DNA of 64,000 nt from Streptomyces phaeolivaceus. GTDB lineage: Bacteria > Actinomycetota > Actinomycetes > Streptomycetales > Streptomycetaceae. Both the position numbers and the translations under genes were made by a program. Below the pieces are notes generated by a model. That model worked only from the letters and a program-made list of their open reading frames with translations. It was not told where the DNA came from and searched no databases. The DNA lies in contig NZ_CP045096.1 of the NCBI RefSeq assembly GCF_009184865.1, forward strand, positions 10,044,001 to 10,108,000, given 5' to 3'. Shown here in pieces: positions 1 through 64,000 of the stretch; position 1 is the stretch's first letter; the number at the start of each line of letters is the position of its first letter.

Positions 1-1
1 C

Positions 2-1045
2 CGTCTGGACCTGCCCGTGGTCACCGTCGGCCGGCTGGCGGGGCAGTTCGCCAAGCCCCGCTCGGCCGCCGTCGAGGAGGTGGCCGGCCGATCGCTGCCG
101 GTGTTCCGGGGGCTCACGGTCAACGGGCCGGAGCCGGACGAGGAGGCCCGCACGCCCGACCCGTACCGGATGCTGTCCGGTTACCACACGGCGAGGAACG
201 TCCTGCGTGAACTCGCCGCCCTCGCCCACGAGACGGCCGGCTCGTTCGCCCCGCGGGCCTGGGACCCTGCCGCCGCCCGCGAGGCGCTGTGGAACCGGAG
301 TGAGGAGGCCGCCCCCGACGGCTCACTGCGCTCGCTCGTCCACGGGTACGGGCAGACCCGCTGGACCGAGGACCGGGGCTGGCGCCACACCGGGCTGTGG
401 ACCAGCCACGAGGCACTGCTCCTGGACTACGAGAGCCCGCTGACCCGCCAGGATCCCGTCACCGGTGAATGGTTTCTGCTCTCCACGCACCTGCCGTGGA
501 TCGGCGACCGCACCCGGCAACTCGGCGACGCCCATGTGGAGTTCCTGGCGGGCATCGCCAACCCGGTCGCCGTCAAGATCGGCCCGAGTGCGGAGCCCGC
601 CGATATCGTGCGCCTGTGCGAGCGGCTCGACCCGTACCGCAGGCCGGGCCGCCTCACCCTGATCTGCCGGCTCGGCGCCCGGGAACTGCGCGGCAGGCTC
701 CCGGCACTCGTCACCGCCGTACGCGGCGCGGGCCACCCCGTGGTCTGGATGTCGGACCCCATGCACGGCAACACCACGGCGACCGGCACCGGCGTCAAGA
801 CCCGTCACCTCAAGGACATGCTGGACGAGGTCACCGACTTCTTCGAGGTGCTGCGCGGCATGGGCGAGTGGCCCGGCGGCGTGCATCTGGAGGCCGCCGC
901 GGCCGAGGTCACCGAGTGCGTGGGTGGCACCCGCGTGACCTGCGAAGCCGAACTGGGCGCCGCCTACGAGTCGTTGTGCGATCCCCGGCTCAACAACGAG
1001 CAGCTCACGACCCTGGCGGACATGGTCGCCAAGCTCGCCGTGTGA
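2..1045 (+). CDS. Class II 3-deoxy-7-phosphoheptulonate (DAHP) synthase, 5' end outside window
   Basis: This enzyme condenses phosphoenolpyruvate and erythrose 4-phosphate, the first step of the shikimate pathway. The reading frame is open from base 2 and already reads a class II core segment (VGRLAGQFAKPRS), so the gene starts before the window; the GTG at 17 is an internal valine. Other family segments visible are GLWTSHEALLLDYE, HLPWIGDRTRQ, the KIGPS stretch and the WMSDPMHGNT segment near the C-terminus. It is followed after 76 bases by an aminodeoxychorismate synthase gene. A DAHP synthase next to a chorismate-diverting enzyme usually means a dedicated copy that boosts precursor supply for a secondary metabolite rather than housekeeping aro function. 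That role is inference, because the rest of any cluster lies upstream of the window. Confidence 0.9.
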   Translation, partial: RLDLPVVTVGRLAGQFAKPRSAAVEEVAGRSLPVFRGLTVNGPEPDEEARTPDPYRMLSGYHTARNVLRELAALAHETAGSFAPRAWDPAAAREALWNRSEEAAPDGSLRSLVHGYGQTRWTEDRGWRHTGLWTSHEALLLDYESPLTRQDPVTGEWFLLSTHLPWIGDRTRQLGDAHVEFLAGIANPVAVKIGPSAEPADIVRLCERLDPYRRPGRLTLICRLGARELRGRLPALVTAVRGAGHPVVWMSDPMHGNTTATGTGVKTRHLKDMLDEVTDFFEVLRGMGEWPGGVHLEAAAAEVTECVGGTRVTCEAELGAAYESLCDPRLNNEQLTTLADMVAKLAV

Positions 1046-1121
1046 ACCGTTCCCAGAACACCACCCCCAGCCACCGTGCCCTCGGGGAGGGCCGTGCCGT
1101 GCCGTTTCCAGGGAGGTCGCC

Positions 1122-3329
1122 ATGCGAACCCTGCTCGTCGACAACTACGACTCGTACACCTACAACCTCTTCCAGCTGGTCGCGCAGGTGAACGGCGCCG
1201 AACCCGTGGTCGTGCACAACGACTCACCGGAGTGCGCGACGCTCGACCTGAACGACTTCGACAACGTGGTGATCTCTCCCGGGCCGGGCGATCCCACCCG
1301 GCCGAAGGACTTCGGCGCCTGCGCGCCGATCATCGAATCCGCCCGGCTGCCCGTGCTCGGCGTGTGCCTGGGTCACCAGGGCATCGCCGCCGGGTCGGGC
1401 GCGCGGATCGTCCGGGCGCCCGCGGCCCGGCACGGCCACCTCACCGCCGTACGCCACGACGGGCGTGAACTCTTCCACGGCATCCCACAGGACTTCACCG
1501 CCGTGCGCTACCACTCGCTGTGCGTGCGGGAGCCGTTGCCGCCGGAGCTGGAGGCGACCGCGTGGGCCGAGGACGGCGTGCTGATGGGCCTGCGGCACCG
1601 GACGCGCCCGCTGTGGGGTGTGCAGTTCCACCCCGAGTCCGTCGCCACGGAGTTCGGCTTCGAACTGCTCGGCAACTTCCGTGATCTGACCGAGCGGTTC
1701 CACCACGAGCGCGGCTCCACGCAGCGTTCCACGCGCGGTGCCACGCTCCGGCGGACGCCGGTCCGCTCCGGCTCCCACCTGGCACCCGTGGAGACCGCCA
1801 CCCGGCCCGCGCCCCGGCCCGTCGAGCCCCGCCCCTACCGCCTGCACTCCAGGATCATGGAGTCGGCGGTGGAGACCGAGGCCGCCTTCACCCGGCTCTT
1901 CGCCGACTCCACGCACGCCTTCTGGCTCGACAGCTCCCTGATCGACCCGCGGCTGTCCCGCTTCTCGTTCCTCGGCGACGCCTCCGGCCCGCTCTCCGAG
2001 ATCGTCCGCTACCGCGTCGGCGACGGGGCCGTCGAGGTCACGGCGGCCGGCGGGCAGCCCCAACGCGTCGAGGGCACCGTCTTCGACTACCTCCAGACGG
2101 CGCTGCGCGCCCGTCGCGTCGAGAACCCCGCCCTGCCCGTCGACTTCTCCTGCGGCTATGTCGGCTACTTCGGCTACGAGCTGAAGGCCGACTGCGGCGC
2201 CACCGCCAAGCACACCTCGCCCACCCCGGACGCGTACTGGATCTTCGCCGACCGGCTGATCGCGGTCGACCACCAGCAGGGCGCCACCTATCTGCTGGCC
2301 CTCAGCGACGGCAGCCCGCGCTCCGACCGCGACGCCACGGTCTGGCTGGAGAGGACCGCCGCCGTGCTCGCCGCCCTGCCTCGCCCCCGCCCGACCCCCG
2401 TGCCCGACCAACAGGCCGTCGACAACGCCCTGTTGGAACCGGCGCTGGTGCGCGACCGCGCCCAGTACCTCGCCGACATAGCCACCTGCAAACAGGAGTT
2501 GCTCGCCGGGGAGAGCTACGAGATCTGTCTGACCAACGCAGTCCAGGCCCCCCGTCCCGCCGACGGGCTGCGCTACTACCGCTCCCTCAGGCGCTCCAAC
2601 CCGGCCCCGTACGCCGCGTATCTGCGTCTCGGCGACATGGAGATCGCCTGCTCCTCCCCGGAACGGTTCCTGCGCATCACCCGTGACGGCATGGTCGAGA
2701 CCAAACCCATCAAGGGCACCGCCCGGCGCGGCGCGGACGAGGCGGAGGACGCGAGGCTCCGCCGGGAGCTGACGACGAGTGCCAAGGTCCGGGCCGAGAA
2801 CCTGATGATCGTCGACCTGCTCCGCAACGACCTCGGCCGGGTGTGCGAGGTCGGCAGCGTCACCGTTCCCCGGCTGATGCGCACCGAGACCTACGCCACC
2901 GTGCACCAGCTGGTGTCCACCATCCGCGGCCGGCTCCGCGCCGACGCGGACGCCCTGGACTGCGTCCGCGCCTGCTTCCCTGGCGGTTCGATGACGGGCG
3001 CGCCCAAACTGCGGACCCTGGACATCATCGACTCCCTGGAGACCCAGGCACGCGGCGTCTACTCCGGCGCCATCGGCTTCCTGTCCTGCAACGGCACGGC
3101 CGATCTGAACATCGTCATCCGGACCGCCGTACTGACCGAGGAGGGCCTGCACGCCGGCGCCGGAGGCGCCATCGTGCTCGACTCCGATCTGGTCGAGGAG
3201 TACGAGGAGATGCTGCTGAAAGCGGCCACATCGCTGCGGGTGCTGCTCGCGGGCACGTCCGGTCAGGACGCCGCGCCCACGGCCGACCGTGTGGCACCGG
3301 CACGGGCCGCGGAGGGCGGGCTCCGATGA
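1122..3329 (+). CDS. pabAB: Aminodeoxychorismate synthase, fused PabA-PabB
   Basis: The protein makes 4-amino-4-deoxychorismate from chorismate and glutamine. Residues 1 to about 190 are a class I glutamine amidotransferase, with the nucleophile Cys near 82 (GVCLGHQG) and the FHPES catalytic His/Glu. A proline- and arginine-rich linker follows, then a chorismate-binding domain from about 245 to 715. The active-site motif there reads PIKGT, with Lys near 531. That lysine is typical of aminodeoxychorismate synthases, whereas anthranilate synthases carry PIAGT, so I call ADC rather than anthranilate synthase. A clear AGGGAGG site precedes the ATG. Fused PabAB proteins of about 700 residues are typical of actinomycete pathways making p-aminobenzoate- or p-aminophenylalanine-type units. 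The stop overlaps the start of the nitrate reductase gene (ATGA), so the two are translationally coupled. Confidence 0.93.
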   Translation: MRTLLVDNYDSYTYNLFQLVAQVNGAEPVVVHNDSPECATLDLNDFDNVVISPGPGDPTRPKDFGACAPIIESARLPVLGVCLGHQGIAAGSGARIVRAPAARHGHLTAVRHDGRELFHGIPQDFTAVRYHSLCVREPLPPELEATAWAEDGVLMGLRHRTRPLWGVQFHPESVATEFGFELLGNFRDLTERFHHERGSTQRSTRGATLRRTPVRSGSHLAPVETATRPAPRPVEPRPYRLHSRIMESAVETEAAFTRLFADSTHAFWLDSSLIDPRLSRFSFLGDASGPLSEIVRYRVGDGAVEVTAAGGQPQRVEGTVFDYLQTALRARRVENPALPVDFSCGYVGYFGYELKADCGATAKHTSPTPDAYWIFADRLIAVDHQQGATYLLALSDGSPRSDRDATVWLERTAAVLAALPRPRPTPVPDQQAVDNALLEPALVRDRAQYLADIATCKQELLAGESYEICLTNAVQAPRPADGLRYYRSLRRSNPAPYAAYLRLGDMEIACSSPERFLRITRDGMVETKPIKGTARRGADEAEDARLRRELTTSAKVRAENLMIVDLLRNDLGRVCEVGSVTVPRLMRTETYATVHQLVSTIRGRLRADADALDCVRACFPGGSMTGAPKLRTLDIIDSLETQARGVYSGAIGFLSCNGTADLNIVIRTAVLTEEGLHAGAGGAIVLDSDLVEEYEEMLLKAATSLRVLLAGTSGQDAAPTADRVAPARAAEGGLR

Positions 3330-5476
3330 CCGAGCGGGCCGACGGCGTCCGTACGCACTGCCCGTACTGCGCCCTGCAGTGCGGGACGGTGCTACGGCCC
3401 GACAGGGGCGGACCGGCACCGCTCGCGGTGTCCGGGTGGCCGGAGTTCCCGGTCAACCGGGGTGCGCTGTGCGGCAAGGGACAGCACGCCGTCGACCTGC
3501 TGGACCCGGCCGGCCGGCTCGCCACACCCCTGGTCCGCGACGGCCGGGGCACACCGCTGCGGCCCGCCGGCTGGGACGAGGCGCTCCGGCGCGTGGTCGA
3601 GGGCGTCCGCGCGACGCAGACCGCGCACGGCCGGGACGCCGTCGGGGTGTTCGGCGGCGGCGGACTGACCAACGAGAAGGCGTATCTGCTGGGCAAGTTC
3701 GCCCGGGTCGCGCTCCGCACGTCGGCGATCGACTACAACGGCCGGTTCTGCATGTCGTCCGCGGCCGCCGCCGTCAACCGAGCCTTCGGCCTGGACCGGG
3801 GCTTACCGTTCCCGCTCGCCGACATCGCCGGCACCGACTGTGTCCTGCTGGTCGGCGCCAACCCGGCCGACACCATGCCGCCCGCCCTGCGCGATTTCAC
3901 CCGGCTCGCTGAGCGGGGCGGGCGGCTGATCGTGGTGGACCCGCGCCGCACCCGCACCGCCGCACGGGCCGACCTGCACCTGCGCCCCCTGCCCGGCACC
4001 GACCTCGCCCTGGCTCTCGGCATGCTGCACATCGCCCTGGCCGAGGGCCATGTCGACGAGGACTTCGTCGCCGCCCGCACCACGGGCTTCGAGGCCGTGC
4101 GCGCCACCGCCATGGAGTACTGGCCGGCCCGCGTCGAAGGCCTCACCGGCGTCCCCGCCCACCAGATACGCGACGCCGTACGGATGTTCGCGCAGGCGCC
4201 CACCGGGATGGTGCTCACGGCCCGGGGCAGCGAGCAGCACAGCAAGGGCACCGACACCGTGCACGGCTGGATCAACCTCTGTCTGGCCCTGGGCAAGGCG
4301 GGCAGACCGTACAGCGGATACGGCTGCCTCACCGGCCAGGGCAACGGACAGGGCGGGCGCGAGCACGGACAGAAGGCCGACCAACTGCCCGGCTACCGCA
4401 GCCTGACCGACCCGGAGGCCCGCGCGCACATCGCCCGCGTCTGGGGCATCGACCCCGGGGAACTGCCCGGACCCGGCACCTCGGCCTACGAGATGCTCGA
4501 CACCGCCGGCACCCCCGGCGGGGTCCGGGCCCTGCTGGTCATGGGCTCCAACCCGGTCGTGTCGGCCCCGCACGCCGGTCATGTCGAGCGCCGGCTGCGC
4601 GCGCTGGACCTGCTGGTGGTCGCGGACGTCGTACGGTCCGAGACGGCCGAACTCGCCGATGTCGTCCTGCCGTCGGCCCAGTGGGCGGAGGAGACCGGCA
4701 CCCTGACCAATCTGGAGGGCAGGGTGATCCTGCGCCACAAGGCCGTCGAGCCGCCCGCCCAGGTGCGCACCGATCTGGAGATCCTCTCCGCCCTCGCCGC
4801 CCGGCTGGGCCGCACCGAGGGCTTCCCCGCCGACCCGCGCCTCGTCTTCGAGGAACTGCGGGCCGCGTCGACCGGCGGCCGGGCCGACTACGCGGGCATC
4901 AGCTACGAACGGATCAGCGCGGAGAAAGGGGTGTTCTGGCCGTGCCCCGCCGACGAACACCCCGGAACACCCCGGCTGTTCCTGGACTCCTTCGCGACAC
5001 CCGACGGCCGGGCCCGCATGGTGCCGGTCCACCACCGGCCCACGGCCGAGCCCACCGACGAGCGGTATCCGCTGAACCTGGTCACCGGGCGGGTGCTGGC
5101 CCACTACCAGAGCGGGGCGCAGACCCGCCGGGTCGCCGCGGCACGCGCCGCCGCGCCGGAGCCGTACGTCGAGATCCACCCCGCGACCGCCGACCGGCTC
5201 GGCGTGGCGGAGGGCGAGCCGGTGACGGTGACCAGCAGACGGGGCACGGTCGTCGCCCCGGCGAGGCTGACGACGGACATCCGCCCCGACGTGGTGTTCA
5301 TGCCCTTCCACTGGTCCGGTCCGGGCCGGGTCAACACGGTCACCAACCCCGCGCTCGACCCGGTCTCGCGCATGCCCGAGTTCAAGGTGTGCGCCGTACA
5401 CGTGGCACCGGTGGCCGCGCCCCGTTCCCGCCCGCCGGGACGGCCGTGTGCGGCGACCGCCGTACAAGCCCTTTGA
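3326..5476 (+). CDS. nasA: Molybdopterin nitrate reductase catalytic subunit (NasA type)
   Basis: A 716-residue molybdopterin oxidoreductase expected to reduce nitrate to nitrite in the cytoplasm. The N-terminus carries the 4Fe-4S motif CPYCALQC followed by a distal CGKG. The molybdenum-ligand cysteine lies near residue 142 in NGRFCMSSA, the arrangement of assimilatory Nas enzymes and formate dehydrogenase-like relatives. The segments GYGCLTGQGNGQGGREHGQKADQLPG and MGSNPVVSAP fit NasA. There is no Tat signal peptide. The ATG overlaps the pabAB stop by four bases, fixing the start. Two flavoproteins follow that can serve as its electron donors. No siroheme nitrite reductase is present in the window, so nitrite would be the product of this operon unless a nirB lies elsewhere. 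A formate dehydrogenase-like activity is a weaker alternative. Confidence 0.85.
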   Translation: MTERADGVRTHCPYCALQCGTVLRPDRGGPAPLAVSGWPEFPVNRGALCGKGQHAVDLLDPAGRLATPLVRDGRGTPLRPAGWDEALRRVVEGVRATQTAHGRDAVGVFGGGGLTNEKAYLLGKFARVALRTSAIDYNGRFCMSSAAAAVNRAFGLDRGLPFPLADIAGTDCVLLVGANPADTMPPALRDFTRLAERGGRLIVVDPRRTRTAARADLHLRPLPGTDLALALGMLHIALAEGHVDEDFVAARTTGFEAVRATAMEYWPARVEGLTGVPAHQIRDAVRMFAQAPTGMVLTARGSEQHSKGTDTVHGWINLCLALGKAGRPYSGYGCLTGQGNGQGGREHGQKADQLPGYRSLTDPEARAHIARVWGIDPGELPGPGTSAYEMLDTAGTPGGVRALLVMGSNPVVSAPHAGHVERRLRALDLLVVADVVRSETAELADVVLPSAQWAEETGTLTNLEGRVILRHKAVEPPAQVRTDLEILSALAARLGRTEGFPADPRLVFEELRAASTGGRADYAGISYERISAEKGVFWPCPADEHPGTPRLFLDSFATPDGRARMVPVHHRPTAEPTDERYPLNLVTGRVLAHYQSGAQTRRVAAARAAAPEPYVEIHPATADRLGVAEGEPVTVTSRRGTVVAPARLTTDIRPDVVFMPFHWSGPGRVNTVTNPALDPVSRMPEFKVCAVHVAPVAAPRSRPPGRPCAATAVQAL

Positions 5477-5503
5477 TCGGTCGATCGGTTCATGGAGGTA
5501 CCC

Positions 5504-6754
5504 GTGGGAAGGCCTGTGGCACGGGAAGACGGCGCCGCGCGTCGCGTTCTCGTCGTCGGCTGTGGCATGGCGGGAGCGCGATTCGTCACTCGGCTGGCGG
5601 CCCTGAGCCCCGACGTCCGGATCACCGTCCTCGACGGTGAGGACCGCCCCGCCTACAACCGCACGCTCCTGACCGGCGTCCTCGCCGGACACCACCGCCC
5701 CGACGACATCGCCCTGCCCCTGCCGCCCGGCATCGACCTGCGGACCGGCGTCCGTGTCGTCGCCGTGCGCCGCGCCACCCGCACGGTCGTCGACTCCACC
5801 GGCTTCGAACACCCTTACGGCGCGCTGGTCCTGGCTACCGGCAGCCGACCCCACCACCCCTGGCCCCGGACACGGCCGACCCCGGGCGAACACCACCTCC
5901 ACACCCTCGACGACTGCCGGCACCTCACCACCGACCGCGCCGACGCCCGCACCCGCGCGGTCGTCGTCGGCGGCGGTCTGCTGGGCGTGGAGACCGCCCT
6001 CACCCTCGCCGCCCGTACCCACCCGGTGACCCTCGTCCACCGCGGCCCCCACCTGCTCCATCGTCGCCTCGACGGCAGGGCCGGCGCGCTGCTGCGCGGT
6101 GTCCTGGAGGACGCGGGCGTCACCGTACGCACGGGAACACCCGCGACGGCCCCGGCCCGAGGCCCCGGGCCCAGCAGGGTGCCGCTCGGGGACGGGGACT
6201 CGGTCGCCGCCGACCTCGTCGTGGTCGCCTGCGGCACCCGGCCGCGCGTCGAACTGGCGCGCGCGGCCGGACTCCCGGTCGCGGCGGGGGTGGTGGTCGA
6301 CGACACGCTGGCCAGCGTCGGCGATCCCAGCGTGTACGCGGTCGGCGACTGTGCGGAGCACCGAGGCGTCGTGCACGACACGGCCGTACCGGCCTGGCAG
6401 CAGGCCGAGGTGCTCGCCGCGCGGCTGTCCGGGCACGACCCGCACGCCCGGTTCACGGGCGCCCGCACCCTCACCCGGCTCATCGCGGGAGACGTCGACC
6501 TCGCGGTTTTCGGCGAGGCCACGACCGGCATCGGCACCGTCCACCGGGGCGGGGCCAGGACCGATGTGCTCTCCGTCCTCGACGACCGACGGCGCGTCTA
6601 CAAGAAGATCGTCACCCGGGACGACCACGTCGTCGGCGGCATCCTGCTCGGCGATCTGTCCACCGTCGACACGGTCCGCCGGGCCTACGAGTCGACCCGG
6701 CGCCTGCCCCCGGACCGCCTCCACCTGGTCTCGGCCCTCGGAGGGGACGGATGA
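5504..6754 (+). CDS. NAD(P)/FAD-dependent oxidoreductase, nitrate reductase electron-transfer subunit
   Basis: A two-dinucleotide-binding flavoprotein of about 416 residues. It shows an N-terminal FAD GxGxxG (VVGCGMAGARF), a second NAD(P) motif (VVVGGGLLGVETA) and the C-terminal FAD contact YAVGDCAEH. It resembles the N-terminal reductase half of NirB and the small flavoproteins found with Nas nitrate reductases. I prefer the GTG at 5504 because GGAGG lies five bases before it; an in-frame ATG at 5492 has no ribosome binding site. It is 27 bases downstream of nasA and overlaps the next gene (ATGA), so all belong to one transcript. It carries no iron-sulphur domain, unlike its neighbour, so the two flavoproteins may form a relay. 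The exact electron donor cannot be read from sequence. Confidence 0.82.
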   Translation: MGRPVAREDGAARRVLVVGCGMAGARFVTRLAALSPDVRITVLDGEDRPAYNRTLLTGVLAGHHRPDDIALPLPPGIDLRTGVRVVAVRRATRTVVDSTGFEHPYGALVLATGSRPHHPWPRTRPTPGEHHLHTLDDCRHLTTDRADARTRAVVVGGGLLGVETALTLAARTHPVTLVHRGPHLLHRRLDGRAGALLRGVLEDAGVTVRTGTPATAPARGPGPSRVPLGDGDSVAADLVVVACGTRPRVELARAAGLPVAAGVVVDDTLASVGDPSVYAVGDCAEHRGVVHDTAVPAWQQAEVLAARLSGHDPHARFTGARTLTRLIAGDVDLAVFGEATTGIGTVHRGGARTDVLSVLDDRRRVYKKIVTRDDHVVGGILLGDLSTVDTVRRAYESTRRLPPDRLHLVSALGGDG

Positions 6755-8325
6755 GTGACCGCTTGGTCCTGGTCGGCCACGGCATGGTCGGCCACACCCT
6801 GCTCACGGCCCTCGACGCCCGCGGCGCGCTGCGGGACCGCCGGGTCACGGTGGTCGCCGAAGAGGACGTACCCCCCTACGACCGCATCCAACTGTCCCGG
6901 TACTTCCGCGAGTCGGACCCGGACGACCGCCTCTTCCGGCGCACCGGCCCCGCAGGACTGCTGCTGGGCGACCCCGGCTTCGGCGACCGCACGGGCGTCC
7001 GCACCCAGCTCGGGGACCCGGCCGTCGCGATCGACCGCCGCCGACGCCGGGTGACCACGGCCGCCGGCCGCGTCCTCGACTACGACACCCTGGTCCTCGC
7101 CACCGGCGCCCGCCCCCTCGTCCCGCCCGTCCCCGGGGCTGACGCCACCGGCTGCTTCACCTACCGGACGGCCGCGGACGTACGGGCCCTCCGCGCGCAC
7201 TGCGACGCGGCGCGTGCGGGCGTCGGTGTGGGAGCGGGCATGGGAGTGGGCGCGGTGATCGGCGGCGGGCTGCTGGGCCTGGAGGCCGCAGGCGCGCTAC
7301 GGGCGCTCGGGATGACGGTCCATGTCGTCGAGTTCTCCCCCTGGCTGATGCCCCGTCAACTAGACGAGTACGGCGGCTGGATGCTCCGTCGCCACATCGA
7401 GGACCTCGGCATCACCGTCCACCCGGGCACCCGGCTCACCGCCGTCGAGACCGACGCGCACGACCGGACCACCGGCGTACGGCTCCAACCGCCCGACGGC
7501 GCCCCGCCCGTCGCCATCGCGGCCGACGTGGTGGTGTTCGCGGCGGGAGTACGCCCCCGCGACGAACTCGCCCGGTCCTGCGGACTCGCAGTGGGGGAGC
7601 GGGGCGGCGTCGTCGTCGACGAGACGTGCCGCACACGGGACGAGCACATCTACGCCGTCGGGGACTGCGCGCTCACTCCTGACGGACGCGCCCACGGACT
7701 GCTGGCCCCCGGCAACGCCATGGCCCAGGTGGTCGCCGACCGACTCGCCGGCGGCACCCGGACCTTCACCGGATGGGACACGGCGACCCGGCTGAAGCTG
7801 CTCGGTGTGGTGGTCGCCTCGCTCGGCGACCAGCCGCAGGAGACGGCGCCCGGCGCGTACGAGGCCACCCACCTCGACACCCGGGCCGGGGTGTACCGCA
7901 GCCTCCGTGTGTCGGGCGAGGGTCGGCTGCTCGGCGGTACGTTCGTGGGGGACTCCTCCGGATACACGGCGCTGCGCCCCCTCGTGGGCAGCGGCCGGCC
8001 ACTGCCCGCCCCCGTCGAGGAACTCGTCGTCCCTGGGCCGCTGCAGGGCCGGTCGGCGGCCGTCGGACCGCTCCCCGACGAGACGGTGATCTGCCACTGC
8101 CACAACGTCCCGGCGGGCACGGTCCGCTCCGCCGCCCGGAACGGCTGCGCCGACCTGGCGGCGGTACGCCACCGCACCCGCGCCGGCAGCGGCTGCGGAA
8201 GCTGCGCGGAGACCGTCGCCGCACTGCTCGGCGAAGCGCTCCCCGCAGCCGCGTCCGATCCCGGCCCGGATCTGGGCCCGGATCCGGGCGCGGTCGCGCC
8301 GACGGTGACGGGGAGCCCGGTGTGA
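6751..8325 (+). CDS. FAD-dependent oxidoreductase with C-terminal BFD-type [2Fe-2S] domain (NasB-like)
   Basis: A 524-residue flavoprotein related to the front half of NirB. Motifs are GHGMVGHTLL (FAD), IGGGLLGLEAA (NAD(P)H) and YAVGDCALTPDG. From about residue 447 a BFD-like [2Fe-2S] module reads CHCHN then, some 30 residues on, GSGCGSC, giving the four cysteines expected. The siroheme/4Fe-4S sulphite-reductase repeat domain of a true nitrite reductase is absent. This is the usual make-up of the NADH-accepting subunit of assimilatory nitrate reductase. The proline- and aspartate-rich tail looks disordered. Its start overlaps the upstream stop (ATGA). It is the last gene of the operon; the next gene converges on it 42 bases away. 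Confidence 0.85.
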   Translation: MSDRLVLVGHGMVGHTLLTALDARGALRDRRVTVVAEEDVPPYDRIQLSRYFRESDPDDRLFRRTGPAGLLLGDPGFGDRTGVRTQLGDPAVAIDRRRRRVTTAAGRVLDYDTLVLATGARPLVPPVPGADATGCFTYRTAADVRALRAHCDAARAGVGVGAGMGVGAVIGGGLLGLEAAGALRALGMTVHVVEFSPWLMPRQLDEYGGWMLRRHIEDLGITVHPGTRLTAVETDAHDRTTGVRLQPPDGAPPVAIAADVVVFAAGVRPRDELARSCGLAVGERGGVVVDETCRTRDEHIYAVGDCALTPDGRAHGLLAPGNAMAQVVADRLAGGTRTFTGWDTATRLKLLGVVVASLGDQPQETAPGAYEATHLDTRAGVYRSLRVSGEGRLLGGTFVGDSSGYTALRPLVGSGRPLPAPVEELVVPGPLQGRSAAVGPLPDETVICHCHNVPAGTVRSAARNGCADLAAVRHRTRAGSGCGSCAETVAALLGEALPAAASDPGPDLGPDPGAVAPTVTGSPV

Positions 8326-8367
8326 CGGACCGTACGGACGCCGTGGCCGACCGGCCCCGTCCGCCCC

Positions 8368-9942
8368 CTACCCGTCGAGGCCGCACCCCCGCCCCTCCGC
8401 GGGGATGGACCGCTCGAACGCGGCGGCGATCCGGCGCACACCGAGGACCGCCTGTTCGGGAGGGGTGGCACCGAAGCCCAGGACAAGCGCCGGAACGGGG
8501 GTCCTCCCGGTGGAGTGGTAGGAGGAGAGCGGGTACACGGTGGCCCCGGATCGGCAGCTGAGCCGGGCCAGCAGGCGCTCGTCCGTACCCGGCGGGAACC
8601 CGGCGACCAGATGCGTGCCCGCGGCCGACATCACCCGCACCATGTTGCCGAACTGGTCCCGCAGGGCCTGCACACAGGCCTCCCGCCGCTCCCCGTAGGC
8701 CTGGCGCATTCGGCGGATGTGCCGGGCGAAGTGATGCTCCGCCATGAAGTCGTGCACGGCCGCCTGTTCGAGCACCGGCGGCGCCCCGTACGCCGAGTGC
8801 TGGGCGGCGGCGACGATGTCGACGAGATCCGGCGGGACCACGGCGTAGGCGAGCCGCAGCGCGGGGAACAGCGCCTTGTTGAGGGTGCCCAGATAGATGA
8901 CCCGGTTCGCGGTGTCCATCCGCTGGAGCGGCGGGAGCGGACTGCCCGAGGTGAACTCCCCGTCGTAGTCGTCCTCGATCACCCAGCCGTCCGACCGCAC
9001 CGCCCAGTCGAGCAGCTCACCGCGCCGGAACTCCGTCATACGGCAGCCCGTCGGGAACTGGTGGTTGGGGGTCACCAGAGCCATCCGCGCCCACGGGTAG
9101 CGGCTCTCGCCCGAAGAGACGCACAGCCCCTCGTGGTCCACGTCCACCGGGCAGGGGACGACACCGGCGGCCACCAGCGCGGCACGGGCGCCGGGGAACC
9201 CCGGGTTCTCGACCAGCACCTGCTCGCCGGGCTCCAGCAGGACCCGGGCCATCAGATGGGTGATGGTCCGCGTGCTGCTCGTGATCACCACCTGCTCCGC
9301 CGTGCACGACACCCCCCGCGTCAGGCCCAGATAGGTGGCCACCTCCTTGCGCAAGGGCCAGTAGCCGACCGGGTCCTGGGCGTGCAGCAGCGAATTCGGC
9401 AGCCGGGCGGCACGGCGTGAGACGACACGGGACCAGAGCTTGCCGGGGAAAAGATCCAGCGCCGGTACGCCGAGGACGAAGGGTTGGGCGGCGGCCGGTG
9501 AGGCCGGCTGCCGACCGTCGAACGTACGCGTGGCCTGGAGCATCAGCCGTGCGGTGCCGGAGAGCTGGGACGTCCGGCCCGACGCCTCGGGCGGCGTCGG
9601 CAGCCGCGTGACGGCCGAAGATCCCCCGTCCCCCTGTCCCTCCTCGCCCCGGTGGACGGCCACATGGGTTCCCGACCCCACCTGCCCGGTGGCGAACCGT
9701 TCCGTCACGAGCCGTTCGTAGGCGACCAGCACGGTGTTCCTGGAAACCTGGAGTTCCTGCGCGAGCGTCCGGGTGGCTGGCAGCCGTACACCGGGGCGGA
9801 GTTGTCCGCTGCAGATCGAGTCCTTGAGCCGTTCGTAGAGCTGTTGGTAGAGCGGCTCGGGCAGGTTGCGGTCAAGAGTGAATCCGCCTAGCGGCAGCGC
9901 TGTGGACTCTCGCGGCACGGCCTGTGCCACCTCCTGGATCAT
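8368..9942 (-). CDS. MocR/PdxR-type GntR regulator with aminotransferase-fold domain
   Basis: The N-terminal region to about residue 90 is a GntR winged helix (LYQQLYERLKDSICSG, LPATRTLAQELQVSRNTV). The rest is a fold-type I aminotransferase domain with the PLP-binding lysine near residue 356 in GTLNKALFPA. Such proteins are transcription factors that sense PLP or amino-compound adducts, often controlling vitamin B6 or amino acid genes. It converges on the nitrate reductase operon, so no direct target is obvious in the window; upstream lies decayed transposon DNA. The longest frame starts at ATG 9942 behind a run of C with no ribosome site. An AGGAGG (9930-9935) inside the frame favours a GTG start at 9918. 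Confidence 0.88.
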   Translation of the reverse strand: MIQEVAQAVPRESTALPLGGFTLDRNLPEPLYQQLYERLKDSICSGQLRPGVRLPATRTLAQELQVSRNTVLVAYERLVTERFATGQVGSGTHVAVHRGEEGQGDGGSSAVTRLPTPPEASGRTSQLSGTARLMLQATRTFDGRQPASPAAAQPFVLGVPALDLFPGKLWSRVVSRRAARLPNSLLHAQDPVGYWPLRKEVATYLGLTRGVSCTAEQVVITSSTRTITHLMARVLLEPGEQVLVENPGFPGARAALVAAGVVPCPVDVDHEGLCVSSGESRYPWARMALVTPNHQFPTGCRMTEFRRGELLDWAVRSDGWVIEDDYDGEFTSGSPLPPLQRMDTANRVIYLGTLNKALFPALRLAYAVVPPDLVDIVAAAQHSAYGAPPVLEQAAVHDFMAEHHFARHIRRMRQAYGERREACVQALRDQFGNMVRVMSAAGTHLVAGFPPGTDERLLARLSCRSGATVYPLSSYHSTGRTPVPALVLGFGATPPEQAVLGVRRIAAAFERSIPAEGRGCGLDG

Positions 9943-10405
9943 GTGGGGGGGGGAAGGGCTGTGGCGCTGTACCTGGACGGGACCACCCGTCCGGAAGCGG
10001 CGGGTGTCACGCCAGCAGACGCGAACACCGACGGACCATGCCAGTTACCGTTCCGGAGTGCGGGACACGCGGGTCCACGACATCGCGGCGCCCGGCTCGG
10101 TCCCGGCAGTGTCGGGACGATCGGGCGGTGGTGCCTGCGGGGGTCTTGGCGAGCGTGCGCGGATCAGATGGTGAGAGGTACCCGGCCATGTGCCCCCCAT
10201 GTTGTGCCGGTGCGACCCATCCCACGGCCCACTACATGGCGTCGGCCGACTCCTGGTCGACCACATGCTCGGTGAAGCTGCCAGGCAGGCCTGACCGGCG
10301 TGCGCGTGGTATCTCACCCTCCGGCGGAGCGGTTCTACCGGAACCTCGGTGCCAGGAGGGCAGGGACGATGAGTTCGTCGCTACCGAAAGTGCCCTGGTC
10401 GGTGG
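9943..10405. other. Intergenic stretch, no gene recognised
   Basis: Upstream of the MocR gene I see no reading frame with family resemblance, no tRNA and no clear operator. It begins with an eight-base G run and ends where a degenerate transposase frame starts. It probably holds the MocR promoter. Confidence 0.4.
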
Positions 10406-10880
10406 GGTGGGTGAACGCAAGCCGTACCAGAGCGACTTGTCCGACGGGCAGTGGGCGTTGGTCGAGCCGGTGCTCACGGCCTGGAAGTACCGGCACCCTT
10501 CCGTGAGCGGCCGTCAGGGCCGCTGTCCGATGCGGGAGATCGTGGACGCGATCCTCTACCAGTCCCGGACCGACTGTCAGCGGGCCCTGCCGCCGAACGA
10601 CCTGCCGCCCAGGAGTGCGACGTAACTACTTCGCCGCCTGGCGGGACGACGGCACCGACCAGCAGATCCATGAACTCCCGCGCTGTCAGGCGCGGGAGAG
10701 GAACCCGGCGATCAGAGGACCCGACCCTGGTGATCCTGGACCCCCAGAGTGTCCGGGCGGCCATCGGGGTCTCTTCGGTCACGACGGGCAAAGACGCCGC
10801 GAAACGGGTGCCGGGCCGCAAGCGGGGCCTGGCTGTGGACGTCCTCGGCCTGGTTGTCGCCGCGATCGAGGATCTCTGGC
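10406..10880 (+). pseudogene. IS5-type transposase remnant (three frames)
   Basis: Transposase similarity is spread over all three forward frames. The first frame reads KPYQSDLSDGQWALVEPVL and REIVDAILYQSRTDCQ up to a stop at 10625. The second continues with YFAAWRDDGTDQQIHEL. The third has PTLVILDPQSVRAAIGV and KRVPGRKRGLAVDVLGL. This is the order seen in actinomycete IS5-family transposases (DLSDAQW, REIVNAILY, YYAKWRDDGT, IDSQSVR, GRKRHIATDTLGLL). At least two frameshifts break it and the C-terminal catalytic part is lost, so it cannot make an active enzyme. I could not define terminal inverted repeats. Confidence 0.75.
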
Positions 10881-11259
10881 TCCGCGGTGAACCCACCGAC
10901 GACGGCTTCGAGGACCACTTCGTCGACAACGTCATCGTCGCGGACATCGGCGAAGGCTCCGACGGCTGGGAATTCCCCGGACCCGTGTACTCCGTCGAAC
11001 TCCGACGACACCGCCCGCCCGGCCGAAAGCAGGCGTGAGCACAAGGCCAGGGCACTGACTCGGCTCACGGTGCGAGGCGCTCGCGGGTAGCGACGGTTCC
11101 CTGGGGCACCGCGCACAGGGTCCCCGCTTCCGCGCTGCCCGACCCACAGACCGCAGCAGCACACCCGGTGGTGAGCAGTCTCGCGCCGACGACGATGCCG
11201 GTGACGAACCGCAGCGTATTGTCTGCTGCGGAAGCGAGCACGCCGCCGTTCCGATTGCC

Positions 11260-11520
11260 GGCCTGGGACGTGCTGATGCGGGTCCGCGACGGGTTCAAGG
11301 GCCTGTCCGAGGCCGTGGAGACCGTCTGTCCGCGCACGATTGTCCAGAGTCTGCGTGGTCCACCCCGCTGCGTGATCGAGAGCGTCGCGGCCCGTATCCG
11401 CAGAGCCGTCCGCGCCTGCGGGCACTCCCCCCCACAAGGCCGCCGCCCCCCAAGTGCACCTACCCCTCAACGCGTTCCAGATGGCCTTCGAAGGCCGCCT
11501 GCCCCGAGCGACAACTGACC
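11260..11520 (+). pseudogene. IS256-type transposase remnant (C-terminal half)
   Basis: The frame reads DVLMRVRDGFKGLSEAVETVCPRTIVQ, then after a deletion VIESVAARIRRAVRACGHSP, then after a frameshift NAFQMAFEGRLP. These line up in order with the intact IS256 transposase at 60047-61342 of this window (DVLMLVCDGLKGLPDAV, SIESVNARIRKAVRSRGHFP, NVFDLAFDGRL). The middle section is missing and the frame changes, so it is dead. It lies just after the IS5 remnant, indicating an insertion hot spot. Confidence 0.7.
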
Positions 11521-11681
11521 GTTGGCCCGCCTCGCCGCCGCACGAGAACGCCTGTGGGCCTCCGTCTCACTCACCCCGCACATCCACGAGGCGGGATGCA
11601 AGCCGAGTAGGGAGCGGCACCCGGAGTACCGTGAAGACCTGACATAGGGCGCGACTCCGAGGGAAGCCGGAGTGTGATGCC

Positions 11682-12524
11682 GTGCCTCACCGACGCACCG
11701 CTTCGTCCAGTGGCACCGGGGAGCTGCTGCACAAGCTGGAGGATCTGACCGGGCGAGTGCTGGACCGGGTCAAGTTCCAGCAGGCCCGGGTGGAGCTCGC
11801 CACCGAGCTCCAGCGTCAGGTGCTCGCCGCCCGGCTGCCGGTCCTGCCCTCCCTGCACGCCGCGGGACGGTACGCGCCCGCGCGGGCGGGGCTGGACATC
11901 GGAGGCGACTGGTACGACGGCTTCACCATGCCGGACGGCTCCGTGGGATTCGCGATCGGCGACGTGCAGGGTCACGATGTAGAGGCGGCGGCTCTCATGG
12001 GGCAGGTGCGCATCTGTCTGCGGGCCGTCGCGACCGCCACCACCGATCCGGCCGAGGTGCTCCGACGCACCAACGATCTGCTGGTCTCCATGGACTCGGG
12101 ACTGTTCGTGACCTGCTCTTTCCTCCGCTTCGACCCGGTCACGAGCGAGCTGGCCGAGGCCCGTGCCGGACACGTCCCCGCCGTGTGGGCCGGGGCGGAC
12201 GGCCGCTGCGACATCGTGCTGAACGACGGTGGTCTGCCGCTGGGTATCCAGTGCGGTGAGACCTATCCGTCGACCCGTCGGCAGCTGACCGGCGTGGGTG
12301 TGTTCGTGCTGCTCACCGACGGGGTGGTGGAAGGCCCTGGCCACCCGATCGAGGAAGGTCTCGAACGGGTGGCCTCCCTCGCCCGCGACGCCTGGCGTGG
12401 CGCCCCCGACGAGCTGGCCGGGAGAATAGTCAAGGTGGCGGATCACACCGGCCACCGCGACGATGCCGCCGTACTCGTCCTCCGATACGGAGGGCTTCAG
12501 CCGCAGCGGCAGGACGAAGGGTGA
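11682..12524 (+). CDS. PP2C/SpoIIE-type serine phosphatase
   Basis: A 280-residue protein phosphatase of the SpoIIE/RsbU class, predicted to dephosphorylate an anti-anti-sigma factor. The metal-binding signature segments are present: GGDWYDGF, IGDVQGHDVEAAALMGQ, LTDGVVE and RDDAAVLVLR near the C-terminus. Unlike most streptomycete relatives it has no PAS, GAF or HATPase domain; only a short helical segment of about 45 residues precedes the catalytic core, so input must come from a partner. The GTG start has GGAG nine bases upstream. A MASE1 membrane protein gene follows after 70 bases and might be that partner; this is inference. Confidence 0.87.
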   Translation: MPHRRTASSSGTGELLHKLEDLTGRVLDRVKFQQARVELATELQRQVLAARLPVLPSLHAAGRYAPARAGLDIGGDWYDGFTMPDGSVGFAIGDVQGHDVEAAALMGQVRICLRAVATATTDPAEVLRRTNDLLVSMDSGLFVTCSFLRFDPVTSELAEARAGHVPAVWAGADGRCDIVLNDGGLPLGIQCGETYPSTRRQLTGVGVFVLLTDGVVEGPGHPIEEGLERVASLARDAWRGAPDELAGRIVKVADHTGHRDDAAVLVLRYGGLQPQRQDEG

Positions 12525-12594
12525 GCGTCATGCTCGGCCTGTACGACGAGGGGGTGGCCGGCCTCGTCCGGTTGCCCCGCCGAGGTGGCCGGGG

Positions 12595-13608
12595 ATGACC
12601 GACGAGGCCCGTGGGCAGCGGCTCCGGCCGTACGTCACCCAGGGCCTGCGGCTGGCTGCCGTAGTGGCCGCCTACTACCTCACCGGCAGGATCGGGCTCC
12701 AGCAGGAGCTGGTGCGAGGGCAGGTCACGTCGTTCTGGCCGCCCACCGGCATCGCGCTCGTCGCTCTGCTGTGGTGGGGACTGCGGGTGTGGCCGGGAAT
12801 CGCGCTCGGAGCGTTCCTGGTGAACGTGGGACTCGGACCGTCGATCCTTCCCGTGCTCGCCATCACGGTCGGCAACACGCTCGCTCCGGTGTGCGCCTGC
12901 CTTCTCCTGCGGGGTGTGCGATTCCGAACCGCCCTCGACCGGCTGCGGGACGCTCTGGCGCTGGTCTTCCTCGGGGCCCTGAGCGGGATGCTGGTCAGCG
13001 CCACGGTCGGCACGGGAGCGCTGGCGATCTCCGGCGCGCTGGCGGCCCATGAATTCTGGTCCACCTGGGCGGTGTGGTGGACGGGCGACGCGATGGGAGT
13101 ACTGGTGATCGCGCCGTTCCTGCTGGCCGTACGGATCACACGGCTGCCTCGCGGCGTACCCGTCCTGCGCTGGGCCGAGGCGGTGGCCCTGCTGGGCGGG
13201 ACGACGGCGGTCACCATGGTGGCCACCCACAGCACGATCAACCTCCTCTTCCTCGTCGGGCCCTTCCTGATCTGGGCGGCGTTCCGCTTCCAGCTGGCCG
13301 GAGCCGCTCCCTGCGCGCTGGTCGCCTCCGTGATCGCCGTCGGCGCGGGGTCCGCCGGGGTGGGCCCGTTCTCCGGCCACGAACTCCTGGCCCAGATGAT
13401 CATCCTGCAGACCTTCAACGGCACCGTGTCACTGACCGCCCTCGTGCTCTCGGCCTTCATCACCGAGCGCAAACGCACCCTCCGGGAAATCGAGGAGGCT
13501 TGCGAGCGCCTGACGGAAGCGTTGTCCCGGCTCGCCCCGGAAGAGCCGCTCGATCGGTGGCGGTCCCGGCCGGAGGAACACGATCACCGGAACGGACACC
13601 GTCCATAG
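12595..13608 (+). CDS. MASE1-domain integral membrane protein
   Basis: A 337-residue membrane protein with about eight hydrophobic segments and the MASE1 pattern (YYLTGRIGL, VTSFWPPTGIALVALL, WWTGDAMGVLVIAPFLL). MASE1 is a sensory membrane module usually fused to histidine kinase, GGDEF or phosphatase domains. Here it stands alone with only a short charged cytoplasmic tail (ITERKRTLREIEEA onward), which could be a coiled-coil contact. The ATG at 12595 has GAGGTGG six bases upstream; a longer frame upstream lacks such a site. Its position just after a bare SpoIIE phosphatase suggests that sensor and phosphatase are split into two genes. The ligand is unknown. Confidence 0.82.
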   Translation: MTDEARGQRLRPYVTQGLRLAAVVAAYYLTGRIGLQQELVRGQVTSFWPPTGIALVALLWWGLRVWPGIALGAFLVNVGLGPSILPVLAITVGNTLAPVCACLLLRGVRFRTALDRLRDALALVFLGALSGMLVSATVGTGALAISGALAAHEFWSTWAVWWTGDAMGVLVIAPFLLAVRITRLPRGVPVLRWAEAVALLGGTTAVTMVATHSTINLLFLVGPFLIWAAFRFQLAGAAPCALVASVIAVGAGSAGVGPFSGHELLAQMIILQTFNGTVSLTALVLSAFITERKRTLREIEEACERLTEALSRLAPEEPLDRWRSRPEEHDHRNGHRP

Positions 13609-13900
13609 GGCTGCCGTGTCCCCACCGCTCGCGCGCACCAGCCTTCGCGGCGACCACCGGTTCGAACGCGTGCGGCGGCACGGGCAATATGGCGCTCGAC
13701 GACACGCGCGGGTAGCAGCCCGATTCTCAGGGTCGGGCAGTTCGAGCCCACGTTGATACCGCCGCGGGCTTCACTACGACGGGCGCGACGGCCCCGGTCC
13801 GTCGGGGCCAGGGTGATGCTGATGGTGCCGGCCGGCCGCCGACGCCGAGCAGGCTCGGTCCGAGGACGGCGGGGCGAGCGCGGCCGGTACCATCCGGCGG

Positions 13901-15070
13901 ATGGACGTGGTGACGGGGGCGCTGCCCCGAGGGCTCGCACTGGTGGAGCGGGTGGTCCGCGGCGAACTCGACCCGCGCGGGGGGCCCGGCGTGGTCCGGC
14001 TCGCCGAGGAGAACGGGCTGGACAAGGGGCAGACGTCGCGGTTGTTGAGGGACCTTGTCGACTTCGGTGTGCTCGCCAGGGCCGGACACGACGCGCTCCA
14101 CCGGGCCGCCCGCGACGTCGGCTTCTTCCAACTCGTCGGCCACGGTGTCGCGCCTGCCGACCAGGCCCGGCTCCTGGACACGGCGCGTGAGTTCTTCGCC
14201 CTGCCGGAGAGCGAACGGCATGCCGTCGACAACCTCAACTCCCCGCATTTTCGCGGCTACACGCGCATCGGAAACGAGCAGACCCAGGGACGCCGCGACT
14301 GACGCGACCAACTCGACATCAGCAACGAGCTGCCCGCCCGCGTGCCCGGCCCCGGCGAGCCGCCGTACTGGTGGCTGGAAGGGCCGAACCAGTGGCCGGT
14401 CGCCCTGCCGGCGCTGCGTGAGGTCGCGCTCGCCTGGATGGACCGCCTCAGCGGTGTCGCTCACCGACTGCTGCACGAACTGCTCGCCGCGATCGGTGGC
14501 CCCGCGCACTTCTACGACGACGTCTTCGCGGGCAACCCGCGCAACCACCTGAAACTCGTCCGCTACCCGGGGCGATCTCCCGAGGGCGACGCTCAGGGTG
14601 TGGGGATGCACAAGGACTACGGCTTCCTCACCCTGTTGCTCACCGACGAAGTGCCCGGCCTGCAGGTGGAATCGCCCGACGGCGCCGGGTTCATGGACGT
14701 GCCCCACCTGCCGGGCGCCTTCGTGGTGAACCTGGGTGAACTGCTGGAAGTGGCGACCAACGGGTATCTCAGGGCGACCAACCACCGGGTGGTCTCCCCA
14801 CCGGGCGCACGCGAGCGCTTCTCCGCCCCGTTCTTCTACAACCCACGGCTCGACGCCCGCATCGCCCCACTTCCCTTCCCCTCCGCGGCGGATGCGAGAG
14901 GCATCACCCAGGATCCCGGCAACCCGCTGTTCGCGGAGTTCGGCTGGAACGAACTCAAGGGATGGGCCCGAGCCCACCCGGAGGTCGTGAGAAAACACCA
15001 CCCGGCACTGATGTCGATACAGCCGCAGTCGACACAGCCACGATCGAGCCGTCACCAAGGCGGCGCGTGA
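13901..15070 (+). pseudogene. 2-oxoglutarate/Fe(II) oxygenase with in-frame TGA and an HTH-like N-terminus
   Basis: Two open stretches, 13901-14302 and 14342-15070, are in the same frame and separated only by TGA at 14300-14302. Reading through gives TQGRRD-stop-RDQLDISNE, where relatives have tryptophan, so a TGG-to-TGA change is likely. The rest is an isopenicillin-N-synthase-like oxygenase with iron ligands in GMHKDYGF and ATNHRVVSP and a 2OG-binding RFS. The first 65 or so residues look instead like an IclR-type winged helix (VVRLAEENGLDKGQTSRLLRDLV), running straight into the oxygenase start (ALHRAARDVGFFQLVGHGV). This suggests a deletion joined two genes before or after the stop arose. 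No function is expected unless the TGA is read through. Confidence 0.75.
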
Positions 15071-15231
15071 GCGGGAGCGCCCCCGGTCGCCTCCGCCGCC
15101 GCCGCCGCCTTTGCCGCCGCCTCTGCCTCCGCCGACATCCGCCACGACGCAGCGGACGGTCGGGTGGTCGGGTGGTCGGACGGAGAGCGCTGTCGCGTCG
15201 TGGACGTGCTGCTTCAGGCTCCGGCCCGCCA

Positions 15232-15480
15232 GAGGATGCCTTCCTCACCGGGCTGTACATCGAGGCCTCGTGCGGCACGGGCCGGGTCCTGATCCCCTTT
15301 CCGTCCGTCGTCGCCGCCAACCACGAGGTACCGGGGGCAGGCGCGCAAGCCGGGGCACTCCGTTTCGCGGAGAGCGTCCCCTTCACCACCGATCACGCCC
15401 GGGACGCCCTCACCTGGCCGAACTCCCCGTGGTACGTGACACATCCGGCCGCGATCGCCTGGCAGGCCGCCAAGGCCTGA
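15232..15480 (+). other. C-terminal fragment of an unidentified protein
   Basis: The frame reads a sensible, low-repeat sequence of about 80 residues (LIPFPSVVAANHEV, ESVPFTTDHARDALTWPNS, YVTHPAAIAWQAAKA) ending at TGA. Upstream it passes into a CCG-repeat-rich stretch (15090-15140) with no plausible start. I do not recognise the family. It is probably the tail of a truncated gene in a decayed region. Confidence 0.35.
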
Positions 15481-15619
15481 GAACCGGTCACCGCTCTCTC
15501 GCTCGCGCCAGAGCTCCAGGCCGGGACCAGCGTCACCCCGGCTGCATGCGCTCACCCTGCCGCGCGCGGCACGGGCCATGATGTTCGCCGAACCACACAG
15601 TTGTGTGTCGGCTCCGGCA

Positions 15620-15751
15620 AGACGGTTGGTCGTCCGCGACGGCTATCACCGGCCGCAGCCGGTGACGACCGTGGCCGGGTCGGTCGAAGTCAAGGCGTCG
15701 CGGGTGAACGGCAAGTACGTCCATGAGCCGACGGGCGAGCGTATGAGGTTC
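15620..15751 (+). pseudogene. IS256-type transposase N-terminal scrap
   Basis: A short frame reads RRLVVRDGYHRPQPVTT, AGSVEVKASRVNGKYVHE and TGERMRF. This matches the region of IS256-family transposases that reads R-LVVRNGYH-REV-T-AG-VEVKAPRVN-K---TGERRRF, just before the catalytic core. It belongs to a different subgroup from the intact element at 60 kb. Nothing else of that transposase remains. Confidence 0.6.
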
Positions 15752-15885
15752 CTCATGGATCCGCCGACGTGTGCCGTAAGGATGTGGAGGCAGTGAGCCT
15801 CTTTCATCCCGGTCGGGCTGCTGACGAGGCTCGCCCTTGGCTGAGCCGGGCGGAAGCTCTGGGGCAGGATGTCTTGGTGCCTGTC

Positions 15886-16344
15886 ATGGTTGTTGAGATC
15901 CATGTGCCGTTGCTGCCGACGCCCGGTCTGCCCCACGGCTCCTACCCGTTTCCCTGGATCGAGGAGGTCGAGGACTTCCTGTCCGGTCTCGAAGACCAAG
16001 GTGACGTGGAAGTCTTCGACGAGGGCGAGGAGGACGGGGATGTCTACGTCTTCCTCATCACCGGAGCCGGCGAGCGGGATCTTCTGGCGGTGGCGTCCCG
16101 CGTGGCCACACTGCCTGGGGTTCCTGAGGGAGCCGTCGCAGTCGTCGGTAACGACGAGGCCGAGGAGTTCGGTCGGGGGCGACGGGTTGCACTTCCACCG
16201 CCTGCCCTCTGCGCGAGTTGCTGGGCACCACTTGGTGCCGGCCTCGGCAGCGAGTTGTGCGATGGTCCTTGCGACAAGCCGAACTTGCCGGTTGCCGGGC
16301 CTCGTTGCGATCCGGGTTCCTGCCGTCAGCCGGCGGGGAAGTAA
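15886..16344 (+). CDS. Hypothetical acidic protein
   Basis: An acidic N-terminal part (VVEIHVPLLPTPGLPHGSYP, WIEEVEDFL, FDEGEEDGDVYVFLITGAG, AVVGNDEAEEFGR) reads like a real globular protein of about 105 residues. The last 45 residues are cysteine- and proline-rich and look like read-through into non-coding sequence, so the native 3' end may be lost. I chose ATG 15886; a GTG at 15793 sits only two bases behind a GGAGG, too close to be a good start. I do not recognise a family. Neighbours are a transposase scrap and a broken SDR. Confidence 0.45.
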   Translation: MVVEIHVPLLPTPGLPHGSYPFPWIEEVEDFLSGLEDQGDVEVFDEGEEDGDVYVFLITGAGERDLLAVASRVATLPGVPEGAVAVVGNDEAEEFGRGRRVALPPPALCASCWAPLGAGLGSELCDGPCDKPNLPVAGPRCDPGSCRQPAGK

Positions 16345-17275
16345 TGGCCGTTGTTCATATCGGCGAGCAGGCCGGGCAGGGTGGGCTCCCAGCCGAGGGT
16401 CCGGCGGGTGATGAGGTTGGACACCGGATAGTTCTGCGTGACGATATTCGTGAGGAACCCGAAGTACCCCGGCGGCATCAGGGCATCGTCGAGAACGCTC
16501 ACGGCGGACAGGCCCAGGCGCCCGGCGATGGCCTCGGCGATGTCGCGGTACGGGATGTCGCGGTACGGGATGCCACCGTCCGCGACCGCGTGCCAATATG
16601 CGCCGCCCGACCCCTTCTCCAGCGCCAGGCGGAACAAGGTGGCGGCATCGCGGATGTGTACGGCGTTCCACAGGTTCGCGCCGGCGCCGTGGTAGCCGAC
16701 GACCCCCTTCTCCTTCGCGAGTGCGATCAGGGTGGGGAGGAAGCCGGCACGATCGGTCGTGCTGTGCGCGATGTTGGCGATCCGTACGACCGAAGACCGC
16801 ACCCCCCCTCGGCGAGGTCGACAACGGCTTTCTCCACGACGTTGCGGACCCGCAGGGTGCCCCTGTGCTCCTCGCCGGCGGGGAGGGCCGGGTCCTCCTC
16901 GGTGACCGGCCGCTCCAGGTTCCCGGGCGAGCCGATGCTTCCCGCCGTGACCAGCGGCTTGCCGGTTCCCGCGAGAGCCTCGCCGTACGCGAGCATGATC
17001 GGGAGTTCCGCGGCGGCCACGGCGTCGAGTCCGCCGGAGGGCAGCAGATCCTGCCTGTGGGCGACGTGGATGACGCCGTCGGAGTCCGCGGCTGCCGCCT
17101 TGAGCCCGTCGAGATCCCGGAGGTCGCCGCGACGCACCTTCGCGCCGAGCGCGGACAGGGCCGCCGCAGAAGCGTCCGACCGGGCCAGGCCGGTGACCTC
17201 GTGCCCGGCGGCGATGAGTTCGGGGATGATGTACGTACCGGAATGGCCGGTCCCCCCAGTGACGAAAACGCGCAT
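16326..17275 (-). pseudogene. NAD-dependent epimerase/dehydratase (SDR) with frameshift
   Basis: The 5' part (from ATG 17275) reads an extended-SDR Rossmann start, MRVFVTGGTGHSGTYIIPEL, through DSDGVIHVAH and on to LAEGG. The 3' part, from VRSSVVRIANIAHS to NNGHYFPAG, is in another frame. The change falls in a run of seven C (16802-16808); one more base would join the frames as LAEGGVRSS. It may be a real mutation or a homopolymer sequencing error. A 15-base tandem duplication inside the gene gives IPYRDIPYRDIAE, where relatives have one copy. Such atypical SDRs reduce or epimerise small carbonyl substrates, but this one cannot be assigned a substrate. Confidence 0.78.
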
Positions 17276-17369
17276 TCAACTGTCCTTTTGAGGTAATAGG
17301 TGCAGAGTCTCTTCATGCCGCCGAGCGAACTGGCGTAATGCGGCACGAGAGGTAGGGATGGGAGAGCCC

Positions 17370-17858
17370 TCAGTCGAGAAGGGTGACGTCGAGGGAGAAA
17401 TCGGTGTGCTTGACGGAGTGCTTCATGAGGCCCAACTCCCGTAGGCCGACGTTCTCCAGGGCCCGCGCCATGGACAGCTGCCAGGTGTCCCAGGGGCGCA
17501 GCCCCAAGCTCTCGACGAACGCCGAGACGCGTGCCTTCGCGTGCGCGTCGTCGCCGGCGATGAACACGTCCAGCGGGCGGCCCTCGGTCGGCCCGGCCGC
17601 CAGTACGTGGGAGAACACGGTGTTGAACGCCTTGACGACATGCGCGTCGTCGGGGGCCGCCTTGGCGATCTCCTGAGCGCCGGAACCGCCGTCAGGGACG
17701 ACAAAGCTCTGCAGGTCGGGGGCTACAGGGTTGGTGATGTCGACGACGACCTTGCCGCGCAGCGCGTCCCCGTACTCCCTCCCACCGCCGCCGCGCCGGC
17801 GTACGGCACGGCGAGGATGACTATGTCCCCGGCCGGGGCGCCAGCCTACGATCGTCAT
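17370..17858 (-). pseudogene. NADPH-dependent F420 reductase-like protein, internally deleted
   Basis: The C-terminal two thirds read VVVDITNPVAPD, AHVVKAFNTVFSHVLA, VFIAGDDAHAKA and MARALENVGLRELG, typical of the F420:NADP oxidoreductase/NAD(P)-binding family. The start codes MTIVG, but the glycine motif and the rest of the nucleotide-binding fold are missing. A remnant, DIVILAVPYAGAAAV, is present but in the wrong frame between 17775 and 17825. So there is both an internal deletion and a frameshift. It lies just upstream of the frameshifted SDR on the same strand. Confidence 0.65.
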
Positions 17859-18059
17859 CCGTACGGCGGTGAGGCGCTCTCTGCCGCCCTTCCCGGCTGC
17901 TTCGGCACAGCGATCGCCCAAGGAATGCTGGCGGCTTGACGCACCCGATGGCGATGGTCACCTGACCGGGTGCACCGGATCTGGCCCTCCACGCCACCGG
18001 CCCGATGAAGGCATGGCTGGCCCTGGGGCATGGCGGCACTGGGTTTCGATGGTGGCGAG

Positions 18060-18956
18060 TCAGGCGGTGGTGTTTGCCTGCGGGGCGTCGTGGTCCGCGG
18101 AGCCGACTCCGTTCTCGTCGCGGCGGGGTGCCGTGACGGTGTGCCGGATCCACCACACGGTGACGTGGAGGACCAGGGCGCCGATCAGGCTGACGCCCGC
18201 GCCTTTCGCCGCGTCGGACAGCACCCCTTCGATCACGACGCGCAGCGGCAGTCCGGTTGTCCCGGTTGCCACCGGCTCTGGGCCGGCGAGCCGCCGCCAG
18301 GTGTGGGCGACGGCTCCGACGACCGTGACCAGAGCCATGGCGAGGAGGACAAGGCGCCGTGTTGTGCCGCCGGTTTTGGTGCCGCCCTCACCAGTACGGA
18401 GGCGGGCACGCCTGCGCCACGTGTACACCGTGGTGGCGGCCAGGCCGCCGATCGTGCTCGGGTGCTGCAGCGCCCGCGCCCAGGTGAGGCCGCCCACCAG
18501 TGGGGAGGTGAGCCAGGGGGCATGGGTGACCACGAAGCCGTCATGGTGGGTGAAGGCATCCCAGAGCAGGTGCGTGGCGATGCCGATCAGGGCGGACAGG
18601 GCGATCCATCCGGCTCGCCGTATCAGGGTGCCGACCGTCCGGGCCGGCGGCGGGGTGAGGGTTGACGGGGTGACGGGTACCGGCAGCAGGGACGCCAGCG
18701 GGCGATGGCCGGCCCGGCACAGGCCCCACAGTGCGAGGGCGTACGGCAGGGTGACGGTGACGGCGCCGAGAGCGGTGTGCGAGGTCGTGGCGTTGACGAA
18801 GGGTTCGTACCAGGACTGCGCGCTGACGGGCAGGCCCGTGGTGACGACGAAGCAGGGCATGTCCGGTGCGACGGCTCCCGTGACCAGCGCGGCCCGGCTG
18901 AAGGGTCGCCGCATCAACGGCAGTACGGCCGCGGGGTGGGACAGGGTGAACGGCAT
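18060..18956 (-). CDS. DUF4184 family membrane protein
   Basis: A 298-residue membrane protein beginning MPFTLSHPAAVLPL, the hallmark of DUF4184, with segments ALVTGAVAPDMPCF and HLLWDAFTHHDGF that resemble metal-dependent membrane hydrolase-like proteins. I see about six hydrophobic helices. The ATG at 18956 lies six bases after GAGAGG; an ATG six bases upstream touches that site. The function of the family is unknown to me. Between it and its 3' neighbour (the broken reductase) lie about 200 non-coding bases. The gene itself is intact, unlike those around it. Confidence 0.78.
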   Translation of the reverse strand: MPFTLSHPAAVLPLMRRPFSRAALVTGAVAPDMPCFVVTTGLPVSAQSWYEPFVNATTSHTALGAVTVTLPYALALWGLCRAGHRPLASLLPVPVTPSTLTPPPARTVGTLIRRAGWIALSALIGIATHLLWDAFTHHDGFVVTHAPWLTSPLVGGLTWARALQHPSTIGGLAATTVYTWRRRARLRTGEGGTKTGGTTRRLVLLAMALVTVVGAVAHTWRRLAGPEPVATGTTGLPLRVVIEGVLSDAAKGAGVSLIGALVLHVTVWWIRHTVTAPRRDENGVGSADHDAPQANTTA

Positions 18957-19073
18957 GGGCATCCTCTCGCCGGGCCCTATAGTCCGTCGAGCAGAATATT
19001 ACGTCAAACGGACTATTGTTTGAGTGGCGGACGCCACCGTGCCCCGGCTGGATGCTCGGACGCGGTCAGCCGT

Positions 19074-19985
19074 TCAGGGGAAGGCGCGTCCGGTTCGGCC
19101 CGAGCGGCCGACCAGAAGGGCGATGACCGCGGTCGTCGGCAATACGGCTGCCAGGCACGCGGCAGCAGTCGTCTCACCCCACGCGGTGGTGTAGGCGGGG
19201 GCGAGCAGAGGCGGGGACGCCAGGGCCATCGCCCCCAGTTCACGGCCGCCTCGTGATCCGCTGCGCCAGGTCAGCACGACACCGGCTGCGGCGAGGACGA
19301 GCACGGGCCAGCACCCGTAGTCGGTGCTGACCCACGGCACCGCGCGTGCGTCGATGGCGGCCCGTGGCACGATCACGAGCGCGATCACGGCACCGGCCAT
19401 GCCCGCCCAGCCCGCCGAGGTGTTCTCCGGGCGCCGGTCCGGCGGGCACGCGAGCACCACGGCCGCCGCCAGGGCCATCGCGGCCGGGGTGACGACCGGG
19501 TCACCGAACGCCGGCCCGCTGACCACCGCGGCCACCGCGGCCACCGCGAAGACGAGCAGCCCCGCCACCGTGCAGGGCACCCCCGCACGCCACCGGCCGG
19601 CCAGCGCCGACGCCGCACCCGCGACGACGATCAGCGACGAGACGAGCAGCGCACCCCACGCGCTCCGCAGGTCGGTGCCGAGCTGCACTCCCAACGGGGT
19701 GGGCGAGGCGACCAGACCGGCGTACCAGCGCAGCAGGTGCAGTCCGCACGCGGCGGCCGAGGCGGCCAGGGCGAACGGATACGCCAGCGCGAGAACCTGC
19801 GCGACGGGAGAGGCCGACCCCAGCCCCATCCGCACCCGCATCGCGTGCGCCGCCAGACCCGCACCTTCTCGCAGCCGTGAGCTCAGCGGCTCACCCGCGG
19901 TCATTTCGCGATAGGTCGCGGCGATCTCCCCGCCATGAGCCTGTCGGTAGGCGGCGGGATACAGCCGCAGCACGTGCTCGATCAA
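19074..19985 (-). CDS. Integral membrane protein paired with PadR regulator
   Basis: A 303-residue protein with a soluble N-terminus (MIEHVLRLYPAAYRQAHGGE) and about seven hydrophobic helices. The N-terminal pattern, LRLYPAAYR-HG-EI, is common in actinobacterial membrane proteins encoded after PadR regulators. It starts with TTG, which overlaps the PadR stop by four bases (TTGA), so the pair is translationally coupled. PadR partners are often permeases or membrane regulators under direct control of the repressor. The specific role is unknown. Confidence 0.72.
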   Translation of the reverse strand: MIEHVLRLYPAAYRQAHGGEIAATYREMTAGEPLSSRLREGAGLAAHAMRVRMGLGSASPVAQVLALAYPFALAASAAACGLHLLRWYAGLVASPTPLGVQLGTDLRSAWGALLVSSLIVVAGAASALAGRWRAGVPCTVAGLLVFAVAAVAAVVSGPAFGDPVVTPAAMALAAAVVLACPPDRRPENTSAGWAGMAGAVIALVIVPRAAIDARAVPWVSTDYGCWPVLVLAAAGVVLTWRSGSRGGRELGAMALASPPLLAPAYTTAWGETTAAACLAAVLPTTAVIALLVGRSGRTGRAFP

Positions 19986-20308
19986 GTGGCGTCCGCCGAG
20001 GGCCGCGTGACGGACAGGCGGCGAGTGGCCTCCCTCGCCGTCGCGGCCAGGCGCTCGGCCTCCACCGCCAGCCGTTCCCGCCCCGCCGAGGACAACGTGA
20101 AGATCCGCCGGGCCCGGCCATCGACGACCTCCTCGCGCTCGACGTCGATCAGACCGTCGGCCAGCAGGCGGTCCAGGGCTCCGTACAGGGCCCCCGTACG
20201 CAGCACGACACGGCCGCCGGTCATCGCCTTGACCTCCTGCGCGATGGCGTATCCGTGCCGGGGTGCGTCCGCGAGGGCTGTCAGCACCATCAAGGTGGGC
20301 TCTTGCAT
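19982..20308 (-). CDS. PadR family transcriptional regulator
   Basis: A 108-residue winged-helix protein: MQEPTLMVLTALADAPRHGYAIAQEV, then RTGALYGALDRLLADGLI and a wing DGRARRIFTLS, followed by a C-terminal helix for dimerisation. I chose ATG 20308; a GTG at 20323 is an alternative. PadR proteins repress neighbouring genes, often autoregulate, and respond to small hydrophobic ligands or stress. Its stop overlaps the start of the membrane protein gene, so both are one transcript. Confidence 0.85.
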   Translation of the reverse strand: MQEPTLMVLTALADAPRHGYAIAQEVKAMTGGRVVLRTGALYGALDRLLADGLIDVEREEVVDGRARRIFTLSSAGRERLAVEAERLAATAREATRRLSVTRPSADAT

Positions 20309-21282
20309 CACGCGCTCACTCACCCCACGAAGATAGTCACTCCGCCGGACTGTCTCAACGCGGCCAGCCGCGTCATCGGCGCCTGGACCGCAGAGTGGTG
20401 CCCGGTCTTGCCGGCGTTCGTTCCGGCCCAGAGTTCGGGCACGAGGTACTGCTCCGTCGTGCGTGTACGTATGGATCGGGTGAAGCTGGCGGTGCGCACA
20501 GCGTATGGGGCGCCCGGTCCGTTGAGAGACGCGCGCGGAGTCCGACCGGGTTGGCGATAGCCGGACCGTCTTCTCCAACGTGCCATCGGCACGGAGTGAA
20601 CGAGCAGAGCGTTGTCGGGGTGCACATCGGGGACGATGTCGGGTGTCGCGTTCCTCGTGAGCGAGTACGTACCACCGGGGAACCGCCGTCGGCGTGATCA
20701 ATCAGGGGCTTTACTGCATGGCCTGGCTCACCGCGCACCGGAATGGTTTCGAGGGCCTGGTCCGCGACCGGCTCGGGCTACGGGCCGCTGCCTCTACTTC
20801 GGCGACGACCTCATCGCTCTGGACACCGCGGCCTCGGCCACCGGTCAGGCGGGCGAAGGCCGACTGGCGCACCGGCGCGTGGGCGCGCTTCAGGTAGTCC
20901 CGGAGCGGGCACGGGCCATGCCGGAGCCGGCCGAGTCTGTCGACAGCGGCTGCGGAACATTGCCCGCTGTTCGGTGGTGCGGTGGAGTCCCGGTTCGGTG
21001 GCCGGGATTCCACCGCTACATTGCGCGCCTGCATGGGGTGTTGAACGCGCATCGTCCTGCCGGAGCCGTTCGACTCGGCGGAGACGCCGTCCTCCTCGTG
21101 CGTCGCAGCGACCGCTTACGAAGGATGCGCGGTCATAAACGACGCCTCCCTCTCCATTTCGGATCTCCCGCGTTCAGTACCGGAACAGCAGGCATGCCGT
21201 CCGTAGCTGCTTCATAGGGTCCTTGCACCGGCGGGGAGGGCCGAGGCCCGAGCCGCGCAATCGATGAGGAGGGGACGCTGGT
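20309..21282. other. Long non-coding stretch, no gene recognised
   Basis: About 970 bases between the PadR gene and the roadblock gene. Several open frames exist on both strands but none shows family motifs or consistent codon bias over its length. The left end must hold the PadR promoter and the right end the roadblock promoter. It could contain a fully decayed gene (for example the short frame around 20700-20790), but I cannot identify one. Confidence 0.4.
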
Positions 21283-21657
21283 ATGAGCAATGTGGAGATC
21301 TCCCTGAAGGAGATCATGACGTCGATCGAAGGGGCGTTGGGGACCGCTCTGGTCGACTACACCAGCGGAATGGCACTGGGCACGCTCGGGGGAGGAAAGG
21401 ACCTCGACCTGAACGTCGCGGCGGCGGGCAACACGGATGTGATCCGTGCCAAGACCCGCACCATGGAGCACCTGGGACTCACGGGCGAGATCGAGGACAT
21501 GCTGATCACGCTCGGCAGTCAGTACCACATCATCCAGCCGCTCAAGGGCCGTAGCGGCAACGGACTGTTCCTCTACCTCGTGCTCGACAAGGAAAGGTCG
21601 AACCTGGCCATGGCCCGCCACCAGCTCAAGCGCGTGGAAGTGCAACTAGAGGTGTAG
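21283..21657 (+). CDS. Roadblock/LC7-like domain protein
   Basis: A 124-residue single-domain protein (EISLKEIMTSIEGALGTALVDYTSGMALGTLG, then GLTGEIEDMLITLGSQYHIIQPL, GLFLYLVLDKERSNLAMARHQL). The pattern matches roadblock/MglB-like folds, which dimerise and regulate small GTPases; in streptomycetes they are common in conservon-type operons. Here it stands alone, without a neighbouring GTPase or DUF742 gene. A GAGGAGGGG site precedes the ATG. Its partner must be encoded elsewhere. Confidence 0.72.
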   Translation: MSNVEISLKEIMTSIEGALGTALVDYTSGMALGTLGGGKDLDLNVAAAGNTDVIRAKTRTMEHLGLTGEIEDMLITLGSQYHIIQPLKGRSGNGLFLYLVLDKERSNLAMARHQLKRVEVQLEV

Positions 21658-21693
21658 AAGCACACTCTGCCCGCGGCCTCGCGTGCCCATGAC

Positions 21694-21709
21694 TTGAAGA
21701 ATTCTTCAA
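21694..21709. promoter_or_regulatory. Perfect 16-bp palindrome, candidate ArsR-family operator
   Basis: TTGAAGAATTCTTCAA is a perfect inverted repeat about 145 bases upstream of the ArsR-type gene at 21853. Flanking TTGAA/TTCAA arms resemble ArsR/SmtB operators. It also lies 36 bases past the roadblock stop, so it could alternatively act as a weak terminator, but it lacks a T tract. Confidence 0.45.
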
Positions 21710-21852
21710 CTGGGAAAATCCGGATCAGGTCAATCCCCCGGGTGTGCGAGGCCCGATCCACCAGGATGGGAGCGTGGCACCGCCTGCGGGAGCGTCCAGT
21801 GGACGCCGTGCCCAGAGAGCCCGTCGAACACGACAGGGAGCGAGCGATTCTC

Positions 21853-22224
21853 ATGCAGGTCCCCCTCTACCAGGCCAAGGCCGAGTTCTTCCGCATGCTC
21901 GGACACCCGGTACGCATCCGCGTCCTCGAACTCCTGCAGAACGGCCCGCTCCCCGTACGTGACCTGCTCAACGAGATCGAGATAGAACCGTCCAGCCTCT
22001 CCCAGCAACTGGCCGTACTGCGCCGTTCGGGGATCGTCGTCTCCATCCGGGAGGGCTCCACGGTCAGTTACGCGCTCGCCGGCGGCGACGTGGCCGAGCT
22101 GCTCCGCGCGGCCCGCCGCATCCTGACCGAACTGCTCGCAGGCCAGCGGGAGTTGCTCGTCGAACTCCAACAGGCGGACCTCCAGGCCACCTTGACGACC
22201 GGGGGAGGGGACCGAAGCTCCTGA
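21853..22224 (+). CDS. ArsR-type HTH regulator
   Basis: A 123-residue winged-helix protein with the ArsR core: FFRMLGHPVRIRVLELLQNGPLPVRDL, then SSLSQQLAVLRRSGIVVSIREG and a hairpin leading to a long C-terminal helix. No cysteine pairs or metal motif are visible, so it is probably not a metal sensor; similar proteins often control sulphate-type transporters or redox genes. A longer frame exists upstream to 21694, but the conserved start is at ATG 21853. A perfect palindrome lies upstream. No target gene follows; the next sequences are pseudogene fragments. Confidence 0.78.
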   Translation: MQVPLYQAKAEFFRMLGHPVRIRVLELLQNGPLPVRDLLNEIEIEPSSLSQQLAVLRRSGIVVSIREGSTVSYALAGGDVAELLRAARRILTELLAGQRELLVELQQADLQATLTTGGGDRSS

Positions 22225-22318
22225 CTTCTCGCGCCCCACCCGATGGCGGCCGCCGCGTTGCGATCGCGTGCCATCTGGTGGTCTTCCGGTTTCGCAGGGC
22301 GGCCCGCGGTGAAGCGTG

Positions 22319-22795
22319 TCATTTCTCGGCGGTGCCGGGGGCTCTGGGAAGGCGTAGCCGGAAGCATGCCCCGAGGGTCCGGGGGGTGAGGGTGAGGGTG
22401 AGGGTGCCTCGGTGGCGGTGGGCCAGAGCGCGGGCGATGGCGAGGCCCAGTCCGGTGCCGCCTTGGTCGCGGGAGCGGGCGTCGTCGAGCCGGACGAAGC
22501 GTTCGAAGACGCGCTCGGCGTCCTCGGTGGGCACGCCCGGTCCGTCGTCGTGCACCGTGAGGACGACCCAGTCGTCCTCGTTCCGGATGGTGATCTGGAT
22601 GCGGTGTGCGGCGTGCCGGGCGGCGTTGTCGAGGAGATTGCGCGGCAGCCGTTCGTATTCGTCGGGGTTTCCGTGGGCGTGTGCGGGGGCGGTGCTGTCG
22701 CAGGTGAGGGCCAACGGCCTTTCGGCGAGCGGGAATTGCTCGGCCAGTCGGGAGGCGAGGGCAGAGCTTCTCGGTCCCCGGTCATAAATTCGCGT
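22319..22795 (-). pseudogene. Sensor histidine kinase, catalytic C-terminal fragment
   Basis: The frame reads the HATPase domain in order: LPRNLLDNAARHA (N box), HDDGPGVP (G1), FERFVRLDDARSRDQGGTGLGLAIA (F and G2). Its 5' side runs into a stop near 22797, exactly where an unrelated lectin fragment on the other strand begins. The dimerisation/histidine domain, sensor and partner regulator gene are all missing. It is a truncated relic, and no start codon with a ribosome site is evident. Confidence 0.7.
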
Positions 22796-23100
22796 TCAAC
22801 CTGAGGGAGGGCGGCTACTACGCGATCGTCCGCGACGGCGCGGTCTGAAGCTGCCTCGACAGCAACGGCGCCGGCAAGGTCTACGGCCTCACCCGCAACA
22901 ACGGCAACTACCAACGCTGGCGCGTCGAAGATCTCGGCTCACGATGGATCGAGCGGACGCAGCGCCACACCCACGTGTACCGCATCGTCAACAAGGCCAC
23001 CGGACGGTGCCTCGACGCCAATTACGACGGGAAGGCCTACACCCTCCCCTGCAACGGCGGGAATTGCCAGGTCTGGTACCACCTCGCCCCGTGGCGTTGA
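22783..23100 (+). pseudogene. Ricin-type beta-trefoil lectin fragment
   Basis: The frame reads FNLREGGYYAIVRDGAV, a TGA, then CLDSNGAGKVYGL, NYQRWRVEDLG, ATGRCLDANYDGKAYTLPC and NCQVWYHL before TGA at 23098-23100. The repeated CLD-N and QxW signatures are those of ricin B carbohydrate-binding repeats, which are usually appended to secreted hydrolases. It lacks a start and a signal peptide and has an internal stop. It is the tail of a lost extracellular protein. Confidence 0.6.
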
Positions 23101-23142
23101 GCAGGCCAGTGGGGTGATGCCCCGCAGAGCATCGCGTCGGGT

Positions 23143-23634
23143 TCAGGCCAGGGACTCGAAGTAGGCCTTCTGCGCGGGGTAGTAGTCCTCGAAGTCGGGC
23201 CGTGGCCCGCCCGTGCGTGCGGCGGTGAGCAGGTCCAGGTAGTACTCCCAGCCGGGGCCTGTCTCGCCGAGGTTGTCCGCGGAGGCGAGGTGATGGATCA
23301 GCCGGAGTTCGGTGGTGCCGTCGGTCTCGGCCAGCAGCAGCTCCAGCTGCCAGGATCCGGCCTCGTCCTGCATCGAGACGGCGAGTCGGCGCGGCGGTTC
23401 GCAGGCTTCGATCCGGACCCGGCACCAAGGCGCCGACTCCTCGAACGCGAGTTGCACCTCGATGGTGCGGCCGGGTGCCGCCCGGCCGCGCCACGGGCCG
23501 AACCAGCGGGCGGTGCGCTCCGGCTCGGTGACACTCGCCCAGACGTCGTCGGCGCGGGCGCGGTAGCTGCGGGTGAGGATCAGGTCGTGACCTGTCGGCG
23601 TGGGGATGAGTCGTCCGGTGGGCTCGGGCGTCAT
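23143..23634 (-). CDS. SRPBCC/AHSA1 family protein
   Basis: A 163-residue START-like protein: LTRSYRARADDVWASVTEPERTARWFGPW, then GSWQLELLLAETDGTTELRLIHHL and GWEYYLDLLTAAR. This is the activator-of-Hsp90-like (AHSA1) class of the Bet v1 fold, with a hydrophobic ligand cavity. It is encoded in a four-base overlap after an ArsR-type regulator, a pairing common in actinobacteria; the regulator normally represses the pair. The ligand is unknown. Confidence 0.85.
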   Translation of the reverse strand: MTPEPTGRLIPTPTGHDLILTRSYRARADDVWASVTEPERTARWFGPWRGRAAPGRTIEVQLAFEESAPWCRVRIEACEPPRRLAVSMQDEAGSWQLELLLAETDGTTELRLIHHLASADNLGETGPGWEYYLDLLTAARTGGPRPDFEDYYPAQKAYFESLA

Positions 23635-24041
23635 GCCGTGTCCTCTTTGGGATGGTGCGCGGTGTGGCGCTCGTTCGCGGGCTCGGCCCGACCGTGGTCC
23701 CGACGGGCGCGGTGGACCTCGGTCTCCAACGCCGCCAGCCGCTGCGACCAGTCGACAGGCCGGGTGTCGAACTCGGCGAGCCAGGCGGCGAGTTCACCCA
23801 GCCGGGAGCGGACGAGGGAGTAACGCCGGTGGCGTCCGATCTGCTGGTCCCGGACCAGGCCGCTTTCCCGCAGCACCCGCAGATGGCGGCTGACCGCAGG
23901 GCGGCTGATGGTGAACCGGGCAGCGATGTCGCCCGCCGTCAGCGGGGTGCGGCGCAACATCGTCAGGATCTCCCGGCGCACCGGATCGGCGATCGCCTCG
24001 GCCACCTCGCTCAGCTCGTCCACACCAGAAATGTAACCCAT
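23631..24041 (-). CDS. ArsR-type regulator of the AHSA1 gene
   Basis: A 136-residue winged-helix protein: AEAIADPVRREILTMLRRTPLTAGDIAARF, SRPAVSRHLRVLRESGLV and RHRRYSLVRSRLGELAAWL. There is no metal-binding cysteine motif, as expected for the SRPBCC-linked group. The longest frame starts at ATG 24041, but that codon lies in the spacer of an inverted repeat (24033-24048) that looks like the operator, so GTG 24023 (VDELSEVAEAI) may be the true start, possibly on a leaderless message. Its stop overlaps the AHSA1 start. Confidence 0.85.
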   Translation of the reverse strand: MGYISGVDELSEVAEAIADPVRREILTMLRRTPLTAGDIAARFTISRPAVSRHLRVLRESGLVRDQQIGRHRRYSLVRSRLGELAAWLAEFDTRPVDWSQRLAALETEVHRARRDHGRAEPANERHTAHHPKEDTA

Positions 24042-24048
24042 AGGTTAC
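24033..24048. promoter_or_regulatory. Inverted repeat, candidate operator of the ArsR/AHSA1 pair
   Basis: GTAACC-CATA-GGTTAC is a 6-4-6 inverted repeat covering the annotated ATG of the ArsR-type gene. Its place at the transcript start of a likely autorepressed pair supports an operator role, which is inference. Confidence 0.5.
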
Positions 24049-24130
24049 GCGTCAAGGTGGCCAGTCGCGGATTCCTTCCGGCGCGGAGGTTGTCCGGGCG
24101 ATGTCCGCGGCATTCCCACGTGGGTTCGGC

Positions 24131-24973
24131 TCAGGTGCGGCGGGCGTCGCCACCGCAGCATGCGTCTACACCGCAGCAGGCGCCGGCGGACTCGGTCACC
24201 TCGGGCCGGGGCCGGGTCTCGGTGGTCGGCGGCTTGGTGGCGCGGACGATCGCGGAGTGCATGCCGTCGGCGACCGGGTGCGTCGGGACGATCTCGACGT
24301 CGGTGAAGCCCGCCGCCTCCAGTCCCGCGCGGTACTCGGCGAAGGACAGGGCTCCGGCGATGCAGCCGACGTAGTCCCCGCGCTCGGCCCGCTCCCGGGT
24401 GGTGAGGGTGTCGTCGGCGACGACGTCCGAGACGCCGAACCGGCCGCCGGGCCTGAGGACGCGGAAGGTCTCGGCGAACACGGCGGGCTTGTCGACGGAC
24501 AGGTTGATCACGCAGTTGGAGATCACGACGTCGATCGTGCTCGCGGGCAGCGGGATCGCCTCGATCGTGCCCTTGAGGAACTCCACGTTCGCGGCCCCCG
24601 CCCTCGCCGCGTTGGCCAGGGCGAGGGCGAGCATCTCCTCGGTCATGTCCAGCCCGTACGCCCTTCCCGCAGGGCCGACGCGGCGCGCGGAGAGCAGTAC
24701 GTCGATGCCGCCCCCGGAGCCGAGATCGAGGACACGCTCGCCCTCGCGGAGTTCGGCGACGGCGGTGGGGTTGCCGCAGCCGAGTGAGGCGGCGACGGCC
24801 TCGGCGGGCAGCGCGTCACGCTCGTCGGCGGCGTACAGGGTGGCGCCGAAGTTCTCGTCGACCTCGACCGGCGCGGGCCCGCAGCACGCGGTGCCGCCCT
24901 CGGTGACCTTCACGGCTGCCGCCGCATACCGCCGGCGGACGGTCTCACGCAGGTCGGTGGACTGCTCGTTCAT
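24131..24973 (-). CDS. arsM: Arsenite S-adenosylmethionine methyltransferase
   Basis: A 280-residue class I methyltransferase that methylates As(III) to less ionic, partly volatile forms. Motif I reads VLDLGSGGGIDVLLSARRVG. Conserved cysteines occur as TACCGPAP near the N-terminus, in SLGCGNP and in VISNCVINL (the ArsM As-binding cysteine), and the C-terminus carries two CC motifs (ACCGVDACCGG). It is divergent from arsR-aquaporin-arsC across a 105-base spacer, so it is probably under the same repressor. The start ATG is well placed, with downstream genes on both sides intact. Confidence 0.9.
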   Translation of the reverse strand: MNEQSTDLRETVRRRYAAAAVKVTEGGTACCGPAPVEVDENFGATLYAADERDALPAEAVAASLGCGNPTAVAELREGERVLDLGSGGGIDVLLSARRVGPAGRAYGLDMTEEMLALALANAARAGAANVEFLKGTIEAIPLPASTIDVVISNCVINLSVDKPAVFAETFRVLRPGGRFGVSDVVADDTLTTRERAERGDYVGCIAGALSFAEYRAGLEAAGFTDVEIVPTHPVADGMHSAIVRATKPPTTETRPRPEVTESAGACCGVDACCGGDARRT

Positions 24974-25050
24974 GACTCACTCCCAGGTGGCGGGCCGCAG
25001 CATGGGCCCGGAACGGCCTGTATCGATATTCGTTGATGCAACCTTGCGCC

Positions 25051-25069
25051 TTGAATCGAAGGATGTCAA
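25051..25069. promoter_or_regulatory. Candidate ArsR operator in the arsM-arsR spacer
   Basis: TTGA-N11-TCAA lies ten bases before the arsR start, in the divergent promoter region. A further TATCGATA-like motif lies at 25021-25028. Arm type and position fit an ArsR site, but this is inference from spacing only. Confidence 0.4.
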
Positions 25070-25078
25070 CATAGAGGC

Positions 25079-25453
25079 ATGTCGAAACAAGAGCTTGAGG
25101 TGATCGGCCGGGACGCCGCCTGCTGTCCGGGTCTGGCCGCCGCACCGCTGGACGAGGACCGGGCGGCCGAGCTGGCGAAGGTCTTCAAGGCCCTGGGAGA
25201 CCCGGTCCGGCTGCGTCTGATGTCGATGATCGCCTCGCGCGGCGAGGGCGGGGAGGTCTGCGTGTGCGAGCTGACCCCTGCCTTCGACCTGTCCCAGCCG
25301 ACCATCTCCCACCACCTCAAGCTGCTGCGCCAGGCCGGCCTCATCGACTGCGAGCGACGAGGCACCTGGGTCTACTACTGGGTGCTGCCCGGAGTCCTGG
25401 ACAGGGTCGCCGCGTTCCTGACCACCGCGCAGCCCGCCGGGGCCACCACGTGA
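25079..25453 (+). CDS. arsR: Arsenite-responsive repressor ArsR
   Basis: A 124-residue ArsR/SmtB repressor: ELAKVFKALGDPVRLRLMSMIAS, GGEVCVCELTPAFDLSQPTISHHLKLLRQAGLI and RGTWVYYWVLPGVLDRVAAFL. Cysteines sit in CVCEL at the start of the recognition region and as a CC pair near residue 15, which together can form a thiolate As(III) site as in actinobacterial ArsR proteins. It leads the arsR-aquaporin-arsC operon; the stop overlaps the next GTG by four bases. Confidence 0.92.
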   Translation: MSKQELEVIGRDAACCPGLAAAPLDEDRAAELAKVFKALGDPVRLRLMSMIASRGEGGEVCVCELTPAFDLSQPTISHHLKLLRQAGLIDCERRGTWVYYWVLPGVLDRVAAFLTTAQPAGATT

Positions 25454-26223
25454 ACGCCTCCCTCGGCCGCCGCGTCGCCGCCGAGGCGATCGGCACCGGA
25501 CTGCTGGTGGCGGTGGTGGTCGGCTCCGGCATCCAGGCCACCGAGCTGTCGCGCGATGTCGGCGTCCAACTCCTCGCCAACTCCCTCGCCACCGTCTTCG
25601 CCCTGGGCGTCCTCATCCTGCTGCTCGGGCCGGTCTGCGGCGCGCACTTCAACCCGGCCGTCACCCTGGCCGCCTGGTTCACCGGCCGCCGGACCCCGGA
25701 CGGCTTCCCCCTGCGCGACGTCGCCGCGTACGTGCCCGCCCAGACGGCGGGCGCGATCGGCGGGGCGATGCTGGCCGACGCGATGTTCGCGAGGCCGCTC
25801 GTGGACTTCTCCACCCACGACCGGTCCGCCGGTCACCTGTGGCTCGGCGAGGTCGTCGCCACGGCCGGGCTGATCCTGCTGATCTTCGGCCTCGCCCGGG
25901 TCGGCCGCGCCGCGCTCGCTCCGGCCGCGGTGGCCTCCTACATCGGGGCCGCCTACTGGTTCACCTCGTCCACGTCGTTCGCGAACCCCGCGGTGACCGT
26001 CGGCCGGGCCTTCACCGACACCTTCGCCGGTATCGCGCCCGCCTCCGTCGCCCCGTTCATCGCCGCCCAACTGCTCGGCGCCGCGCTCGGCCTGGCCGCC
26101 GTGGCCGCGATCTACGCCCCGGACACCGCCCCGGACGCCGTCCCTGACGCCGCTCCGGACACCGTCCCGGCACGCCGCGAGCCCGGCGTCCCGAGCGGCG
26201 GACCCGAACCCGTCTCGCCCTGA
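25450..26223 (+). CDS. MIP/aquaporin-type channel of the ars operon (AqpS-like)
   Basis: A 257-residue six-helix channel of the MIP family with both half-helix motifs, HFNPAVTLAA and FANPAVTVGRAF. In Sinorhizobium an aquaglyceroporin (AqpS) in the ars operon lets arsenite formed by ArsC flow out down its gradient, replacing a pump. The same gene order here (arsR, channel, arsC) supports that role. The GTG start overlaps the arsR stop. The last 35 residues are a disordered Asp/Pro/Ala repeat. Streptomycete annotation may name such proteins simply aquaporin. Confidence 0.88.
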   Translation: MNASLGRRVAAEAIGTGLLVAVVVGSGIQATELSRDVGVQLLANSLATVFALGVLILLLGPVCGAHFNPAVTLAAWFTGRRTPDGFPLRDVAAYVPAQTAGAIGGAMLADAMFARPLVDFSTHDRSAGHLWLGEVVATAGLILLIFGLARVGRAALAPAAVASYIGAAYWFTSSTSFANPAVTVGRAFTDTFAGIAPASVAPFIAAQLLGAALGLAAVAAIYAPDTAPDAVPDAAPDTVPARREPGVPSGGPEPVSP

Positions 26224-26249
26224 CCACACCCTCGAGAGAGACATCCGCC

Positions 26250-26672
26250 ATGAGCACTCCCGCCCCGCGCCCGTCGGTCCTGTTCGTCTGCGTCCACAAC
26301 GCCGGCCGCTCCCAGATGGGTGCCGCCTTCCTCGCCCACCTCGGCGGCGACCGGGTCGAGGTCCGCTCGGCCGGCTCCGCGCCCGCCGACTCCGTCAACC
26401 CGGCGGTCGTGGAGGCGATGAAGGAGGTCGGCATCGACATCTCCGCCCGGACGCCGAAGGTCCTCACCACGGAGGCCGTGCGGTCCTCGGACGTGGTGAT
26501 CACGATGGGCTGCGGCGACGCCTGCCCCGTCTTCCCCGGCAAGCGGTATCTGGACTGGCAGCTCGACGACCCGGCCGGCCGGAGTGCCGAGGCCGTCCGG
26601 CCGATCCGCGACGCCGTCGAACAGCGGGTACGCGCTCTGCTCGCCGAACTGGGCGTCGCCACCTCGGCCTGA
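26250..26672 (+). CDS. arsC: Arsenate reductase, low-molecular-weight phosphatase type
   Basis: A 140-residue ArsC of the tyrosine-phosphatase fold. The P-loop reads VCVHNAGRSQMG with the nucleophilic cysteine near 15. A second redox pair appears in TMGCGDACPVFPG (cysteines near 90 and 94), as in thioredoxin-type arsenate reductases. It reduces As(V) to As(III), the substrate of both ArsM and the channel. It follows the channel gene by 26 bases, completing the operon. No arsB or acr3 efflux gene is present. Confidence 0.92.
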   Translation: MSTPAPRPSVLFVCVHNAGRSQMGAAFLAHLGGDRVEVRSAGSAPADSVNPAVVEAMKEVGIDISARTPKVLTTEAVRSSDVVITMGCGDACPVFPGKRYLDWQLDDPAGRSAEAVRPIRDAVEQRVRALLAELGVATSA

Positions 26673-26740
26673 CCGCCCCATGGAGCCGGTGCCAGGTACG
26701 CGACCCGCCCGGCCCCCGCGGTGTTCGGTGCGAGGGGCCG

Positions 26741-27034
26741 TCAGGTCACCGGGTCGAGGAAGGTCAGCACGGAGGCGTCCTCCTCGATCAGGGGGGTGAG
26801 CGCGGTGTTGAACGGGCCGCCGTAGGGGGCCTTCAGATGGGCCTGGAAGGCGTCCTCGTCCCGGTACACCTCGAAGATCCAGAAGGCGCGGGGGCGGGAC
26901 GCCTTGGTGTAGACGTCGAAGGCGAGGTTGCCGTCCTCCTTGCGCACCTTCTCGGCGTACTCGGAGATCAGGCGGGTGACCTCGTCCTGCGCGCCCTCGC
27001 GGGCGGTGAACTCGGCGAGCAGGGTCTTGTTCAC
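26741..27034 (-). CDS. ABM-domain putative quinol monooxygenase
   Basis: A 97-residue antibiotic-biosynthesis-monooxygenase (YgiN-like) domain: LLAEFTAREGAQDEVTRLI, NLAFDVYTKASRPRAFWIFEVYRDEDAFQAHL. These small dimeric ferredoxin-like proteins act cofactor-free on quinones or detoxify reactive carbonyls. It converges on arsC and lies downstream of the fructan enzyme gene on the same strand, 76 bases away; a functional link to either is not evident. Confidence 0.85.
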   Translation of the reverse strand: MNKTLLAEFTAREGAQDEVTRLISEYAEKVRKEDGNLAFDVYTKASRPRAFWIFEVYRDEDAFQAHLKAPYGGPFNTALTPLIEEDASVLTFLDPVT

Positions 27035-27110
27035 GGTGCGGTGTCCTCTGTGGTCGGGGTCGGGGTCGGGGGTCAGTCGCGTGGTCGGGGTCGGTCGCGC
27101 GCGGAGTCGA

Positions 27111-29639
27111 TCAGTCGTGCGCGGAGTCGAGGTGCCAGACGGTGGCCTCGTCCAGCTTCACCGAGCCGTTCTCGGCGAAGACCCGCACTCCCTGGCTGGC
27201 GGGGTCGGGGAAGATCTGGTCGGTGATCACGGCCTCGCCGTTGCCGCCGAAGACCTCGACGGACGACCAGTCGACCAGGATCCGCAGCCTGATCCTGCCG
27301 TTGTCCGTCTTCAGCGGCGCTGTCTGGACGCCGGGGAAGGTGCCGTTGAAGTCCACGGCGCCGGAGCGGGTGCGGTCGACGTACAGCTCCTGTGTCGTGG
27401 TGTCGTAGCCGATGACGGTCTCCTCGCCACCCGCGCCCGTGCGGACCTTGAGGCCGAAGCGGTCGGCGTCCTGGGGGGAGAAGGTGGCCTCGATGTCGAG
27501 CGCCTTGCCCTCGGCGGCCGGGCCGATCAGCGCCTTCGACGTGTTCGTCACGGTGTCCGGGGTCGCGGTCGCCGGGGAGGCCTGCCGCAGGGACTTCACG
27601 CTGTTCACCGGCTCGCTGGTCAGCCGGACGCGGCCGTCGACGGTACGCAGCGCCATCTGGCGGGGGATGCTCTGCACTCCGCGCCAGGGGGAGGTGGGGA
27701 CGGCGCCGGCGTAGTCCCAGTTGTTCATCCAGCCGATCATGTGCCGTTCGCTGCCCGGGGTGTTCTCCCAGGACACGGCCGCGTAGTAGTCCTTGCCGTA
27801 GTCGACCCAGCCGGCGCGCCGCAGGACGGAGAGGGCGGGCGAGGCGGCGGTGGTGAACCGGTCGGCGAGGATGTGGCCCCAGCCGCCGGTGTTCATGTCG
27901 ACGAGCTGGATCCGCGCCTGCTTGCCGAGGTAGGGGCGCATGTCGAAGGAGGCCCAGTCCAGCGTCTCGCTGTCGGAGCCGGTCGCGCTGCGGACGACCT
28001 GACCGTCGACGATCAGATTGACGGAGGTCTCCTGGGAGCCGGGTAGGGCCTCGGTGTCGGACAGCACGATCTGGTCCGCGTTGATGTGGCCCCAGCCGCC
28101 GGTGTTGTCGTCGACCATCCTGATCCGCGCCTTCTTGCCCGCCAGGTCGCCGACGTCCCAGGAGGCCGTCTCGAGTGCCTCGGCGTCCTTTCCGGTGGCG
28201 CTGCGGACGACCTGGCCGTCGACGAGGAGTTCGAGGGCGGTGGGGCCGGCCGAGCCGGCGGGGTGGTTGCCGCCGCCGATGAGGAAGTTGACGTAGCGCT
28301 TGTCGAGGGTGAACTCGGGCGAGGTGAGGGTGCCGGTGCCGGCGTCGCCGTTCAGGAAGGTGTTGACCAGGCCGCCGCCCTGGAAGCCGGAGACCTGCTG
28401 CTGGCCGGGGAGGGTGCCGGTGGCCGGTGCCTGGCCGAAGGCGTCGCCGGTCGCCGTCCAGTCGCCGTAGGCGCCGCCCTCGAAGTCGGCGAGGACCGTC
28501 CCGGGCCGGTGCGGGTGCCGGCCGCCGCCGATCTTGAAGTTCAGGTAGGGGCTGTCGACCGTGAAGGCGGGGGAGGTGAGGGTGCCGGTGGTGCCGTCCC
28601 CGGAGTGGAAACTGTTGGCGAGGCCGCTGCCGTCGAAGCCGGAGACGGTCTGCTGCCCGTCGAGTGTCCCGGCCGCCGGTCCCGGGCCGAACGCGGTGCC
28701 CGTGGCGGTCCACGCACCGAAGCCGGAGCCCTCGAAGTCCTGCACGACGGTCCCGGCGGGCGGGGTGTAGGTCCCGTCGTCCTCGGCGGTGAACTTCGTG
28801 CCGTCGAAGTCGCCGACGAAGTACTGGGCCGCCGAACCGCCCGCGATACCACCGGGGTTGATGTTGACGACCAGGACCCACTTGATGTTGCTCTTGTCCC
28901 CGTCGACGGCGAGGGGGAACAGATCGGGGCACTCCCACACCCCGCCCGTCGCGCCGGCCGGGCCGAACTCGCTGAGCTGCGTCCAGTCCTTGAGGTTCTT
29001 GGAGGAGTAGAACCGCACCTTGTGCTCGGTGGACAGCGACACCGTCATCAGCCAGCTCTGGGTCGGCGCGTACCACTGGACCTTCGGGTCGCGGAACTCC
29101 TTGGAGCCGATGTCGAGGACGGGGTTGCCCTGGTACCTGGTCCAGGTGCGACCGCGGTCGGTGCTGTGGGCGAGTGCCTGTGACTGGATGCCGGTGGATC
29201 TGTCGTGTCTGGTGTAGATCGCCACCATGGGCGGGTTTTGCTTGGTGCCCAACCCGCTGGTGTTGTTCTCGTCGACGACGGCGCTGCCGGAGAACACCAT
29301 CTCCTCGTCGTCGTGCGACAGGGCGAGCGGCAGTTCCTCCCAGTGCACGAGGTCCTCGCTGACCGCGTGGCCCCAGGACATGTCGGCCCAGGAGTTCCCG
29401 TTCGGGTTGTACTGGTAGAAGAGGTGGTACTCGCCCTGGTAGTACACCAGGCCGTTGGGGTCGTTCATCCAGTTCCTCTCCGGCGTGAAGTGGAACTGGG
29501 GCCGGTAGGTCTCGGAGTACGGCGGGGTGTCGGCGGCCACGGCATGGGGAGCGAGCGGGGCGGCGGACAGGGCGCAGACGGTTGCCACCGCCGCGATCAG
29601 CCGGGTGCGGGCATGCCGGGATGAACGTCCAGGGCTCAT
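27111..29639 (-). CDS. Secreted GH32 fructan hydrolase (levanase/inulinase type)
   Basis: An 842-residue secreted enzyme cleaving beta-fructosides such as levan, inulin or sucrose. A signal peptide spans about residues 1-35 (RLIAAVATVCALSAAPLAPHAVA). The nucleophile motif WMNDPNG is at 57-63, FRDPK near 183 and WECPDLF near 236. The catalytic propeller is interrupted from about 295 to 600 by duplicated modules: two copies of a DFEG...IGGG unit followed by two copies of an LxVDGQVVRSATG...GGWGHI unit, arranged as one module nested inside another. The propeller then resumes (WMNNWDYAGAVP) and ends in the GH32 beta-sandwich. The ATG at 29639 follows AGGAGA. Two LacI-type operators lie upstream. 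Confidence 0.92.
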   Translation of the reverse strand: MSPGRSSRHARTRLIAAVATVCALSAAPLAPHAVAADTPPYSETYRPQFHFTPERNWMNDPNGLVYYQGEYHLFYQYNPNGNSWADMSWGHAVSEDLVHWEELPLALSHDDEEMVFSGSAVVDENNTSGLGTKQNPPMVAIYTRHDRSTGIQSQALAHSTDRGRTWTRYQGNPVLDIGSKEFRDPKVQWYAPTQSWLMTVSLSTEHKVRFYSSKNLKDWTQLSEFGPAGATGGVWECPDLFPLAVDGDKSNIKWVLVVNINPGGIAGGSAAQYFVGDFDGTKFTAEDDGTYTPPAGTVVQDFEGSGFGAWTATGTAFGPGPAAGTLDGQQTVSGFDGSGLANSFHSGDGTTGTLTSPAFTVDSPYLNFKIGGGRHPHRPGTVLADFEGGAYGDWTATGDAFGQAPATGTLPGQQQVSGFQGGGLVNTFLNGDAGTGTLTSPEFTLDKRYVNFLIGGGNHPAGSAGPTALELLVDGQVVRSATGKDAEALETASWDVGDLAGKKARIRMVDDNTGGWGHINADQIVLSDTEALPGSQETSVNLIVDGQVVRSATGSDSETLDWASFDMRPYLGKQARIQLVDMNTGGWGHILADRFTTAASPALSVLRRAGWVDYGKDYYAAVSWENTPGSERHMIGWMNNWDYAGAVPTSPWRGVQSIPRQMALRTVDGRVRLTSEPVNSVKSLRQASPATATPDTVTNTSKALIGPAAEGKALDIEATFSPQDADRFGLKVRTGAGGEETVIGYDTTTQELYVDRTRSGAVDFNGTFPGVQTAPLKTDNGRIRLRILVDWSSVEVFGGNGEAVITDQIFPDPASQGVRVFAENGSVKLDEATVWHLDSAHD

Positions 29640-29746
29640 GTCGTCTCCTGTGCTGCGGCCGTCCGTGCCGCGGAGCCTGATGCCCGGCGCGGACCGATCG
29701 AAAGTGACGTCTCGCCGGCGCCGTCGTCCACGGCGCCGCCAGAGAG

Positions 29747-29776
29747 TGTCATCGTTGACATGTGTCATCGATGACA
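29747..29776 (-). promoter_or_regulatory. Tandem LacI-family operators before the GH32 gene
   Basis: TGTCATCGTTGACA (29747-29760) and the perfect palindrome TGTCATCGATGACA (29763-29776) lie 16 bases apart start to start, about 110 bases before the GH32 start. The same motif in the same spacing occurs before the ABC transporter (30997-31026). The LacI protein encoded at 34254 is the obvious binder. Confidence 0.8.
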
Positions 29777-29858
29777 TCGAGTGGCCCGATGATGGCGGCA
29801 ATCCGGCCGACGCGTCAACGGTTCGGTCGTCATGCGTTGTTGGGCGGTCCGCCGTCCG

Positions 29859-30821
29859 TCACGCCCGGTCGGCCGTGGCCGGCTCCGGCAGCCGGCTCCG
29901 CCACGGGGGATTGGGGCCGGCGACCGAGCAGGTCAGCCCCGCCACCTGGACGGCGAACCGGCATGCCTCCGCGACGTCGTCGAGCCCGACCTCCGTCAGC
30001 CGGCCGCCGAGAAGTCCGCGCTCGCCGAGGTGGTGGAGCAGCCCGGCGGTGAAGGAGTCCCCCGCCCCGACCGTGTCGACGACGGTCGTCGGCACGGCGG
30101 GCACCTGGATCCGCGCGCCGTCGAGCGAGGCGAGCACGCCGTCGCCCCCGCGGGTGATCACGACGAGCCGCGCCCCGGCCGCGTGCCAGATGTCGCAGGC
30201 CTGTTCGGGCGGGGTACCCGGCAGCAGGAGTTCCAGGTCGTCCTCGCTCAGCCGGAGCACATCGGCGAGGGCGCACCAGTGCGTCAGCCGGGCACGGTAG
30301 ACGTCGGGGCGCACCAGCAGCGGCCGGACATTGGGATCGATGCTGACGGTGGCGCCGGGGGCGGCCGTCGCCAGGAAGTCCTCCACCACCGCCGCGCCGG
30401 GCTCGCGGACCAGGGCCAGGGATCCGGTGTGCAGACAGGCGGTTCCGGACAGGTCCACCCGGGCCAGCTCCTCGGCCGTCCACTGCCAGTCGGCCGTGTG
30501 CTGCGCGTGGAAGGAGAACGCGGCCTGCCCCCGGGCGTCCAGCTCCGCCACGGCCAGCGTGCTGGGCTCGGCGGCCGGGACGGCGTACGACAGGTCCACC
30601 CCCGACGCCTCCAGATGGGAGCGGAACAGGCGGCCGAACACATCGCCGGACAGCCGCGCGAGGAAGCGGGCCGGGGTGCCGAGGCGGGCCAGGGCCACCG
30701 CCGTGTTCGCGGGTCCGCCGCCCGGCAGGACGCGCAGGGCGAGTTCGTCCGAGGCGCTCGCGGGTTCGGTGAAGGCGTCCGCGACGCACTCTCCCAGGAC
30801 GGTGATCTGACGCGTGCTCAT
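29859..30821 (-). CDS. PfkB-family carbohydrate kinase (probable fructokinase)
   Basis: A 320-residue ribokinase-like sugar kinase, starting ITVLGECVADAF and with the PfkB segment LPGGGPANTAVALARLG. The catalytic base is in DTVGAGDSFTAGLL near residue 255. In a fructan operon it most likely phosphorylates imported fructose, but PfkB specificity cannot be fixed from sequence. The ATG at 30821 follows a weak GAGCAG. The gene is divergent from the ABC transporter, with the 30997-31026 operators in the shared promoter region, and lies upstream of the GH32 gene with its own operators between. Confidence 0.87.
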   Translation of the reverse strand: MSTRQITVLGECVADAFTEPASASDELALRVLPGGGPANTAVALARLGTPARFLARLSGDVFGRLFRSHLEASGVDLSYAVPAAEPSTLAVAELDARGQAAFSFHAQHTADWQWTAEELARVDLSGTACLHTGSLALVREPGAAVVEDFLATAAPGATVSIDPNVRPLLVRPDVYRARLTHWCALADVLRLSEDDLELLLPGTPPEQACDIWHAAGARLVVITRGGDGVLASLDGARIQVPAVPTTVVDTVGAGDSFTAGLLHHLGERGLLGGRLTEVGLDDVAEACRFAVQVAGLTCSVAGPNPPWRSRLPEPATADRA

Positions 30822-30996
30822 GGGCTGCTCATCTCTGACGGACGTAACGACGGACCGGACGCGTCCCGGCGCTGCCACCGGGCGACCGCCCGCGGGCGGT
30901 GGGGCTCGGGCGGTGGGGCTCGGGCGTTGCCGATTTGTGACAGGTGAAGGGCATTGACGTTTCCGGGAGAGGGAGTCCATCATCCTCGCCAGGCAG

Positions 30997-31026
30997 TGTC
31001 AACGATGACATGAGTCAACGATGACA
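30997..31026 (+). promoter_or_regulatory. Tandem LacI-family operators in the kinase/ABC transporter promoter
   Basis: TGTCAACGATGACA (30997-31010) and AGTCAACGATGACA (31013-31026) repeat with the same 16-base period as the pair upstream of the GH32 gene. The first is the exact reverse complement of the GH32 site at 29747. They lie between the divergent kinase and transporter genes and could control both. Confidence 0.8.
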
Positions 31027-31086
31027 CCCCGGACGGCATGCTCTGCATCCGACCCCGTGCCGCCCGCTATCCCACAGGAGTCGATC

Positions 31087-32109
31087 ATGTCTCGCACCAC
31101 TCGCCTTTCCTCCTCCCTCCTCAGAACGGCCGCCGTCGCGGGCGTCGCGGCCCTCACCCTGACGGCCTGCGGCTCCGGCTCCGGCTCCGGATCGGCCTCC
31201 GCCGGCTCCGATTCCGGTGAGGTCAAGGTCGGCCTGATCACCAAGACCGACACCAACCCGTTCTTCGTGAAGATGAAGGAGGGCGCCGAGAAGGCCGCGA
31301 AGAGCGAGGGCGTCGAGCTGATGACCGCGGCCGGCAAGTTCGACGGCGACAACGCCGGTCAGGTCACGGCCATCGAGAACATGGTCGCCGCCGGAGTGAA
31401 GGGCATCCTGATCACCCCGAGCGACTCCAAGGCGATCGTGCCCGCGATAGAGAAGGCCAAGGCCAAGGGCGTCCTGGTCATCGCCCTGGACACCCCGACC
31501 GAGCCGGAAAGCGCCGTCGACGCCCTCTTCGCCACCGACAACCTCAAGGCGGGCGAGCTGATCGGCGAGTACGCCAAGGCCGCCATGAAGGGCAAGACCG
31601 CGAAGATAGCCGCCCTCGACCTCGCGCCGGGCGTCTCCGTCGGCGTCCAGCGGCACAACGGTTTCCTCAAGGGCTTCGGCGCCACTGACGACGACGTCGT
31701 CTGCGCCCAGGACACGGGCGGCGACCAGGCCAAGGGCCAGACGGCGATGGAGAACTGCCTCCAGAAGGAGCCGGACATCAACGTCGTCTACACGATCAAC
31801 GAGCCGGCCGCGCTGGGCGCGTACACCGCGCTCAAGGCCAAGGGCCGGGAGAAGGACGTCCTGATCGTCTCCGTCGACGGCGGCTGCACCGGGACCGAGG
31901 CGGTCAAGGACGGCACCATCGCCGCCACCTCGCAGCAGTACCCGCTGAAGATGGCCTCCGAGGGCGTCAAGGCCGTCGTCACCTACGCCAAGGACGGCAA
32001 GAAGGCGTCCGGTTACACCGACACGGGCGTCACCCTGATCACCGACAAGGCACAGGACGGGGTCACGTCCAAGGACACCGCCTACGGCCTGGAGAACTGC
32101 TGGGGCTGA
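31087..32109 (+). CDS. Sugar ABC transporter substrate-binding lipoprotein
   Basis: A 340-residue periplasmic-binding-like lipoprotein of the ribose/fructose class. The lipobox LTAC gives cysteine near residue 28, followed by a Gly/Ser linker. The mature start VKVGLITKTDTNPFFVKMKEGAEKAA is typical of RbsB/FrcB proteins. The ATG follows AGGAG at eight bases; the longer frame upstream overlaps the operators. It heads the binding protein-permease-ATPase operon. With GH32 and a PfkB kinase alongside, fructose is the likely ligand; that is inference. Confidence 0.9.
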   Translation: MSRTTRLSSSLLRTAAVAGVAALTLTACGSGSGSGSASAGSDSGEVKVGLITKTDTNPFFVKMKEGAEKAAKSEGVELMTAAGKFDGDNAGQVTAIENMVAAGVKGILITPSDSKAIVPAIEKAKAKGVLVIALDTPTEPESAVDALFATDNLKAGELIGEYAKAAMKGKTAKIAALDLAPGVSVGVQRHNGFLKGFGATDDDVVCAQDTGGDQAKGQTAMENCLQKEPDINVVYTINEPAALGAYTALKAKGREKDVLIVSVDGGCTGTEAVKDGTIAATSQQYPLKMASEGVKAVVTYAKDGKKASGYTDTGVTLITDKAQDGVTSKDTAYGLENCWG

Positions 32110-32120
32110 GCGGCCCCGAA

Positions 32121-32175
32121 GCCCGTACGGCTCGGCCCCTGAGGCCCGCACGGCTCGGCCCCTGAGGCCCGTACG
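32121..32175. repeat. 23-bp tandem repeat after the binding-protein gene
   Basis: Two copies of a 23-base unit starting GCCCGTACGGCTCGG, differing at one base (T/C), plus nine bases of a third. They lie just downstream of the binding-protein stop. The repeats may affect mRNA 3' structure; nothing more can be said. Confidence 0.7.
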
Positions 32176-32197
32176 ACATTCGCTCTCCCCTCAGCGG

Positions 32198-32238
32198 GGG
32201 CGGCCGTCCCTTTCCCCCGACCGGGGGGACGGCCGCCC
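32198..32238 (+). terminator. Long GC hairpin between binding protein and permease genes
   Basis: GGGCGGCCGTCCC and GGGACGGCCGCCC form a 13-bp perfect stem around a 15-base loop. There is no T tract. Such hairpins between a binding-protein gene and its permease commonly stabilise the upstream message or attenuate the downstream genes, so the binding protein is made in excess. Confidence 0.6.
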
Positions 32239-32325
32239 GCTCGTCCTCCTGCCCTCCCTCCTGCCCCCCTCCTGGCCTCCGTTCCAGGGCGGGCGACGAC
32301 CTCTGTCTTCCGACAAGGACTTCGC

Positions 32326-33339
32326 ATGACAGCCACGACCACACCCCCGGACACGTCCTCGCCGTACGCCGAGCTCAAAGCACCGACCACGGCCCGCCGC
32401 CTGCTCACGGCACCGACCACCGGCCCCCTGGTCGCCCTCCTTCTCGCCTGCGCCTTCTTCTCCCTCTCGACCGACCAGTTCCTCACCGGCGGGAACTTCT
32501 CGCTGATCGTGCAGCAGGTCATGGTCGTCGGCACCCTCGCCATCGGGCAGACACTGATCATCCTCACGGCGGGCATCGACCTGTCGTGCGGCGCCGTGAT
32601 GGCGTTCGGCAGCATCATGATCGCCAAGATGGCCGCCGAGGGCTCCCTGCCACCGCTCGCCGCCATCGCCCTGGGCCTGGTCGTCTGCGGCGGCTTCGGA
32701 CTGCTCAACGGGCTGCTGGTGCAGAAGATCCCGCTGCCGCCGTTCATCGTCACCCTCGGCATGCTCAACGTGGCGTTCGCTCTGACGCACATCTACTCCG
32801 AGGAGCAGACGGTCACCAACCTGCCGGGCCCGCTGACGGCCCTCGGGCAGACGTTCCCGCTCGGCGGCACCGACATCACCTACGGTTCCCTGGTCACCAT
32901 CGCCCTGTTCCTCCTGTTCGCCTACGCGCTCAGCAGCACCGGCTGGGGCCGGCACGTCTACGCCCTGGGCAACAGCCCCGAGGCGGCGCGGCTGAACGGC
33001 ATCCGCACCTCCCGGCTGACCATCGGCGTCTACACCGTCGCCGGCGTCCTCTACGGCATCGCCGCCCTGCTGCTGATCTCCCGCACCGGCGTCGGCGACC
33101 CCCAGGCGGGACAGACCGACAACCTCGACAGCATCACCGCCGTGGTGCTCGGCGGCACCAGCCTCTTCGGCGGGCGCGGTTCGGTCCTGGGCACCTTCAT
33201 CGGCGTCCTCATCGTCGGTGTCTTCCGCAACGGCCTGCAGCTGATGGGCGTCGCCTCCATCTACCAGACCCTGATCACCGGCGTCCTGGTGATCCTCGCG
33301 GTGACCGTCGACCAGCTCTCCCGGAAGAAGGCCCGATGA
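32326..33339 (+). CDS. Sugar ABC transporter permease (RbsC/FrcC type)
   Basis: A 337-residue permease with about nine hydrophobic helices. Family segments: LAIGQTLIILTAGIDLSCGAVMAFGS, LPPFIVTLGMLNVAFAL, WGRHVYALGNSPEAARLNGI (the contact loop to the ATPase) and VVLGGTSLFGGRGSVLGT. It belongs to the CUT2 class, in which one ATPase serves a permease dimer. Its stop overlaps the ATPase start (ATGA). The gap to the binding-protein gene holds repeats and a hairpin. Confidence 0.92.
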   Translation: MTATTTPPDTSSPYAELKAPTTARRLLTAPTTGPLVALLLACAFFSLSTDQFLTGGNFSLIVQQVMVVGTLAIGQTLIILTAGIDLSCGAVMAFGSIMIAKMAAEGSLPPLAAIALGLVVCGGFGLLNGLLVQKIPLPPFIVTLGMLNVAFALTHIYSEEQTVTNLPGPLTALGQTFPLGGTDITYGSLVTIALFLLFAYALSSTGWGRHVYALGNSPEAARLNGIRTSRLTIGVYTVAGVLYGIAALLLISRTGVGDPQAGQTDNLDSITAVVLGGTSLFGGRGSVLGTFIGVLIVGVFRNGLQLMGVASIYQTLITGVLVILAVTVDQLSRKKAR

Positions 33340-34172
33340 CCACCCCCTCCGCCCCGACGCCCGTGCTGCAGGCCCGCGGTCTGGTCAAGCGCTACGGCCA
33401 GGTCACCGCCATCGACGGCGCCGACTTCGAACTGCTGCCCGGCGAGGTCCTCGCCGTCATCGGCGACAACGGCGCCGGCAAGACCAGCCTGATCAAGGCC
33501 CTCACCGGCGCGGTCACCCCCGACGCCGGCGAGATACGGCTCAACGGCGAGCCCATCACCTTCTCCGGACCGCAGAGCGCCCGCGCCCACGGCATCGAGA
33601 CGGTCTATCAGGACCTCGCCGTGGCCGCCTCCATGGACATCGCCTCGAACATGTTCCTCGGACGCGAACTGCGCCGCCCCGGCGTCCTCGGCAGCGTCTT
33701 CCGCATGCTCGACAAGAAACGCATGCGTCAGGAGGCCGCCGAGCACATGGCCGACCTGAAGATCGGCCTGCGCTCGCTGACCCAGTCGGTCGAGACCCTC
33801 TCCGGCGGACAGCGGCAGGCCGTCGCGGTCGCCCGGTCCGTCGCCTGGGCCCGCAGCGTCGTCGTCATGGACGAACCCACCGCCGCCCTCGGCGTCAAGG
33901 AGTCCGGACAGGTCCTCGACCTCATCCGACGCGTCCGGGACAAGGGCCTGCCGGTCGTCCTGATCAGCCACAACATGCCGCACGTCTTCGAGATAGCCGA
34001 CCGGATCCACGTCCACCGGCTGGGCAGGCGCGCCGCCGTGATCAAGCCCTCCGACTACTCCATGGCCGAGGTCGTCGCCATCATGACCGGCGCCCTCACC
34101 GTCGACGCGGCCGGAGATACTGTCGTGGCGGATTCCGCGGCGGCCAAGGCCGCGGGAGTCCAGGCCCACTGA
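33336..34172 (+). CDS. Sugar ABC transporter ATPase, single-domain
   Basis: A 278-residue ATP-binding subunit with Walker A GDNGAGKTSL, signature LSGGQRQAVAVARS, Walker B VVVMDEPTAAL and switch His in VLISHNMPHV. Unlike RbsA/XylG, which carry two fused ATPase domains, it has only one, like FrcA and related fructose importers. It overlaps the permease stop. The alanine-rich tail of about 20 residues is not conserved in type. Confidence 0.92.
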   Translation: MTTPSAPTPVLQARGLVKRYGQVTAIDGADFELLPGEVLAVIGDNGAGKTSLIKALTGAVTPDAGEIRLNGEPITFSGPQSARAHGIETVYQDLAVAASMDIASNMFLGRELRRPGVLGSVFRMLDKKRMRQEAAEHMADLKIGLRSLTQSVETLSGGQRQAVAVARSVAWARSVVVMDEPTAALGVKESGQVLDLIRRVRDKGLPVVLISHNMPHVFEIADRIHVHRLGRRAAVIKPSDYSMAEVVAIMTGALTVDAAGDTVVADSAAAKAAGVQAH

Positions 34173-34253
34173 CGTACGACCGAGCACTCACGGGGTCCGG
34201 CCCAGGCCGTGGCCGGAACCCGCGGGTGACGAGCACAGGAGACCGTTTCCTTC

Positions 34254-35285
34254 ATGGCAGCGAACCGCCGTCCCACCCTGGCAGACGTCGCCCGAGAAGT
34301 CGGCGTGAGCGCCAAGACCGTCTCCCGTGTCCTCAACGAGGACGGCCCCGCCTCGGCCCGGACCAGGGAACAGGTCCTCGCCGCCGTCGACAGGCTCGGC
34401 TTCCAGCCGAACCTGATGGCCCGCAACATCCGTGTCGGCGGCCCCGACACCACCGTGGGCCTGGTCATCCCCGACCTCGGCAACCCCTTCTTCGGAGCCG
34501 TGGCCCGCGCCATCGAGGACACCGTCCGCGACCGCGGTCTGACCCTGCTGATGGGTTCCTCCGCGGACGCGCCCGACCGTGAACGCGCCCTGACGGACAA
34601 GTTCCTGGCCCGCCGCATCAGCATCCTGATGGTCGTGCCGTCCGTCGGCGCCGACCACTCCCACCTCAAGTCCCACCGCACCGCCGGTCTGCCCGTCGTC
34701 TTCCTCGACCGCCCGGGGTCGGGCCTGCCCACGGACAACGTCGTCAGCACCAACCGCGACGGTGCGCACGACGGCGTCGCCCATCTCATCGCCCACGGCC
34801 ACCGGCGCATCGGCTTCATCGGCGACCTCCCCACCAAGCTCTACACCCGCCGCGAGCGCCTGGCCGGCTACCGCTCCGCCCTCCAGGAGGCAGGCCTCCC
34901 CGCCGACCGCGCCCTGATCACCAACGCCCACGACCAGCACGGCGCCTCCACCGCGACCTCCCAGCTCCTGGGCCTGACCGATCCCCCCACCGCCCTCTTC
35001 GCCGGCAACAACATCGTCGCGCTGGGCATAGTCACCGAACTCGCGCGCAGCGGACGCAAGGACGTCGCCGTCGTCGCCTTCGACGACGTCGAACTCGCCG
35101 AGGCCCTCGAACCGGCCCTGACCGTAGTCGCCCAGAACCCCGAGGAAATCGGCAGAACCGCAGCGACCACGGCCCTGTCCCGCCTCGACGGCGACCGCAC
35201 CCGCGCCCTCACCATCACCGTCCCGACCCGGCTGATCGTCCGGGGGTCGGGGGAGCGGCCTGCTCCGGCGTTGCGGGAGGCATGA
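34254..35285 (+). CDS. LacI-family repressor of the fructan regulon
   Basis: A 343-residue LacI/GalR regulator: HTH TLADVAREVGVSAKTVSRVLN with the hinge helix PNLMARNIR, then a ribose-binding-like effector domain (VGLVIPDLGNPFFGAVARAIED). It is the last gene of the cluster, 81 bases after the ATPase. The 14-bp palindromes TGTCAWCGWTGACA before the GH32 gene and the transporter have the length and central CG of LacI-family operators, so these are its probable sites. Fructose or a phosphorylated derivative would be the inducer; that is inference. Confidence 0.9.
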   Translation: MAANRRPTLADVAREVGVSAKTVSRVLNEDGPASARTREQVLAAVDRLGFQPNLMARNIRVGGPDTTVGLVIPDLGNPFFGAVARAIEDTVRDRGLTLLMGSSADAPDRERALTDKFLARRISILMVVPSVGADHSHLKSHRTAGLPVVFLDRPGSGLPTDNVVSTNRDGAHDGVAHLIAHGHRRIGFIGDLPTKLYTRRERLAGYRSALQEAGLPADRALITNAHDQHGASTATSQLLGLTDPPTALFAGNNIVALGIVTELARSGRKDVAVVAFDDVELAEALEPALTVVAQNPEEIGRTAATTALSRLDGDRTRALTITVPTRLIVRGSGERPAPALREA

Positions 35286-35753
35286 GGAGGGAGGCGGCGT
35301 CCGGCAGGGGTCGGGGGACCGCTGGGATCGAGGGTCCGGGGCGGTGCGGTCGCTCCACTCGTTGGCAGTGGCGATGGCGGATGTAGGAGAGCCCGTGATG
35401 CCGCGTCAGCAGCCGCACGGCCACCGGCTCCGGCACCCGCATGGTGATGACTGACTGCGGCTCCCAGACCTCGGAGTCCGGCCCATCACCCACTCCGGAC
35501 TCGAACGAGGCCCCGGCGGAGACGACGACCTCGCCCGCGCCTCATCGGCTTCCTGCACCCGGTGACCCCAGGCTGGTGTGCCTTCTGCCAACTGGTCCCC
35601 GTCGCGGCGCACGATCACGAAGCCTGTGGCGCGCCGGGGTGCCGGGCGAAGGGGAGCTCGCTTCTCGGGATCGCGAGTTCGACTGCGTACGTCGCTGCTC
35701 GTGTCCTACGCTGCCCGCGGGGCGCGGCGTCGGTGCCGGGCGGGGGAGGCGAC
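35286..35753. other. Intergenic stretch, no gene recognised
   Basis: About 470 bases between the LacI gene and the hydrolase gene. No family-like frame, tRNA or clear repeat is visible. Codon bias is lost relative to both neighbours. It should contain the hydrolase promoter. Confidence 0.4.
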
Positions 35754-36578
35754 ATGATCGTCGGGGTTCACGGCATTCGGTGCTACCGGTACCTGACCGA
35801 GGCCGGCAGCGCGGAGCTGGCCGGTGAGGCACTCGCCGCCGAGTGGAGTGAGGCGCTGGGGCTGCCCCCCGAGCCGAGGACACTTCACACCGCCTATTAC
35901 GCCCCGTTGCTCCACCTCGGAACCGCTCAGGGCTCGGACGAGGCCGAGTTGCTGCCGCCAGGAGGTCAACGGCTCCTGGTGGAGTGGGTGTCGGCGCTGG
36001 GTGCGCCCACGGAGGTCACGATGGGCCGGGGCACCAAGCCCGTCCGGCAGGCGGCCGAGTGGCTCGCCGAACGGTACGGTGCGGCGGCCCGACGGTTCGT
36101 GATCATGCTGTGCCGTGAGGCGGACACCTATGTCTCGGACCCCGGCTCGCCGCGACGGGCGGCCGTGCGCGCGGAGCTGGGGCGGGTGCTGGAAGAGCGG
36201 AAGCCCAAGGTGGTGATCGCGCATTCGCTGGGCTCCGTCGTGGCGTACGAAACGCTGTGGCACAGCCCGGTCGAACTCGACCTGCTCGTGACGCTCGGCT
36301 CGCCGCTCGGCATGCCGCACGCGTTCTTCGAGCGCCTCTCGCTGGGCGAGGGCAACGACGAGAACAAGGGGCAGCGGCCTCCGAAGGTCAGACGCTGGGT
36401 GAACATCGCGGACGTGGGCGACATCGTGGCCCTGCCGCGCGATCTGCCCAGCCGCTTCCCGGGCATCGACGCCCACTACGAGGTCTCCCTGGGCCTGGTG
36501 GCCTCGCACAAGGCGACACGCTATCTGGCACAGTCGGAACTCGCCCGCGAGCTGAGCCCGTTCCTCCCCTCCACCTGA
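35754..36578 (+). CDS. Alpha/beta hydrolase facing the caspase operon
   Basis: A 274-residue protein starting IVGVHGIRCYRYL, with the nucleophile elbow VIAHSLGSVVAYETL (serine near 164) and VTLGSPLGM and NIADVGDIVALPRDL downstream, as in serine esterase/lipase-like hydrolases of the DUF676 type. GGGGGAGG precedes the ATG. Its stop lies five bases from the stop of the caspase-STAND-WD40 gene, facing it. Hydrolases of this fold are among the effectors recorded with STAND and vWA-MoxR-VMAP conflict systems, so it may be an extra effector, perhaps acting on lipids. The association rests on position only. Confidence 0.8.
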   Translation: MIVGVHGIRCYRYLTEAGSAELAGEALAAEWSEALGLPPEPRTLHTAYYAPLLHLGTAQGSDEAELLPPGGQRLLVEWVSALGAPTEVTMGRGTKPVRQAAEWLAERYGAAARRFVIMLCREADTYVSDPGSPRRAAVRAELGRVLEERKPKVVIAHSLGSVVAYETLWHSPVELDLLVTLGSPLGMPHAFFERLSLGEGNDENKGQRPPKVRRWVNIADVGDIVALPRDLPSRFPGIDAHYEVSLGLVASHKATRYLAQSELARELSPFLPST

Positions 36579-36583
36579 GGCGG

Positions 36584-39500
36584 TCAGCTCTCCCGGTTCC
36601 CGGTACGGCGCAGCACCACGACCTCCCACTCGCAGCCCAGGACGAGTTGGTGATCGCGCAGGAGCAGGGCGGGCACCGTTCCCGGTACCCCGATGTTCTC
36701 CCGCAGCCGGCCCGACGCGAGGTCCCAGACGCGCAGGGCGCAGTCGTCGGCGGCGACCACCACCGGTACTCCGAGGACGACTCCGCAGGCCACGGCGTTG
36801 ACACCGCCCATGACCTCCAGCGGATCCAACAGCGCGGCGCCGCTCGCCAGGTCCCACACACGTACGGTGCCGTCCTGCCCACCGGTGACCGCGACCGCGG
36901 TGCCGTCGTCGAGCACCGTGCAGGCCAGTGCCGTCGCCCATCCGTCGTGTGCCGCGACCTGAGCCCGCGTGGCCAGGCCGGTCCGCAGGTCCCAGGTCCG
37001 CAGGGCGCCGTCGTCACCGCAGGAGACAGCGGTGGGTCTGCCCTCCACGTCCACGCGGGCCACGGCGTTGATGCCGCCGTCATGCCCGGCGAACGGCAGT
37101 CCGCGCCTCTCGCCCGACGCCGCGTCCCAGCAGAGCAGCAGCCCGTCGGCTCCCCCCGACAACAGGACGACGCGGCCGTCGAGGTCGGTGGCCGTGAGCG
37201 CGTGCACGGGGCCGGTGCCGGTGGTGACGGGGGTGCCGTACGGTGTGCCGTCGGCGACGTCCAGGAGGTGGATACGTCCGTCGGCTGCCCCCGCCGCGAG
37301 GACCGGGCGGCCGTCCAGAACGGCGGTGGTGAGGGCGTGCACGGGCGCGTCGCCCGCAGCGATGGGGGTGCTGCCGTACGGGGTTCCGTCGGTGAGGTGC
37401 CAGCGGTGGATGTGGCCGTCCGCACCCGCCGAGGCGAGCAGGACGCGGTCGGGGAGCGTGGCGATCGAGAGGGCGGTGACCCAGGAGGTGTGTCCGACCG
37501 GGGTGCTGGGACGCTGACGTTCCCACGGCACGTTCCACACCCGTAGCACCGGATCCGTGCCCGCGGAGATGACGACCGGCGGGTCGGACTTCGGGTGGGC
37601 GAGAGCGGTCACCGCGCCCATGTGGCCGACGAAGCGGTTGACCTCCGACAGCAGGCGGTTGTCCCCCTCCGGGTCCCAGCTGCGGATCGTTCCGTCGCTG
37701 CCGCCGCTCAGGATTCGGACGCCCTCCTCGCCGGTGACGCGGGTCAGCGCGTAGACATGGCGGTCGTGCGGTGCGGCCGACCGCGCGGTCAGCTCGTGGG
37801 TGCGGGCGTTCCACAGCCGTATGTGCCCGTCCTCTCCGGCGGTCACGATCTGTTCCGATCCCCGGGCCGTGAGGACGATGAGGGCTCTGACCGGTGACGG
37901 GTGGCGGATTCCGGGGCCCTGTTCCTCCTCGGTGACGAGCGACCAGAAGCGGATCCGGTCCGTGTCGTCCGCCGTGATCGCGAGGGCCTTGCCGTTCTCG
38001 TCCGTCGTCTGCGCGAGCGCGGTGATCCGGCCCTGACCGCGGGGCAGCCGCAACGGACTCACCGGTTCGTCGCCGTGGAGGTCCCACAGCAGCAGCCGGC
38101 CCGACTCGTCCGCGGTCAGCGCGCTCGGACTGCCCACCACCTCGCCGCACGCGAGCGCCCGCACCGTGGTGGTGTGCCCCTCCAACGACAGGCTCCGGGG
38201 CGTCAGGTCGGGCAGATCCCACAGCGCCAGCGCACCCCCACTGCCCGCACCCAGCAGGACCGGCGCCCCCTCGACCTCCGTACAGACGAGAGCCTGTACC
38301 TCCCCGAACCGGGGGTCCGCCGACGCCCGCTGTCGCCCCGTGCCGGTGTCCCACACGCGGATCCTGCCGTTCCTGCTCCCCGTGACGACGAACGGTGTGT
38401 CGCCTACCGTGGTCGCCGCCAGGGCGGTCACCCGGTTGTCCGGCACCTGGAGGGTGAACGCGTGGGCCGCGCTGATCCGGCCTCCCGTCGCCCAGGACGG
38501 ACGCCAGAGCATGAGGGACCCGGTGCCCGGGGCGGGATCGGCGAGCCGGTCGGCGAAGGTGCGGGCCTCGTGCCGGACCGCGTCGAGCGCCAGGATGTGG
38601 CGCCGCTGCCCGGCTTCCACCCGGCGGTGCAGATGAACGCTCGTCCGGTAGACGGCTGCCGCACTGTGCGCCGGCTCGGAGACGGCGTGCCGCAGTTCGG
38701 GCACGAGCCAGTCGGGGTCGGCGTGCACCAGGAACTCGGGGTCGCCGCACAACTCGTCGAACCGGCCGGCGTCCACCGCGTGCTGGGCCAGGTGGCGAAG
38801 CTGATAACTGTGCGGCACACCCCATGACGGGCGGTCGTCCGGGCCCGATCGCAAGGCCCCGACCAGTGCCTCGTAGACCAGAATCTCGGGAGTGTCGGAC
38901 AACTGCGGCCCCACGGGGACGGGATGTCGGCGCAGCTCGTCCGCGACACTCTTGTGCAGCAACCCGTACAGCATCGTGCCCCGGTCCGGCACCGAGCGCA
39001 GGAACGCCCTTACGTCGTCCAGGAGTTGTCCCACCGTGGTGTCGTCCACCCGCACGGTGGTGGGCGCGAACGCCCGTGCCACGGCGGTCACCGCGGACAC
39101 CGGCATACCGTCGCCCTGCGCGAACGAGAGGGCCGCGAGCACCGGACGCAGCAACTGATGGGTGTGGTCCTGACCGAAACTCAGGTCGAGGAGGCCGGGG
39201 AGAGTCTGGGGTACCTCGGCGCCGAGCTCCCGCGCCGTGGCCGCGTCCGCGAGCCGGGGGCGCACGGAGTCCTGGAGTACGTACGACGCGTACAGCGCCA
39301 CCATGAGGTAGGGGCCGGTCGCGGTGCCGGCGATCGCCTTGGCCGTGGCGGCGGCGAAGGCGGTCACCGCTTCCTGGGCGGGAGTGTCCGCCATGGTGTC
39401 GCCGAGCGCGACGGAGAGAAGCTTGACGATGTACTCCCGCAGGTCCTTCTCAAGGTCCTCGGGTCGGGTGGCGTCCAGGTCGACCAGGACCCCCGAGGTC

Positions 39501-41020
39501 GCGGCCGAGTCCACGAGCGTGGTGAACGGCTCCTCGTGACGGGCGCCCAGCAGGAGCCGGCACACGGGTCTGCCGTCGGGTCTGACGGCCGTGCCGAGCG
39601 GCTGGAGCAGCGTCGTCACGGCCTCGTGCGGGTACCGCATCTCGTCGAGTGCGTCGATGATCACCACGGGAGGCGGGCCCGTCAGCCGGCGGAGCGCGTC
39701 GATCAGCGCCTCCACGGTCCAGTCGGCGGGTGCCTCTCCGTTCGGTGCCGCCGGTCTCAGGCCCAGTTGCCGGACCAGGGCGTCGACGATCTCCCTCAGC
39801 GTGCGCTGCCGGGCGTGCACGGCGGCCGGTGGAGCGCTCACCGTCACGGACCGGCCCAGGGGCTCCCACAGCGGCCTCGTCCGTGCCCGCAGCTCCGGAT
39901 GGGCGGCACAGAGCAGGACCCCGATGAGCGCCGACTTGCCGGCTCCCGGGCTGCCCGTGACCACACAGATCCGCGAGGCGCTCTCGTCCTCCAACCATTC
40001 GGCCAGGTGAGCTGTCTCCGCCGCACGGCCGGTGAACAGGCCTTCGCCGTCCTCGGCCCGGGACACCTCGGGGAAGCCCGCCCCGCCGCGGGCGTGGCGG
40101 GCGAAGTGGGGCAGGCCGACGACCTCGTCCAGGAACGCGCCCAGCTCATGGCCCAGTTCGGCCCCGATCTCGCTGCGGACGCGGTTGCGCCGACTGGAGT
40201 CATGGCACGGGTTGGGCAGGAAGGGAAGGTCGGGAGCGGCCCTGTCGACCGCGACGGCGGTGACCCGTTGGCGCAGACCGCCGGAGGCTTCGGCAAGTTG
40301 ATCCACCCGTGCCTGGACCTCGCCGACGAACCAGTAGTAGTCGATGAAGGGCCGAGCGTCGTCGTACTGGATCCGCTTCTCCGCGATGTCGGTCAGCACG
40401 TCGGCGACCGCCCTGGTGAACCGTCCGTCCAGGGCGACCTGTGCCTCGCCCGACGCCGCCACCACCCAGGCACGGTTCGAACCGTCCAGGGAACGCAACT
40501 GCCAGTCCTGCCGGGCGGCCTTTCCCGCGTGGCACAGGTCGAGGAGGAAGAGCACGGCCGGACGGCCCGGGAAGTCCTCGATCGCCGCCAGCCACGCGTC
40601 CACCGAGGTCTCCGGCAGATACGCGCTGTCCGATCCGAGAACGTACAGCCCGGTGGCGCGGGGCAGTCCGTGACTGAGTACGTGCACGATCAACACGTCG
40701 TCGCCGGAGGACTCCATGAGCGCCTCGCGCATCGCGGCCCCGAGCACTGCCGCCGTCGGCCCGGGATCGTTGGCCGCGCCGGTGGCGGTGCCGGTGGTCT
40801 CGGTGCCCAGGGTGGTGAGGGTGGTGCAGTCGTAGCCGAAGGCCTCGTGTTCGAGGGCTTCCTTCAGGGCCGTCACATGGTCGAGGGCGAAGGGAAAGGC
40901 ATCGGGTTCGTCCTCGTCCTCGCTCCCGAAATCGGGATGGGGCGCGAATGCGGAGACACCGATGCTCAGGGCCCGGCGGCGCCGGGCGGGCGTGGGCGGT
41001 TCCCCCGTGGTGGCTGTCAC
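36584..41020 (-). CDS. Caspase-like protease / STAND NTPase / WD40 protein
   Basis: A 1478-residue multidomain protein. Residues 15 to about 270 are a caspase-like (C14) domain with catalytic His near 115 (HVLSHGLP) and Cys near 161 (LLDLCHAGKA). A STAND-type NTPase follows, with Walker A GSPGAGKSALI near 357 and Walker B VVIIDALDEM. From about 860 to the end are some 13-14 WD40 repeats (for example RIRVWDTGTG, LLLWDLHGD, TVRVWDLASG), enough for two propellers. This matches prokaryotic apoptosis-like sensors in which WD40 repeats sense a trigger, the NTPase oligomerises and the caspase is released. It starts with GTG overlapping the vWA gene stop (GTGA), making it the last gene of a four-gene operon. 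Confidence 0.93.
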   Translation of the reverse strand: MTATTGEPPTPARRRRALSIGVSAFAPHPDFGSEDEDEPDAFPFALDHVTALKEALEHEAFGYDCTTLTTLGTETTGTATGAANDPGPTAAVLGAAMREALMESSGDDVLIVHVLSHGLPRATGLYVLGSDSAYLPETSVDAWLAAIEDFPGRPAVLFLLDLCHAGKAARQDWQLRSLDGSNRAWVVAASGEAQVALDGRFTRAVADVLTDIAEKRIQYDDARPFIDYYWFVGEVQARVDQLAEASGGLRQRVTAVAVDRAAPDLPFLPNPCHDSSRRNRVRSEIGAELGHELGAFLDEVVGLPHFARHARGGAGFPEVSRAEDGEGLFTGRAAETAHLAEWLEDESASRICVVTGSPGAGKSALIGVLLCAAHPELRARTRPLWEPLGRSVTVSAPPAAVHARQRTLREIVDALVRQLGLRPAAPNGEAPADWTVEALIDALRRLTGPPPVVIIDALDEMRYPHEAVTTLLQPLGTAVRPDGRPVCRLLLGARHEEPFTTLVDSAATSGVLVDLDATRPEDLEKDLREYIVKLLSVALGDTMADTPAQEAVTAFAAATAKAIAGTATGPYLMVALYASYVLQDSVRPRLADAATARELGAEVPQTLPGLLDLSFGQDHTHQLLRPVLAALSFAQGDGMPVSAVTAVARAFAPTTVRVDDTTVGQLLDDVRAFLRSVPDRGTMLYGLLHKSVADELRRHPVPVGPQLSDTPEILVYEALVGALRSGPDDRPSWGVPHSYQLRHLAQHAVDAGRFDELCGDPEFLVHADPDWLVPELRHAVSEPAHSAAAVYRTSVHLHRRVEAGQRRHILALDAVRHEARTFADRLADPAPGTGSLMLWRPSWATGGRISAAHAFTLQVPDNRVTALAATTVGDTPFVVTGSRNGRIRVWDTGTGRQRASADPRFGEVQALVCTEVEGAPVLLGAGSGGALALWDLPDLTPRSLSLEGHTTTVRALACGEVVGSPSALTADESGRLLLWDLHGDEPVSPLRLPRGQGRITALAQTTDENGKALAITADDTDRIRFWSLVTEEEQGPGIRHPSPVRALIVLTARGSEQIVTAGEDGHIRLWNARTHELTARSAAPHDRHVYALTRVTGEEGVRILSGGSDGTIRSWDPEGDNRLLSEVNRFVGHMGAVTALAHPKSDPPVVISAGTDPVLRVWNVPWERQRPSTPVGHTSWVTALSIATLPDRVLLASAGADGHIHRWHLTDGTPYGSTPIAAGDAPVHALTTAVLDGRPVLAAGAADGRIHLLDVADGTPYGTPVTTGTGPVHALTATDLDGRVVLLSGGADGLLLCWDAASGERRGLPFAGHDGGINAVARVDVEGRPTAVSCGDDGALRTWDLRTGLATRAQVAAHDGWATALACTVLDDGTAVAVTGGQDGTVRVWDLASGAALLDPLEVMGGVNAVACGVVLGVPVVVAADDCALRVWDLASGRLRENIGVPGTVPALLLRDHQLVLGCEWEVVVLRRTGNRES

Positions 41021-43986
41021 GTCGCGCCCGGCTCCTGCCGCGACCAGCCCACGGGGTCGGCGCGAAGCGCCGCCGCGTCCTCCCCGGCACCGCACTCCTC
41101 GAACAGGTCCGCGAGCAGCGCCACCAGCGCCTGCACACCGGGATGCCCGGCATCGGCGGTGGCGGCCAACCGCCGCAGAGCGAGCGTCCCCAGCGCCCGG
41201 CAGCCCGTCGTGTCGCCGCAGGCACGCAGGTACCGCAGTTGGCCCAGTACGAGTTCGCGGACGTAGGCATCGGTGTCGCCGAGGGCACCCACCGGGTCCA
41301 GATGCCGGGTCAGCGCGCCGAATCGGGACCACAGCGCGGGGACGTCCGGCGCGTCGCGGCCGTAGTCCTCGACCATCCGGGCGCGCACCGCCCTGCGGGC
41401 CTCGGCCAACTCCTCTTCGGAGAACCGCTCCTGGCAGGCGCGCCGGACGACAGGGTGGACGAAGACGTACTCACCGCCCGGCTCACCGCCCCGCAGCAGG
41501 GCGAGGCGGCGCAACGCGGTGAGCCCCGGATCGAAGGCCTGCCCCGACTTGTTCGGCGATCGGCCGACCAGAAGTGTCAGGGGCACGGGGCCGGCGGCGA
41601 GGACGGCCAGCCGGTGCAGGAGGTCCCGGGCGGACGGTTCCGTACGCAGGACATGGTCGAGGGAGATCCGGCACGCTTCGACCGCATGGTCGGACACCGC
41701 CTCCGACGTCGCCTCGGACGCCGCCGAGGAGCCGTCGCCCGGCCCGGCGCGCTCGGGACCGGCCTCGGGCAGCTCGCCGGTGACCGCCAGGAAGGTGGCC
41801 GCCAGCTCCAGCGCGAGGGGAGATCCGCCGAACCGCTCCGCAAGGTGCCGGCCCTGCGGGGCCGTCACCTCCGTGGCGTGCAGCCGAGCCAGCGGGAAGG
41901 CCTTGCGGCGCCTCAGCGCGGGCACGCGGTGGACGGCGAACCCCTCGGGCCAGTCCGCGGCCGACGAGGTGATCAGCGTCGAGCGGCGGCCGGCGGGCAG
42001 ATCCGGCAGTACCTCTCCGGCCGCCGCGCCGTCCACGATCACCAGCCAGGACGGTTCGGTACCCTGCCGGCTCCGCCGCGCCAGTTCGTCGGCGAGGCGG
42101 GCCCGCTCGGCGCCGCCGACGGTGGGCGACCCCGCGGACAGCCACAGAACGAAGTCGAACGCCGAGCCGAGGGTGTACGCGTACTCCACCGCGACAGCCG
42201 TGGCACCTCCGCCCTCCGGCGAATACAGGACCTGGGGCGCCGTCCCACCGCTCGTCAGCGCCCGGTGCAACTCGTCCAGCAGCCGCTCACGGTCCAGCAG
42301 TTCGGCCGTCCGCGGCGGCACAGCGCCCCACACCTCGTGGGCGTCCGCTGCCGCGTCGGTCGTCACGTCGGGCATCCGGGGCCGTTCCAGACTTCGCGCG
42401 ACCGTCTCGTACTTCGCGTCGAGCCGGCGCAGCACATGCGCGGACACCTCGGCGAACGGCCGGTGTCTGCGCAGCTCCGCGACCGCGGTGTCGTCGTTGC
42501 GCAGCAGCGCGGCGAACTCGACCCGAGAGCCGTGCGCGGTTTCGAGGTACTCGGTGACGTACCGCAGGATCTGCCGTGCGGCCTTGCCGCGGAGCGCGCC
42601 GAGGAGTTCCGCGCGTACCCCCGGGCGGAAGTCGAAGACGATGTCGTCACCGCGTGCGCCGACGCTGTCCTCGGTGCGCTCCAGAAGGCCGCTGAGATAG
42701 ATCTCGGCGAGCTGGGAGGGACGCGGGTCGTTCAGCATCCGATGCTGCACGATGCGCATCACGGGTGGACTCAGCGCCACGGCGGACAGGTACACGATCA
42801 GGTTGTAGGCCTCCGGGCTGGCGTCGTTCCTGAACCGCTGCACCAGTTCGGTGGGGGAGAGTTCCGTCGTGGCCGGGTCGTCCGGGAGCTCCGGCCGCTG
42901 CGGGGGCGATGACCCGACCAGGGTGACCAGGGAGTCGACGACCGACGACTCCCCGCTGGTGAGCGATGCCCACGGGCCGATCGAGTCGGGGTCCAGCAAC
43001 AGCACGGGCACGGGCATGGGCGCACCGGGCTTCACGAGTCTGGTGTTGGCGGCGCCCGGACCGGGCGCACGCAAGGTGACCTTGTGCAGATTCAGCGGGC
43101 AGCGCTCCCACATCCTGCGGGGCAGGGGCTGCACGATGGCGACCGGACCGCTGCGTCCCCAGAGCCGGAGCAACTGCTCCAGCGTGCCGTCCGACCACGA
43201 GGGGCTGATGCAGTCCGAGACCACGAGCACCACCCGCCGTCCGGTCGGATCGACGAGTTCGCCGGGGCTGCTGTAGGCGGCCGACGTGGTCGACGCGCGG
43301 GCGGGGAGTCCACGCCGCAGGACGACCCCGAGCGAGCGGGACTCCTCCGACGGCAGAGACCACACCTGGACCGACCGGAAGGCGCCGGCGGTGTCCAGCA
43401 GGTCCCGGAATTCGCGTACCGCGCGGTCCCACACGGCCATGGACACACTGTCGTCGACGACCAGGGCGACATCGAGCCAGCGCACCGGAGCGGGGCGCAG
43501 CACCGGGAGCCAGAACCCGGTGTCGGCGATGCGCTCCACGGTGGCCTCCTCGTCCAACTGCAGCTCGGGCCCGGGGAAGGCACGGCCTCCCAGGGGGCGC
43601 AGTGCCCTGCGTAACGCGAGCACATCGCGCAGTGCGGGCGTCGTCGGCAGCCGGACCGGCGTCGCGTTCCCGACCGCGTCCTGCCCGCCGGGCAGGGCCA
43701 GGCGCGCCGACGCGGAGAGCACGTCCCGGGGAACGTCCGCGTACAGCTGGACGGGCTCCGAGTGCGGTGGGTCCGCCCCCGGTGGCCTGGTACGGCCCGC
43801 CGGCGGCCCGCAATCCAGCGGGGACCGGGCGTCCGGGACCGGTGGCTGTTCCCCGAGCCGGGCACCGGGGCGGCCGTTCGACTCCCGGGAGAGGCGCTCC
43901 GCCAGCCACAGGACATCGGCCAGTTCCTGCCAGGTCGGCTGATCCTCGACGTCGGCCAGGAGTCTGGTGATGAGATCGTCGGTCAT
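41017..43986 (-). CDS. vWA-like / STAND protein (SAV_2336 N-terminal type)
   Basis: A 989-residue protein. After a proline-rich N-terminus, a vWA-like domain starts near residue 170 with the MIDAS-type LDVALVVDDSVSM, continuing through VVLVVSDCISPSWSDG. The middle resembles the helical region of streptomycete SAV_2336-type proteins. From about 575 a STAND-like half appears, but its P-loop reads LYSPEGGGATAVAVEYA, lacking the Walker A lysine, and the Walker B position reads LVIVDGA. It ends in TPR-like helices. This would be the vWA member of a vWA-MoxR-VMAP ternary system. The start overlaps the MoxR stop and the stop overlaps the caspase gene start. Confidence 0.85.
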   Translation of the reverse strand: MTDDLITRLLADVEDQPTWQELADVLWLAERLSRESNGRPGARLGEQPPVPDARSPLDCGPPAGRTRPPGADPPHSEPVQLYADVPRDVLSASARLALPGGQDAVGNATPVRLPTTPALRDVLALRRALRPLGGRAFPGPELQLDEEATVERIADTGFWLPVLRPAPVRWLDVALVVDDSVSMAVWDRAVREFRDLLDTAGAFRSVQVWSLPSEESRSLGVVLRRGLPARASTTSAAYSSPGELVDPTGRRVVLVVSDCISPSWSDGTLEQLLRLWGRSGPVAIVQPLPRRMWERCPLNLHKVTLRAPGPGAANTRLVKPGAPMPVPVLLLDPDSIGPWASLTSGESSVVDSLVTLVGSSPPQRPELPDDPATTELSPTELVQRFRNDASPEAYNLIVYLSAVALSPPVMRIVQHRMLNDPRPSQLAEIYLSGLLERTEDSVGARGDDIVFDFRPGVRAELLGALRGKAARQILRYVTEYLETAHGSRVEFAALLRNDDTAVAELRRHRPFAEVSAHVLRRLDAKYETVARSLERPRMPDVTTDAAADAHEVWGAVPPRTAELLDRERLLDELHRALTSGGTAPQVLYSPEGGGATAVAVEYAYTLGSAFDFVLWLSAGSPTVGGAERARLADELARRSRQGTEPSWLVIVDGAAAGEVLPDLPAGRRSTLITSSAADWPEGFAVHRVPALRRRKAFPLARLHATEVTAPQGRHLAERFGGSPLALELAATFLAVTGELPEAGPERAGPGDGSSAASEATSEAVSDHAVEACRISLDHVLRTEPSARDLLHRLAVLAAGPVPLTLLVGRSPNKSGQAFDPGLTALRRLALLRGGEPGGEYVFVHPVVRRACQERFSEEELAEARRAVRARMVEDYGRDAPDVPALWSRFGALTRHLDPVGALGDTDAYVRELVLGQLRYLRACGDTTGCRALGTLALRRLAATADAGHPGVQALVALLADLFEECGAGEDAAALRADPVGWSRQEPGAT

Positions 43987-45029
43987 CAGAACCCTGGATC
44001 CAGACGCCTCATGACGGTGCGCAGCACGCCGTCTCCCTCTCGGGTCTCGCGGAGGCCGTCATCGGTTCCGCCACTGAGCAGCAGATAGACCGCGTTGAGA
44101 AGTTGATCGGTGGCGAGGGCCTCCGTGGGCCTGCGCCGGACGAACTCCTCGATCAGCGCCGCCCCTCGCTCCACGGCCTCCCGCCCGAGATGCGCCTCGA
44201 CGATACGGACGAGAAGGTCGAGGCCCGGTTCGGGAAGGTCGAGACGCAGACAGCGGCGCAGGAACGCCGGAGGGAACTCCCGCTCGCCGTTGCTGGTCAG
44301 CACCGTGAAGGGGAACGCGTCGGCGCACACGCGTCCTTGGTGGACGCGCACTCTCTCGCGTGGACTGTCGTACACCTGCACATGGGCCTCAGGATGGTCG
44401 AGGCGGGCGAGTTCGGGAATGACGAACTCGCCCTCTTCGAAGATGTTCAGGAGGTCGTTGGGCAGATCCGGGTCGCTCTTGTCGATCTCGTCGATCAGCA
44501 GCACCCGCGGCACCCCGCCGGGCAGCAGCGCGGTGCCGAGCGGGCCGAGCTGCAGATATCTGCCGATGCCCTGGCCATGACGGTCGAAGTAGGCCGAGTC
44601 TTCTGCGGGCACCACCGGGTCCGCACTCAGGTTGGCGTCCTGGAGGCGGCCCAGCGCGTCGTAGGCGTACAGGCCGTCGCGCAGGGTGGAGCGGCTGGTG
44701 ATCGGCCAGTTCAGCACACGGCCCAGCCGCAGCTCGTGGGCGACGTGGTACGCGAGGCTGGACTTGCCCGAGCCCGGTGGACCGGTGACGAGCAGGGGGC
44801 GCCGCAGGTACAGCGCGGCGTTGACGACGTCCACGATCTCCGGTGTGACCTGGTAGACGGCGCCGCGCAGCCGGGTGTCCGGCGCCGGGCGACCGTACGG
44901 CCATTCGGCCGCTGAGGGGGCGCGCCACGGCGGCGGCGGCGGCAGCTTCTCGATGCCGTCGTGCGGTACTCCCGTGCCTCGGTAGACGTGCCATGCGTGC
45001 GACACCAGCGATGCCTGCCCTTCGTTCAT
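43986..45029 (-). CDS. MoxR-type AAA+ ATPase
   Basis: A 347-residue AAA+ ATPase with Walker A GPPGSGKSSLAYHVA near 85, Walker B VLLIDEIDKSD near 178, sensor 1 VLTSNGERE and an arginine-finger region PPAFLRRCLRL. MoxR ATPases act with vWA proteins as chaperone-like activators, consistent with the next gene. About 50 proline-rich residues precede the core. It lies six bases after the VMAP gene and its stop overlaps the vWA gene start, so the three are co-translated. It would supply the NTP-dependent threshold switch of the conflict system; that role is from the family model. Confidence 0.93.
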   Translation of the reverse strand: MNEGQASLVSHAWHVYRGTGVPHDGIEKLPPPPPWRAPSAAEWPYGRPAPDTRLRGAVYQVTPEIVDVVNAALYLRRPLLVTGPPGSGKSSLAYHVAHELRLGRVLNWPITSRSTLRDGLYAYDALGRLQDANLSADPVVPAEDSAYFDRHGQGIGRYLQLGPLGTALLPGGVPRVLLIDEIDKSDPDLPNDLLNIFEEGEFVIPELARLDHPEAHVQVYDSPRERVRVHQGRVCADAFPFTVLTSNGEREFPPAFLRRCLRLDLPEPGLDLLVRIVEAHLGREAVERGAALIEEFVRRRPTEALATDQLLNAVYLLLSGGTDDGLRETREGDGVLRTVMRRLDPGF

Positions 45030-45035
45030 GAGGTC

Positions 45036-46553
45036 TCACAGAGGTGCGTGGAACCCTCCGGCCTGAACCGGGGAGTGTTCCGGGTCGTCCCACAGCAGAG
45101 CGAGGTCGGCGAACCGGCGCGCGTCTTCCAGCCCCGCGCTTCGTCTGCGGAAGTCCAAAATGGTGTGCGGAAGTCTGGCGCGTCCCCCCTCGTCGGCCAG
45201 TTCGGGAGCCAGCCTCTCCTTGAAGTAGCGAGTGCTCCGAGATCCCCCTCCGCGATCCCACAGCATGATGGGCACACCTGCCTCCAGGGCGGCCTCCAGG
45301 TGTTCCTGGAGGGTGTCCCCTCGGTCTTCCCAGGCTGCCGTCCCAGCGACGAGCACGGTGAGAGCCGGCATCATCCGCGGCACCAGGTCGTGTCGACCCG
45401 AGGCCGGGTGTTCCGCGTCGAGCAGGAGGGACGACGAGGCGTCCAGGTGTTCGTGCCGCAGTCGCCGCCACTTGGCCTCCCACAACCGGCGGACATCGGG
45501 ATCGCGTTGGCGGTCCTGGTCCCGTACGACGACGGGATACAGACATCCCAACGGCTGCTCCGGGCCGTCGGCGGACTCCGACACCTGCCATTGCTCCACG
45601 GGCAGGTTGATCAGTTCGCGGGGCAGCATGAACTCGATACGGCTCGGCCCGTCACGGTCGTACTCGCGCGCGGTGACGAGGAAGTCGTCGATCCTGGCCG
45701 AGATCTGGTCGAGGCGCTGCGGCTCGTCCTCATGGACGAGAGGCATCCACTGCCGGCCCCCGTGGCCGAGCCACACCGAGAGCAGATACTCCGGACGCCT
45801 CGGCAGAAAGGGCTGGAGACGAAGGACCAGGGTCACGCTCTCCCGTGGCCCGGGGCGGTCGGGGACGGTGGGGCCGGTCAGCCGAACGGCGGGGACGCCG
45901 AGGCGTTCGGCGACCCGGCCCGCCCACTCCCGCAGGCGCCGGCGGTCGTGCGGTGCCGAACGATCGGCGAGTGCGAGAACGAAGCGCACGAGCGGGGGGA
46001 CGTCCCTGGACGGACTGATGAGGTCCTCCAGCAGTTCCAGGGCGTGCCGAAGGTCGTCCGGCCGTTCCGGGACCAGCGGCGCCGCCCAGGCGTAGGCGCC
46101 GCGCCAACCGTCGTTCTCCCGCGGGTGAAGCATGCTCAGCAGCTCGTCGCGCTCGTCCCCGGTGAGCAGCGGGGGCGAGGCGAGCCGGGGCGTCAGCTCA
46201 CGGAAGCGCAGCGTCTCGGCGATGTCTCCGTGGAAGTCGCGCAGCAGGTCCACGAGTACGGGCATCACGTCGGGCCGTCGTGCGCACTGGCGGATCAGGG
46301 AGCGCGCCTGCTGGAGGGGATCGCCCCCGACCTCGATCTGTTCGCCGGTCTCCGCCGCCAGTTCCTCCAGGAGAACCTGGCGCGTCCGCTCGTCCCGGAA
46401 ACCGTCGAGACGCAGCAGGATCCGGGTCAGCTCGTCCAGGACCGCATCCGGGCCCTTCAAGCGCGCGCCACGGTCGAGCCGTCTGACGACATCGCGCCTC
46501 CATGAGGTCCGTATGCGGTGCGGTGAGGGTCCGAGATGGTCAAGTGCAGGCAC
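45036..46553 (-). CDS. VMAP-C domain protein (vWA-MoxR-associated protein)
   Basis: A protein of about 500 residues. The N-terminal helices (LDELTRILLRLDGFRDERTRQVLLEELA, then LIRQCARRPDVMPVLVDLLRDF) resemble effector-associated domains of the EAD2 type. A VMAP middle region follows, then VMAP-C with the hallmark IEFMLPRELINLPVEQW near residue 300. The catalytic effector domain usually fused in front is absent, but a broken trypsin-like gene lies divergently at 46804. The start is uncertain: GTG 46553 and TTG 46460 lack ribosome sites, while the best site (GGAGG, 46497-46501) serves ATG 46490 in another frame that stops after 11 codons. A frameshift in the GCGCGC run near 46465 may be present. 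Confidence 0.8.
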   Translation of the reverse strand: MPALDHLGPSPHRIRTSWRRDVVRRLDRGARLKGPDAVLDELTRILLRLDGFRDERTRQVLLEELAAETGEQIEVGGDPLQQARSLIRQCARRPDVMPVLVDLLRDFHGDIAETLRFRELTPRLASPPLLTGDERDELLSMLHPRENDGWRGAYAWAAPLVPERPDDLRHALELLEDLISPSRDVPPLVRFVLALADRSAPHDRRRLREWAGRVAERLGVPAVRLTGPTVPDRPGPRESVTLVLRLQPFLPRRPEYLLSVWLGHGGRQWMPLVHEDEPQRLDQISARIDDFLVTAREYDRDGPSRIEFMLPRELINLPVEQWQVSESADGPEQPLGCLYPVVVRDQDRQRDPDVRRLWEAKWRRLRHEHLDASSSLLLDAEHPASGRHDLVPRMMPALTVLVAGTAAWEDRGDTLQEHLEAALEAGVPIMLWDRGGGSRSTRYFKERLAPELADEGGRARLPHTILDFRRRSAGLEDARRFADLALLWDDPEHSPVQAGGFHAPL

Positions 46554-46803
46554 ATGGTACGAAGTTGCGGAGCCGTGTACCTGCAACTTTGCTCGAATGC
46601 CGACGAATCCCGAATCGGCGGCGGCGCCGTCCTCGGCAGGAGCGGCGGCGGTCCCCGTCGGCCAGCTGCGAACGTACATTCGTATTGCAACCGGAGTACG
46701 GCCTCTTTGTTGCTCATATATGCTTTATTTCCGGCCAGTTGGGGTAAGCGCTGTCCTGTGTGACCTTGATACCACCTTGTGGCATCAGCATCGGGGGTGC
46801 TGT

Positions 46804-47286
46804 GTGACGGGTGAGGAGACCATCGAGGACCTCCTGCTGCACGTCGTCGCGCAGATCAGCTGCGGCGAATCCGAGGGCTCCGGTTTCTTCATCGGTCCCG
46901 GCACCCTGCTGACCTGCGCACACGTCGTTCCGGAGGACGACTGCACCGTGCGGTGGCAGGGCGAGTCACGCCCTGCCAGGGTGCACCGGCGATTCCCGGA
47001 CGACGGAGATGCCGAGTTCCCTGCCGGCGATCGACCAGATGCTGGTCACCGTGCGCTGACCGCCTGCATGCCGGGCAGGTCGCTCTGCATCGCGGTGCCA
47101 TCTATCTCGAACATCCGCACTTCGTGGTCGCCACGCCGACCGAATGAACCCGCGCGAGGACGCCATCACCGTCCAGACCCGCAGCGGCTCGCGGCGGGCC
47201 TGGTTCCGCTAGGAGTCGGTCATGGACTACGACCGCAGCCTGGACCCCGGCGCCGGCGACGGGGAGCTGTCGACCCCGGCCGCTGA
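46804..47286 (+). pseudogene. Trypsin-like serine protease remnant next to the VMAP gene
   Basis: The frame starts with GTG and reads a trypsin-like domain opening: HVVAQISCGESEGSGFFIGPGTLLTCAHVV (catalytic His near residue 40), then ARVHRRFPDDGDAEFP. The following Asp strand (usually LPDLALL) is blurred and no GxSGxP serine motif appears in any frame to 47286; the rest is arginine-rich out-of-frame sequence. So it has decayed after the first beta-barrel. In many VMAP systems a trypsin-like domain is fused N-terminally to the EAD and VMAP regions. Here a separate, divergent copy persists across a 250-base, lower-GC promoter region. A shorter functional fold cannot be excluded. Confidence 0.6.
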
Positions 47287-47466
47287 CGTCGCTTTCGCCG
47301 CCGGCCAGGTCCTCTTCAGCGGCCCGAGCGACTCCGACCGTGCCGTGGCCTACCTGCCAACTATGTGTCCGCCACGTGGAACAAGCAGGACATTCCGCTC
47401 CGCGAACACGCTCAGTCCGTCGCCCGCGACCTGCTCCGCTCCCTGACCCGGAGGGGTACTGGTCCC

Positions 47467-47703
47467 TCATCCACGGCAGGTGTCTGGTGTGCTGCCGGTG
47501 GTAGCCGCACGTCCGGCAGCGGGACCGCGCGATGCGTTGCGGTGTGAAGGTGTGCGCCGGGTCGAGCCACTGGCCCTGGCCTGGACGTGATCAGCCCGGT
47601 GGCACCCGCAGTCCGGGAACGCGCAGATCCAGTAGCCGGCGGGCTGTACGGGACCCCCACGGAACCAGTGCACTGTGATCAGCGGCGGCCGGGTGGAGCG
47701 CAC
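47467..47703 (-). pseudogene. Possible small zinc-ribbon protein, frameshifted
   Basis: The first 42 residues (VHWFRGGPVQPAGYWICAFPDCGCHRADHV) look protein-like with clustered Cys/His. In the next frame the sense continues as QWLDPAHTFTPQRIARSRCRTCGYHRQHTRHL, supplying a second CxxC/H set. Together they would make a small zinc-ribbon of about 75 residues broken by one frameshift. I do not recognise the family. The flanking 47287-47466 holds only out-of-frame scraps, including NYVSATWNKQDIPLREHA. Confidence 0.35.
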
Positions 47704-47705
47704 GG

Positions 47706-48077
47706 TCAGATCCGCCAGGAGCGGATGCGGTCGGCCGTGTCGTACCCGTCGGCGCGGTCGGCGTCGATGTCGCGGGCGAGGTCGATCAGCGCGCCGTACG
47801 GCGGGTCGACGGTCTCGCCGGCGCCGTCCATGTAGGCGACGACGATCGCGGCGGCGTACAGGGCGTTGCGGGCCGGGAGGGGGCGCAGCCGGATCACGGC
47901 GTGCATCAGGGCTGCCGCGCGCCAGGCGTTGTCGACCCTGGCGCCGACCTGCGGGGTGTTGACGCGGTGGCGGGCGACGGCGGCCACGAGGTTGGAGAAG
48001 TCGTGGACCTCGGGCTGCTTGGGCAGTACTTCCGCCTGGCGTTCCAGCAGCCAGCGGATGTCGATGTGGAGCTCCAC
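47706..48077 (-). CDS. Fic-family toxin component
   Basis: A 123-residue protein reading MELHIDIRWLLERQAEVLPKQPEVHDFSNLVAAVARHRVN, AWRAAALMHAVIRLRPLPARNALYAAAIVVAYM and GALIDLARDIDADRADGYDTADRIRSWRI. This is a Doc/Fic-like fold known in streptomycetes as a toxin-antitoxin component. The canonical HxFx(D/A)GN(K/G)R active-site loop is not intact: the corresponding stretch is RPLPARNALYAA, with no histidine. It may be a diverged toxin. It follows the RHH antitoxin gene by one base, in an antitoxin-toxin operon. Confidence 0.78.
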   Translation of the reverse strand: MELHIDIRWLLERQAEVLPKQPEVHDFSNLVAAVARHRVNTPQVGARVDNAWRAAALMHAVIRLRPLPARNALYAAAIVVAYMDGAGETVDPPYGALIDLARDIDADRADGYDTADRIRSWRI

Positions 48078-48078
48078 C

Positions 48079-48336
48079 TCAGGCAGCCCGCCCCTGGCGC
48101 CCGGCAGCGTCCGGGCGGGCGGGCGCGTCGTCGGGGAAGGCCGCGTCGAACGCGTCCGCGTTGTCGGCGACGAACTGGCGGAAGACCTCCGCGGCGTCCT
48201 CGAGACGGGGGTCGCGGACCGCGTTGCGCGCGGCCTCGGTGATGAGCGCGGTCACCGTGGTGCCCTCTGTCTCGGCACGCTCCTGCAGCTGGGCGTGGAG
48301 TTCCTCGGGGACCCGGATCGTCACTGACTTCGACAT
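48079..48336 (-). CDS. Ribbon-helix-helix antitoxin
   Basis: An 85-residue protein with an Arc/MetJ-type start (SKSVTIRVPEELHAQLQERAETEGTTVTALITEAAR), followed by an acidic tail (DNADAFDAAFPDDAPARPD) that could wrap the Fic partner. The ATG at 48336 begins the conserved strand; a longer upstream frame is arginine-rich and unlikely. Direct repeats just upstream (48347-48366) fit autoregulation. It precedes the toxin by one base. Confidence 0.83.
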   Translation of the reverse strand: MSKSVTIRVPEELHAQLQERAETEGTTVTALITEAARNAVRDPRLEDAAEVFRQFVADNADAFDAAFPDDAPARPDAAGRQGRAA

Positions 48337-48638
48337 ACCCCTGACTGTACAGCAGGGCGTACAGCATAGGAGGCGGATCCGACAGAGACCGACCCGGGAG
48401 GGCGGCTCGCGGCAGACGGCCGCGCGGGTTCGGCGACGCCGTCGTAGGCGTAGGCGTGGCCGTGGCCGTGGCCGTGCTCGCCCATGCCTCCGTCGTCCTC
48501 CGCGGCGGCGGGCCGGACCAGGGGCGGGCCGAAGCATGGCCCGCGAGCTCCGCCTCACGGGCTCATCCGCCGGTCAGTCGGTAGGTCGGTAGGTCGGGGC
48601 TCGGCTGCCGTGGGCCGGGCCCCGAGCGTGTGCTGTGG
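48337..48638. promoter_or_regulatory. Toxin-antitoxin promoter with direct repeats, then simple repeats
   Basis: GTACAGCA occurs twice (48347-48354 and 48359-48366) separated by four bases, 11 bases before the antitoxin start; this is a good candidate RHH operator. Further on, short tandem units appear: GTAGGC twice then GTGGCC three times near 48444-48478, and GGTAGGTC-type repeats near 48578-48598. No gene is recognised here. Confidence 0.5.
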
Positions 48639-50276
48639 TCAGAGGCCCTGGGTGAGGAAGGTGGCGTCGGGGACCTGGACGGTTTCGGGGGCGGTGCGGG
48701 GGAGGAGGCCGAGGATCTGGGCGGCGACGTACTGGGCGGACATCATGGCTCCTTCCTGCCAGCCGGGCAGGGGGGACGCCTGGTCGCCGACGACGTAGAA
48801 GCGGCCGTCGCCTTCGGGCTGGAGGAGCTGCTTGTAGGCGACCTGGTGGCCGGGGTCGGCCGGGTCCCAGTCGGCCCAGCCGCCGAGCTGGTGGGGCACC
48901 TTGTGCCAGGCGATGGTGACGCCCAGGTCCTGGGGCACGGTGGTCTTCTCCAGGAACTCGCGGTGCAGCTGAGCCGCGCCGTCCCGGGCCAGGCGCAGCC
49001 GGTCGCCCGGCGCGAGCTTGCCCATCTCCTCGGCGTGGTCGCCGAAGTTGTAGGCCCCGGTGAGGGTGCCTGTCTTGGAGAAGTAGTCGTTGGAGGGGTA
49101 CCAGAACTGGGTGATGGGATGGTCGGTCCAGCTGATGCCGCCGTAGATCTGGTTGTGGTCGTTCTCCCAGAACCGGCGGTTGGCCTGCCAGCCGACCTTG
49201 CAGGTCGGCGCGAAGTCCACCGCTCCCACGGCGTTGCGGAACTCTGGGGAGAAGCCGCTCAGTGTGAGCCGCTTGAGCACTGGGAGCGGGATGTTGCTCA
49301 CGCAGTAGTCGGCCGACGCCGTCAGCTCCTGGCCCCCCGAGCGGTAGGTGACAGTGACGCCGTCGCCCGTCAGATCGACCGTCGTGACCTCGGCCTTGAG
49401 CTCGACGGTCACGTCGTACTCGGCGGTGATCCGCTCGGTGAGAGCGTGGACGATCTTGTCCATGCCGCCGACCGGCTGGAACATCGTGGCCTGCCACAGA
49501 TAGTCCACAGGCTGGTAGAAGCGGTGCTTCCAGAACTCCGACGCGACCAGGTCGGCCAGGGCCAGCGGGGGCGCGGGCCGGGGAAACTCCTGGACCTCCA
49601 GGGGCTCGGCGTAGCCGGAGCGGGTGGAGCCGTGGTACTCGCCCTCCTCGTCCAGGTCGCCGAACTTGCGCAGCAGGTCCCGCAGCAGACCGGTGAACTC
49701 GTCTCCGTCGGTCAGGGTGGCGGACAGGAGCGCGGCGAGGTGGCCGCGGGTGTCGTTGGCGATCCGCCGGTTGCGCCAGGGGCGGCCGGGCGGGGTGTGG
49801 CCCGCGCGGTGCACGGCGTTCGCCGTGGTCTCCATGATGTACGGCTCCAGCGCCACTCCGAGGTCGGTGCAGTACTTCAGGACGCGGCGGTGGTGGTACG
49901 GGATGCGGCCGGGGCCGAGGTTGAGGTAGAGGCCCTTGTCGAAGGCGCAGGTGTGGGTCAGGACCGGGCTGTCACCCTCGCCGTTGAGTTCGTGCAGCTT
50001 GTCGCCCTTGCGGGCGGTGCGGTTGCGACCGCCGGTACGGGTCTGGGGCTCCAGGACCGTGCACCGGTAGCCGAGCCTGCCCAGTTCGTAGGCGGCGGTC
50101 AGCCCGCCGACCCCCGCGCCGAGGATCAGCACCGACTTCTCCTCGCCGGCTGCCGCGCGTGGTGCGGCGGCGAAGTCCGGCGCGGAGCCTTCGCCGGAAC
50201 TCAGCGGACCGGCGAGGCCGGACATGGCTTGGTAGAGCGCCTGTGCGGACGGATCAGCCGGCGTGCGTGTGGTCAT
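48639..50276 (-). CDS. Flavin monoamine/L-amino acid oxidase
   Basis: A 545-residue amine oxidase. The FAD motif is VLILGAGVGGLTAAYELGRLGY, followed by EPQTRTGGRN, and the C-terminal FAD contact is YVVGDQASPLPGWQEGAMMSAQYVA. No signal peptide is visible; the first 45 residues are a flexible Ala/Ser/Pro stretch. It resembles bacterial L-amino acid oxidases acting on amino acids or amines with release of ammonia and peroxide; the substrate is undefined. It is encoded alone, between a toxin-antitoxin pair and a repeat-bearing spacer. Confidence 0.85.
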   Translation of the reverse strand: MTTRTPADPSAQALYQAMSGLAGPLSSGEGSAPDFAAAPRAAAGEEKSVLILGAGVGGLTAAYELGRLGYRCTVLEPQTRTGGRNRTARKGDKLHELNGEGDSPVLTHTCAFDKGLYLNLGPGRIPYHHRRVLKYCTDLGVALEPYIMETTANAVHRAGHTPPGRPWRNRRIANDTRGHLAALLSATLTDGDEFTGLLRDLLRKFGDLDEEGEYHGSTRSGYAEPLEVQEFPRPAPPLALADLVASEFWKHRFYQPVDYLWQATMFQPVGGMDKIVHALTERITAEYDVTVELKAEVTTVDLTGDGVTVTYRSGGQELTASADYCVSNIPLPVLKRLTLSGFSPEFRNAVGAVDFAPTCKVGWQANRRFWENDHNQIYGGISWTDHPITQFWYPSNDYFSKTGTLTGAYNFGDHAEEMGKLAPGDRLRLARDGAAQLHREFLEKTTVPQDLGVTIAWHKVPHQLGGWADWDPADPGHQVAYKQLLQPEGDGRFYVVGDQASPLPGWQEGAMMSAQYVAAQILGLLPRTAPETVQVPDATFLTQGL

Positions 50277-50812
50277 GGATCACCTTTCGGGTCGGGCGCA
50301 AGGGTGCCGCTCCCGGTTCGTCCGGCTCCTGTTGGCCCGCGCGGGGCCGAAGCCCCGAGTGACCGGCCGCGAGATGGCCCCGAAGAGCACGAGACCCGGC
50401 CGTGGAGTGCCGCGCGAAGTACGAGTACGGTCTGCGCCAGGGTCCTTCCCGATCCACCAGGAGCGGACGCCGACCGTCCGGGCGAGCGCACGAGACAGAA
50501 GCTGACACACAACTGGCGTACGCCCGCGCCCTTCGGTCCGTGTCGGACAACCCTCGAACGAAGCAGCGGTCCAACATCACTGGCAAGCGATCCAGGTTCG
50601 GTGGCAGAGGGCAGAGGGCAGAGGGCAGAGGGCAGAGGACGCGGCAAGCCGCGATGGGGCTGCCGGGAATGAGACCCCTGCGGCGCATGGCCCTGGGCGG
50701 CGCGGCCACGGCACCGGGCGGTGCAGAATTTGCGCGGACGACGGGTGGACTCGGGCAGCCGCCGGACGCGACTGGGGCCCTGGGAGCGGCGGTTCGCCGG
50801 AGGTACCCGGTT
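50277..50812. other. Spacer upstream of the amine oxidase, with a 7-bp tandem repeat
   Basis: About 535 bases without a recognised gene. It should hold the amine oxidase promoter on the left. The most visible structure is the GGCAGAG array at 50603-50637. Open frames across it do not keep codon bias or show motifs. Confidence 0.45.
50603..50637. repeat. Five tandem copies of GGCAGAG
   Basis: Five uninterrupted 7-base units. The array could vary in copy number by slippage. It lies about 330 bases upstream of the amine oxidase and 175 bases past the end of the gene at 50813. Confidence 0.9.
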
Positions 50813-51271
50813 TTAGCCGCAGCTCTCGACCTGGAGTGAGTACCGGTTGGGCCCGTGGATGACGGTGCGGCGCAGGATCTGGGCACGGATGAGCCGGACG
50901 GTCGGCGGGATCGGGACGCGGACAGCTTCGCGACTCCAGCGGAGCCACAGGGCGTGATCGCCGAGTTCGGCGGCCTTGGTGAGCTTTTCGAGGGACAGGA
51001 GCTTGCTGCTTCGGTCGATCTCGATGCTGATGAGCCGGCCTTTGCCGGAACGGTGCTTGAGCTGGAGATCGAGCCGCCGGGGGCGCGGTTGCTCTGGCTC
51101 TGCCGGAAGCCAGACCTCCCGCTGGGCGTTGTAGCCAAGGCTGTCGGCCCACTGAGCAGTCGAATCGGTCAGGAACCTGGTCACCTGGTGCGCGGTCAGG
51201 TCGGTGAAGTGCCGGCTGTTGAGCCAGGTCCGTAAGGAGTGGGCGGCGGCATCCAGCCCTGTGTTCGGCAT
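50813..51271 (-). CDS. Hypothetical protein, possible nuclease-like fold
   Basis: A 152-residue protein: SLRTWLNSRHFTDLTAHQVTRFLTDSTAQWADSLGYNAQRE, then RRLDLQLKHRSGKGRLISIEIDRSSKLLSLEKLTKAAELGDHALWLRW. The D-x-x-L...ISIEID...K spacing recalls PD-(D/E)XK nuclease-fold proteins, as in small restriction-like or Vsr-type families, but the match is weak and I do not name it. It is intact with normal codon bias and stands alone. Confidence 0.6.
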   Translation of the reverse strand: MPNTGLDAAAHSLRTWLNSRHFTDLTAHQVTRFLTDSTAQWADSLGYNAQREVWLPAEPEQPRPRRLDLQLKHRSGKGRLISIEIDRSSKLLSLEKLTKAAELGDHALWLRWSREAVRVPIPPTVRLIRAQILRRTVIHGPNRYSLQVESCG

Positions 51272-51623
51272 GGCGCGAGTATCCAGGGCGGCACTGACAC
51301 CGCTACCAGCGCCCGCCCCGGTAAGGAGCGCCTTCGGGAAGGCCGCCTAACTTCGAACGAGTCGATTGGCCCTACCTGAGCGAGCATCGAGTGGGGTGTC
51401 GAACGCTGGTTCAACCGCCCGCGATCGTAAGCGGGTTGCTGTCGTGCTCCGCCGTGCGCTTCCGCCCTGTCGGCGACGCCGTCGAGCGGCCGATCCGGGC
51501 CGCCGCCTCAGCCGAGCAGGGCTGGCGGGACGGCATCCTGCCCAATCGCTGGCTGCTGGCTGCTGATCGAGTGGCCGAAGAGGCCCAAGCTCCCCCCGGC
51601 TGCTGGCCGTCCAACTTGCCGGC
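51272..51623. other. Intergenic stretch, no gene recognised
   Basis: About 350 bases between the hypothetical gene and the AraC gene, both on the minus strand. I see no family-like frame, hairpin with T tract or tRNA. Confidence 0.35.
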
Positions 51624-53228
51624 CTACCGGCTCCGCTCGGACTCGCGCTGCTGGTAGTCGCGCGGAGACAGTCCGTGGAAGCGGGAGAAGGCGGCGCTGA
51701 ACGTGGGTAGGTGGGCGTACCCGATCCGGCGCGCGACGGCGCTGGGCGGGGCGCCCCCGGAGAGCAGGTCGCGAGCGATGCGCATGCGGGCGGCGTAGCG
51801 CCAGCGACCCAGTGTCATACCTGTCTCGTCACGGAAGGCACGGTGGATCTCAGCGTCGGCACCAACACCGTGCGTCCCGCCAGGCTCGCTGATGAGACGC
51901 AGGCACTCCATCGCGACGGCCCGCGCGCGCGGATGCGTGGGCATGGGCACCGACAGCGCTCGCTGCGCGGCAACCTGTTCCGCGAACAGGTCGAGGATGT
52001 GGCGGGGGTTGTGGTCGTCAGGACGCAGCCCGGACCGGGCGCTGATCGAGCAGAACATCAAGTAGTCGTCCCACGCGGGCGAGAACCGCACCTGCAGCGG
52101 CTCTGTCAGTTGGAGGTCGCCGGTGCTCGCGTTGCCCAGCGGCAGGGAGACGGAGTTCTCGCGGAGGCCGGTGACATGCTCCATTCCTGCGGGGATCCAG
52201 GTCGCCACCCCTCGCTCCCGCTCGTAGCGTCGGTCGCCGATGTCCAGGTATCCACTGCCTCGATACATCCAGCTGAGGACGTGGATGTCGTTGGTGTGCG
52301 ACGGCGTGCTGGCCGCGGGCAGCATCTCGGGCGCGGCGGGCGTGTCCGTCCTGCGCATCATCCGGATCAGGTCGTCGGTCTGCCGTGCCGCCGCTGCCCG
52401 TTGCGTCAGCCCGCCGGCGCCGGGTCGGGCGGAGAGCTCCCGTCCGAACTCGTGAGGGGTGAGGCCGAACCGTCTCTTGAAGGCCCGCGTGAGGCCGTTG
52501 CGGCTGGCGAAGCCCACGCGAGCGGCCACCTGGTCCACGTCGTAACCGGCGGTGAGGAACTCCACGGCGGCGCCGAGTCGGCAGAGCAGCCGCCACTGCT
52601 CGAACGTGAGCCCGGTGTCGGCGAGGAAGTCACGGCGAAGGGTGCGCGCGCTGGAGAGCACCCGCGCGGCCCATTGCTCGACCGTGAGGTCGAGCGCGGG
52701 GTCGCGAAGCAGTTCCTCGGCGACTGCTCTGGCTCCGAGGGCTCGCGGCATCGCCGGCGGGGCGACCCCCTCTGAATCAGGACTTCGGCCGACCTCGACG
52801 GGTGCCGGCGAGCGCGAGTCAGGACGCCGAAGGAGCTCCTCGATCGCCTCGGGGGAGTATCCGCTGCGGCTGAAGGGAGTGACCTGCAGGTTGAAGAGCT
52901 GGATCAACCAGTCCTGCCAGCCACGGGGAACGTCGAACCGCGTCAGTTCCGACGGCCCCCAAGCGCCGACGTCGGCGTGGGGCCTCAGCGGAAAGGCGAC
53001 GGTGCCTGGCTCAGTGATGATCGCCCGCTCCGACCGGCCGTCTGCGGGAATCCAGGCACCTTCGCCGGCCTTGAGGCGGAGCACCGGCCCGCCGTCGACG
53101 CGCACCCGCGCCACGCCCGTGCGAACCCAGAGCAGCAGCGGTCGAACGGGCGCATCCGCCGGACCCAACCGCGCGCTCGGAATCGGCGGCGGTTCGCCGG
53201 CGCCTGCGGCGAACGAGGAGGGAGCCAT
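51624..53228 (-). CDS. Tandem-duplicated AraC-family regulator (two cupin + HTH units)
   Basis: A protein of about 534 residues that is a fused pair of AraC regulators. Unit 1 has a cupin sensor (LRLKAGEGAWIPADGRSERAI) and an HTH_AraC region (TVEQWAARVLSSARTLRRDF, VDQVAARVGFASRNGLTRAFKRRFGLTPHEF). After an arginine-rich linker, unit 2 repeats the plan with cupin RRYERERGVATWIPAGMEHVTGL and HTH ARDLLSGGAPPSAVARRIGYAHLPTFSAAFSRFHGLSPRDY. One polypeptide thus carries two sensors and four HTH motifs, like a covalent dimer. It is divergent from the siderophore uptake operon and so is its likely regulator. ATG 53228 is four bases after AGGA, better placed than the upstream GTG. Confidence 0.88.
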   Translation of the reverse strand: MAPSSFAAGAGEPPPIPSARLGPADAPVRPLLLWVRTGVARVRVDGGPVLRLKAGEGAWIPADGRSERAIITEPGTVAFPLRPHADVGAWGPSELTRFDVPRGWQDWLIQLFNLQVTPFSRSGYSPEAIEELLRRPDSRSPAPVEVGRSPDSEGVAPPAMPRALGARAVAEELLRDPALDLTVEQWAARVLSSARTLRRDFLADTGLTFEQWRLLCRLGAAVEFLTAGYDVDQVAARVGFASRNGLTRAFKRRFGLTPHEFGRELSARPGAGGLTQRAAAARQTDDLIRMMRRTDTPAAPEMLPAASTPSHTNDIHVLSWMYRGSGYLDIGDRRYERERGVATWIPAGMEHVTGLRENSVSLPLGNASTGDLQLTEPLQVRFSPAWDDYLMFCSISARSGLRPDDHNPRHILDLFAEQVAAQRALSVPMPTHPRARAVAMECLRLISEPGGTHGVGADAEIHRAFRDETGMTLGRWRYAARMRIARDLLSGGAPPSAVARRIGYAHLPTFSAAFSRFHGLSPRDYQQRESERSR

Positions 53229-53269
53229 CACGTCCTAACCCTATGGCAGTTTGCGCACACCATTGAGGG

Positions 53270-53288
53270 TAAGGTTTGCCTAACTTTA
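53270..53288 (+). promoter_or_regulatory. Iron box (DmdR/IdeR-like operator)
   Basis: TAAGGTTTGCCTAACTTTA matches the DmdR/IdeR consensus TTAGGTTAGGCTAACCTAA at 14 of 19 positions and lies between the divergent AraC gene and the siderophore uptake operon. It would repress uptake when iron is sufficient. Confidence 0.75.
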
Positions 53289-53358
53289 GCAGTGCGCGCC
53301 CTCCCTATGCCGGTGTGCGACTCCTGCCTGCGCAGCGACCGGAAAGGCCAGTTCCCGC

Positions 53359-55215
53359 ATGCCCAAGACCTCGCGCCGACTCACCGTACGCCGGCCGACC
53401 CTGCGTGAGGCCGAGGTGGTCAGGACCGTCGACATCACCCCGGGAATGCGTCGGGTCACGCTGAGCGGCCGACAGTTGCGTGCGTTCACCGCCGCGGACG
53501 GCTTCGCGCGGCCGGCCTTCGAGTCCCCGGGCTTCGACGACGACCTCACGTTCTACTTCCCGTACCCGGGCCGGCGCGATCCGGTGCTCCCGGTCCAGGG
53601 CGAGGCCAAGTTGATCGTGCCCAAGGGGCCTCGACCGCTGTCGAGGGCCTACACGGTCCGCCGGTGGGACCCCGAGGCCGGCGAGCTGGATGTGGACTTC
53701 GTCAAGCACGGGGTGGGCGCGGGAACGACGTGGGCCTCTCGCACGAAGCCGGGTGACCGGATCCACCTCAGCGGCCCGAGCACGTCCAAGGCGTTCCCGG
53801 TCGGCGCCGACTGGTTGCTCGTGGCGGGCGACGACACCGCGCTCCCCGCGATCGGCCGCCTGCTCGACGAGCTCCCGCCCGACACCCGTGCGCGGGTGTT
53901 CATCGAGGTCGCCGAGGACGCCCATCGCCAGGAGCTGCGCGAGCTGCCCGGGGTCGATGTGACGTGGCTGGTCCGCCACGGCGCGACGGACGGGACCGTG
54001 TCGCTGCTCACCGAGACGGTCCGCGGTGCCGAGTGGTGGTCGGGCCAGGTGTTCGTGTGGCTGGCCGGTGAGCACAAGGCCGTCCGGGACATCCGCCGGC
54101 ACCTGGTCGAGGACCGTGGCGTGCCCAAGGAGGACATCGACTTCGCCGGCTACTGGCGTCGCTCCGAGGTCGCCGCTCTGGAGTCCGACGGGGCGGTGCC
54201 CGACCCGGAGAGGACGGTCACCCCGTTCCAGAAGCTCCACGACCTGACCGAGCTCGTCGCGCCCATCGCGATCCGCACCGCCGTCGAGCTGGGCGTTCCC
54301 GATCTGCTCTCCCGCGGCGTGACCGGCGTGACCGAGCTGGCCGCCAAGGTCGGCGCCGACGAGCGCGCGCTGGGCAAGCTGCTGCGTTATCTGCACACCC
54401 TGGACGTGGTGACCGAGACGGAACCGGGTCACTACGCGCTGACGCCGGTCGGCGACGTCCTCACTCTCGAGTTCATCGCCGACCGGCTGCACTCCGCCGG
54501 GGTGGTCGGTCGCGAGATGCTCGGGATCCACGGCCTCACGGAGTCGGTCCGCACCGGCCGGCCCGCCTATGCCTCGGTCACCGGCCGGACCTTCGCCGAC
54601 GTGCGAGCCGAGCAGGACTACGAGGACCGTCACCTGGAGCGCCTGGCGAGGTTCCAGCCCGCACTGGCCGAACCGATCGCCCACTCCGGCCTGCTCGCCG
54701 GAGTCCGGCACCTGGTGCTCCACTCCGGTGGCGCCGGCGCCCACGCCCGTGAGTACGTCGCCGCCCACGAAAGCCTGCGCGTGACGATCTGCGCCCTGCC
54801 CGCCCAGGCCGACTGGCTGCGCCGCGACCTGCCCGCCACGATTCCCGACGAGCGGCAACGCGCGCGGGTCGGCGTGCTGGAGCAGTCCGTCTTCGAGCCC
54901 GGCCCGGCGGCCGACGCCGTACTGGTCAGCCGCGCCTTCAAGACCCTGCCCGACGCCGACGCCGCCCACGCACTGCGCCGGGCGGCGGAGAACCTTGTCC
55001 CCGGTGGACGGGTGCTGCTGATCGAGGAGGTCTTCGACACCGATGAGCTCGACGAGCACGACGGCGAGGCAGACCTGATCGGCCTGGTCTGCCACGGCTC
55101 CGGCCTGCGCACCCCGGCGGAGCTGGACGCCGTCATCGCCCGCGCCGGCCTCACGCGCAGGGCGGCGCACACCGTCGGCCTGGGCGCCACCGTCCATGAG
55201 CTCCACCGTCTATGA
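53359..55215 (+). CDS. Siderophore-interacting protein fused to a methyltransferase-like domain
   Basis: A 618-residue fusion. Residues 1 to about 270 are a SIP/ViuB-type flavin ferric-siderophore reductase: FAD contact RAYTVRRWD, then HLSGPSTSKAFPVGADWLLVAGDDTALPAIGRLLDEL and VWLAGEHKAVRDIRRHLVEDRGV, ending GYWRRSE. From about 295 a plant-type O-methyltransferase arrangement starts: winged helix LVAPIAIRTAVELGVPDLL, HYALTPVGDVL, then a Rossmann-like part. Its SAM motif I is degenerate (HLVLHSGGAGAHA instead of DVGGGxG), so methyl transfer is doubtful. It leads the uptake operon downstream of the iron box, so reductive release of iron in the cytoplasm is the likely core job; the added domain may bind a catechol-type siderophore. 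Confidence 0.87.
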   Translation: MPKTSRRLTVRRPTLREAEVVRTVDITPGMRRVTLSGRQLRAFTAADGFARPAFESPGFDDDLTFYFPYPGRRDPVLPVQGEAKLIVPKGPRPLSRAYTVRRWDPEAGELDVDFVKHGVGAGTTWASRTKPGDRIHLSGPSTSKAFPVGADWLLVAGDDTALPAIGRLLDELPPDTRARVFIEVAEDAHRQELRELPGVDVTWLVRHGATDGTVSLLTETVRGAEWWSGQVFVWLAGEHKAVRDIRRHLVEDRGVPKEDIDFAGYWRRSEVAALESDGAVPDPERTVTPFQKLHDLTELVAPIAIRTAVELGVPDLLSRGVTGVTELAAKVGADERALGKLLRYLHTLDVVTETEPGHYALTPVGDVLTLEFIADRLHSAGVVGREMLGIHGLTESVRTGRPAYASVTGRTFADVRAEQDYEDRHLERLARFQPALAEPIAHSGLLAGVRHLVLHSGGAGAHAREYVAAHESLRVTICALPAQADWLRRDLPATIPDERQRARVGVLEQSVFEPGPAADAVLVSRAFKTLPDADAAHALRRAAENLVPGGRVLLIEEVFDTDELDEHDGEADLIGLVCHGSGLRTPAELDAVIARAGLTRRAAHTVGLGATVHELHRL

Positions 55216-55286
55216 GCTCCAACTTCCGTGAGCTCCACCGCTCCACCGCGACTGAACCCGTTCACCCCGAGAAGAAGAGAACGCCC

Positions 55287-56297
55287 ATGAGCAACACGTC
55301 CCTGATGAGACGCGGCGCAGCCCTTGCCGCCACGCTGCTGAGCGCGTCGCTCGTCCTCACCGCCTGCGGCGGTGACGGCGACGACACCGGAGACAAGGCT
55401 GCCGCGACCGGCGGCGACAAGGCCGCCGAGACCCGCAGCGTCAAGGCCGAGAACGGCACCGTCGAGATCCCCACCGACCCCAAGCGAATCGTCACGATCG
55501 GCAACACGAACCTCCCCTTCCTCGACCTGGGTGGCAAGCCGGTGGGTGTCACCGAGGTGTCCGAGTCCGAGCTCGACGTGCTGCCAAAGGACCAGAGGAC
55601 CGCGTACGACGCGGCCGAGGTCATCGGCGACAGCGGTGGCGAGGTGGACCTCGAGAAGCTCGCCGCTCTCAAGCCGGACCTCATCCTGGTCCAGTTCTCC
55701 TCGGACGACTGGGACAAGGTCGGCAAGCAGCTTGAGGCGGTCGCCCCGACCGTGTCCTGGAGCCTCGACACCGAGTGGAAGGCCTTCGCCGACGCGATCG
55801 CGGAGGCAGGCGACACCGCGGAAGCGCTCAAGCAGCAGAAGGCGGAGTTCAAGGAGAAGGTCACCAAGATCCAGGAGACCTACAGCAAGATCATCAAGGG
55901 CACCTCGTTCGTCGATGTCTCCCGCGGGGACTGGAGCGATCCCGGAACGTTCTACATCGCGGACATCGGCTGCTCCGAGATCGCCCGGGACGACATCGGC
56001 CTGGACCTCCCCCAGGCGGCCGAGGGCAAGGACCCCCTGGCCTACGAGTCCCTGCCGTTCGAGCAGATCGGTGAGCTGTCCAAGTACGACGTGGTCACCT
56101 ACCCCGTCGGCGAGGACGGCAAGCCGACAGAGCCCTTCAAGTCGGTGGTCGCGACCAACACCTGGAAGGCGCTGCCCGCCGTGAGTTCCGGTCGGGCGCT
56201 GGGGGTCTTCTGCCCCGGGAACAACTCCTACGGGCCCGTGAACCGGTACCTGGACTCGCTCGACAGCGCACTGGCGACCCTCCCCGGTAAGCAATGA
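55287..56297 (+). CDS. Iron-siderophore ABC transporter binding lipoprotein
   Basis: A 336-residue FepB/FhuD-like lipoprotein. The lipobox LTAC is near residue 26, after a hydrophobic leader. The mature part reads GTVEIPTDPKRIVTIGNTNLPFLDLGGKPVGV, LEKLAALKPDLILV and a C-terminal NRYLDSLDSALATLPGKQ. The ATG at 55287 follows a GAAGAAGAGA stretch; the longer frame from 55212 would bury the signal peptide. The stop overlaps the first permease start (ATGA). The siderophore is unknown. Confidence 0.9.
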   Translation: MSNTSLMRRGAALAATLLSASLVLTACGGDGDDTGDKAAATGGDKAAETRSVKAENGTVEIPTDPKRIVTIGNTNLPFLDLGGKPVGVTEVSESELDVLPKDQRTAYDAAEVIGDSGGEVDLEKLAALKPDLILVQFSSDDWDKVGKQLEAVAPTVSWSLDTEWKAFADAIAEAGDTAEALKQQKAEFKEKVTKIQETYSKIIKGTSFVDVSRGDWSDPGTFYIADIGCSEIARDDIGLDLPQAAEGKDPLAYESLPFEQIGELSKYDVVTYPVGEDGKPTEPFKSVVATNTWKALPAVSSGRALGVFCPGNNSYGPVNRYLDSLDSALATLPGKQ

Positions 56298-57337
56298 CGG
56301 CCCTCGCCCTTCGGCAGGACGGTCCGGGCACCAAGAAGGTGCCCGGACCGCGTCGTCGTCTGCTCGGCCTGGTCGTCGCGCTGGTGGTACTGGCGGTCCT
56401 GCTGGTGCTGAGTGTCATGATCGGATCGACGGCGATCCCGCCGTCGGTGGTGTGGGACGCGCTGTTCCACTCCTCGGCCCAGACCGACCAGTTCGCGATC
56501 CGTGACTTCCGGCTGCCGCGCACGATCGTGGGTCTGGTCGTCGGTGTTGCCCTCGGTCTGTCGGGTGCGTTGATCCAGGCGCTCACCCGTAATCCGCTGG
56601 CCGATCAGGGTGTCCTCGGTGTCGATGCCGGCGCTTCCTTCACGGTGACGGTCGCGGTGGGCCTGCTCGGTGTCGGCGATGTCCAGGGCTATATGTGGTT
56701 CGCGTTCGGGGGGGCGTTGATCGTCACGCTCCTGGTGCTCGCCCTCGGGTCGACGCGGCAGGGTTCCTCGCCGGTGGTCATGGTGCTCGCCGGGGTCTGC
56801 GTCGGCGCTGTGCTCGGCGGCGCCAGAGAGGCGCTCCAGTTGACCGACCCGGACGCCTTCGACGCGATGCGGAACTGGAACGCCGGGTCGATCGCGGGCC
56901 GCCCGCTGGACGTCGTGTGGCCGGTCGTGCCGTTCTTCGTGGTGGCGGTCGTGCTGGCCTTCGCGGTGTCGGGCTCGCTCAACGCTCTGGCGCTGGGCGA
57001 CGAGCTGGCGGTCGCCCAGGGGGTCCGGCTGGCACGTACCCGGGTGCTCGCGGTGATCGCGCTCACCCTCCTCGCCGGCGGCGCCACCGCGATCGCCGGA
57101 CCCATCGGATTCGTCGGCCTCATGGTGCCGCACGTGGCCCGTTGGATCGTCGGCCCGGACCAGCGCTGGATCTTCGCCTACAGCATCCTCCTCGCCCCGA
57201 GCCTGCTGCTGTTCTCCGACATCCTCGGCCGCGTCGTGATGAGACCCGGCGAGATCCCCGTCGGTATCGTCACCGCCTTCGTCGGCGCCCCCGTTCTCGT
57301 CGCGCTGGCGCGGCGGAAGAAATCGAGCGGACTATGA
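56294..57337 (+). CDS. Iron-siderophore ABC permease 1 (FecCD type)
   Basis: A 347-residue membrane protein with about nine to ten helices. Family segments: RLPRTIVGLVVGVALGLSGALIQALTRNPLADQGVLGVDAGAS, NWNAGSIAGRPL and GPIGFVGLMVPHVARWIVGPD. It pairs with the next permease as a heterodimer. It is coupled by ATGA overlaps on both sides. Confidence 0.93.
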   Translation: MTALALRQDGPGTKKVPGPRRRLLGLVVALVVLAVLLVLSVMIGSTAIPPSVVWDALFHSSAQTDQFAIRDFRLPRTIVGLVVGVALGLSGALIQALTRNPLADQGVLGVDAGASFTVTVAVGLLGVGDVQGYMWFAFGGALIVTLLVLALGSTRQGSSPVVMVLAGVCVGAVLGGAREALQLTDPDAFDAMRNWNAGSIAGRPLDVVWPVVPFFVVAVVLAFAVSGSLNALALGDELAVAQGVRLARTRVLAVIALTLLAGGATAIAGPIGFVGLMVPHVARWIVGPDQRWIFAYSILLAPSLLLFSDILGRVVMRPGEIPVGIVTAFVGAPVLVALARRKKSSGL

Positions 57338-58392
57338 ACACGCACATTCCGCCGGTGGACCTCGGCCGGCGGGTGCTGGTGCTGCGGCACCGGCGGATCG
57401 CGATACTGCTGCGGTGGCGCTCGGTCGTCGTCTGCGCGGTGCTCGCGGTCGCGATCGCCGTTACGGCGGTGCTCGCGCTGATGACCGGCTCGTACACGCT
57501 GGGCCCCGGGCAGGTGCTCTCCGCACTGACCGGCGGGGAGAGCGGCATCGTCCACGACATCGTGGTCGAGTGGCGGCTGCCCCGGGTGGCCGCGGCGGTG
57601 ATGTTCGGCGCGGCCCTGGGGGTGAGCGGGGCGGTCTTCCAGTCACTGCTGCGCAACCCTCTCGCCGACCCCGGCATCATCGGGCTCTCCGAAGGCTCCT
57701 ACACCGGCGCGCTGATCGTGATCCTGGTCGTCAACGGCACCTATGTGCAGCTGGTCGGCGGGGCGCTGCTGGGCGGGGCGGCCACCGCGGTGGCCGTGTA
57801 CCTCCTCGCCCACCGGCGAGGGGTGCAGGGGTTCCGGCTGATCATCGTCGGTATCGGCGTCTCGGCGATGCTCGCGTCGCTCAACACCTGGCTGATCCTG
57901 AAGGCCGATCTGGACCAGGCGATGTCCGCGGCGGCGTGGCGTGCCGGGTCGTTGAACGGTGTGTCGTGGGACCGGGTCGTGGTCGGTGGTGCCTGTATCG
58001 CCGTACTCCTGCTGGTGGCCGGGGTGTTGAGCCGACCGATGCGGCAGTTGGAGCTGGGTGACGAGGCGGCGGCTTCGCAGGGGGTGCGGGTCTCGCCGGT
58101 ACGCCTCGGCCTGATCCTGGTGGGAGTGGCGTTGACGGCGACGGTGACGGCCGCGTCGGGGCCGATCGCGTTCATCTCCCTGGTCGCCCCGCAGATCGGA
58201 CGCCGGCTCGCGCGCACCGCCGGGATCACTCTCGCCCCCGCCGCCTTCGTCGGGGCGCTGTTGTGTCTGGTGTCGGACTATGTCGCCCAGCACGTCGCGC
58301 CCACGCCGTTGCCGGTCGGCATCATCACTGTCGTGCTCGGTGGCGGCTACCTCGGATACCTGCTGTTCACCGAAGCCAGGAGACGCCTGTGA
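57334..58392 (+). CDS. Iron-siderophore ABC permease 2 (FecCD type)
   Basis: A 352-residue permease of the same class: [57 protein letters not shown] and [22 protein letters not shown]. It overlaps the first permease gene by four bases and its own stop overlaps the GTG start of the ATPase gene (GTGA). It is the last complete gene of the operon. Confidence 0.93.
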
Positions 58393-58570
58393 GCGCGACC
58401 CCGTCCGGCGCCGCGCGGCTGTGTGTGGAGGCGGCGACGATCGGCTACGACGGGCGGGTCATCTCCGAGGATCTCTCGGTGGCGATCCCCGACGGGTCGT
58501 TCACGGTCATCGTCGGCCCGAACGCGTGCGGCAAGTCCACGCTGCTGCGCAGCCTGTCCCGGCTGCGGCA
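58389..58570 (+). pseudogene. Iron-siderophore ABC ATPase, truncated after Walker A
   Basis: From GTG 58389 the frame reads [50 protein letters not shown], a FecE/FepC-type ATPase start with intact Walker A near residue 40. It then loses all family resemblance at about 58568, where a different gene begins in another frame. The signature motif, Walker B and switch His are missing. The uptake operon therefore lacks its own ATPase; an orphan ATPase elsewhere would be needed for function. Confidence 0.85.
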
Positions 58571-59898
58571 AGGACCGCCTGGCAGGGCACTTCGTCCACG
58601 CCCGCAACCCGGTCGGCCGCTACCAGCGCGAGGGCGGCGACCACCGCGTCGAAATCCGCTCCGTGGGGGAGTGGTTCGACCTGGCGGACGGCGACGACCC
58701 CGCCATGGTCAGCGACGCCTTCCTGCTCCTGTGGCAGGAACTGCGCCGCCGCTGGCCCGACGCCGTGATCATGGGCTCGCCCTCACAGACCGGCCGTGAC
58801 CTGTGGACCCGCACCATCCCCCAGCGCGGAAAGTACGCCGACGGCTATCCCGTGCTGTCGGAAGAACTGCGCGGCCTGCTGCACGCCACCGCGGGCCAGG
58901 GCCGCAACGAGCTCATCACTCCGCCCCACGTGCCCGGGCAACTGCCCCAACTCGTCGAATACGACCGCACCTTCGCCTACGCCAAACACACCTGGAAGTC
59001 GCCCGTCGGCACACCCCGCCGCATCACCAGCCGCACCTTCGCCTCCTGGACGACGCAGGAACAGACCAACGCCCTCTACGGCTGCGGCCACTGGCACGTA
59101 CGGGTCACCGTCCCCGACGGCTGGAACCACGTCGGAATCCTGCCCGCCCCCGCCCCCGGAGAGCGCGCCTGGCACTACCCGAGCGCACCGGGCAGCACCT
59201 TCACCACCTGGGCCGGCGGACCCGAGATCCACACGGCACTCAACAACCCGATCCAGCCCTGGAAGATCGAGATCATCGACGGGATCCTCTGGGAAGCAGA
59301 CAAACCCCTTGCCGACTGGGCCAAGAAACTCAAAGACACCTGGACCAACCTCTCCGCCCAGGCCCACTACCAGGGCGATGAACGCCAGGCCCGCGCCGCT
59401 CACCTGGCCTCGCGCGCCGTGCGCGCCATCCTGCTGTACGGCATCGGCTCGTTCGCCCAGCGCCCCCGCATGGTCACCGGCAGCACGCCCCGCACCCTGG
59501 AACGGGATATACCGCCGGACGCGGAAATCATCGGCTTCGACGACGAGCTGATCACCTGGCAGCGGGCCACCGGGTTCGCCCGTGATCCCAACGCCCACCC
59601 CGAATGGGCCGCGACCATCTGGTCCGGCGCCCGTGCCGCCCTGCTGAGCCAGTACCACCGAGACGACGACGCCTACGCCGGAGCCCTGCACACACCCGCC
59701 GGCACTGTCGTCGCCTTCCGCACCGACGCCCTATACCTCACCGAACCCCAGAACTGGCCCCACCACCATCAGCCCGGCGACTACCTCCTGCGCGGCCACC
59801 TCACCGGCCCCCTGGCCGCCCCCACCACCGAGGAAGAACTCCTCACCCTGCGGGACACTGGACGAGCCGCCCTCACCTCCGCCGGGCAGGAGACCTGA
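58571..59898 (+). CDS. Family-B-DNA-polymerase-like protein of a mobile element, 5'-truncated
   Basis: An open frame of about 440 residues starting abruptly at the junction with the cut ATPase gene; no native start is visible. I read weak family-B polymerase motifs in order: an exonuclease-like start ([14 protein letters not shown]), palm motif A-like [15 protein letters not shown], motif B-like [15 protein letters not shown] and motif C-like [17 protein letters not shown]. Motif C would normally be YxDTDS, so only part of the catalytic site is kept. This is pattern reading, not a confirmed assignment; alternatively it is an uncharacterised actinomycete element protein. The frame ends one base into a small downstream gene (TGATG). 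Codon bias is normal. Confidence 0.55.
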
Positions 59899-60017
59899 TG
59901 CCGCCCCGCGCCCGCCGCCGCCCCAGCAGCCAGGCCGAGCTGAACGAAGCCGCGCAACTCGCCGACCGGCTCCAACAAGCCGGCTACACCAAACGCGACA
60001 TCGCATCGGGTCTGTAA
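59898..60017 (+). CDS. Small element protein, 3' end cut by IS256 insertion
   Basis: ATG overlaps the stop of the polymerase-like gene (TGATG). The 39 residues read [39 protein letters not shown] and end at a stop inside the left end of the IS element. The AQLADRLQQAGYTKRDIA part looks like the first helices of an HTH protein, such as an XRE-like regulator, but the recognition helix is lost. The remainder is not found on the far side of the element. Confidence 0.5.
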   Translation: MPPRARRRPSSQAELNEAAQLADRLQQAGYTKRDIASGL

Positions 60018-61391
60018 AGCGAGCGGTGTAACTGGGTTTGGTGTGGCTAGAGTTGACCTGCGGTGAGGCGGCCGTCGAAGGCCAGGTCGAAGACGTTCAT
60101 GGCGCCCTTCCAGCGCGTGGTCCAGCGTTTGCGGCCGGCGCCGGTCGGGTCGAGACTCATGACGGCCATGTAGACGCACTTGAGGGCGGCCTGCTCCGTG
60201 GGGAAGTGCCCGCGGGAACGGACGGCTTTGCGGATGCGGGCGTTGACGCTCTCGATGCTGTTCGTCGTGCACACAATGCGGCGTATTTCCGCATCGAACT
60301 GAAGGAAAGGCGTGAACTCGGGCCAGCTGGACTCCCAGAGGCGGACGATCGCTGGGTACTTTTTGCCCCAGGTCTCGGCGAACTCCAGGAACCGTGTCGT
60401 GGCCGCGTCCTCGCTCGGCGCGGTGTAGACGGGCTTGAGCGCCTTCGCGATCTTGTCCCAGTCCTGCCGGGCCGCGTAACGGAACGACGCCCGCAGCAGG
60501 TGAACCACGCACGTTTGCACCACAGTTCGGGGCCAGACCTCGCCGACCGCGTCGGGCAGCCCCTTCAAGCCGTCGCAGACCAGCATGAGGACGTCCTCGA
60601 CGCCCCGATTCTTCAGCTCCGACAGCACGCGCAGCCAGTGTTTCGCGCCTTCGCCGCCGTCGCCGGCCCACAGGCCGAGGATGTCGCGGTGCCCCTCGGC
60701 GGTGACCGCCAGGGCCACGTAGATCGGCCTGTTCGCCACTTGGCCATCGCGAATCTTGACGTTGATGGCGTCAATGAAGACGACCGGGTAGACGCGGTCG
60801 AGCGGACGGTTCTGCCATTCGGCCATGCCGTCCATCACCTTGTCGGTGATGGTGCTGATGGTCGTCTTGGACACGTTCGCGCCGTAGACCTCGGCCAGGT
60901 GTGCGGAGATCTCCCCGTGCGTGAGGCCCTTCGCGGACAGCGAGAGCACCATCTCGTCCACGCCGGTCAGCCGGCGCTGCCTCTTCTTGACGATGGCCGG
61001 CTCGAAGGAGCCCTCCCGGTCGCGGGGCACGTCGATCTCGACCGGCCCGATGTCCGTCAGCACCGTCTTGGACCGGGTGCCGTTACGGGAGTTGCCGCCG
61101 TCCTTGCCCGCCGGGTCGTGCTTGTCATAGCCGAGATGGTCGGTGATCTCGCCTTCCAGGGCGGACTCCAGAACCGCCTTGGTCAGCTGCTGCAGCAGCC
61201 CGCCCTCGCCGGTCAGCTGCAGCCCCTTACTGCGGGCCTGCCCGACGAGCTGGTCGATCAGCTTCTGCTCGACCGTCGCGGCCTCCGGCGACGGATCCGC
61301 CTGGTCATCGGCGGCAACGAACTCGGTCACGGTGTCAGTCACTTGATGTCTCTTCCATGATCATCAATTACACCGGTGAGCGTACAGACCC
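60008..61391. mobile_element. IS256-family insertion sequence, complete
   Basis: About 1384 bases bounded by inverted repeats of some 27 bases: the left end starts GGGTCTGTAAAGCGAGC at 60008 and the right end, read inwards from 61391, starts GGGTCTGTACGCTCACC; 20 of 27 positions match. It holds one intact transposase gene. The eight bases outside each end (ATCGCATC and CCCCGGAG) do not match, so there is no target duplication, pointing to a deletion or rearrangement at the element after insertion. Confidence 0.85.
60047..61342 (-). CDS. IS256-family (mutator-type) transposase
   Basis: A 431-residue DDE transposase of full length. Segments: DHLGYDKHDPAGKDGGNSRNG, VPRDREGSFEPAIVKKRQRR, catalytic Asp in VVFIDAINVKIRDG, second Asp in LMLVCDGLKGLPDAV, the CxxH segment VVQTCVVHLLRASFRY and catalytic Glu in TTNSIESVNARIRKAVRSRGHFP. 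No stop or frameshift is present, so the element may still be active. It is transcribed opposite to the genes it separates. Confidence 0.95.
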   Translation of the reverse strand: MTDTVTEFVAADDQADPSPEAATVEQKLIDQLVGQARSKGLQLTGEGGLLQQLTKAVLESALEGEITDHLGYDKHDPAGKDGGNSRNGTRSKTVLTDIGPVEIDVPRDREGSFEPAIVKKRQRRLTGVDEMVLSLSAKGLTHGEISAHLAEVYGANVSKTTISTITDKVMDGMAEWQNRPLDRVYPVVFIDAINVKIRDGQVANRPIYVALAVTAEGHRDILGLWAGDGGEGAKHWLRVLSELKNRGVEDVLMLVCDGLKGLPDAVGEVWPRTVVQTCVVHLLRASFRYAARQDWDKIAKALKPVYTAPSEDAATTRFLEFAETWGKKYPAIVRLWESSWPEFTPFLQFDAEIRRIVCTTNSIESVNARIRKAVRSRGHFPTEQAALKCVYMAVMSLDPTGAGRKRWTTRWKGAMNVFDLAFDGRLTAGQL

Positions 61392-61660
61392 CCCCGGAGG
61401 GTCTGCCCGGAGCCGAAGCCCTCTTCGCCGACAGAGTCCCCAAGGGCTTCAGCAAGACGATGCTGCGCCACGACCGAGCGCCTCAACTCCCGACGAATCC
61501 CCAGGCCGAAGTGCTGTACCCGCAGGCCGTCTCCACCCAGCACCTGCAGCACATTTACGTCCTCACTGACGAAGATGCAGCGAACGCTGAGGCCATTGTC
61601 AGCGCCAGCGGACATGATGAGGTCGACATCTCCGTCGACCCGATCATGTTCGGCAGGTAA
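61392..61660 (+). pseudogene. DarT-like (DUF4433) ADP-ribosyltransferase, C-terminal remnant
   Basis: The frame enters directly from the IS end and reads RVPKGFSKTMLRHDRAPQLPTNPQAEVLYPQAVSTQHLQHIYVLTDEDAANAEAIV, then VDISVDPIMFG and stop. The xxQAExL...V...L..I.V pattern and terminal V-I-P-x-x-F resemble the end of DarT-type DNA ADP-ribosyltransferases, where the Glu of QAE belongs to the catalytic region. The first two thirds, with the NAD-binding core, are gone. Its stop lies eight bases before the start of an ADP-ribosylglycohydrolase gene, which fits a toxin-antitoxin order. The family call is moderately supported; the truncation is certain if it is right. Confidence 0.55.
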
Positions 61661-61668
61661 GGACTACG

Positions 61669-63354
61669 GTGAGCGCCATGCAATGGGAGGCAGTACGCGC
61701 CTCAGCCCAGTGGGCGGCGTACGGAGACGCACTCGGCTTCATCACCGAACTGACCGACACCGCAGGAGTACGACGCCGCATCGGACATGATGAAGTCACC
61801 ACCACCGTCCCCTGGAAAAGGCGCATCGGAGGACGTTACGGACGCGACATGCCCCTGCCAGCGGGCGCGTACTCCGATGACACCCAGCTCCGTCTCGCCA
61901 CGTCCCGCGCCATTCGCGGAGACGGAGAATTCGACGCCGAGGCATTCGCGAAGATCGAAGTCGTCGCCTGGCAGGCCTACGCCCTCGGGGCCGGCCGCGG
62001 CACCAAAGCAGCAGCCACAGGCTTGATGCGGGTCGAGGCCAAGTGGTCGCAGAACATCTTCGCCACCAAAGCCGCCCGCTACGTCGACATCGGCGGCAAC
62101 GGCGCAGCCATGCGTATCCAGCCGCACGTCTGGTCCGCACGGGACCTCACCAACTGGGACCACATCACCCGCGACGTCGTACGCAACGCAGTCAGCACCC
62201 ACGGCCACCCCCGAGGCATCCTCGGCGCCGTCCTACACGCCGTCCTGCTGGCCCATACCCTGGACGCCAACGAACTCCCGGGTCCCAAGCAATGGCGCCC
62301 CGCCATCGACTGGCTCGAGCAGGTACCGGACGTCATCGCAAGAGACGACGAACTCGCGTACCTCTGGCTACCCACCTGGACCGAGGCCGCTGGCACCGAC
62401 TTCCGGTCAGCTGCCCTCACGGTCGCGGACGAATGCCGCACAGCCTTCGAAGCCGTTGACTCCGCAACACCTCTTACCCCGGAGACCTACACGGCCCTGG
62501 TAGAGCGGCTGGGCGGCTTCGACGATGCCACGCGCGGATCAGGCACAGTCACTACTGTGCTTGCCGCGGTGCTCGCATACGCCTACGCCAGCTCCCCAGA
62601 AGCTGCGCTGCTCCTAGCCGCCAACACCCTCGGCTCGGACACGGACACCATTGCCACGATGGCTGGCGCTCTCCTCGGCGCTGTCACAGCAGCTCCTCCA
62701 CCCGGTGCCGTACAAGACGCCGACGCCATCGACTCTGAAGCCCGCCGCATGTGGGATATCTCCCGAGGACGCGAAACCGCCACGTTCGCCTACCCAGACC
62801 TTCTGCGCTGGAGCCCTCCCAAAGCCACACTCGACCTCGTAGGCCACACACCCAACGGGCCGGCTTTGGCCGGCCTAGGAACCCTCACCCCCGTAGGAAC
62901 TCCAACACCAGGCAATCAAGCCACCTATGTATGGGGCACCTTGCCGTTTGGACAGAGCGTTCTGGTGCGCGCCAGGCCGGACCTCAGGCCGCTGGATGAA
63001 CACCTGCTTCCGGGAGACGTCCGCCAACCACGGACTCGGCAATCGGCGGACGCCGCTCCAACCGACCAGCAACTCCTTTTCGACACTCCAACATCTTCAG
63101 CCGTCACAACAGACCAGGGCAGGCTGGAGCGTGGAGCCGCGCGGGGAACCCTGAGCGAGCGTGCCCACAGGCCCGGACCCCCGACTCTCGAGGAAATCGT
63201 TCAAGGCCTGGCTAGGAACGGCTTCCCTCCAGAGCAGGTGGGCCGTGCGCTGCTTCACCAAATGGGAAGCGGACGATATGGCGTGGAGCGAGCTGCCGCC
63301 CTCGCCGGACTCCTCGCCCGTGCCTACCAAAGCGAGCAGGAGCGGCCTGGCTGA
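61669..63354 (+). CDS. ADP-ribosylglycohydrolase (ARH/DraG family) with C-terminal extension
   Basis: A 561-residue protein. Residues 1 to about 370 are an ARH domain: SAQWAAYGDALGF, metal ligands in AYSDDTQLRLATSRA, GNGAAMRIQPHVWS, RGSGTVTTVLAAVLAYAYA and NTLGSDTDTIATMAGALLGA. These are the two Asp clusters that bind the dinuclear magnesium site, so activity is expected. About 100 low-complexity residues follow, then a short helical tail (TLEEIVQGLARNGFPPEQVGRALLHQMG). The GTG follows AAGGA. Eight bases upstream ends the DarT-like remnant; ARH enzymes remove ADP-ribose, so this looks like the surviving antidote of an ADP-ribosylation module. The tail could bind DNA or the lost partner. Confidence 0.87.
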   Translation: MSAMQWEAVRASAQWAAYGDALGFITELTDTAGVRRRIGHDEVTTTVPWKRRIGGRYGRDMPLPAGAYSDDTQLRLATSRAIRGDGEFDAEAFAKIEVVAWQAYALGAGRGTKAAATGLMRVEAKWSQNIFATKAARYVDIGGNGAAMRIQPHVWSARDLTNWDHITRDVVRNAVSTHGHPRGILGAVLHAVLLAHTLDANELPGPKQWRPAIDWLEQVPDVIARDDELAYLWLPTWTEAAGTDFRSAALTVADECRTAFEAVDSATPLTPETYTALVERLGGFDDATRGSGTVTTVLAAVLAYAYASSPEAALLLAANTLGSDTDTIATMAGALLGAVTAAPPPGAVQDADAIDSEARRMWDISRGRETATFAYPDLLRWSPPKATLDLVGHTPNGPALAGLGTLTPVGTPTPGNQATYVWGTLPFGQSVLVRARPDLRPLDEHLLPGDVRQPRTRQSADAAPTDQQLLFDTPTSSAVTTDQGRLERGAARGTLSERAHRPGPPTLEEIVQGLARNGFPPEQVGRALLHQMGSGRYGVERAAALAGLLARAYQSEQERPG

Positions 63355-63396
63355 ACCTACAGCGGGCCAACCCGGTGCTGGGATTGAGGCCGCGGC

Positions 63397-63999
63397 CTAG
63401 TCTGAGGCGGCTGGACCGGGGCCGTCGGGATTGAGGCCGAGAGCTGCCAGTAGCTGCTGCTGGGCAGGGTGCAGGAGCGGCCATGCCTGGCGCTGGGCGG
63501 TGATCCATCGTGTGGCGCGTGGGGTGTCGGGGCGGTATTGCTGCCAGGTGCGGTGCCAGGTGTAGGGCCAGGGTGGGTTCCACCACGGGTCCAGGGCGGT
63601 GAGCGCCTCGATGGTGGTGGTGGAGAGGACGCCGGCGCGGGCTTTGCGGCGTTGCTGGCCCAGCCATCTGCCGAGGGGGAAGCCGTCTTGTCGTGTGTGT
63701 TTGTCCGGGGTGAGGTGGCCGTGTCGGGCGGCGTAGGCGCGTGCGTGGTCGAGTCCGGGGCTGGCGGGGTAGGAGCGTGTGGCCGGGGCGGGTCGTTCGC
63801 CTACGACAGCATCGGGTGTGATGCTGAGGGCGGTCAGGAGGTCCTGCTGGCCGGGGTGGAGATGCTCCCAGGACTCCTGCTGGACACGGATCCAGCGGCA
63901 AAAGCCTCGGGGGAGGTTCGTGGCCGATACGCCGCCGGCACCCGTGGCTGCTGTGCGGAGGTGGTGGTAGGCCTGCTGCCATTGCAGGGGCCAGGGCGG
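63397..63999 (-). CDS. Helicase-associated (HA) domain region of a helicase, start outside window
   Basis: The minus strand is open from the window edge to TAG at 63397-63399, with no internal start needed. It reads helicase-associated repeats: WQQAYHHLRTAATG, FCRWIRVQQESWEHLHPGQQDLLTALSI, LDHARAYAARHGHLTPDKHTRQDGFPLGRWLGQQRRKARAG and WITAQRQAWPLLHPAQQQLLAALGL. Such W-rich units of about 65 residues occur in tandem at the C-terminus of large DEAD/DEAH helicases in streptomycetes, often on plasmids and near chromosome ends. The helicase core lies beyond the window. It converges on the ARH gene. Confidence 0.8.
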   Translation of the reverse strand, partial: PPWPLQWQQAYHHLRTAATGAGGVSATNLPRGFCRWIRVQQESWEHLHPGQQDLLTALSITPDAVVGERPAPATRSYPASPGLDHARAYAARHGHLTPDKHTRQDGFPLGRWLGQQRRKARAGVLSTTTIEALTALDPWWNPPWPYTWHRTWQQYRPDTPRATRWITAQRQAWPLLHPAQQQLLAALGLNPDGPGPAASD

Positions 64000-64000
64000 A

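What the first reader, a model, noticed from the sequence alone, without database searches (positions are those of the whole stretch)
35754..47286. Four-gene vWA-MoxR-VMAP operon ending in a caspase-STAND-WD40 protein
The sequence shows an uninterrupted minus-strand operon: VMAP-C protein, MoxR ATPase, vWA-STAND protein and a 1478-residue caspase/NTPase/WD40 protein, with junctions of +6, overlap and overlap. Ternary vWA-MoxR-VMAP systems are described by comparative genomics (Kaur, Burroughs, Iyer and Aravind) as NTP-dependent conflict systems. Here there are two NTPase switches plus a C14 protease with intact His/Cys, and two possible extra effectors flank it (alpha/beta hydrolase, trypsin remnant). 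I infer a suicide-type antiviral or self-recognition device with layered control.
Basis: partly seen in the sequence, partly recalled or inferred. Interest (0 to 1): 0.85.

Follow-up and report, generated by a model that had tools for sequence, protein, structure and literature searches.

The report
Bacterial death-switch operon with dead scaffold
A bacterial chromosome, apparently of a Streptomyces, carries a known type of suspected virus-triggered switch (VMAP-MoxR-vWA) joined to a caspase-like protease module and a partner hydrolase, while its own apoptosome-like part has lost residues needed to bind ATP; this suggests an inactive-plus-active death switch that can be tested.

Summary
The operon is real: VMAP, MoxR, vWA and a 1478-residue caspase-STAND-WD40 protein, junctions +6, 1-bp and 4-bp overlap. 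It is a VMAP ternary system (Kaur et al. 2020), a known, common kind: 238 of 295 genomes of the genus hold a VMAP-C. What looks new is a rare subtype. (1) Four-gene order kept in 5 of 5 loci read as DNA, VMAP identity down to about 36%; a convergent alpha/beta-hydrolase in 4 of 4 testable. (2) None of 58 other VMAP loci, five of them cut short, showed this caspase. (3) The APAF-1-like domain on the vWA protein lacks the Walker-A lysine in 16 of 16 subfamily rows; 38 of 38 AP-ATPases from other VMAP loci keep it. (4) The caspase-STAND family keeps its catalytic residues and occurs with a hydrolase but no VMAP in sight in 11 of 12 loci fetched. Best reading: a VMAP core captured a caspase-STAND/hydrolase module, and its own AP-ATPase became a non-ATP-binding scaffold. 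Antiviral or suicide function is inference.

The parts
45036..46460 (-). VMAP protein, 474 aa (TTG start; the open frame runs on to ATG 46679)
   Evidence: Pfam VMAP-C, EAD2, VMAP-M0; database entries; start codon and S. dysideae comparison
46194..46424 (-). EAD2 adaptor domain; only copy over cut-off in the genome
45885..46166 (-). VMAP-M0 middle region
45081..45791 (-). VMAP-C domain; only copy found in the genome at E up to 0.01
43986..45029 (-). MoxR AAA+ ATPase with GPPGSGKS, LLIDEIDK, TSNGERE and FLRR motifs and the VMAP-type N-terminal motif WHVYRG
42529..43935 (-). vWA region of the vWA protein (SAV_2336 N-terminal family), DDSVS MIDAS-type motif from D178
   Evidence: NF041121 430 bits
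41047..42321 (-). AP-ATPase (APAF-1-like) domain of the vWA protein, without the nucleotide-binding lysine; the match to NF040586 ends at profile position 456 of 830
42202..42204 (-). A595, the position of the Walker-A lysine
   Evidence: A in 15 and S in 1 of 16 subfamily rows; K in 38 of 38 AP-ATPases of other VMAP loci
36584..41020 (-). Caspase-STAND-WD40 protein, 1478 aa
40061..41020 (-). Caspase-like domain (approximate end), His117 and Cys163
   Evidence: 136 of 136 rows keep both; positions
38801..40060 (-). STAND NTPase region (AAA_16, NPHP3_N matches), Walker-A K362, Walker-B D456; limits approximate
36584..38503 (-). WD40 propeller region (approximate start)
35754..36578 (+). Alpha/beta-hydrolase, 274 aa, Ser158, Asp223, His252, convergent with the operon, 5 bp between the two stop codons
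   Evidence: all three invariant in 9 of 9; naming them a triad is my reading. Pfam matches are sub-threshold

Best explanation
It is a VMAP ternary conflict system in which the switch core (VMAP, MoxR, vWA) controls a captured caspase-STAND-WD40/alpha-beta-hydrolase pair in trans. Shown: the domains, the conserved order, the loss of the Walker-A lysine in the vWA-fused AP-ATPase, intact motifs in MoxR, STAND, caspase and hydrolase, and the caspase-hydrolase pairing outside VMAP loci. Inferred: VMAP (through its VMAP-M and VMAP-C parts) and/or the WD40 propeller senses an intruder; MoxR uses ATP to remodel the vWA protein; the dead APAF-1-like domain works as a docking or inhibiting scaffold that holds or seeds the active STAND; the released STAND oligomerises, the caspase domains are brought together, and the caspase switches on the neighbouring hydrolase by cleavage (or acts with it) to kill or arrest the cell.
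For: Order VMAP-MoxR-vWA-caspase in 5 of 5 DNA loci (window, L007, L032, L052, L097) and hydrolase convergent in 4 of 4 testable. All 10 caspase proteins known or inferred to be VMAP-linked fall in one 24-row clade (SH-aLRT 100); all 12 unlinked ones lie outside it (quick tree of 71 rows; 5 of the 10 are linked only by a contig length shared with a VMAP or vWA relative). Walker-A lysine absent in 16 of 16 subfamily rows against present in 38 of 38 elsewhere, while the APAF-1 fold is still predicted. Caspase and STAND motifs kept in 136 of 136 rows. Hydrolase Ser, Asp and His in 9 of 9; hydrolase beside unlinked caspase-STAND genes in 11 of 12. dN/dS between our strain and S. dysideae is higher in VMAP (0.39) and the dead domain (0.40) than in caspase, WD40 and hydrolase (0.21-0.25); one pair of strains. 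Precedent: a caspase complex activates its partner nuclease in canu loci (PMC12799240, section 8 read).
Against: No experiment. No second EAD2 copy joins VMAP to the caspase protein, so the physical link is unexplained. The hydrolase is on the other strand, so it is not part of the operon transcript. The WD40 region is conserved between the two closest strains (dN/dS 0.24), which does not favour it as a fast-changing sensor; a raised dN/dS in the dead domain could be mere relaxed constraint. Contexts of 14 of the 24 clade members are unknown. The five loci were found by similarity to our own VMAP, and the 16 vWA rows by similarity to our own vWA protein, with context seen as DNA for only 5 of them. 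Non-canonical nucleotide binding is not excluded by sequence.
Confidence: 0.45

Rival explanations
1. Kaur-type cascade: the caspase is the signalling peptidase, normally fused to VMAP, here in a separate gene. On sensing, it cleaves the vWA protein and frees the dead AP-ATPase as a decoy or dominant-negative effector; the hydrolase assists.
For: Kaur et al. (PMC7159879; sections 9, 19, 30 and part 1 of section 35 read) report caspases on VMAPs, always with a neighbouring hydrolase gene, and inactive vWA-fused effectors. EAD2 on the VMAP is said there to recruit signalling components.
Against: The caspase carries its own STAND and WD40 and belongs to a family also found without VMAP nearby; no EAD2 copy was found on it.
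Confidence: 0.25
2. Reversed flow, as proposed in PMC10907252: the vWA protein is the sensor and passes the signal through MoxR to VMAP, whose EAD2 recruits a partner encoded elsewhere; the caspase module is a second, parallel output.
For: Proposed there for VMAP systems diversified by DGRs (passages seen).
Against: No match to a lectin or repeat domain was found on our vWA protein beyond the AP-ATPase, and no EAD2 partner over cut-off in the genome.
Confidence: 0.12
3. Two autonomous systems that merely share an operon: the caspase-STAND/hydrolase pair acts alone and is only co-expressed with the ternary core.
For: The pair occurs without VMAP in the stretch fetched in 11 of 12 loci.
Against: Four-base gene overlap, order kept in 5 of 5 loci, linked proteins in one clade, and loss of the Walker-A lysine in this vWA subfamily but in none of 38 others.
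Confidence: 0.1
4. A developmental or kin-recognition cell-death device of mycelial growth rather than an antiviral one.
For: VMAP systems are concentrated in multicellular bacteria (PMC7159879, section 9 read).
Against: Rare and patchy: 3 of 295 genomes of the genus, our own included, at E up to 1e-30, with few candidates scored per genome; unlike a developmental gene.
Confidence: 0.08

Closest known systems
VMAP ternary conflict systems (Kaur, Burroughs, Iyer, Aravind 2020, PMC7159879; sections 9, 15, 19, 24, 30 and part 1 of 35 read, passages of others)
   Same: VMAP-C, VMAP-M0, EAD2, MoxR, vWA protein, strict order VMAP-MoxR-vWA, caspase with neighbouring alpha/beta-hydrolase gene, inactive domain in the vWA effector position
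   Different: Caspase is neither on VMAP nor on vWA but in a separate fourth gene with its own STAND and WD40; the vWA-fused AP-ATPase lacks the Walker-A lysine; no second EAD2 copy was found; the text I saw does not describe this combination, and its source-data tables were not available
VMAP subtype with vWA-fused AP-ATPase and peptide-processing genes (PMC7159879, section 24 read)
   Same: The vWA protein ends in an AP-ATPase that matches NF040586, a family named for the FxSxx-COOH system
   Different: AP-ATPase lacks the Walker-A lysine and matches only the first 456 of 830 profile positions; peptide-processing neighbours were not searched for
iSTAND ternary systems (PMC7159879, passages of section 20 seen)
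   Same: MoxR-vWA core plus a catalytically inactive STAND module
   Different: VMAP is present here; the inactive STAND is fused to vWA, and a STAND with intact motifs is encoded beside it
canu caspase-nuclease loci (Tuck et al. 2025, PMC12799240; abstract, passages and section 8 read)
   Same: Caspase paired with an adjacent hydrolytic effector; the paper describes protease-effector pairs moving between immune systems
   Different: Partner here is an alpha/beta-fold enzyme with Ser, Asp and His, not an MBL-fold nuclease; cleavage is untested
APAF-1/CED-4 apoptosome (PDB 3sfz, 1z6t)
   Same: Predicted APAF-1 fold of the vWA C-terminal domain; STAND and WD40 in the neighbouring protein
   Different: Nucleotide-site lysine lost in one partner; protease fused directly to the STAND in the other

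Membership tests
VMAP ternary system | VMAP-C domain in the third component | tested here: met
   153 bits against cut-off 27
VMAP ternary system | Gene order VMAP, MoxR, vWA from 5' to 3' | tested here: met
   also L007, L032, L052, L097
VMAP ternary system | vWA protein with family-specific flanking regions | tested here: met
   NF041121 430 bits, cut-off 200; DxSxS motif. Against: no Pfam vWA hit, and the AlphaFold model of this part is of low confidence
VMAP ternary system | MoxR N-terminal motif WxhapG | tested here: met
   WHVYRG at residue 13; the pattern I used matched 3 of 5 loci
VMAP ternary system | MoxR N-terminal motif PsWRxa | tested here: inconclusive
   PPWRAP at residue 33: P.WR present in 5 of 5 loci, but the last position is not aromatic
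[quoted passage not shown]
   One EAD2 over cut-off in the genome (the same search also gave sub-threshold hits in 3 of 14 control genomes); none credible in caspase, vWA, MoxR, hydrolase or other window frames; the weak genome hit lies in a glycosyltransferase-like frame by my reading. A very divergent copy could be missed
Caspase-hydrolase pairing of VMAP systems | Caspase gene with neighbouring alpha/beta-hydrolase gene | tested here: met
   4 of 4 testable linked loci; 11 of 12 unlinked
iSTAND ternary system | Inactive STAND in place of VMAP | tested here: not met
   VMAP is present
EACC1 two-gene system | Upstream EACC1 gene and EACC1-type caspase | tested here: not met
   Upstream gene is the vWA gene; NF047832 was not among matches of our caspase protein at E up to 0.1, though a distant homologue, P0055, matches it weakly
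AVAST (Avs) | Match to an Avs model | tested here: inconclusive
   PADLOC matches of the caspase protein were HEAT-ARM_XIII (E 3.4e-34, in the WD40 region), PDC-S41 and mad8; no Avs model
canu caspase-nuclease | MBL-fold nuclease partner | tested here: not met
   Partner matches alpha/beta-hydrolase models weakly and keeps Ser, Asp, His
Antiphage system | Protection against phage | not testable with these tools
   needs an experiment

The most novel reading that the evidence does not exclude
A split bacterial apoptosome under AAA+ control: a nucleotide-dead APAF-1-like domain, tethered to a vWA co-chaperone, licenses in trans an active caspase-STAND-WD40 protein when MoxR remodels it, and the caspase then activates a dedicated alpha/beta-hydrolase killer. 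This would be a bacterial dead-helper/active-executor STAND pair, reached by capture of a free-living caspase-hydrolase module.
Probability: 0.3. Interest if true: 0.78.

Novelty: new variant of a known kind. Interest (0 to 1): 0.52.

Why it matters
VMAP systems are widespread in multicellular bacteria (PMC7159879), yet in the listings and passages I saw none is tested by experiment. This subtype narrows the question: one protease, one STAND with intact motifs, one dead STAND and one hydrolase, each with residues that can be mutated singly. Loss of the ATP-binding lysine in one STAND goes with presence of an intact one in the same operon, so the controlled-scaffold idea can be tested directly. 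The free caspase-STAND/hydrolase pair looks like a module that different conflict systems can take up.

Tried and rejected
Trypsin fragment as effector: its His region is recognisable, but the score is sub-threshold, the only plasmid match is a cyanobacterial protease over 54% of the query, and DNA similarity to S. dysideae ends before it. My first protein query for it, was in a wrong frame with three stops and tested nothing; the corrected query found nothing better than E 0.11 in six relative loci. Rejected as a part.

EAD2 hidden in the caspase or vWA protein: profile search and hhalign gave nothing credible.

Caspase domain and vWA against solved structures by sequence: no match; VMAP: two weak sugar-binding proteins. 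Plasmids: VMAP no match; the caspase protein matched 178 plasmid records, all under 60% identity, 8 of them over at least 80% of its length, not followed. Phages: VMAP no match. Promoter, terminator and Rfam scans: none found. GC profile: no clear break seen. A search for CATRA papers gave unrelated listings.

The first gene-calling script had a bug and printed only false extensions; repeated correctly. In one search ten STAND rows looked empty because a second domain overwrote the first; one search corrected this to 136 of 136. My codon-position count took in badly aligned bases; one search recounted the 219-base extension (4, 4, 6 differences).
Full report
What is there. The minus strand carries four genes in one run: VMAP, MoxR, vWA and a caspase-STAND-WD40 protein, with junctions of 6 bp, a 1-bp overlap and a 4-bp overlap. 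Pfam and NCBIfam place VMAP (EAD2, VMAP-M0, VMAP-C) and the vWA protein (NF041121, 430 bits; then an AP-ATPase region matching NF040586 at 200.6 bits, under its cut-off) far above chance. VMAP probably starts at TTG 46460, giving 474 aa: the seven other database entries are 470-483 aa, and in S. dysideae the ATG of the longer frame is ACG and the extension holds a stop. An alpha/beta-hydrolase gene converges on the operon with 5 bp between the stop codons.

Place. The window is 10,044,001-10,108,000 of contig C2, which is 10,116,136 bases long, so the operon lies about 25-36 kb from the contig end. It has one VMAP-C at E up to 0.01 and one EAD2 over cut-off.

Relatives. A search with our VMAP found 3 of 295 genomes of the genus at E up to 1e-30, our own included. 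A VMAP alignment found 2 of 394 genomes of the family at 1e-70, our own and one new, and 3 of 199 relatives at 1e-60, our own, G041 and G069 again. The caspase domain found the same 2 of 394 at 1e-50. Only 4 to 8 candidates per genome were scored in these searches, so rarity is an estimate. The named collection gave S. dysideae. The four-gene order stands in all five DNA loci: window, L007, L032, L052, L097; the hydrolase is convergent in four, and L097 ends before it. In L007 similar DNA runs from window 35663 to 46716 and stops at both sides just outside the five genes, so the block looks like one transferable unit, hydrolase included.

Comparison with other VMAP loci. VMAP-C itself is common: 238 of 295 genomes. 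I fetched 60 VMAP loci from the listed matches, mostly best-scoring or with short VMAP frames, and L032 and L052 on purpose; they are not a random sample. VMAP was found in 60 of 60, vWA in 57, MoxR in 46, a caspase of our type and the hydrolase only in L032 and L052 (at 30 bits or more). So 0 of the other 58 showed them; five of the 58 are shorter than 20 kb because their contigs end. Caspases of other types were not sought.

The captured module. The caspase-STAND part keeps His, Cys, Walker-A lysine and Walker-B DE in 136 of 136 rows: our own, 15 loci and the 120 listed of 248 database homologues, a few proteins counted twice. Some homologues also carry PP2C, kinase, DnaJ or Hsp70 domains (for P0055 the PP2C is C-terminal). 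From 13 listed places without a known VMAP partner (3 candidates scored per genome) I fetched 12: none showed VMAP in the stretch; 11 have a related hydrolase in the same direction beside the caspase-STAND frame or, in L088, possibly beyond a WD40 frame, and the twelfth ends at the contig edge. In a quick tree of 71 rows (57 of the 120 listed homologues, our own, L097 and the 12), all 10 VMAP-linked proteins are in one clade of 24 (SH-aLRT 100), and all 12 unlinked lie outside; 14 clade members have unknown context, and a few long branches are unsure. The simplest history is one capture of a caspase-STAND/hydrolase pair by a VMAP core, with the hydrolase turned round and the core's own AP-ATPase losing its nucleotide site. 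The order of these events is not shown.

Mechanism. Inferred chain: sensing by VMAP or WD40, MoxR-driven remodelling of the vWA protein, release or seeding of the active STAND by the dead APAF-1-like scaffold, caspase activation, hydrolase activation, cell death or arrest. Between our strain and S. dysideae dN/dS is highest in VMAP (0.39) and the dead domain (0.40), 0.33 in the vWA part, and 0.21-0.27 in MoxR, caspase, STAND, WD40 and hydrolase; one pair only. This fits VMAP rather than WD40 as the variable side, but relaxed constraint explains the dead domain equally well.

Comparison with the literature. Kaur et al. 2020 (PMC7159879) describe the parent kind, the caspase-hydrolase rule and frequent inactive effectors. 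They place caspases on VMAP or vWA, or occasionally in stand-alone genes next to VMAP; their source data were not available to me, so examples of this subtype may be in their tables. PMC10907252 offers a reversed flow (passages). PMC10910872 reports VMAP systems near type III CRISPR loci (passages). Tuck et al. 2025 show by experiment that a caspase complex can activate its adjacent partner in canu loci. Searches for a described VMAP-linked caspase-STAND-WD40 gene, or a tested VMAP system, showed none in the listings or passages I saw, within an open-access library only; most listed papers were not opened.

Verdict. Observation confirmed; kind known; subtype new as far as these searches reach; mechanism plausible and untested.

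Noticed in passing
window 47706-48336 (-): A ribbon-helix-helix antitoxin-like gene (48079-48336, RHH_1 26 bits) directly followed by a 123-aa frame without any Pfam or NCBIfam match; the arrangement resembles a toxin-antitoxin pair.
   Followed up: partly
window 46804-47082 (+): Start of a trypsin-like protease with its His region, then the frame loses similarity: a decayed fragment divergent from the operon.
   Followed up: partly
window 53359-55215 (+): One 618-aa frame joins a siderophore-interacting FAD protein (SIP, FAD_binding_9) to an O-methyltransferase with its dimerisation domain.
   Followed up: no
window 51624-53231 (-): A 535-aa frame with two AraC-type HTH_18 stretches, as if two AraC regulators were fused.
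   Followed up: no
window 27111-35285: GH32 gene beside a LacI-type regulator, with sugar-kinase-like and ABC sugar transport-like frames between them (my reading): a likely sugar-use locus next to the operon.
   Followed up: no
[not shown]
   Followed up: partly
L083-L093: Free caspase-STAND genes paired with a co-directional alpha/beta-hydrolase gene in 11 loci, a candidate stand-alone conflict module.
   Followed up: partly
window 61669-63354 (+): ADP-ribosylglycohydrolase family gene.
   Followed up: no
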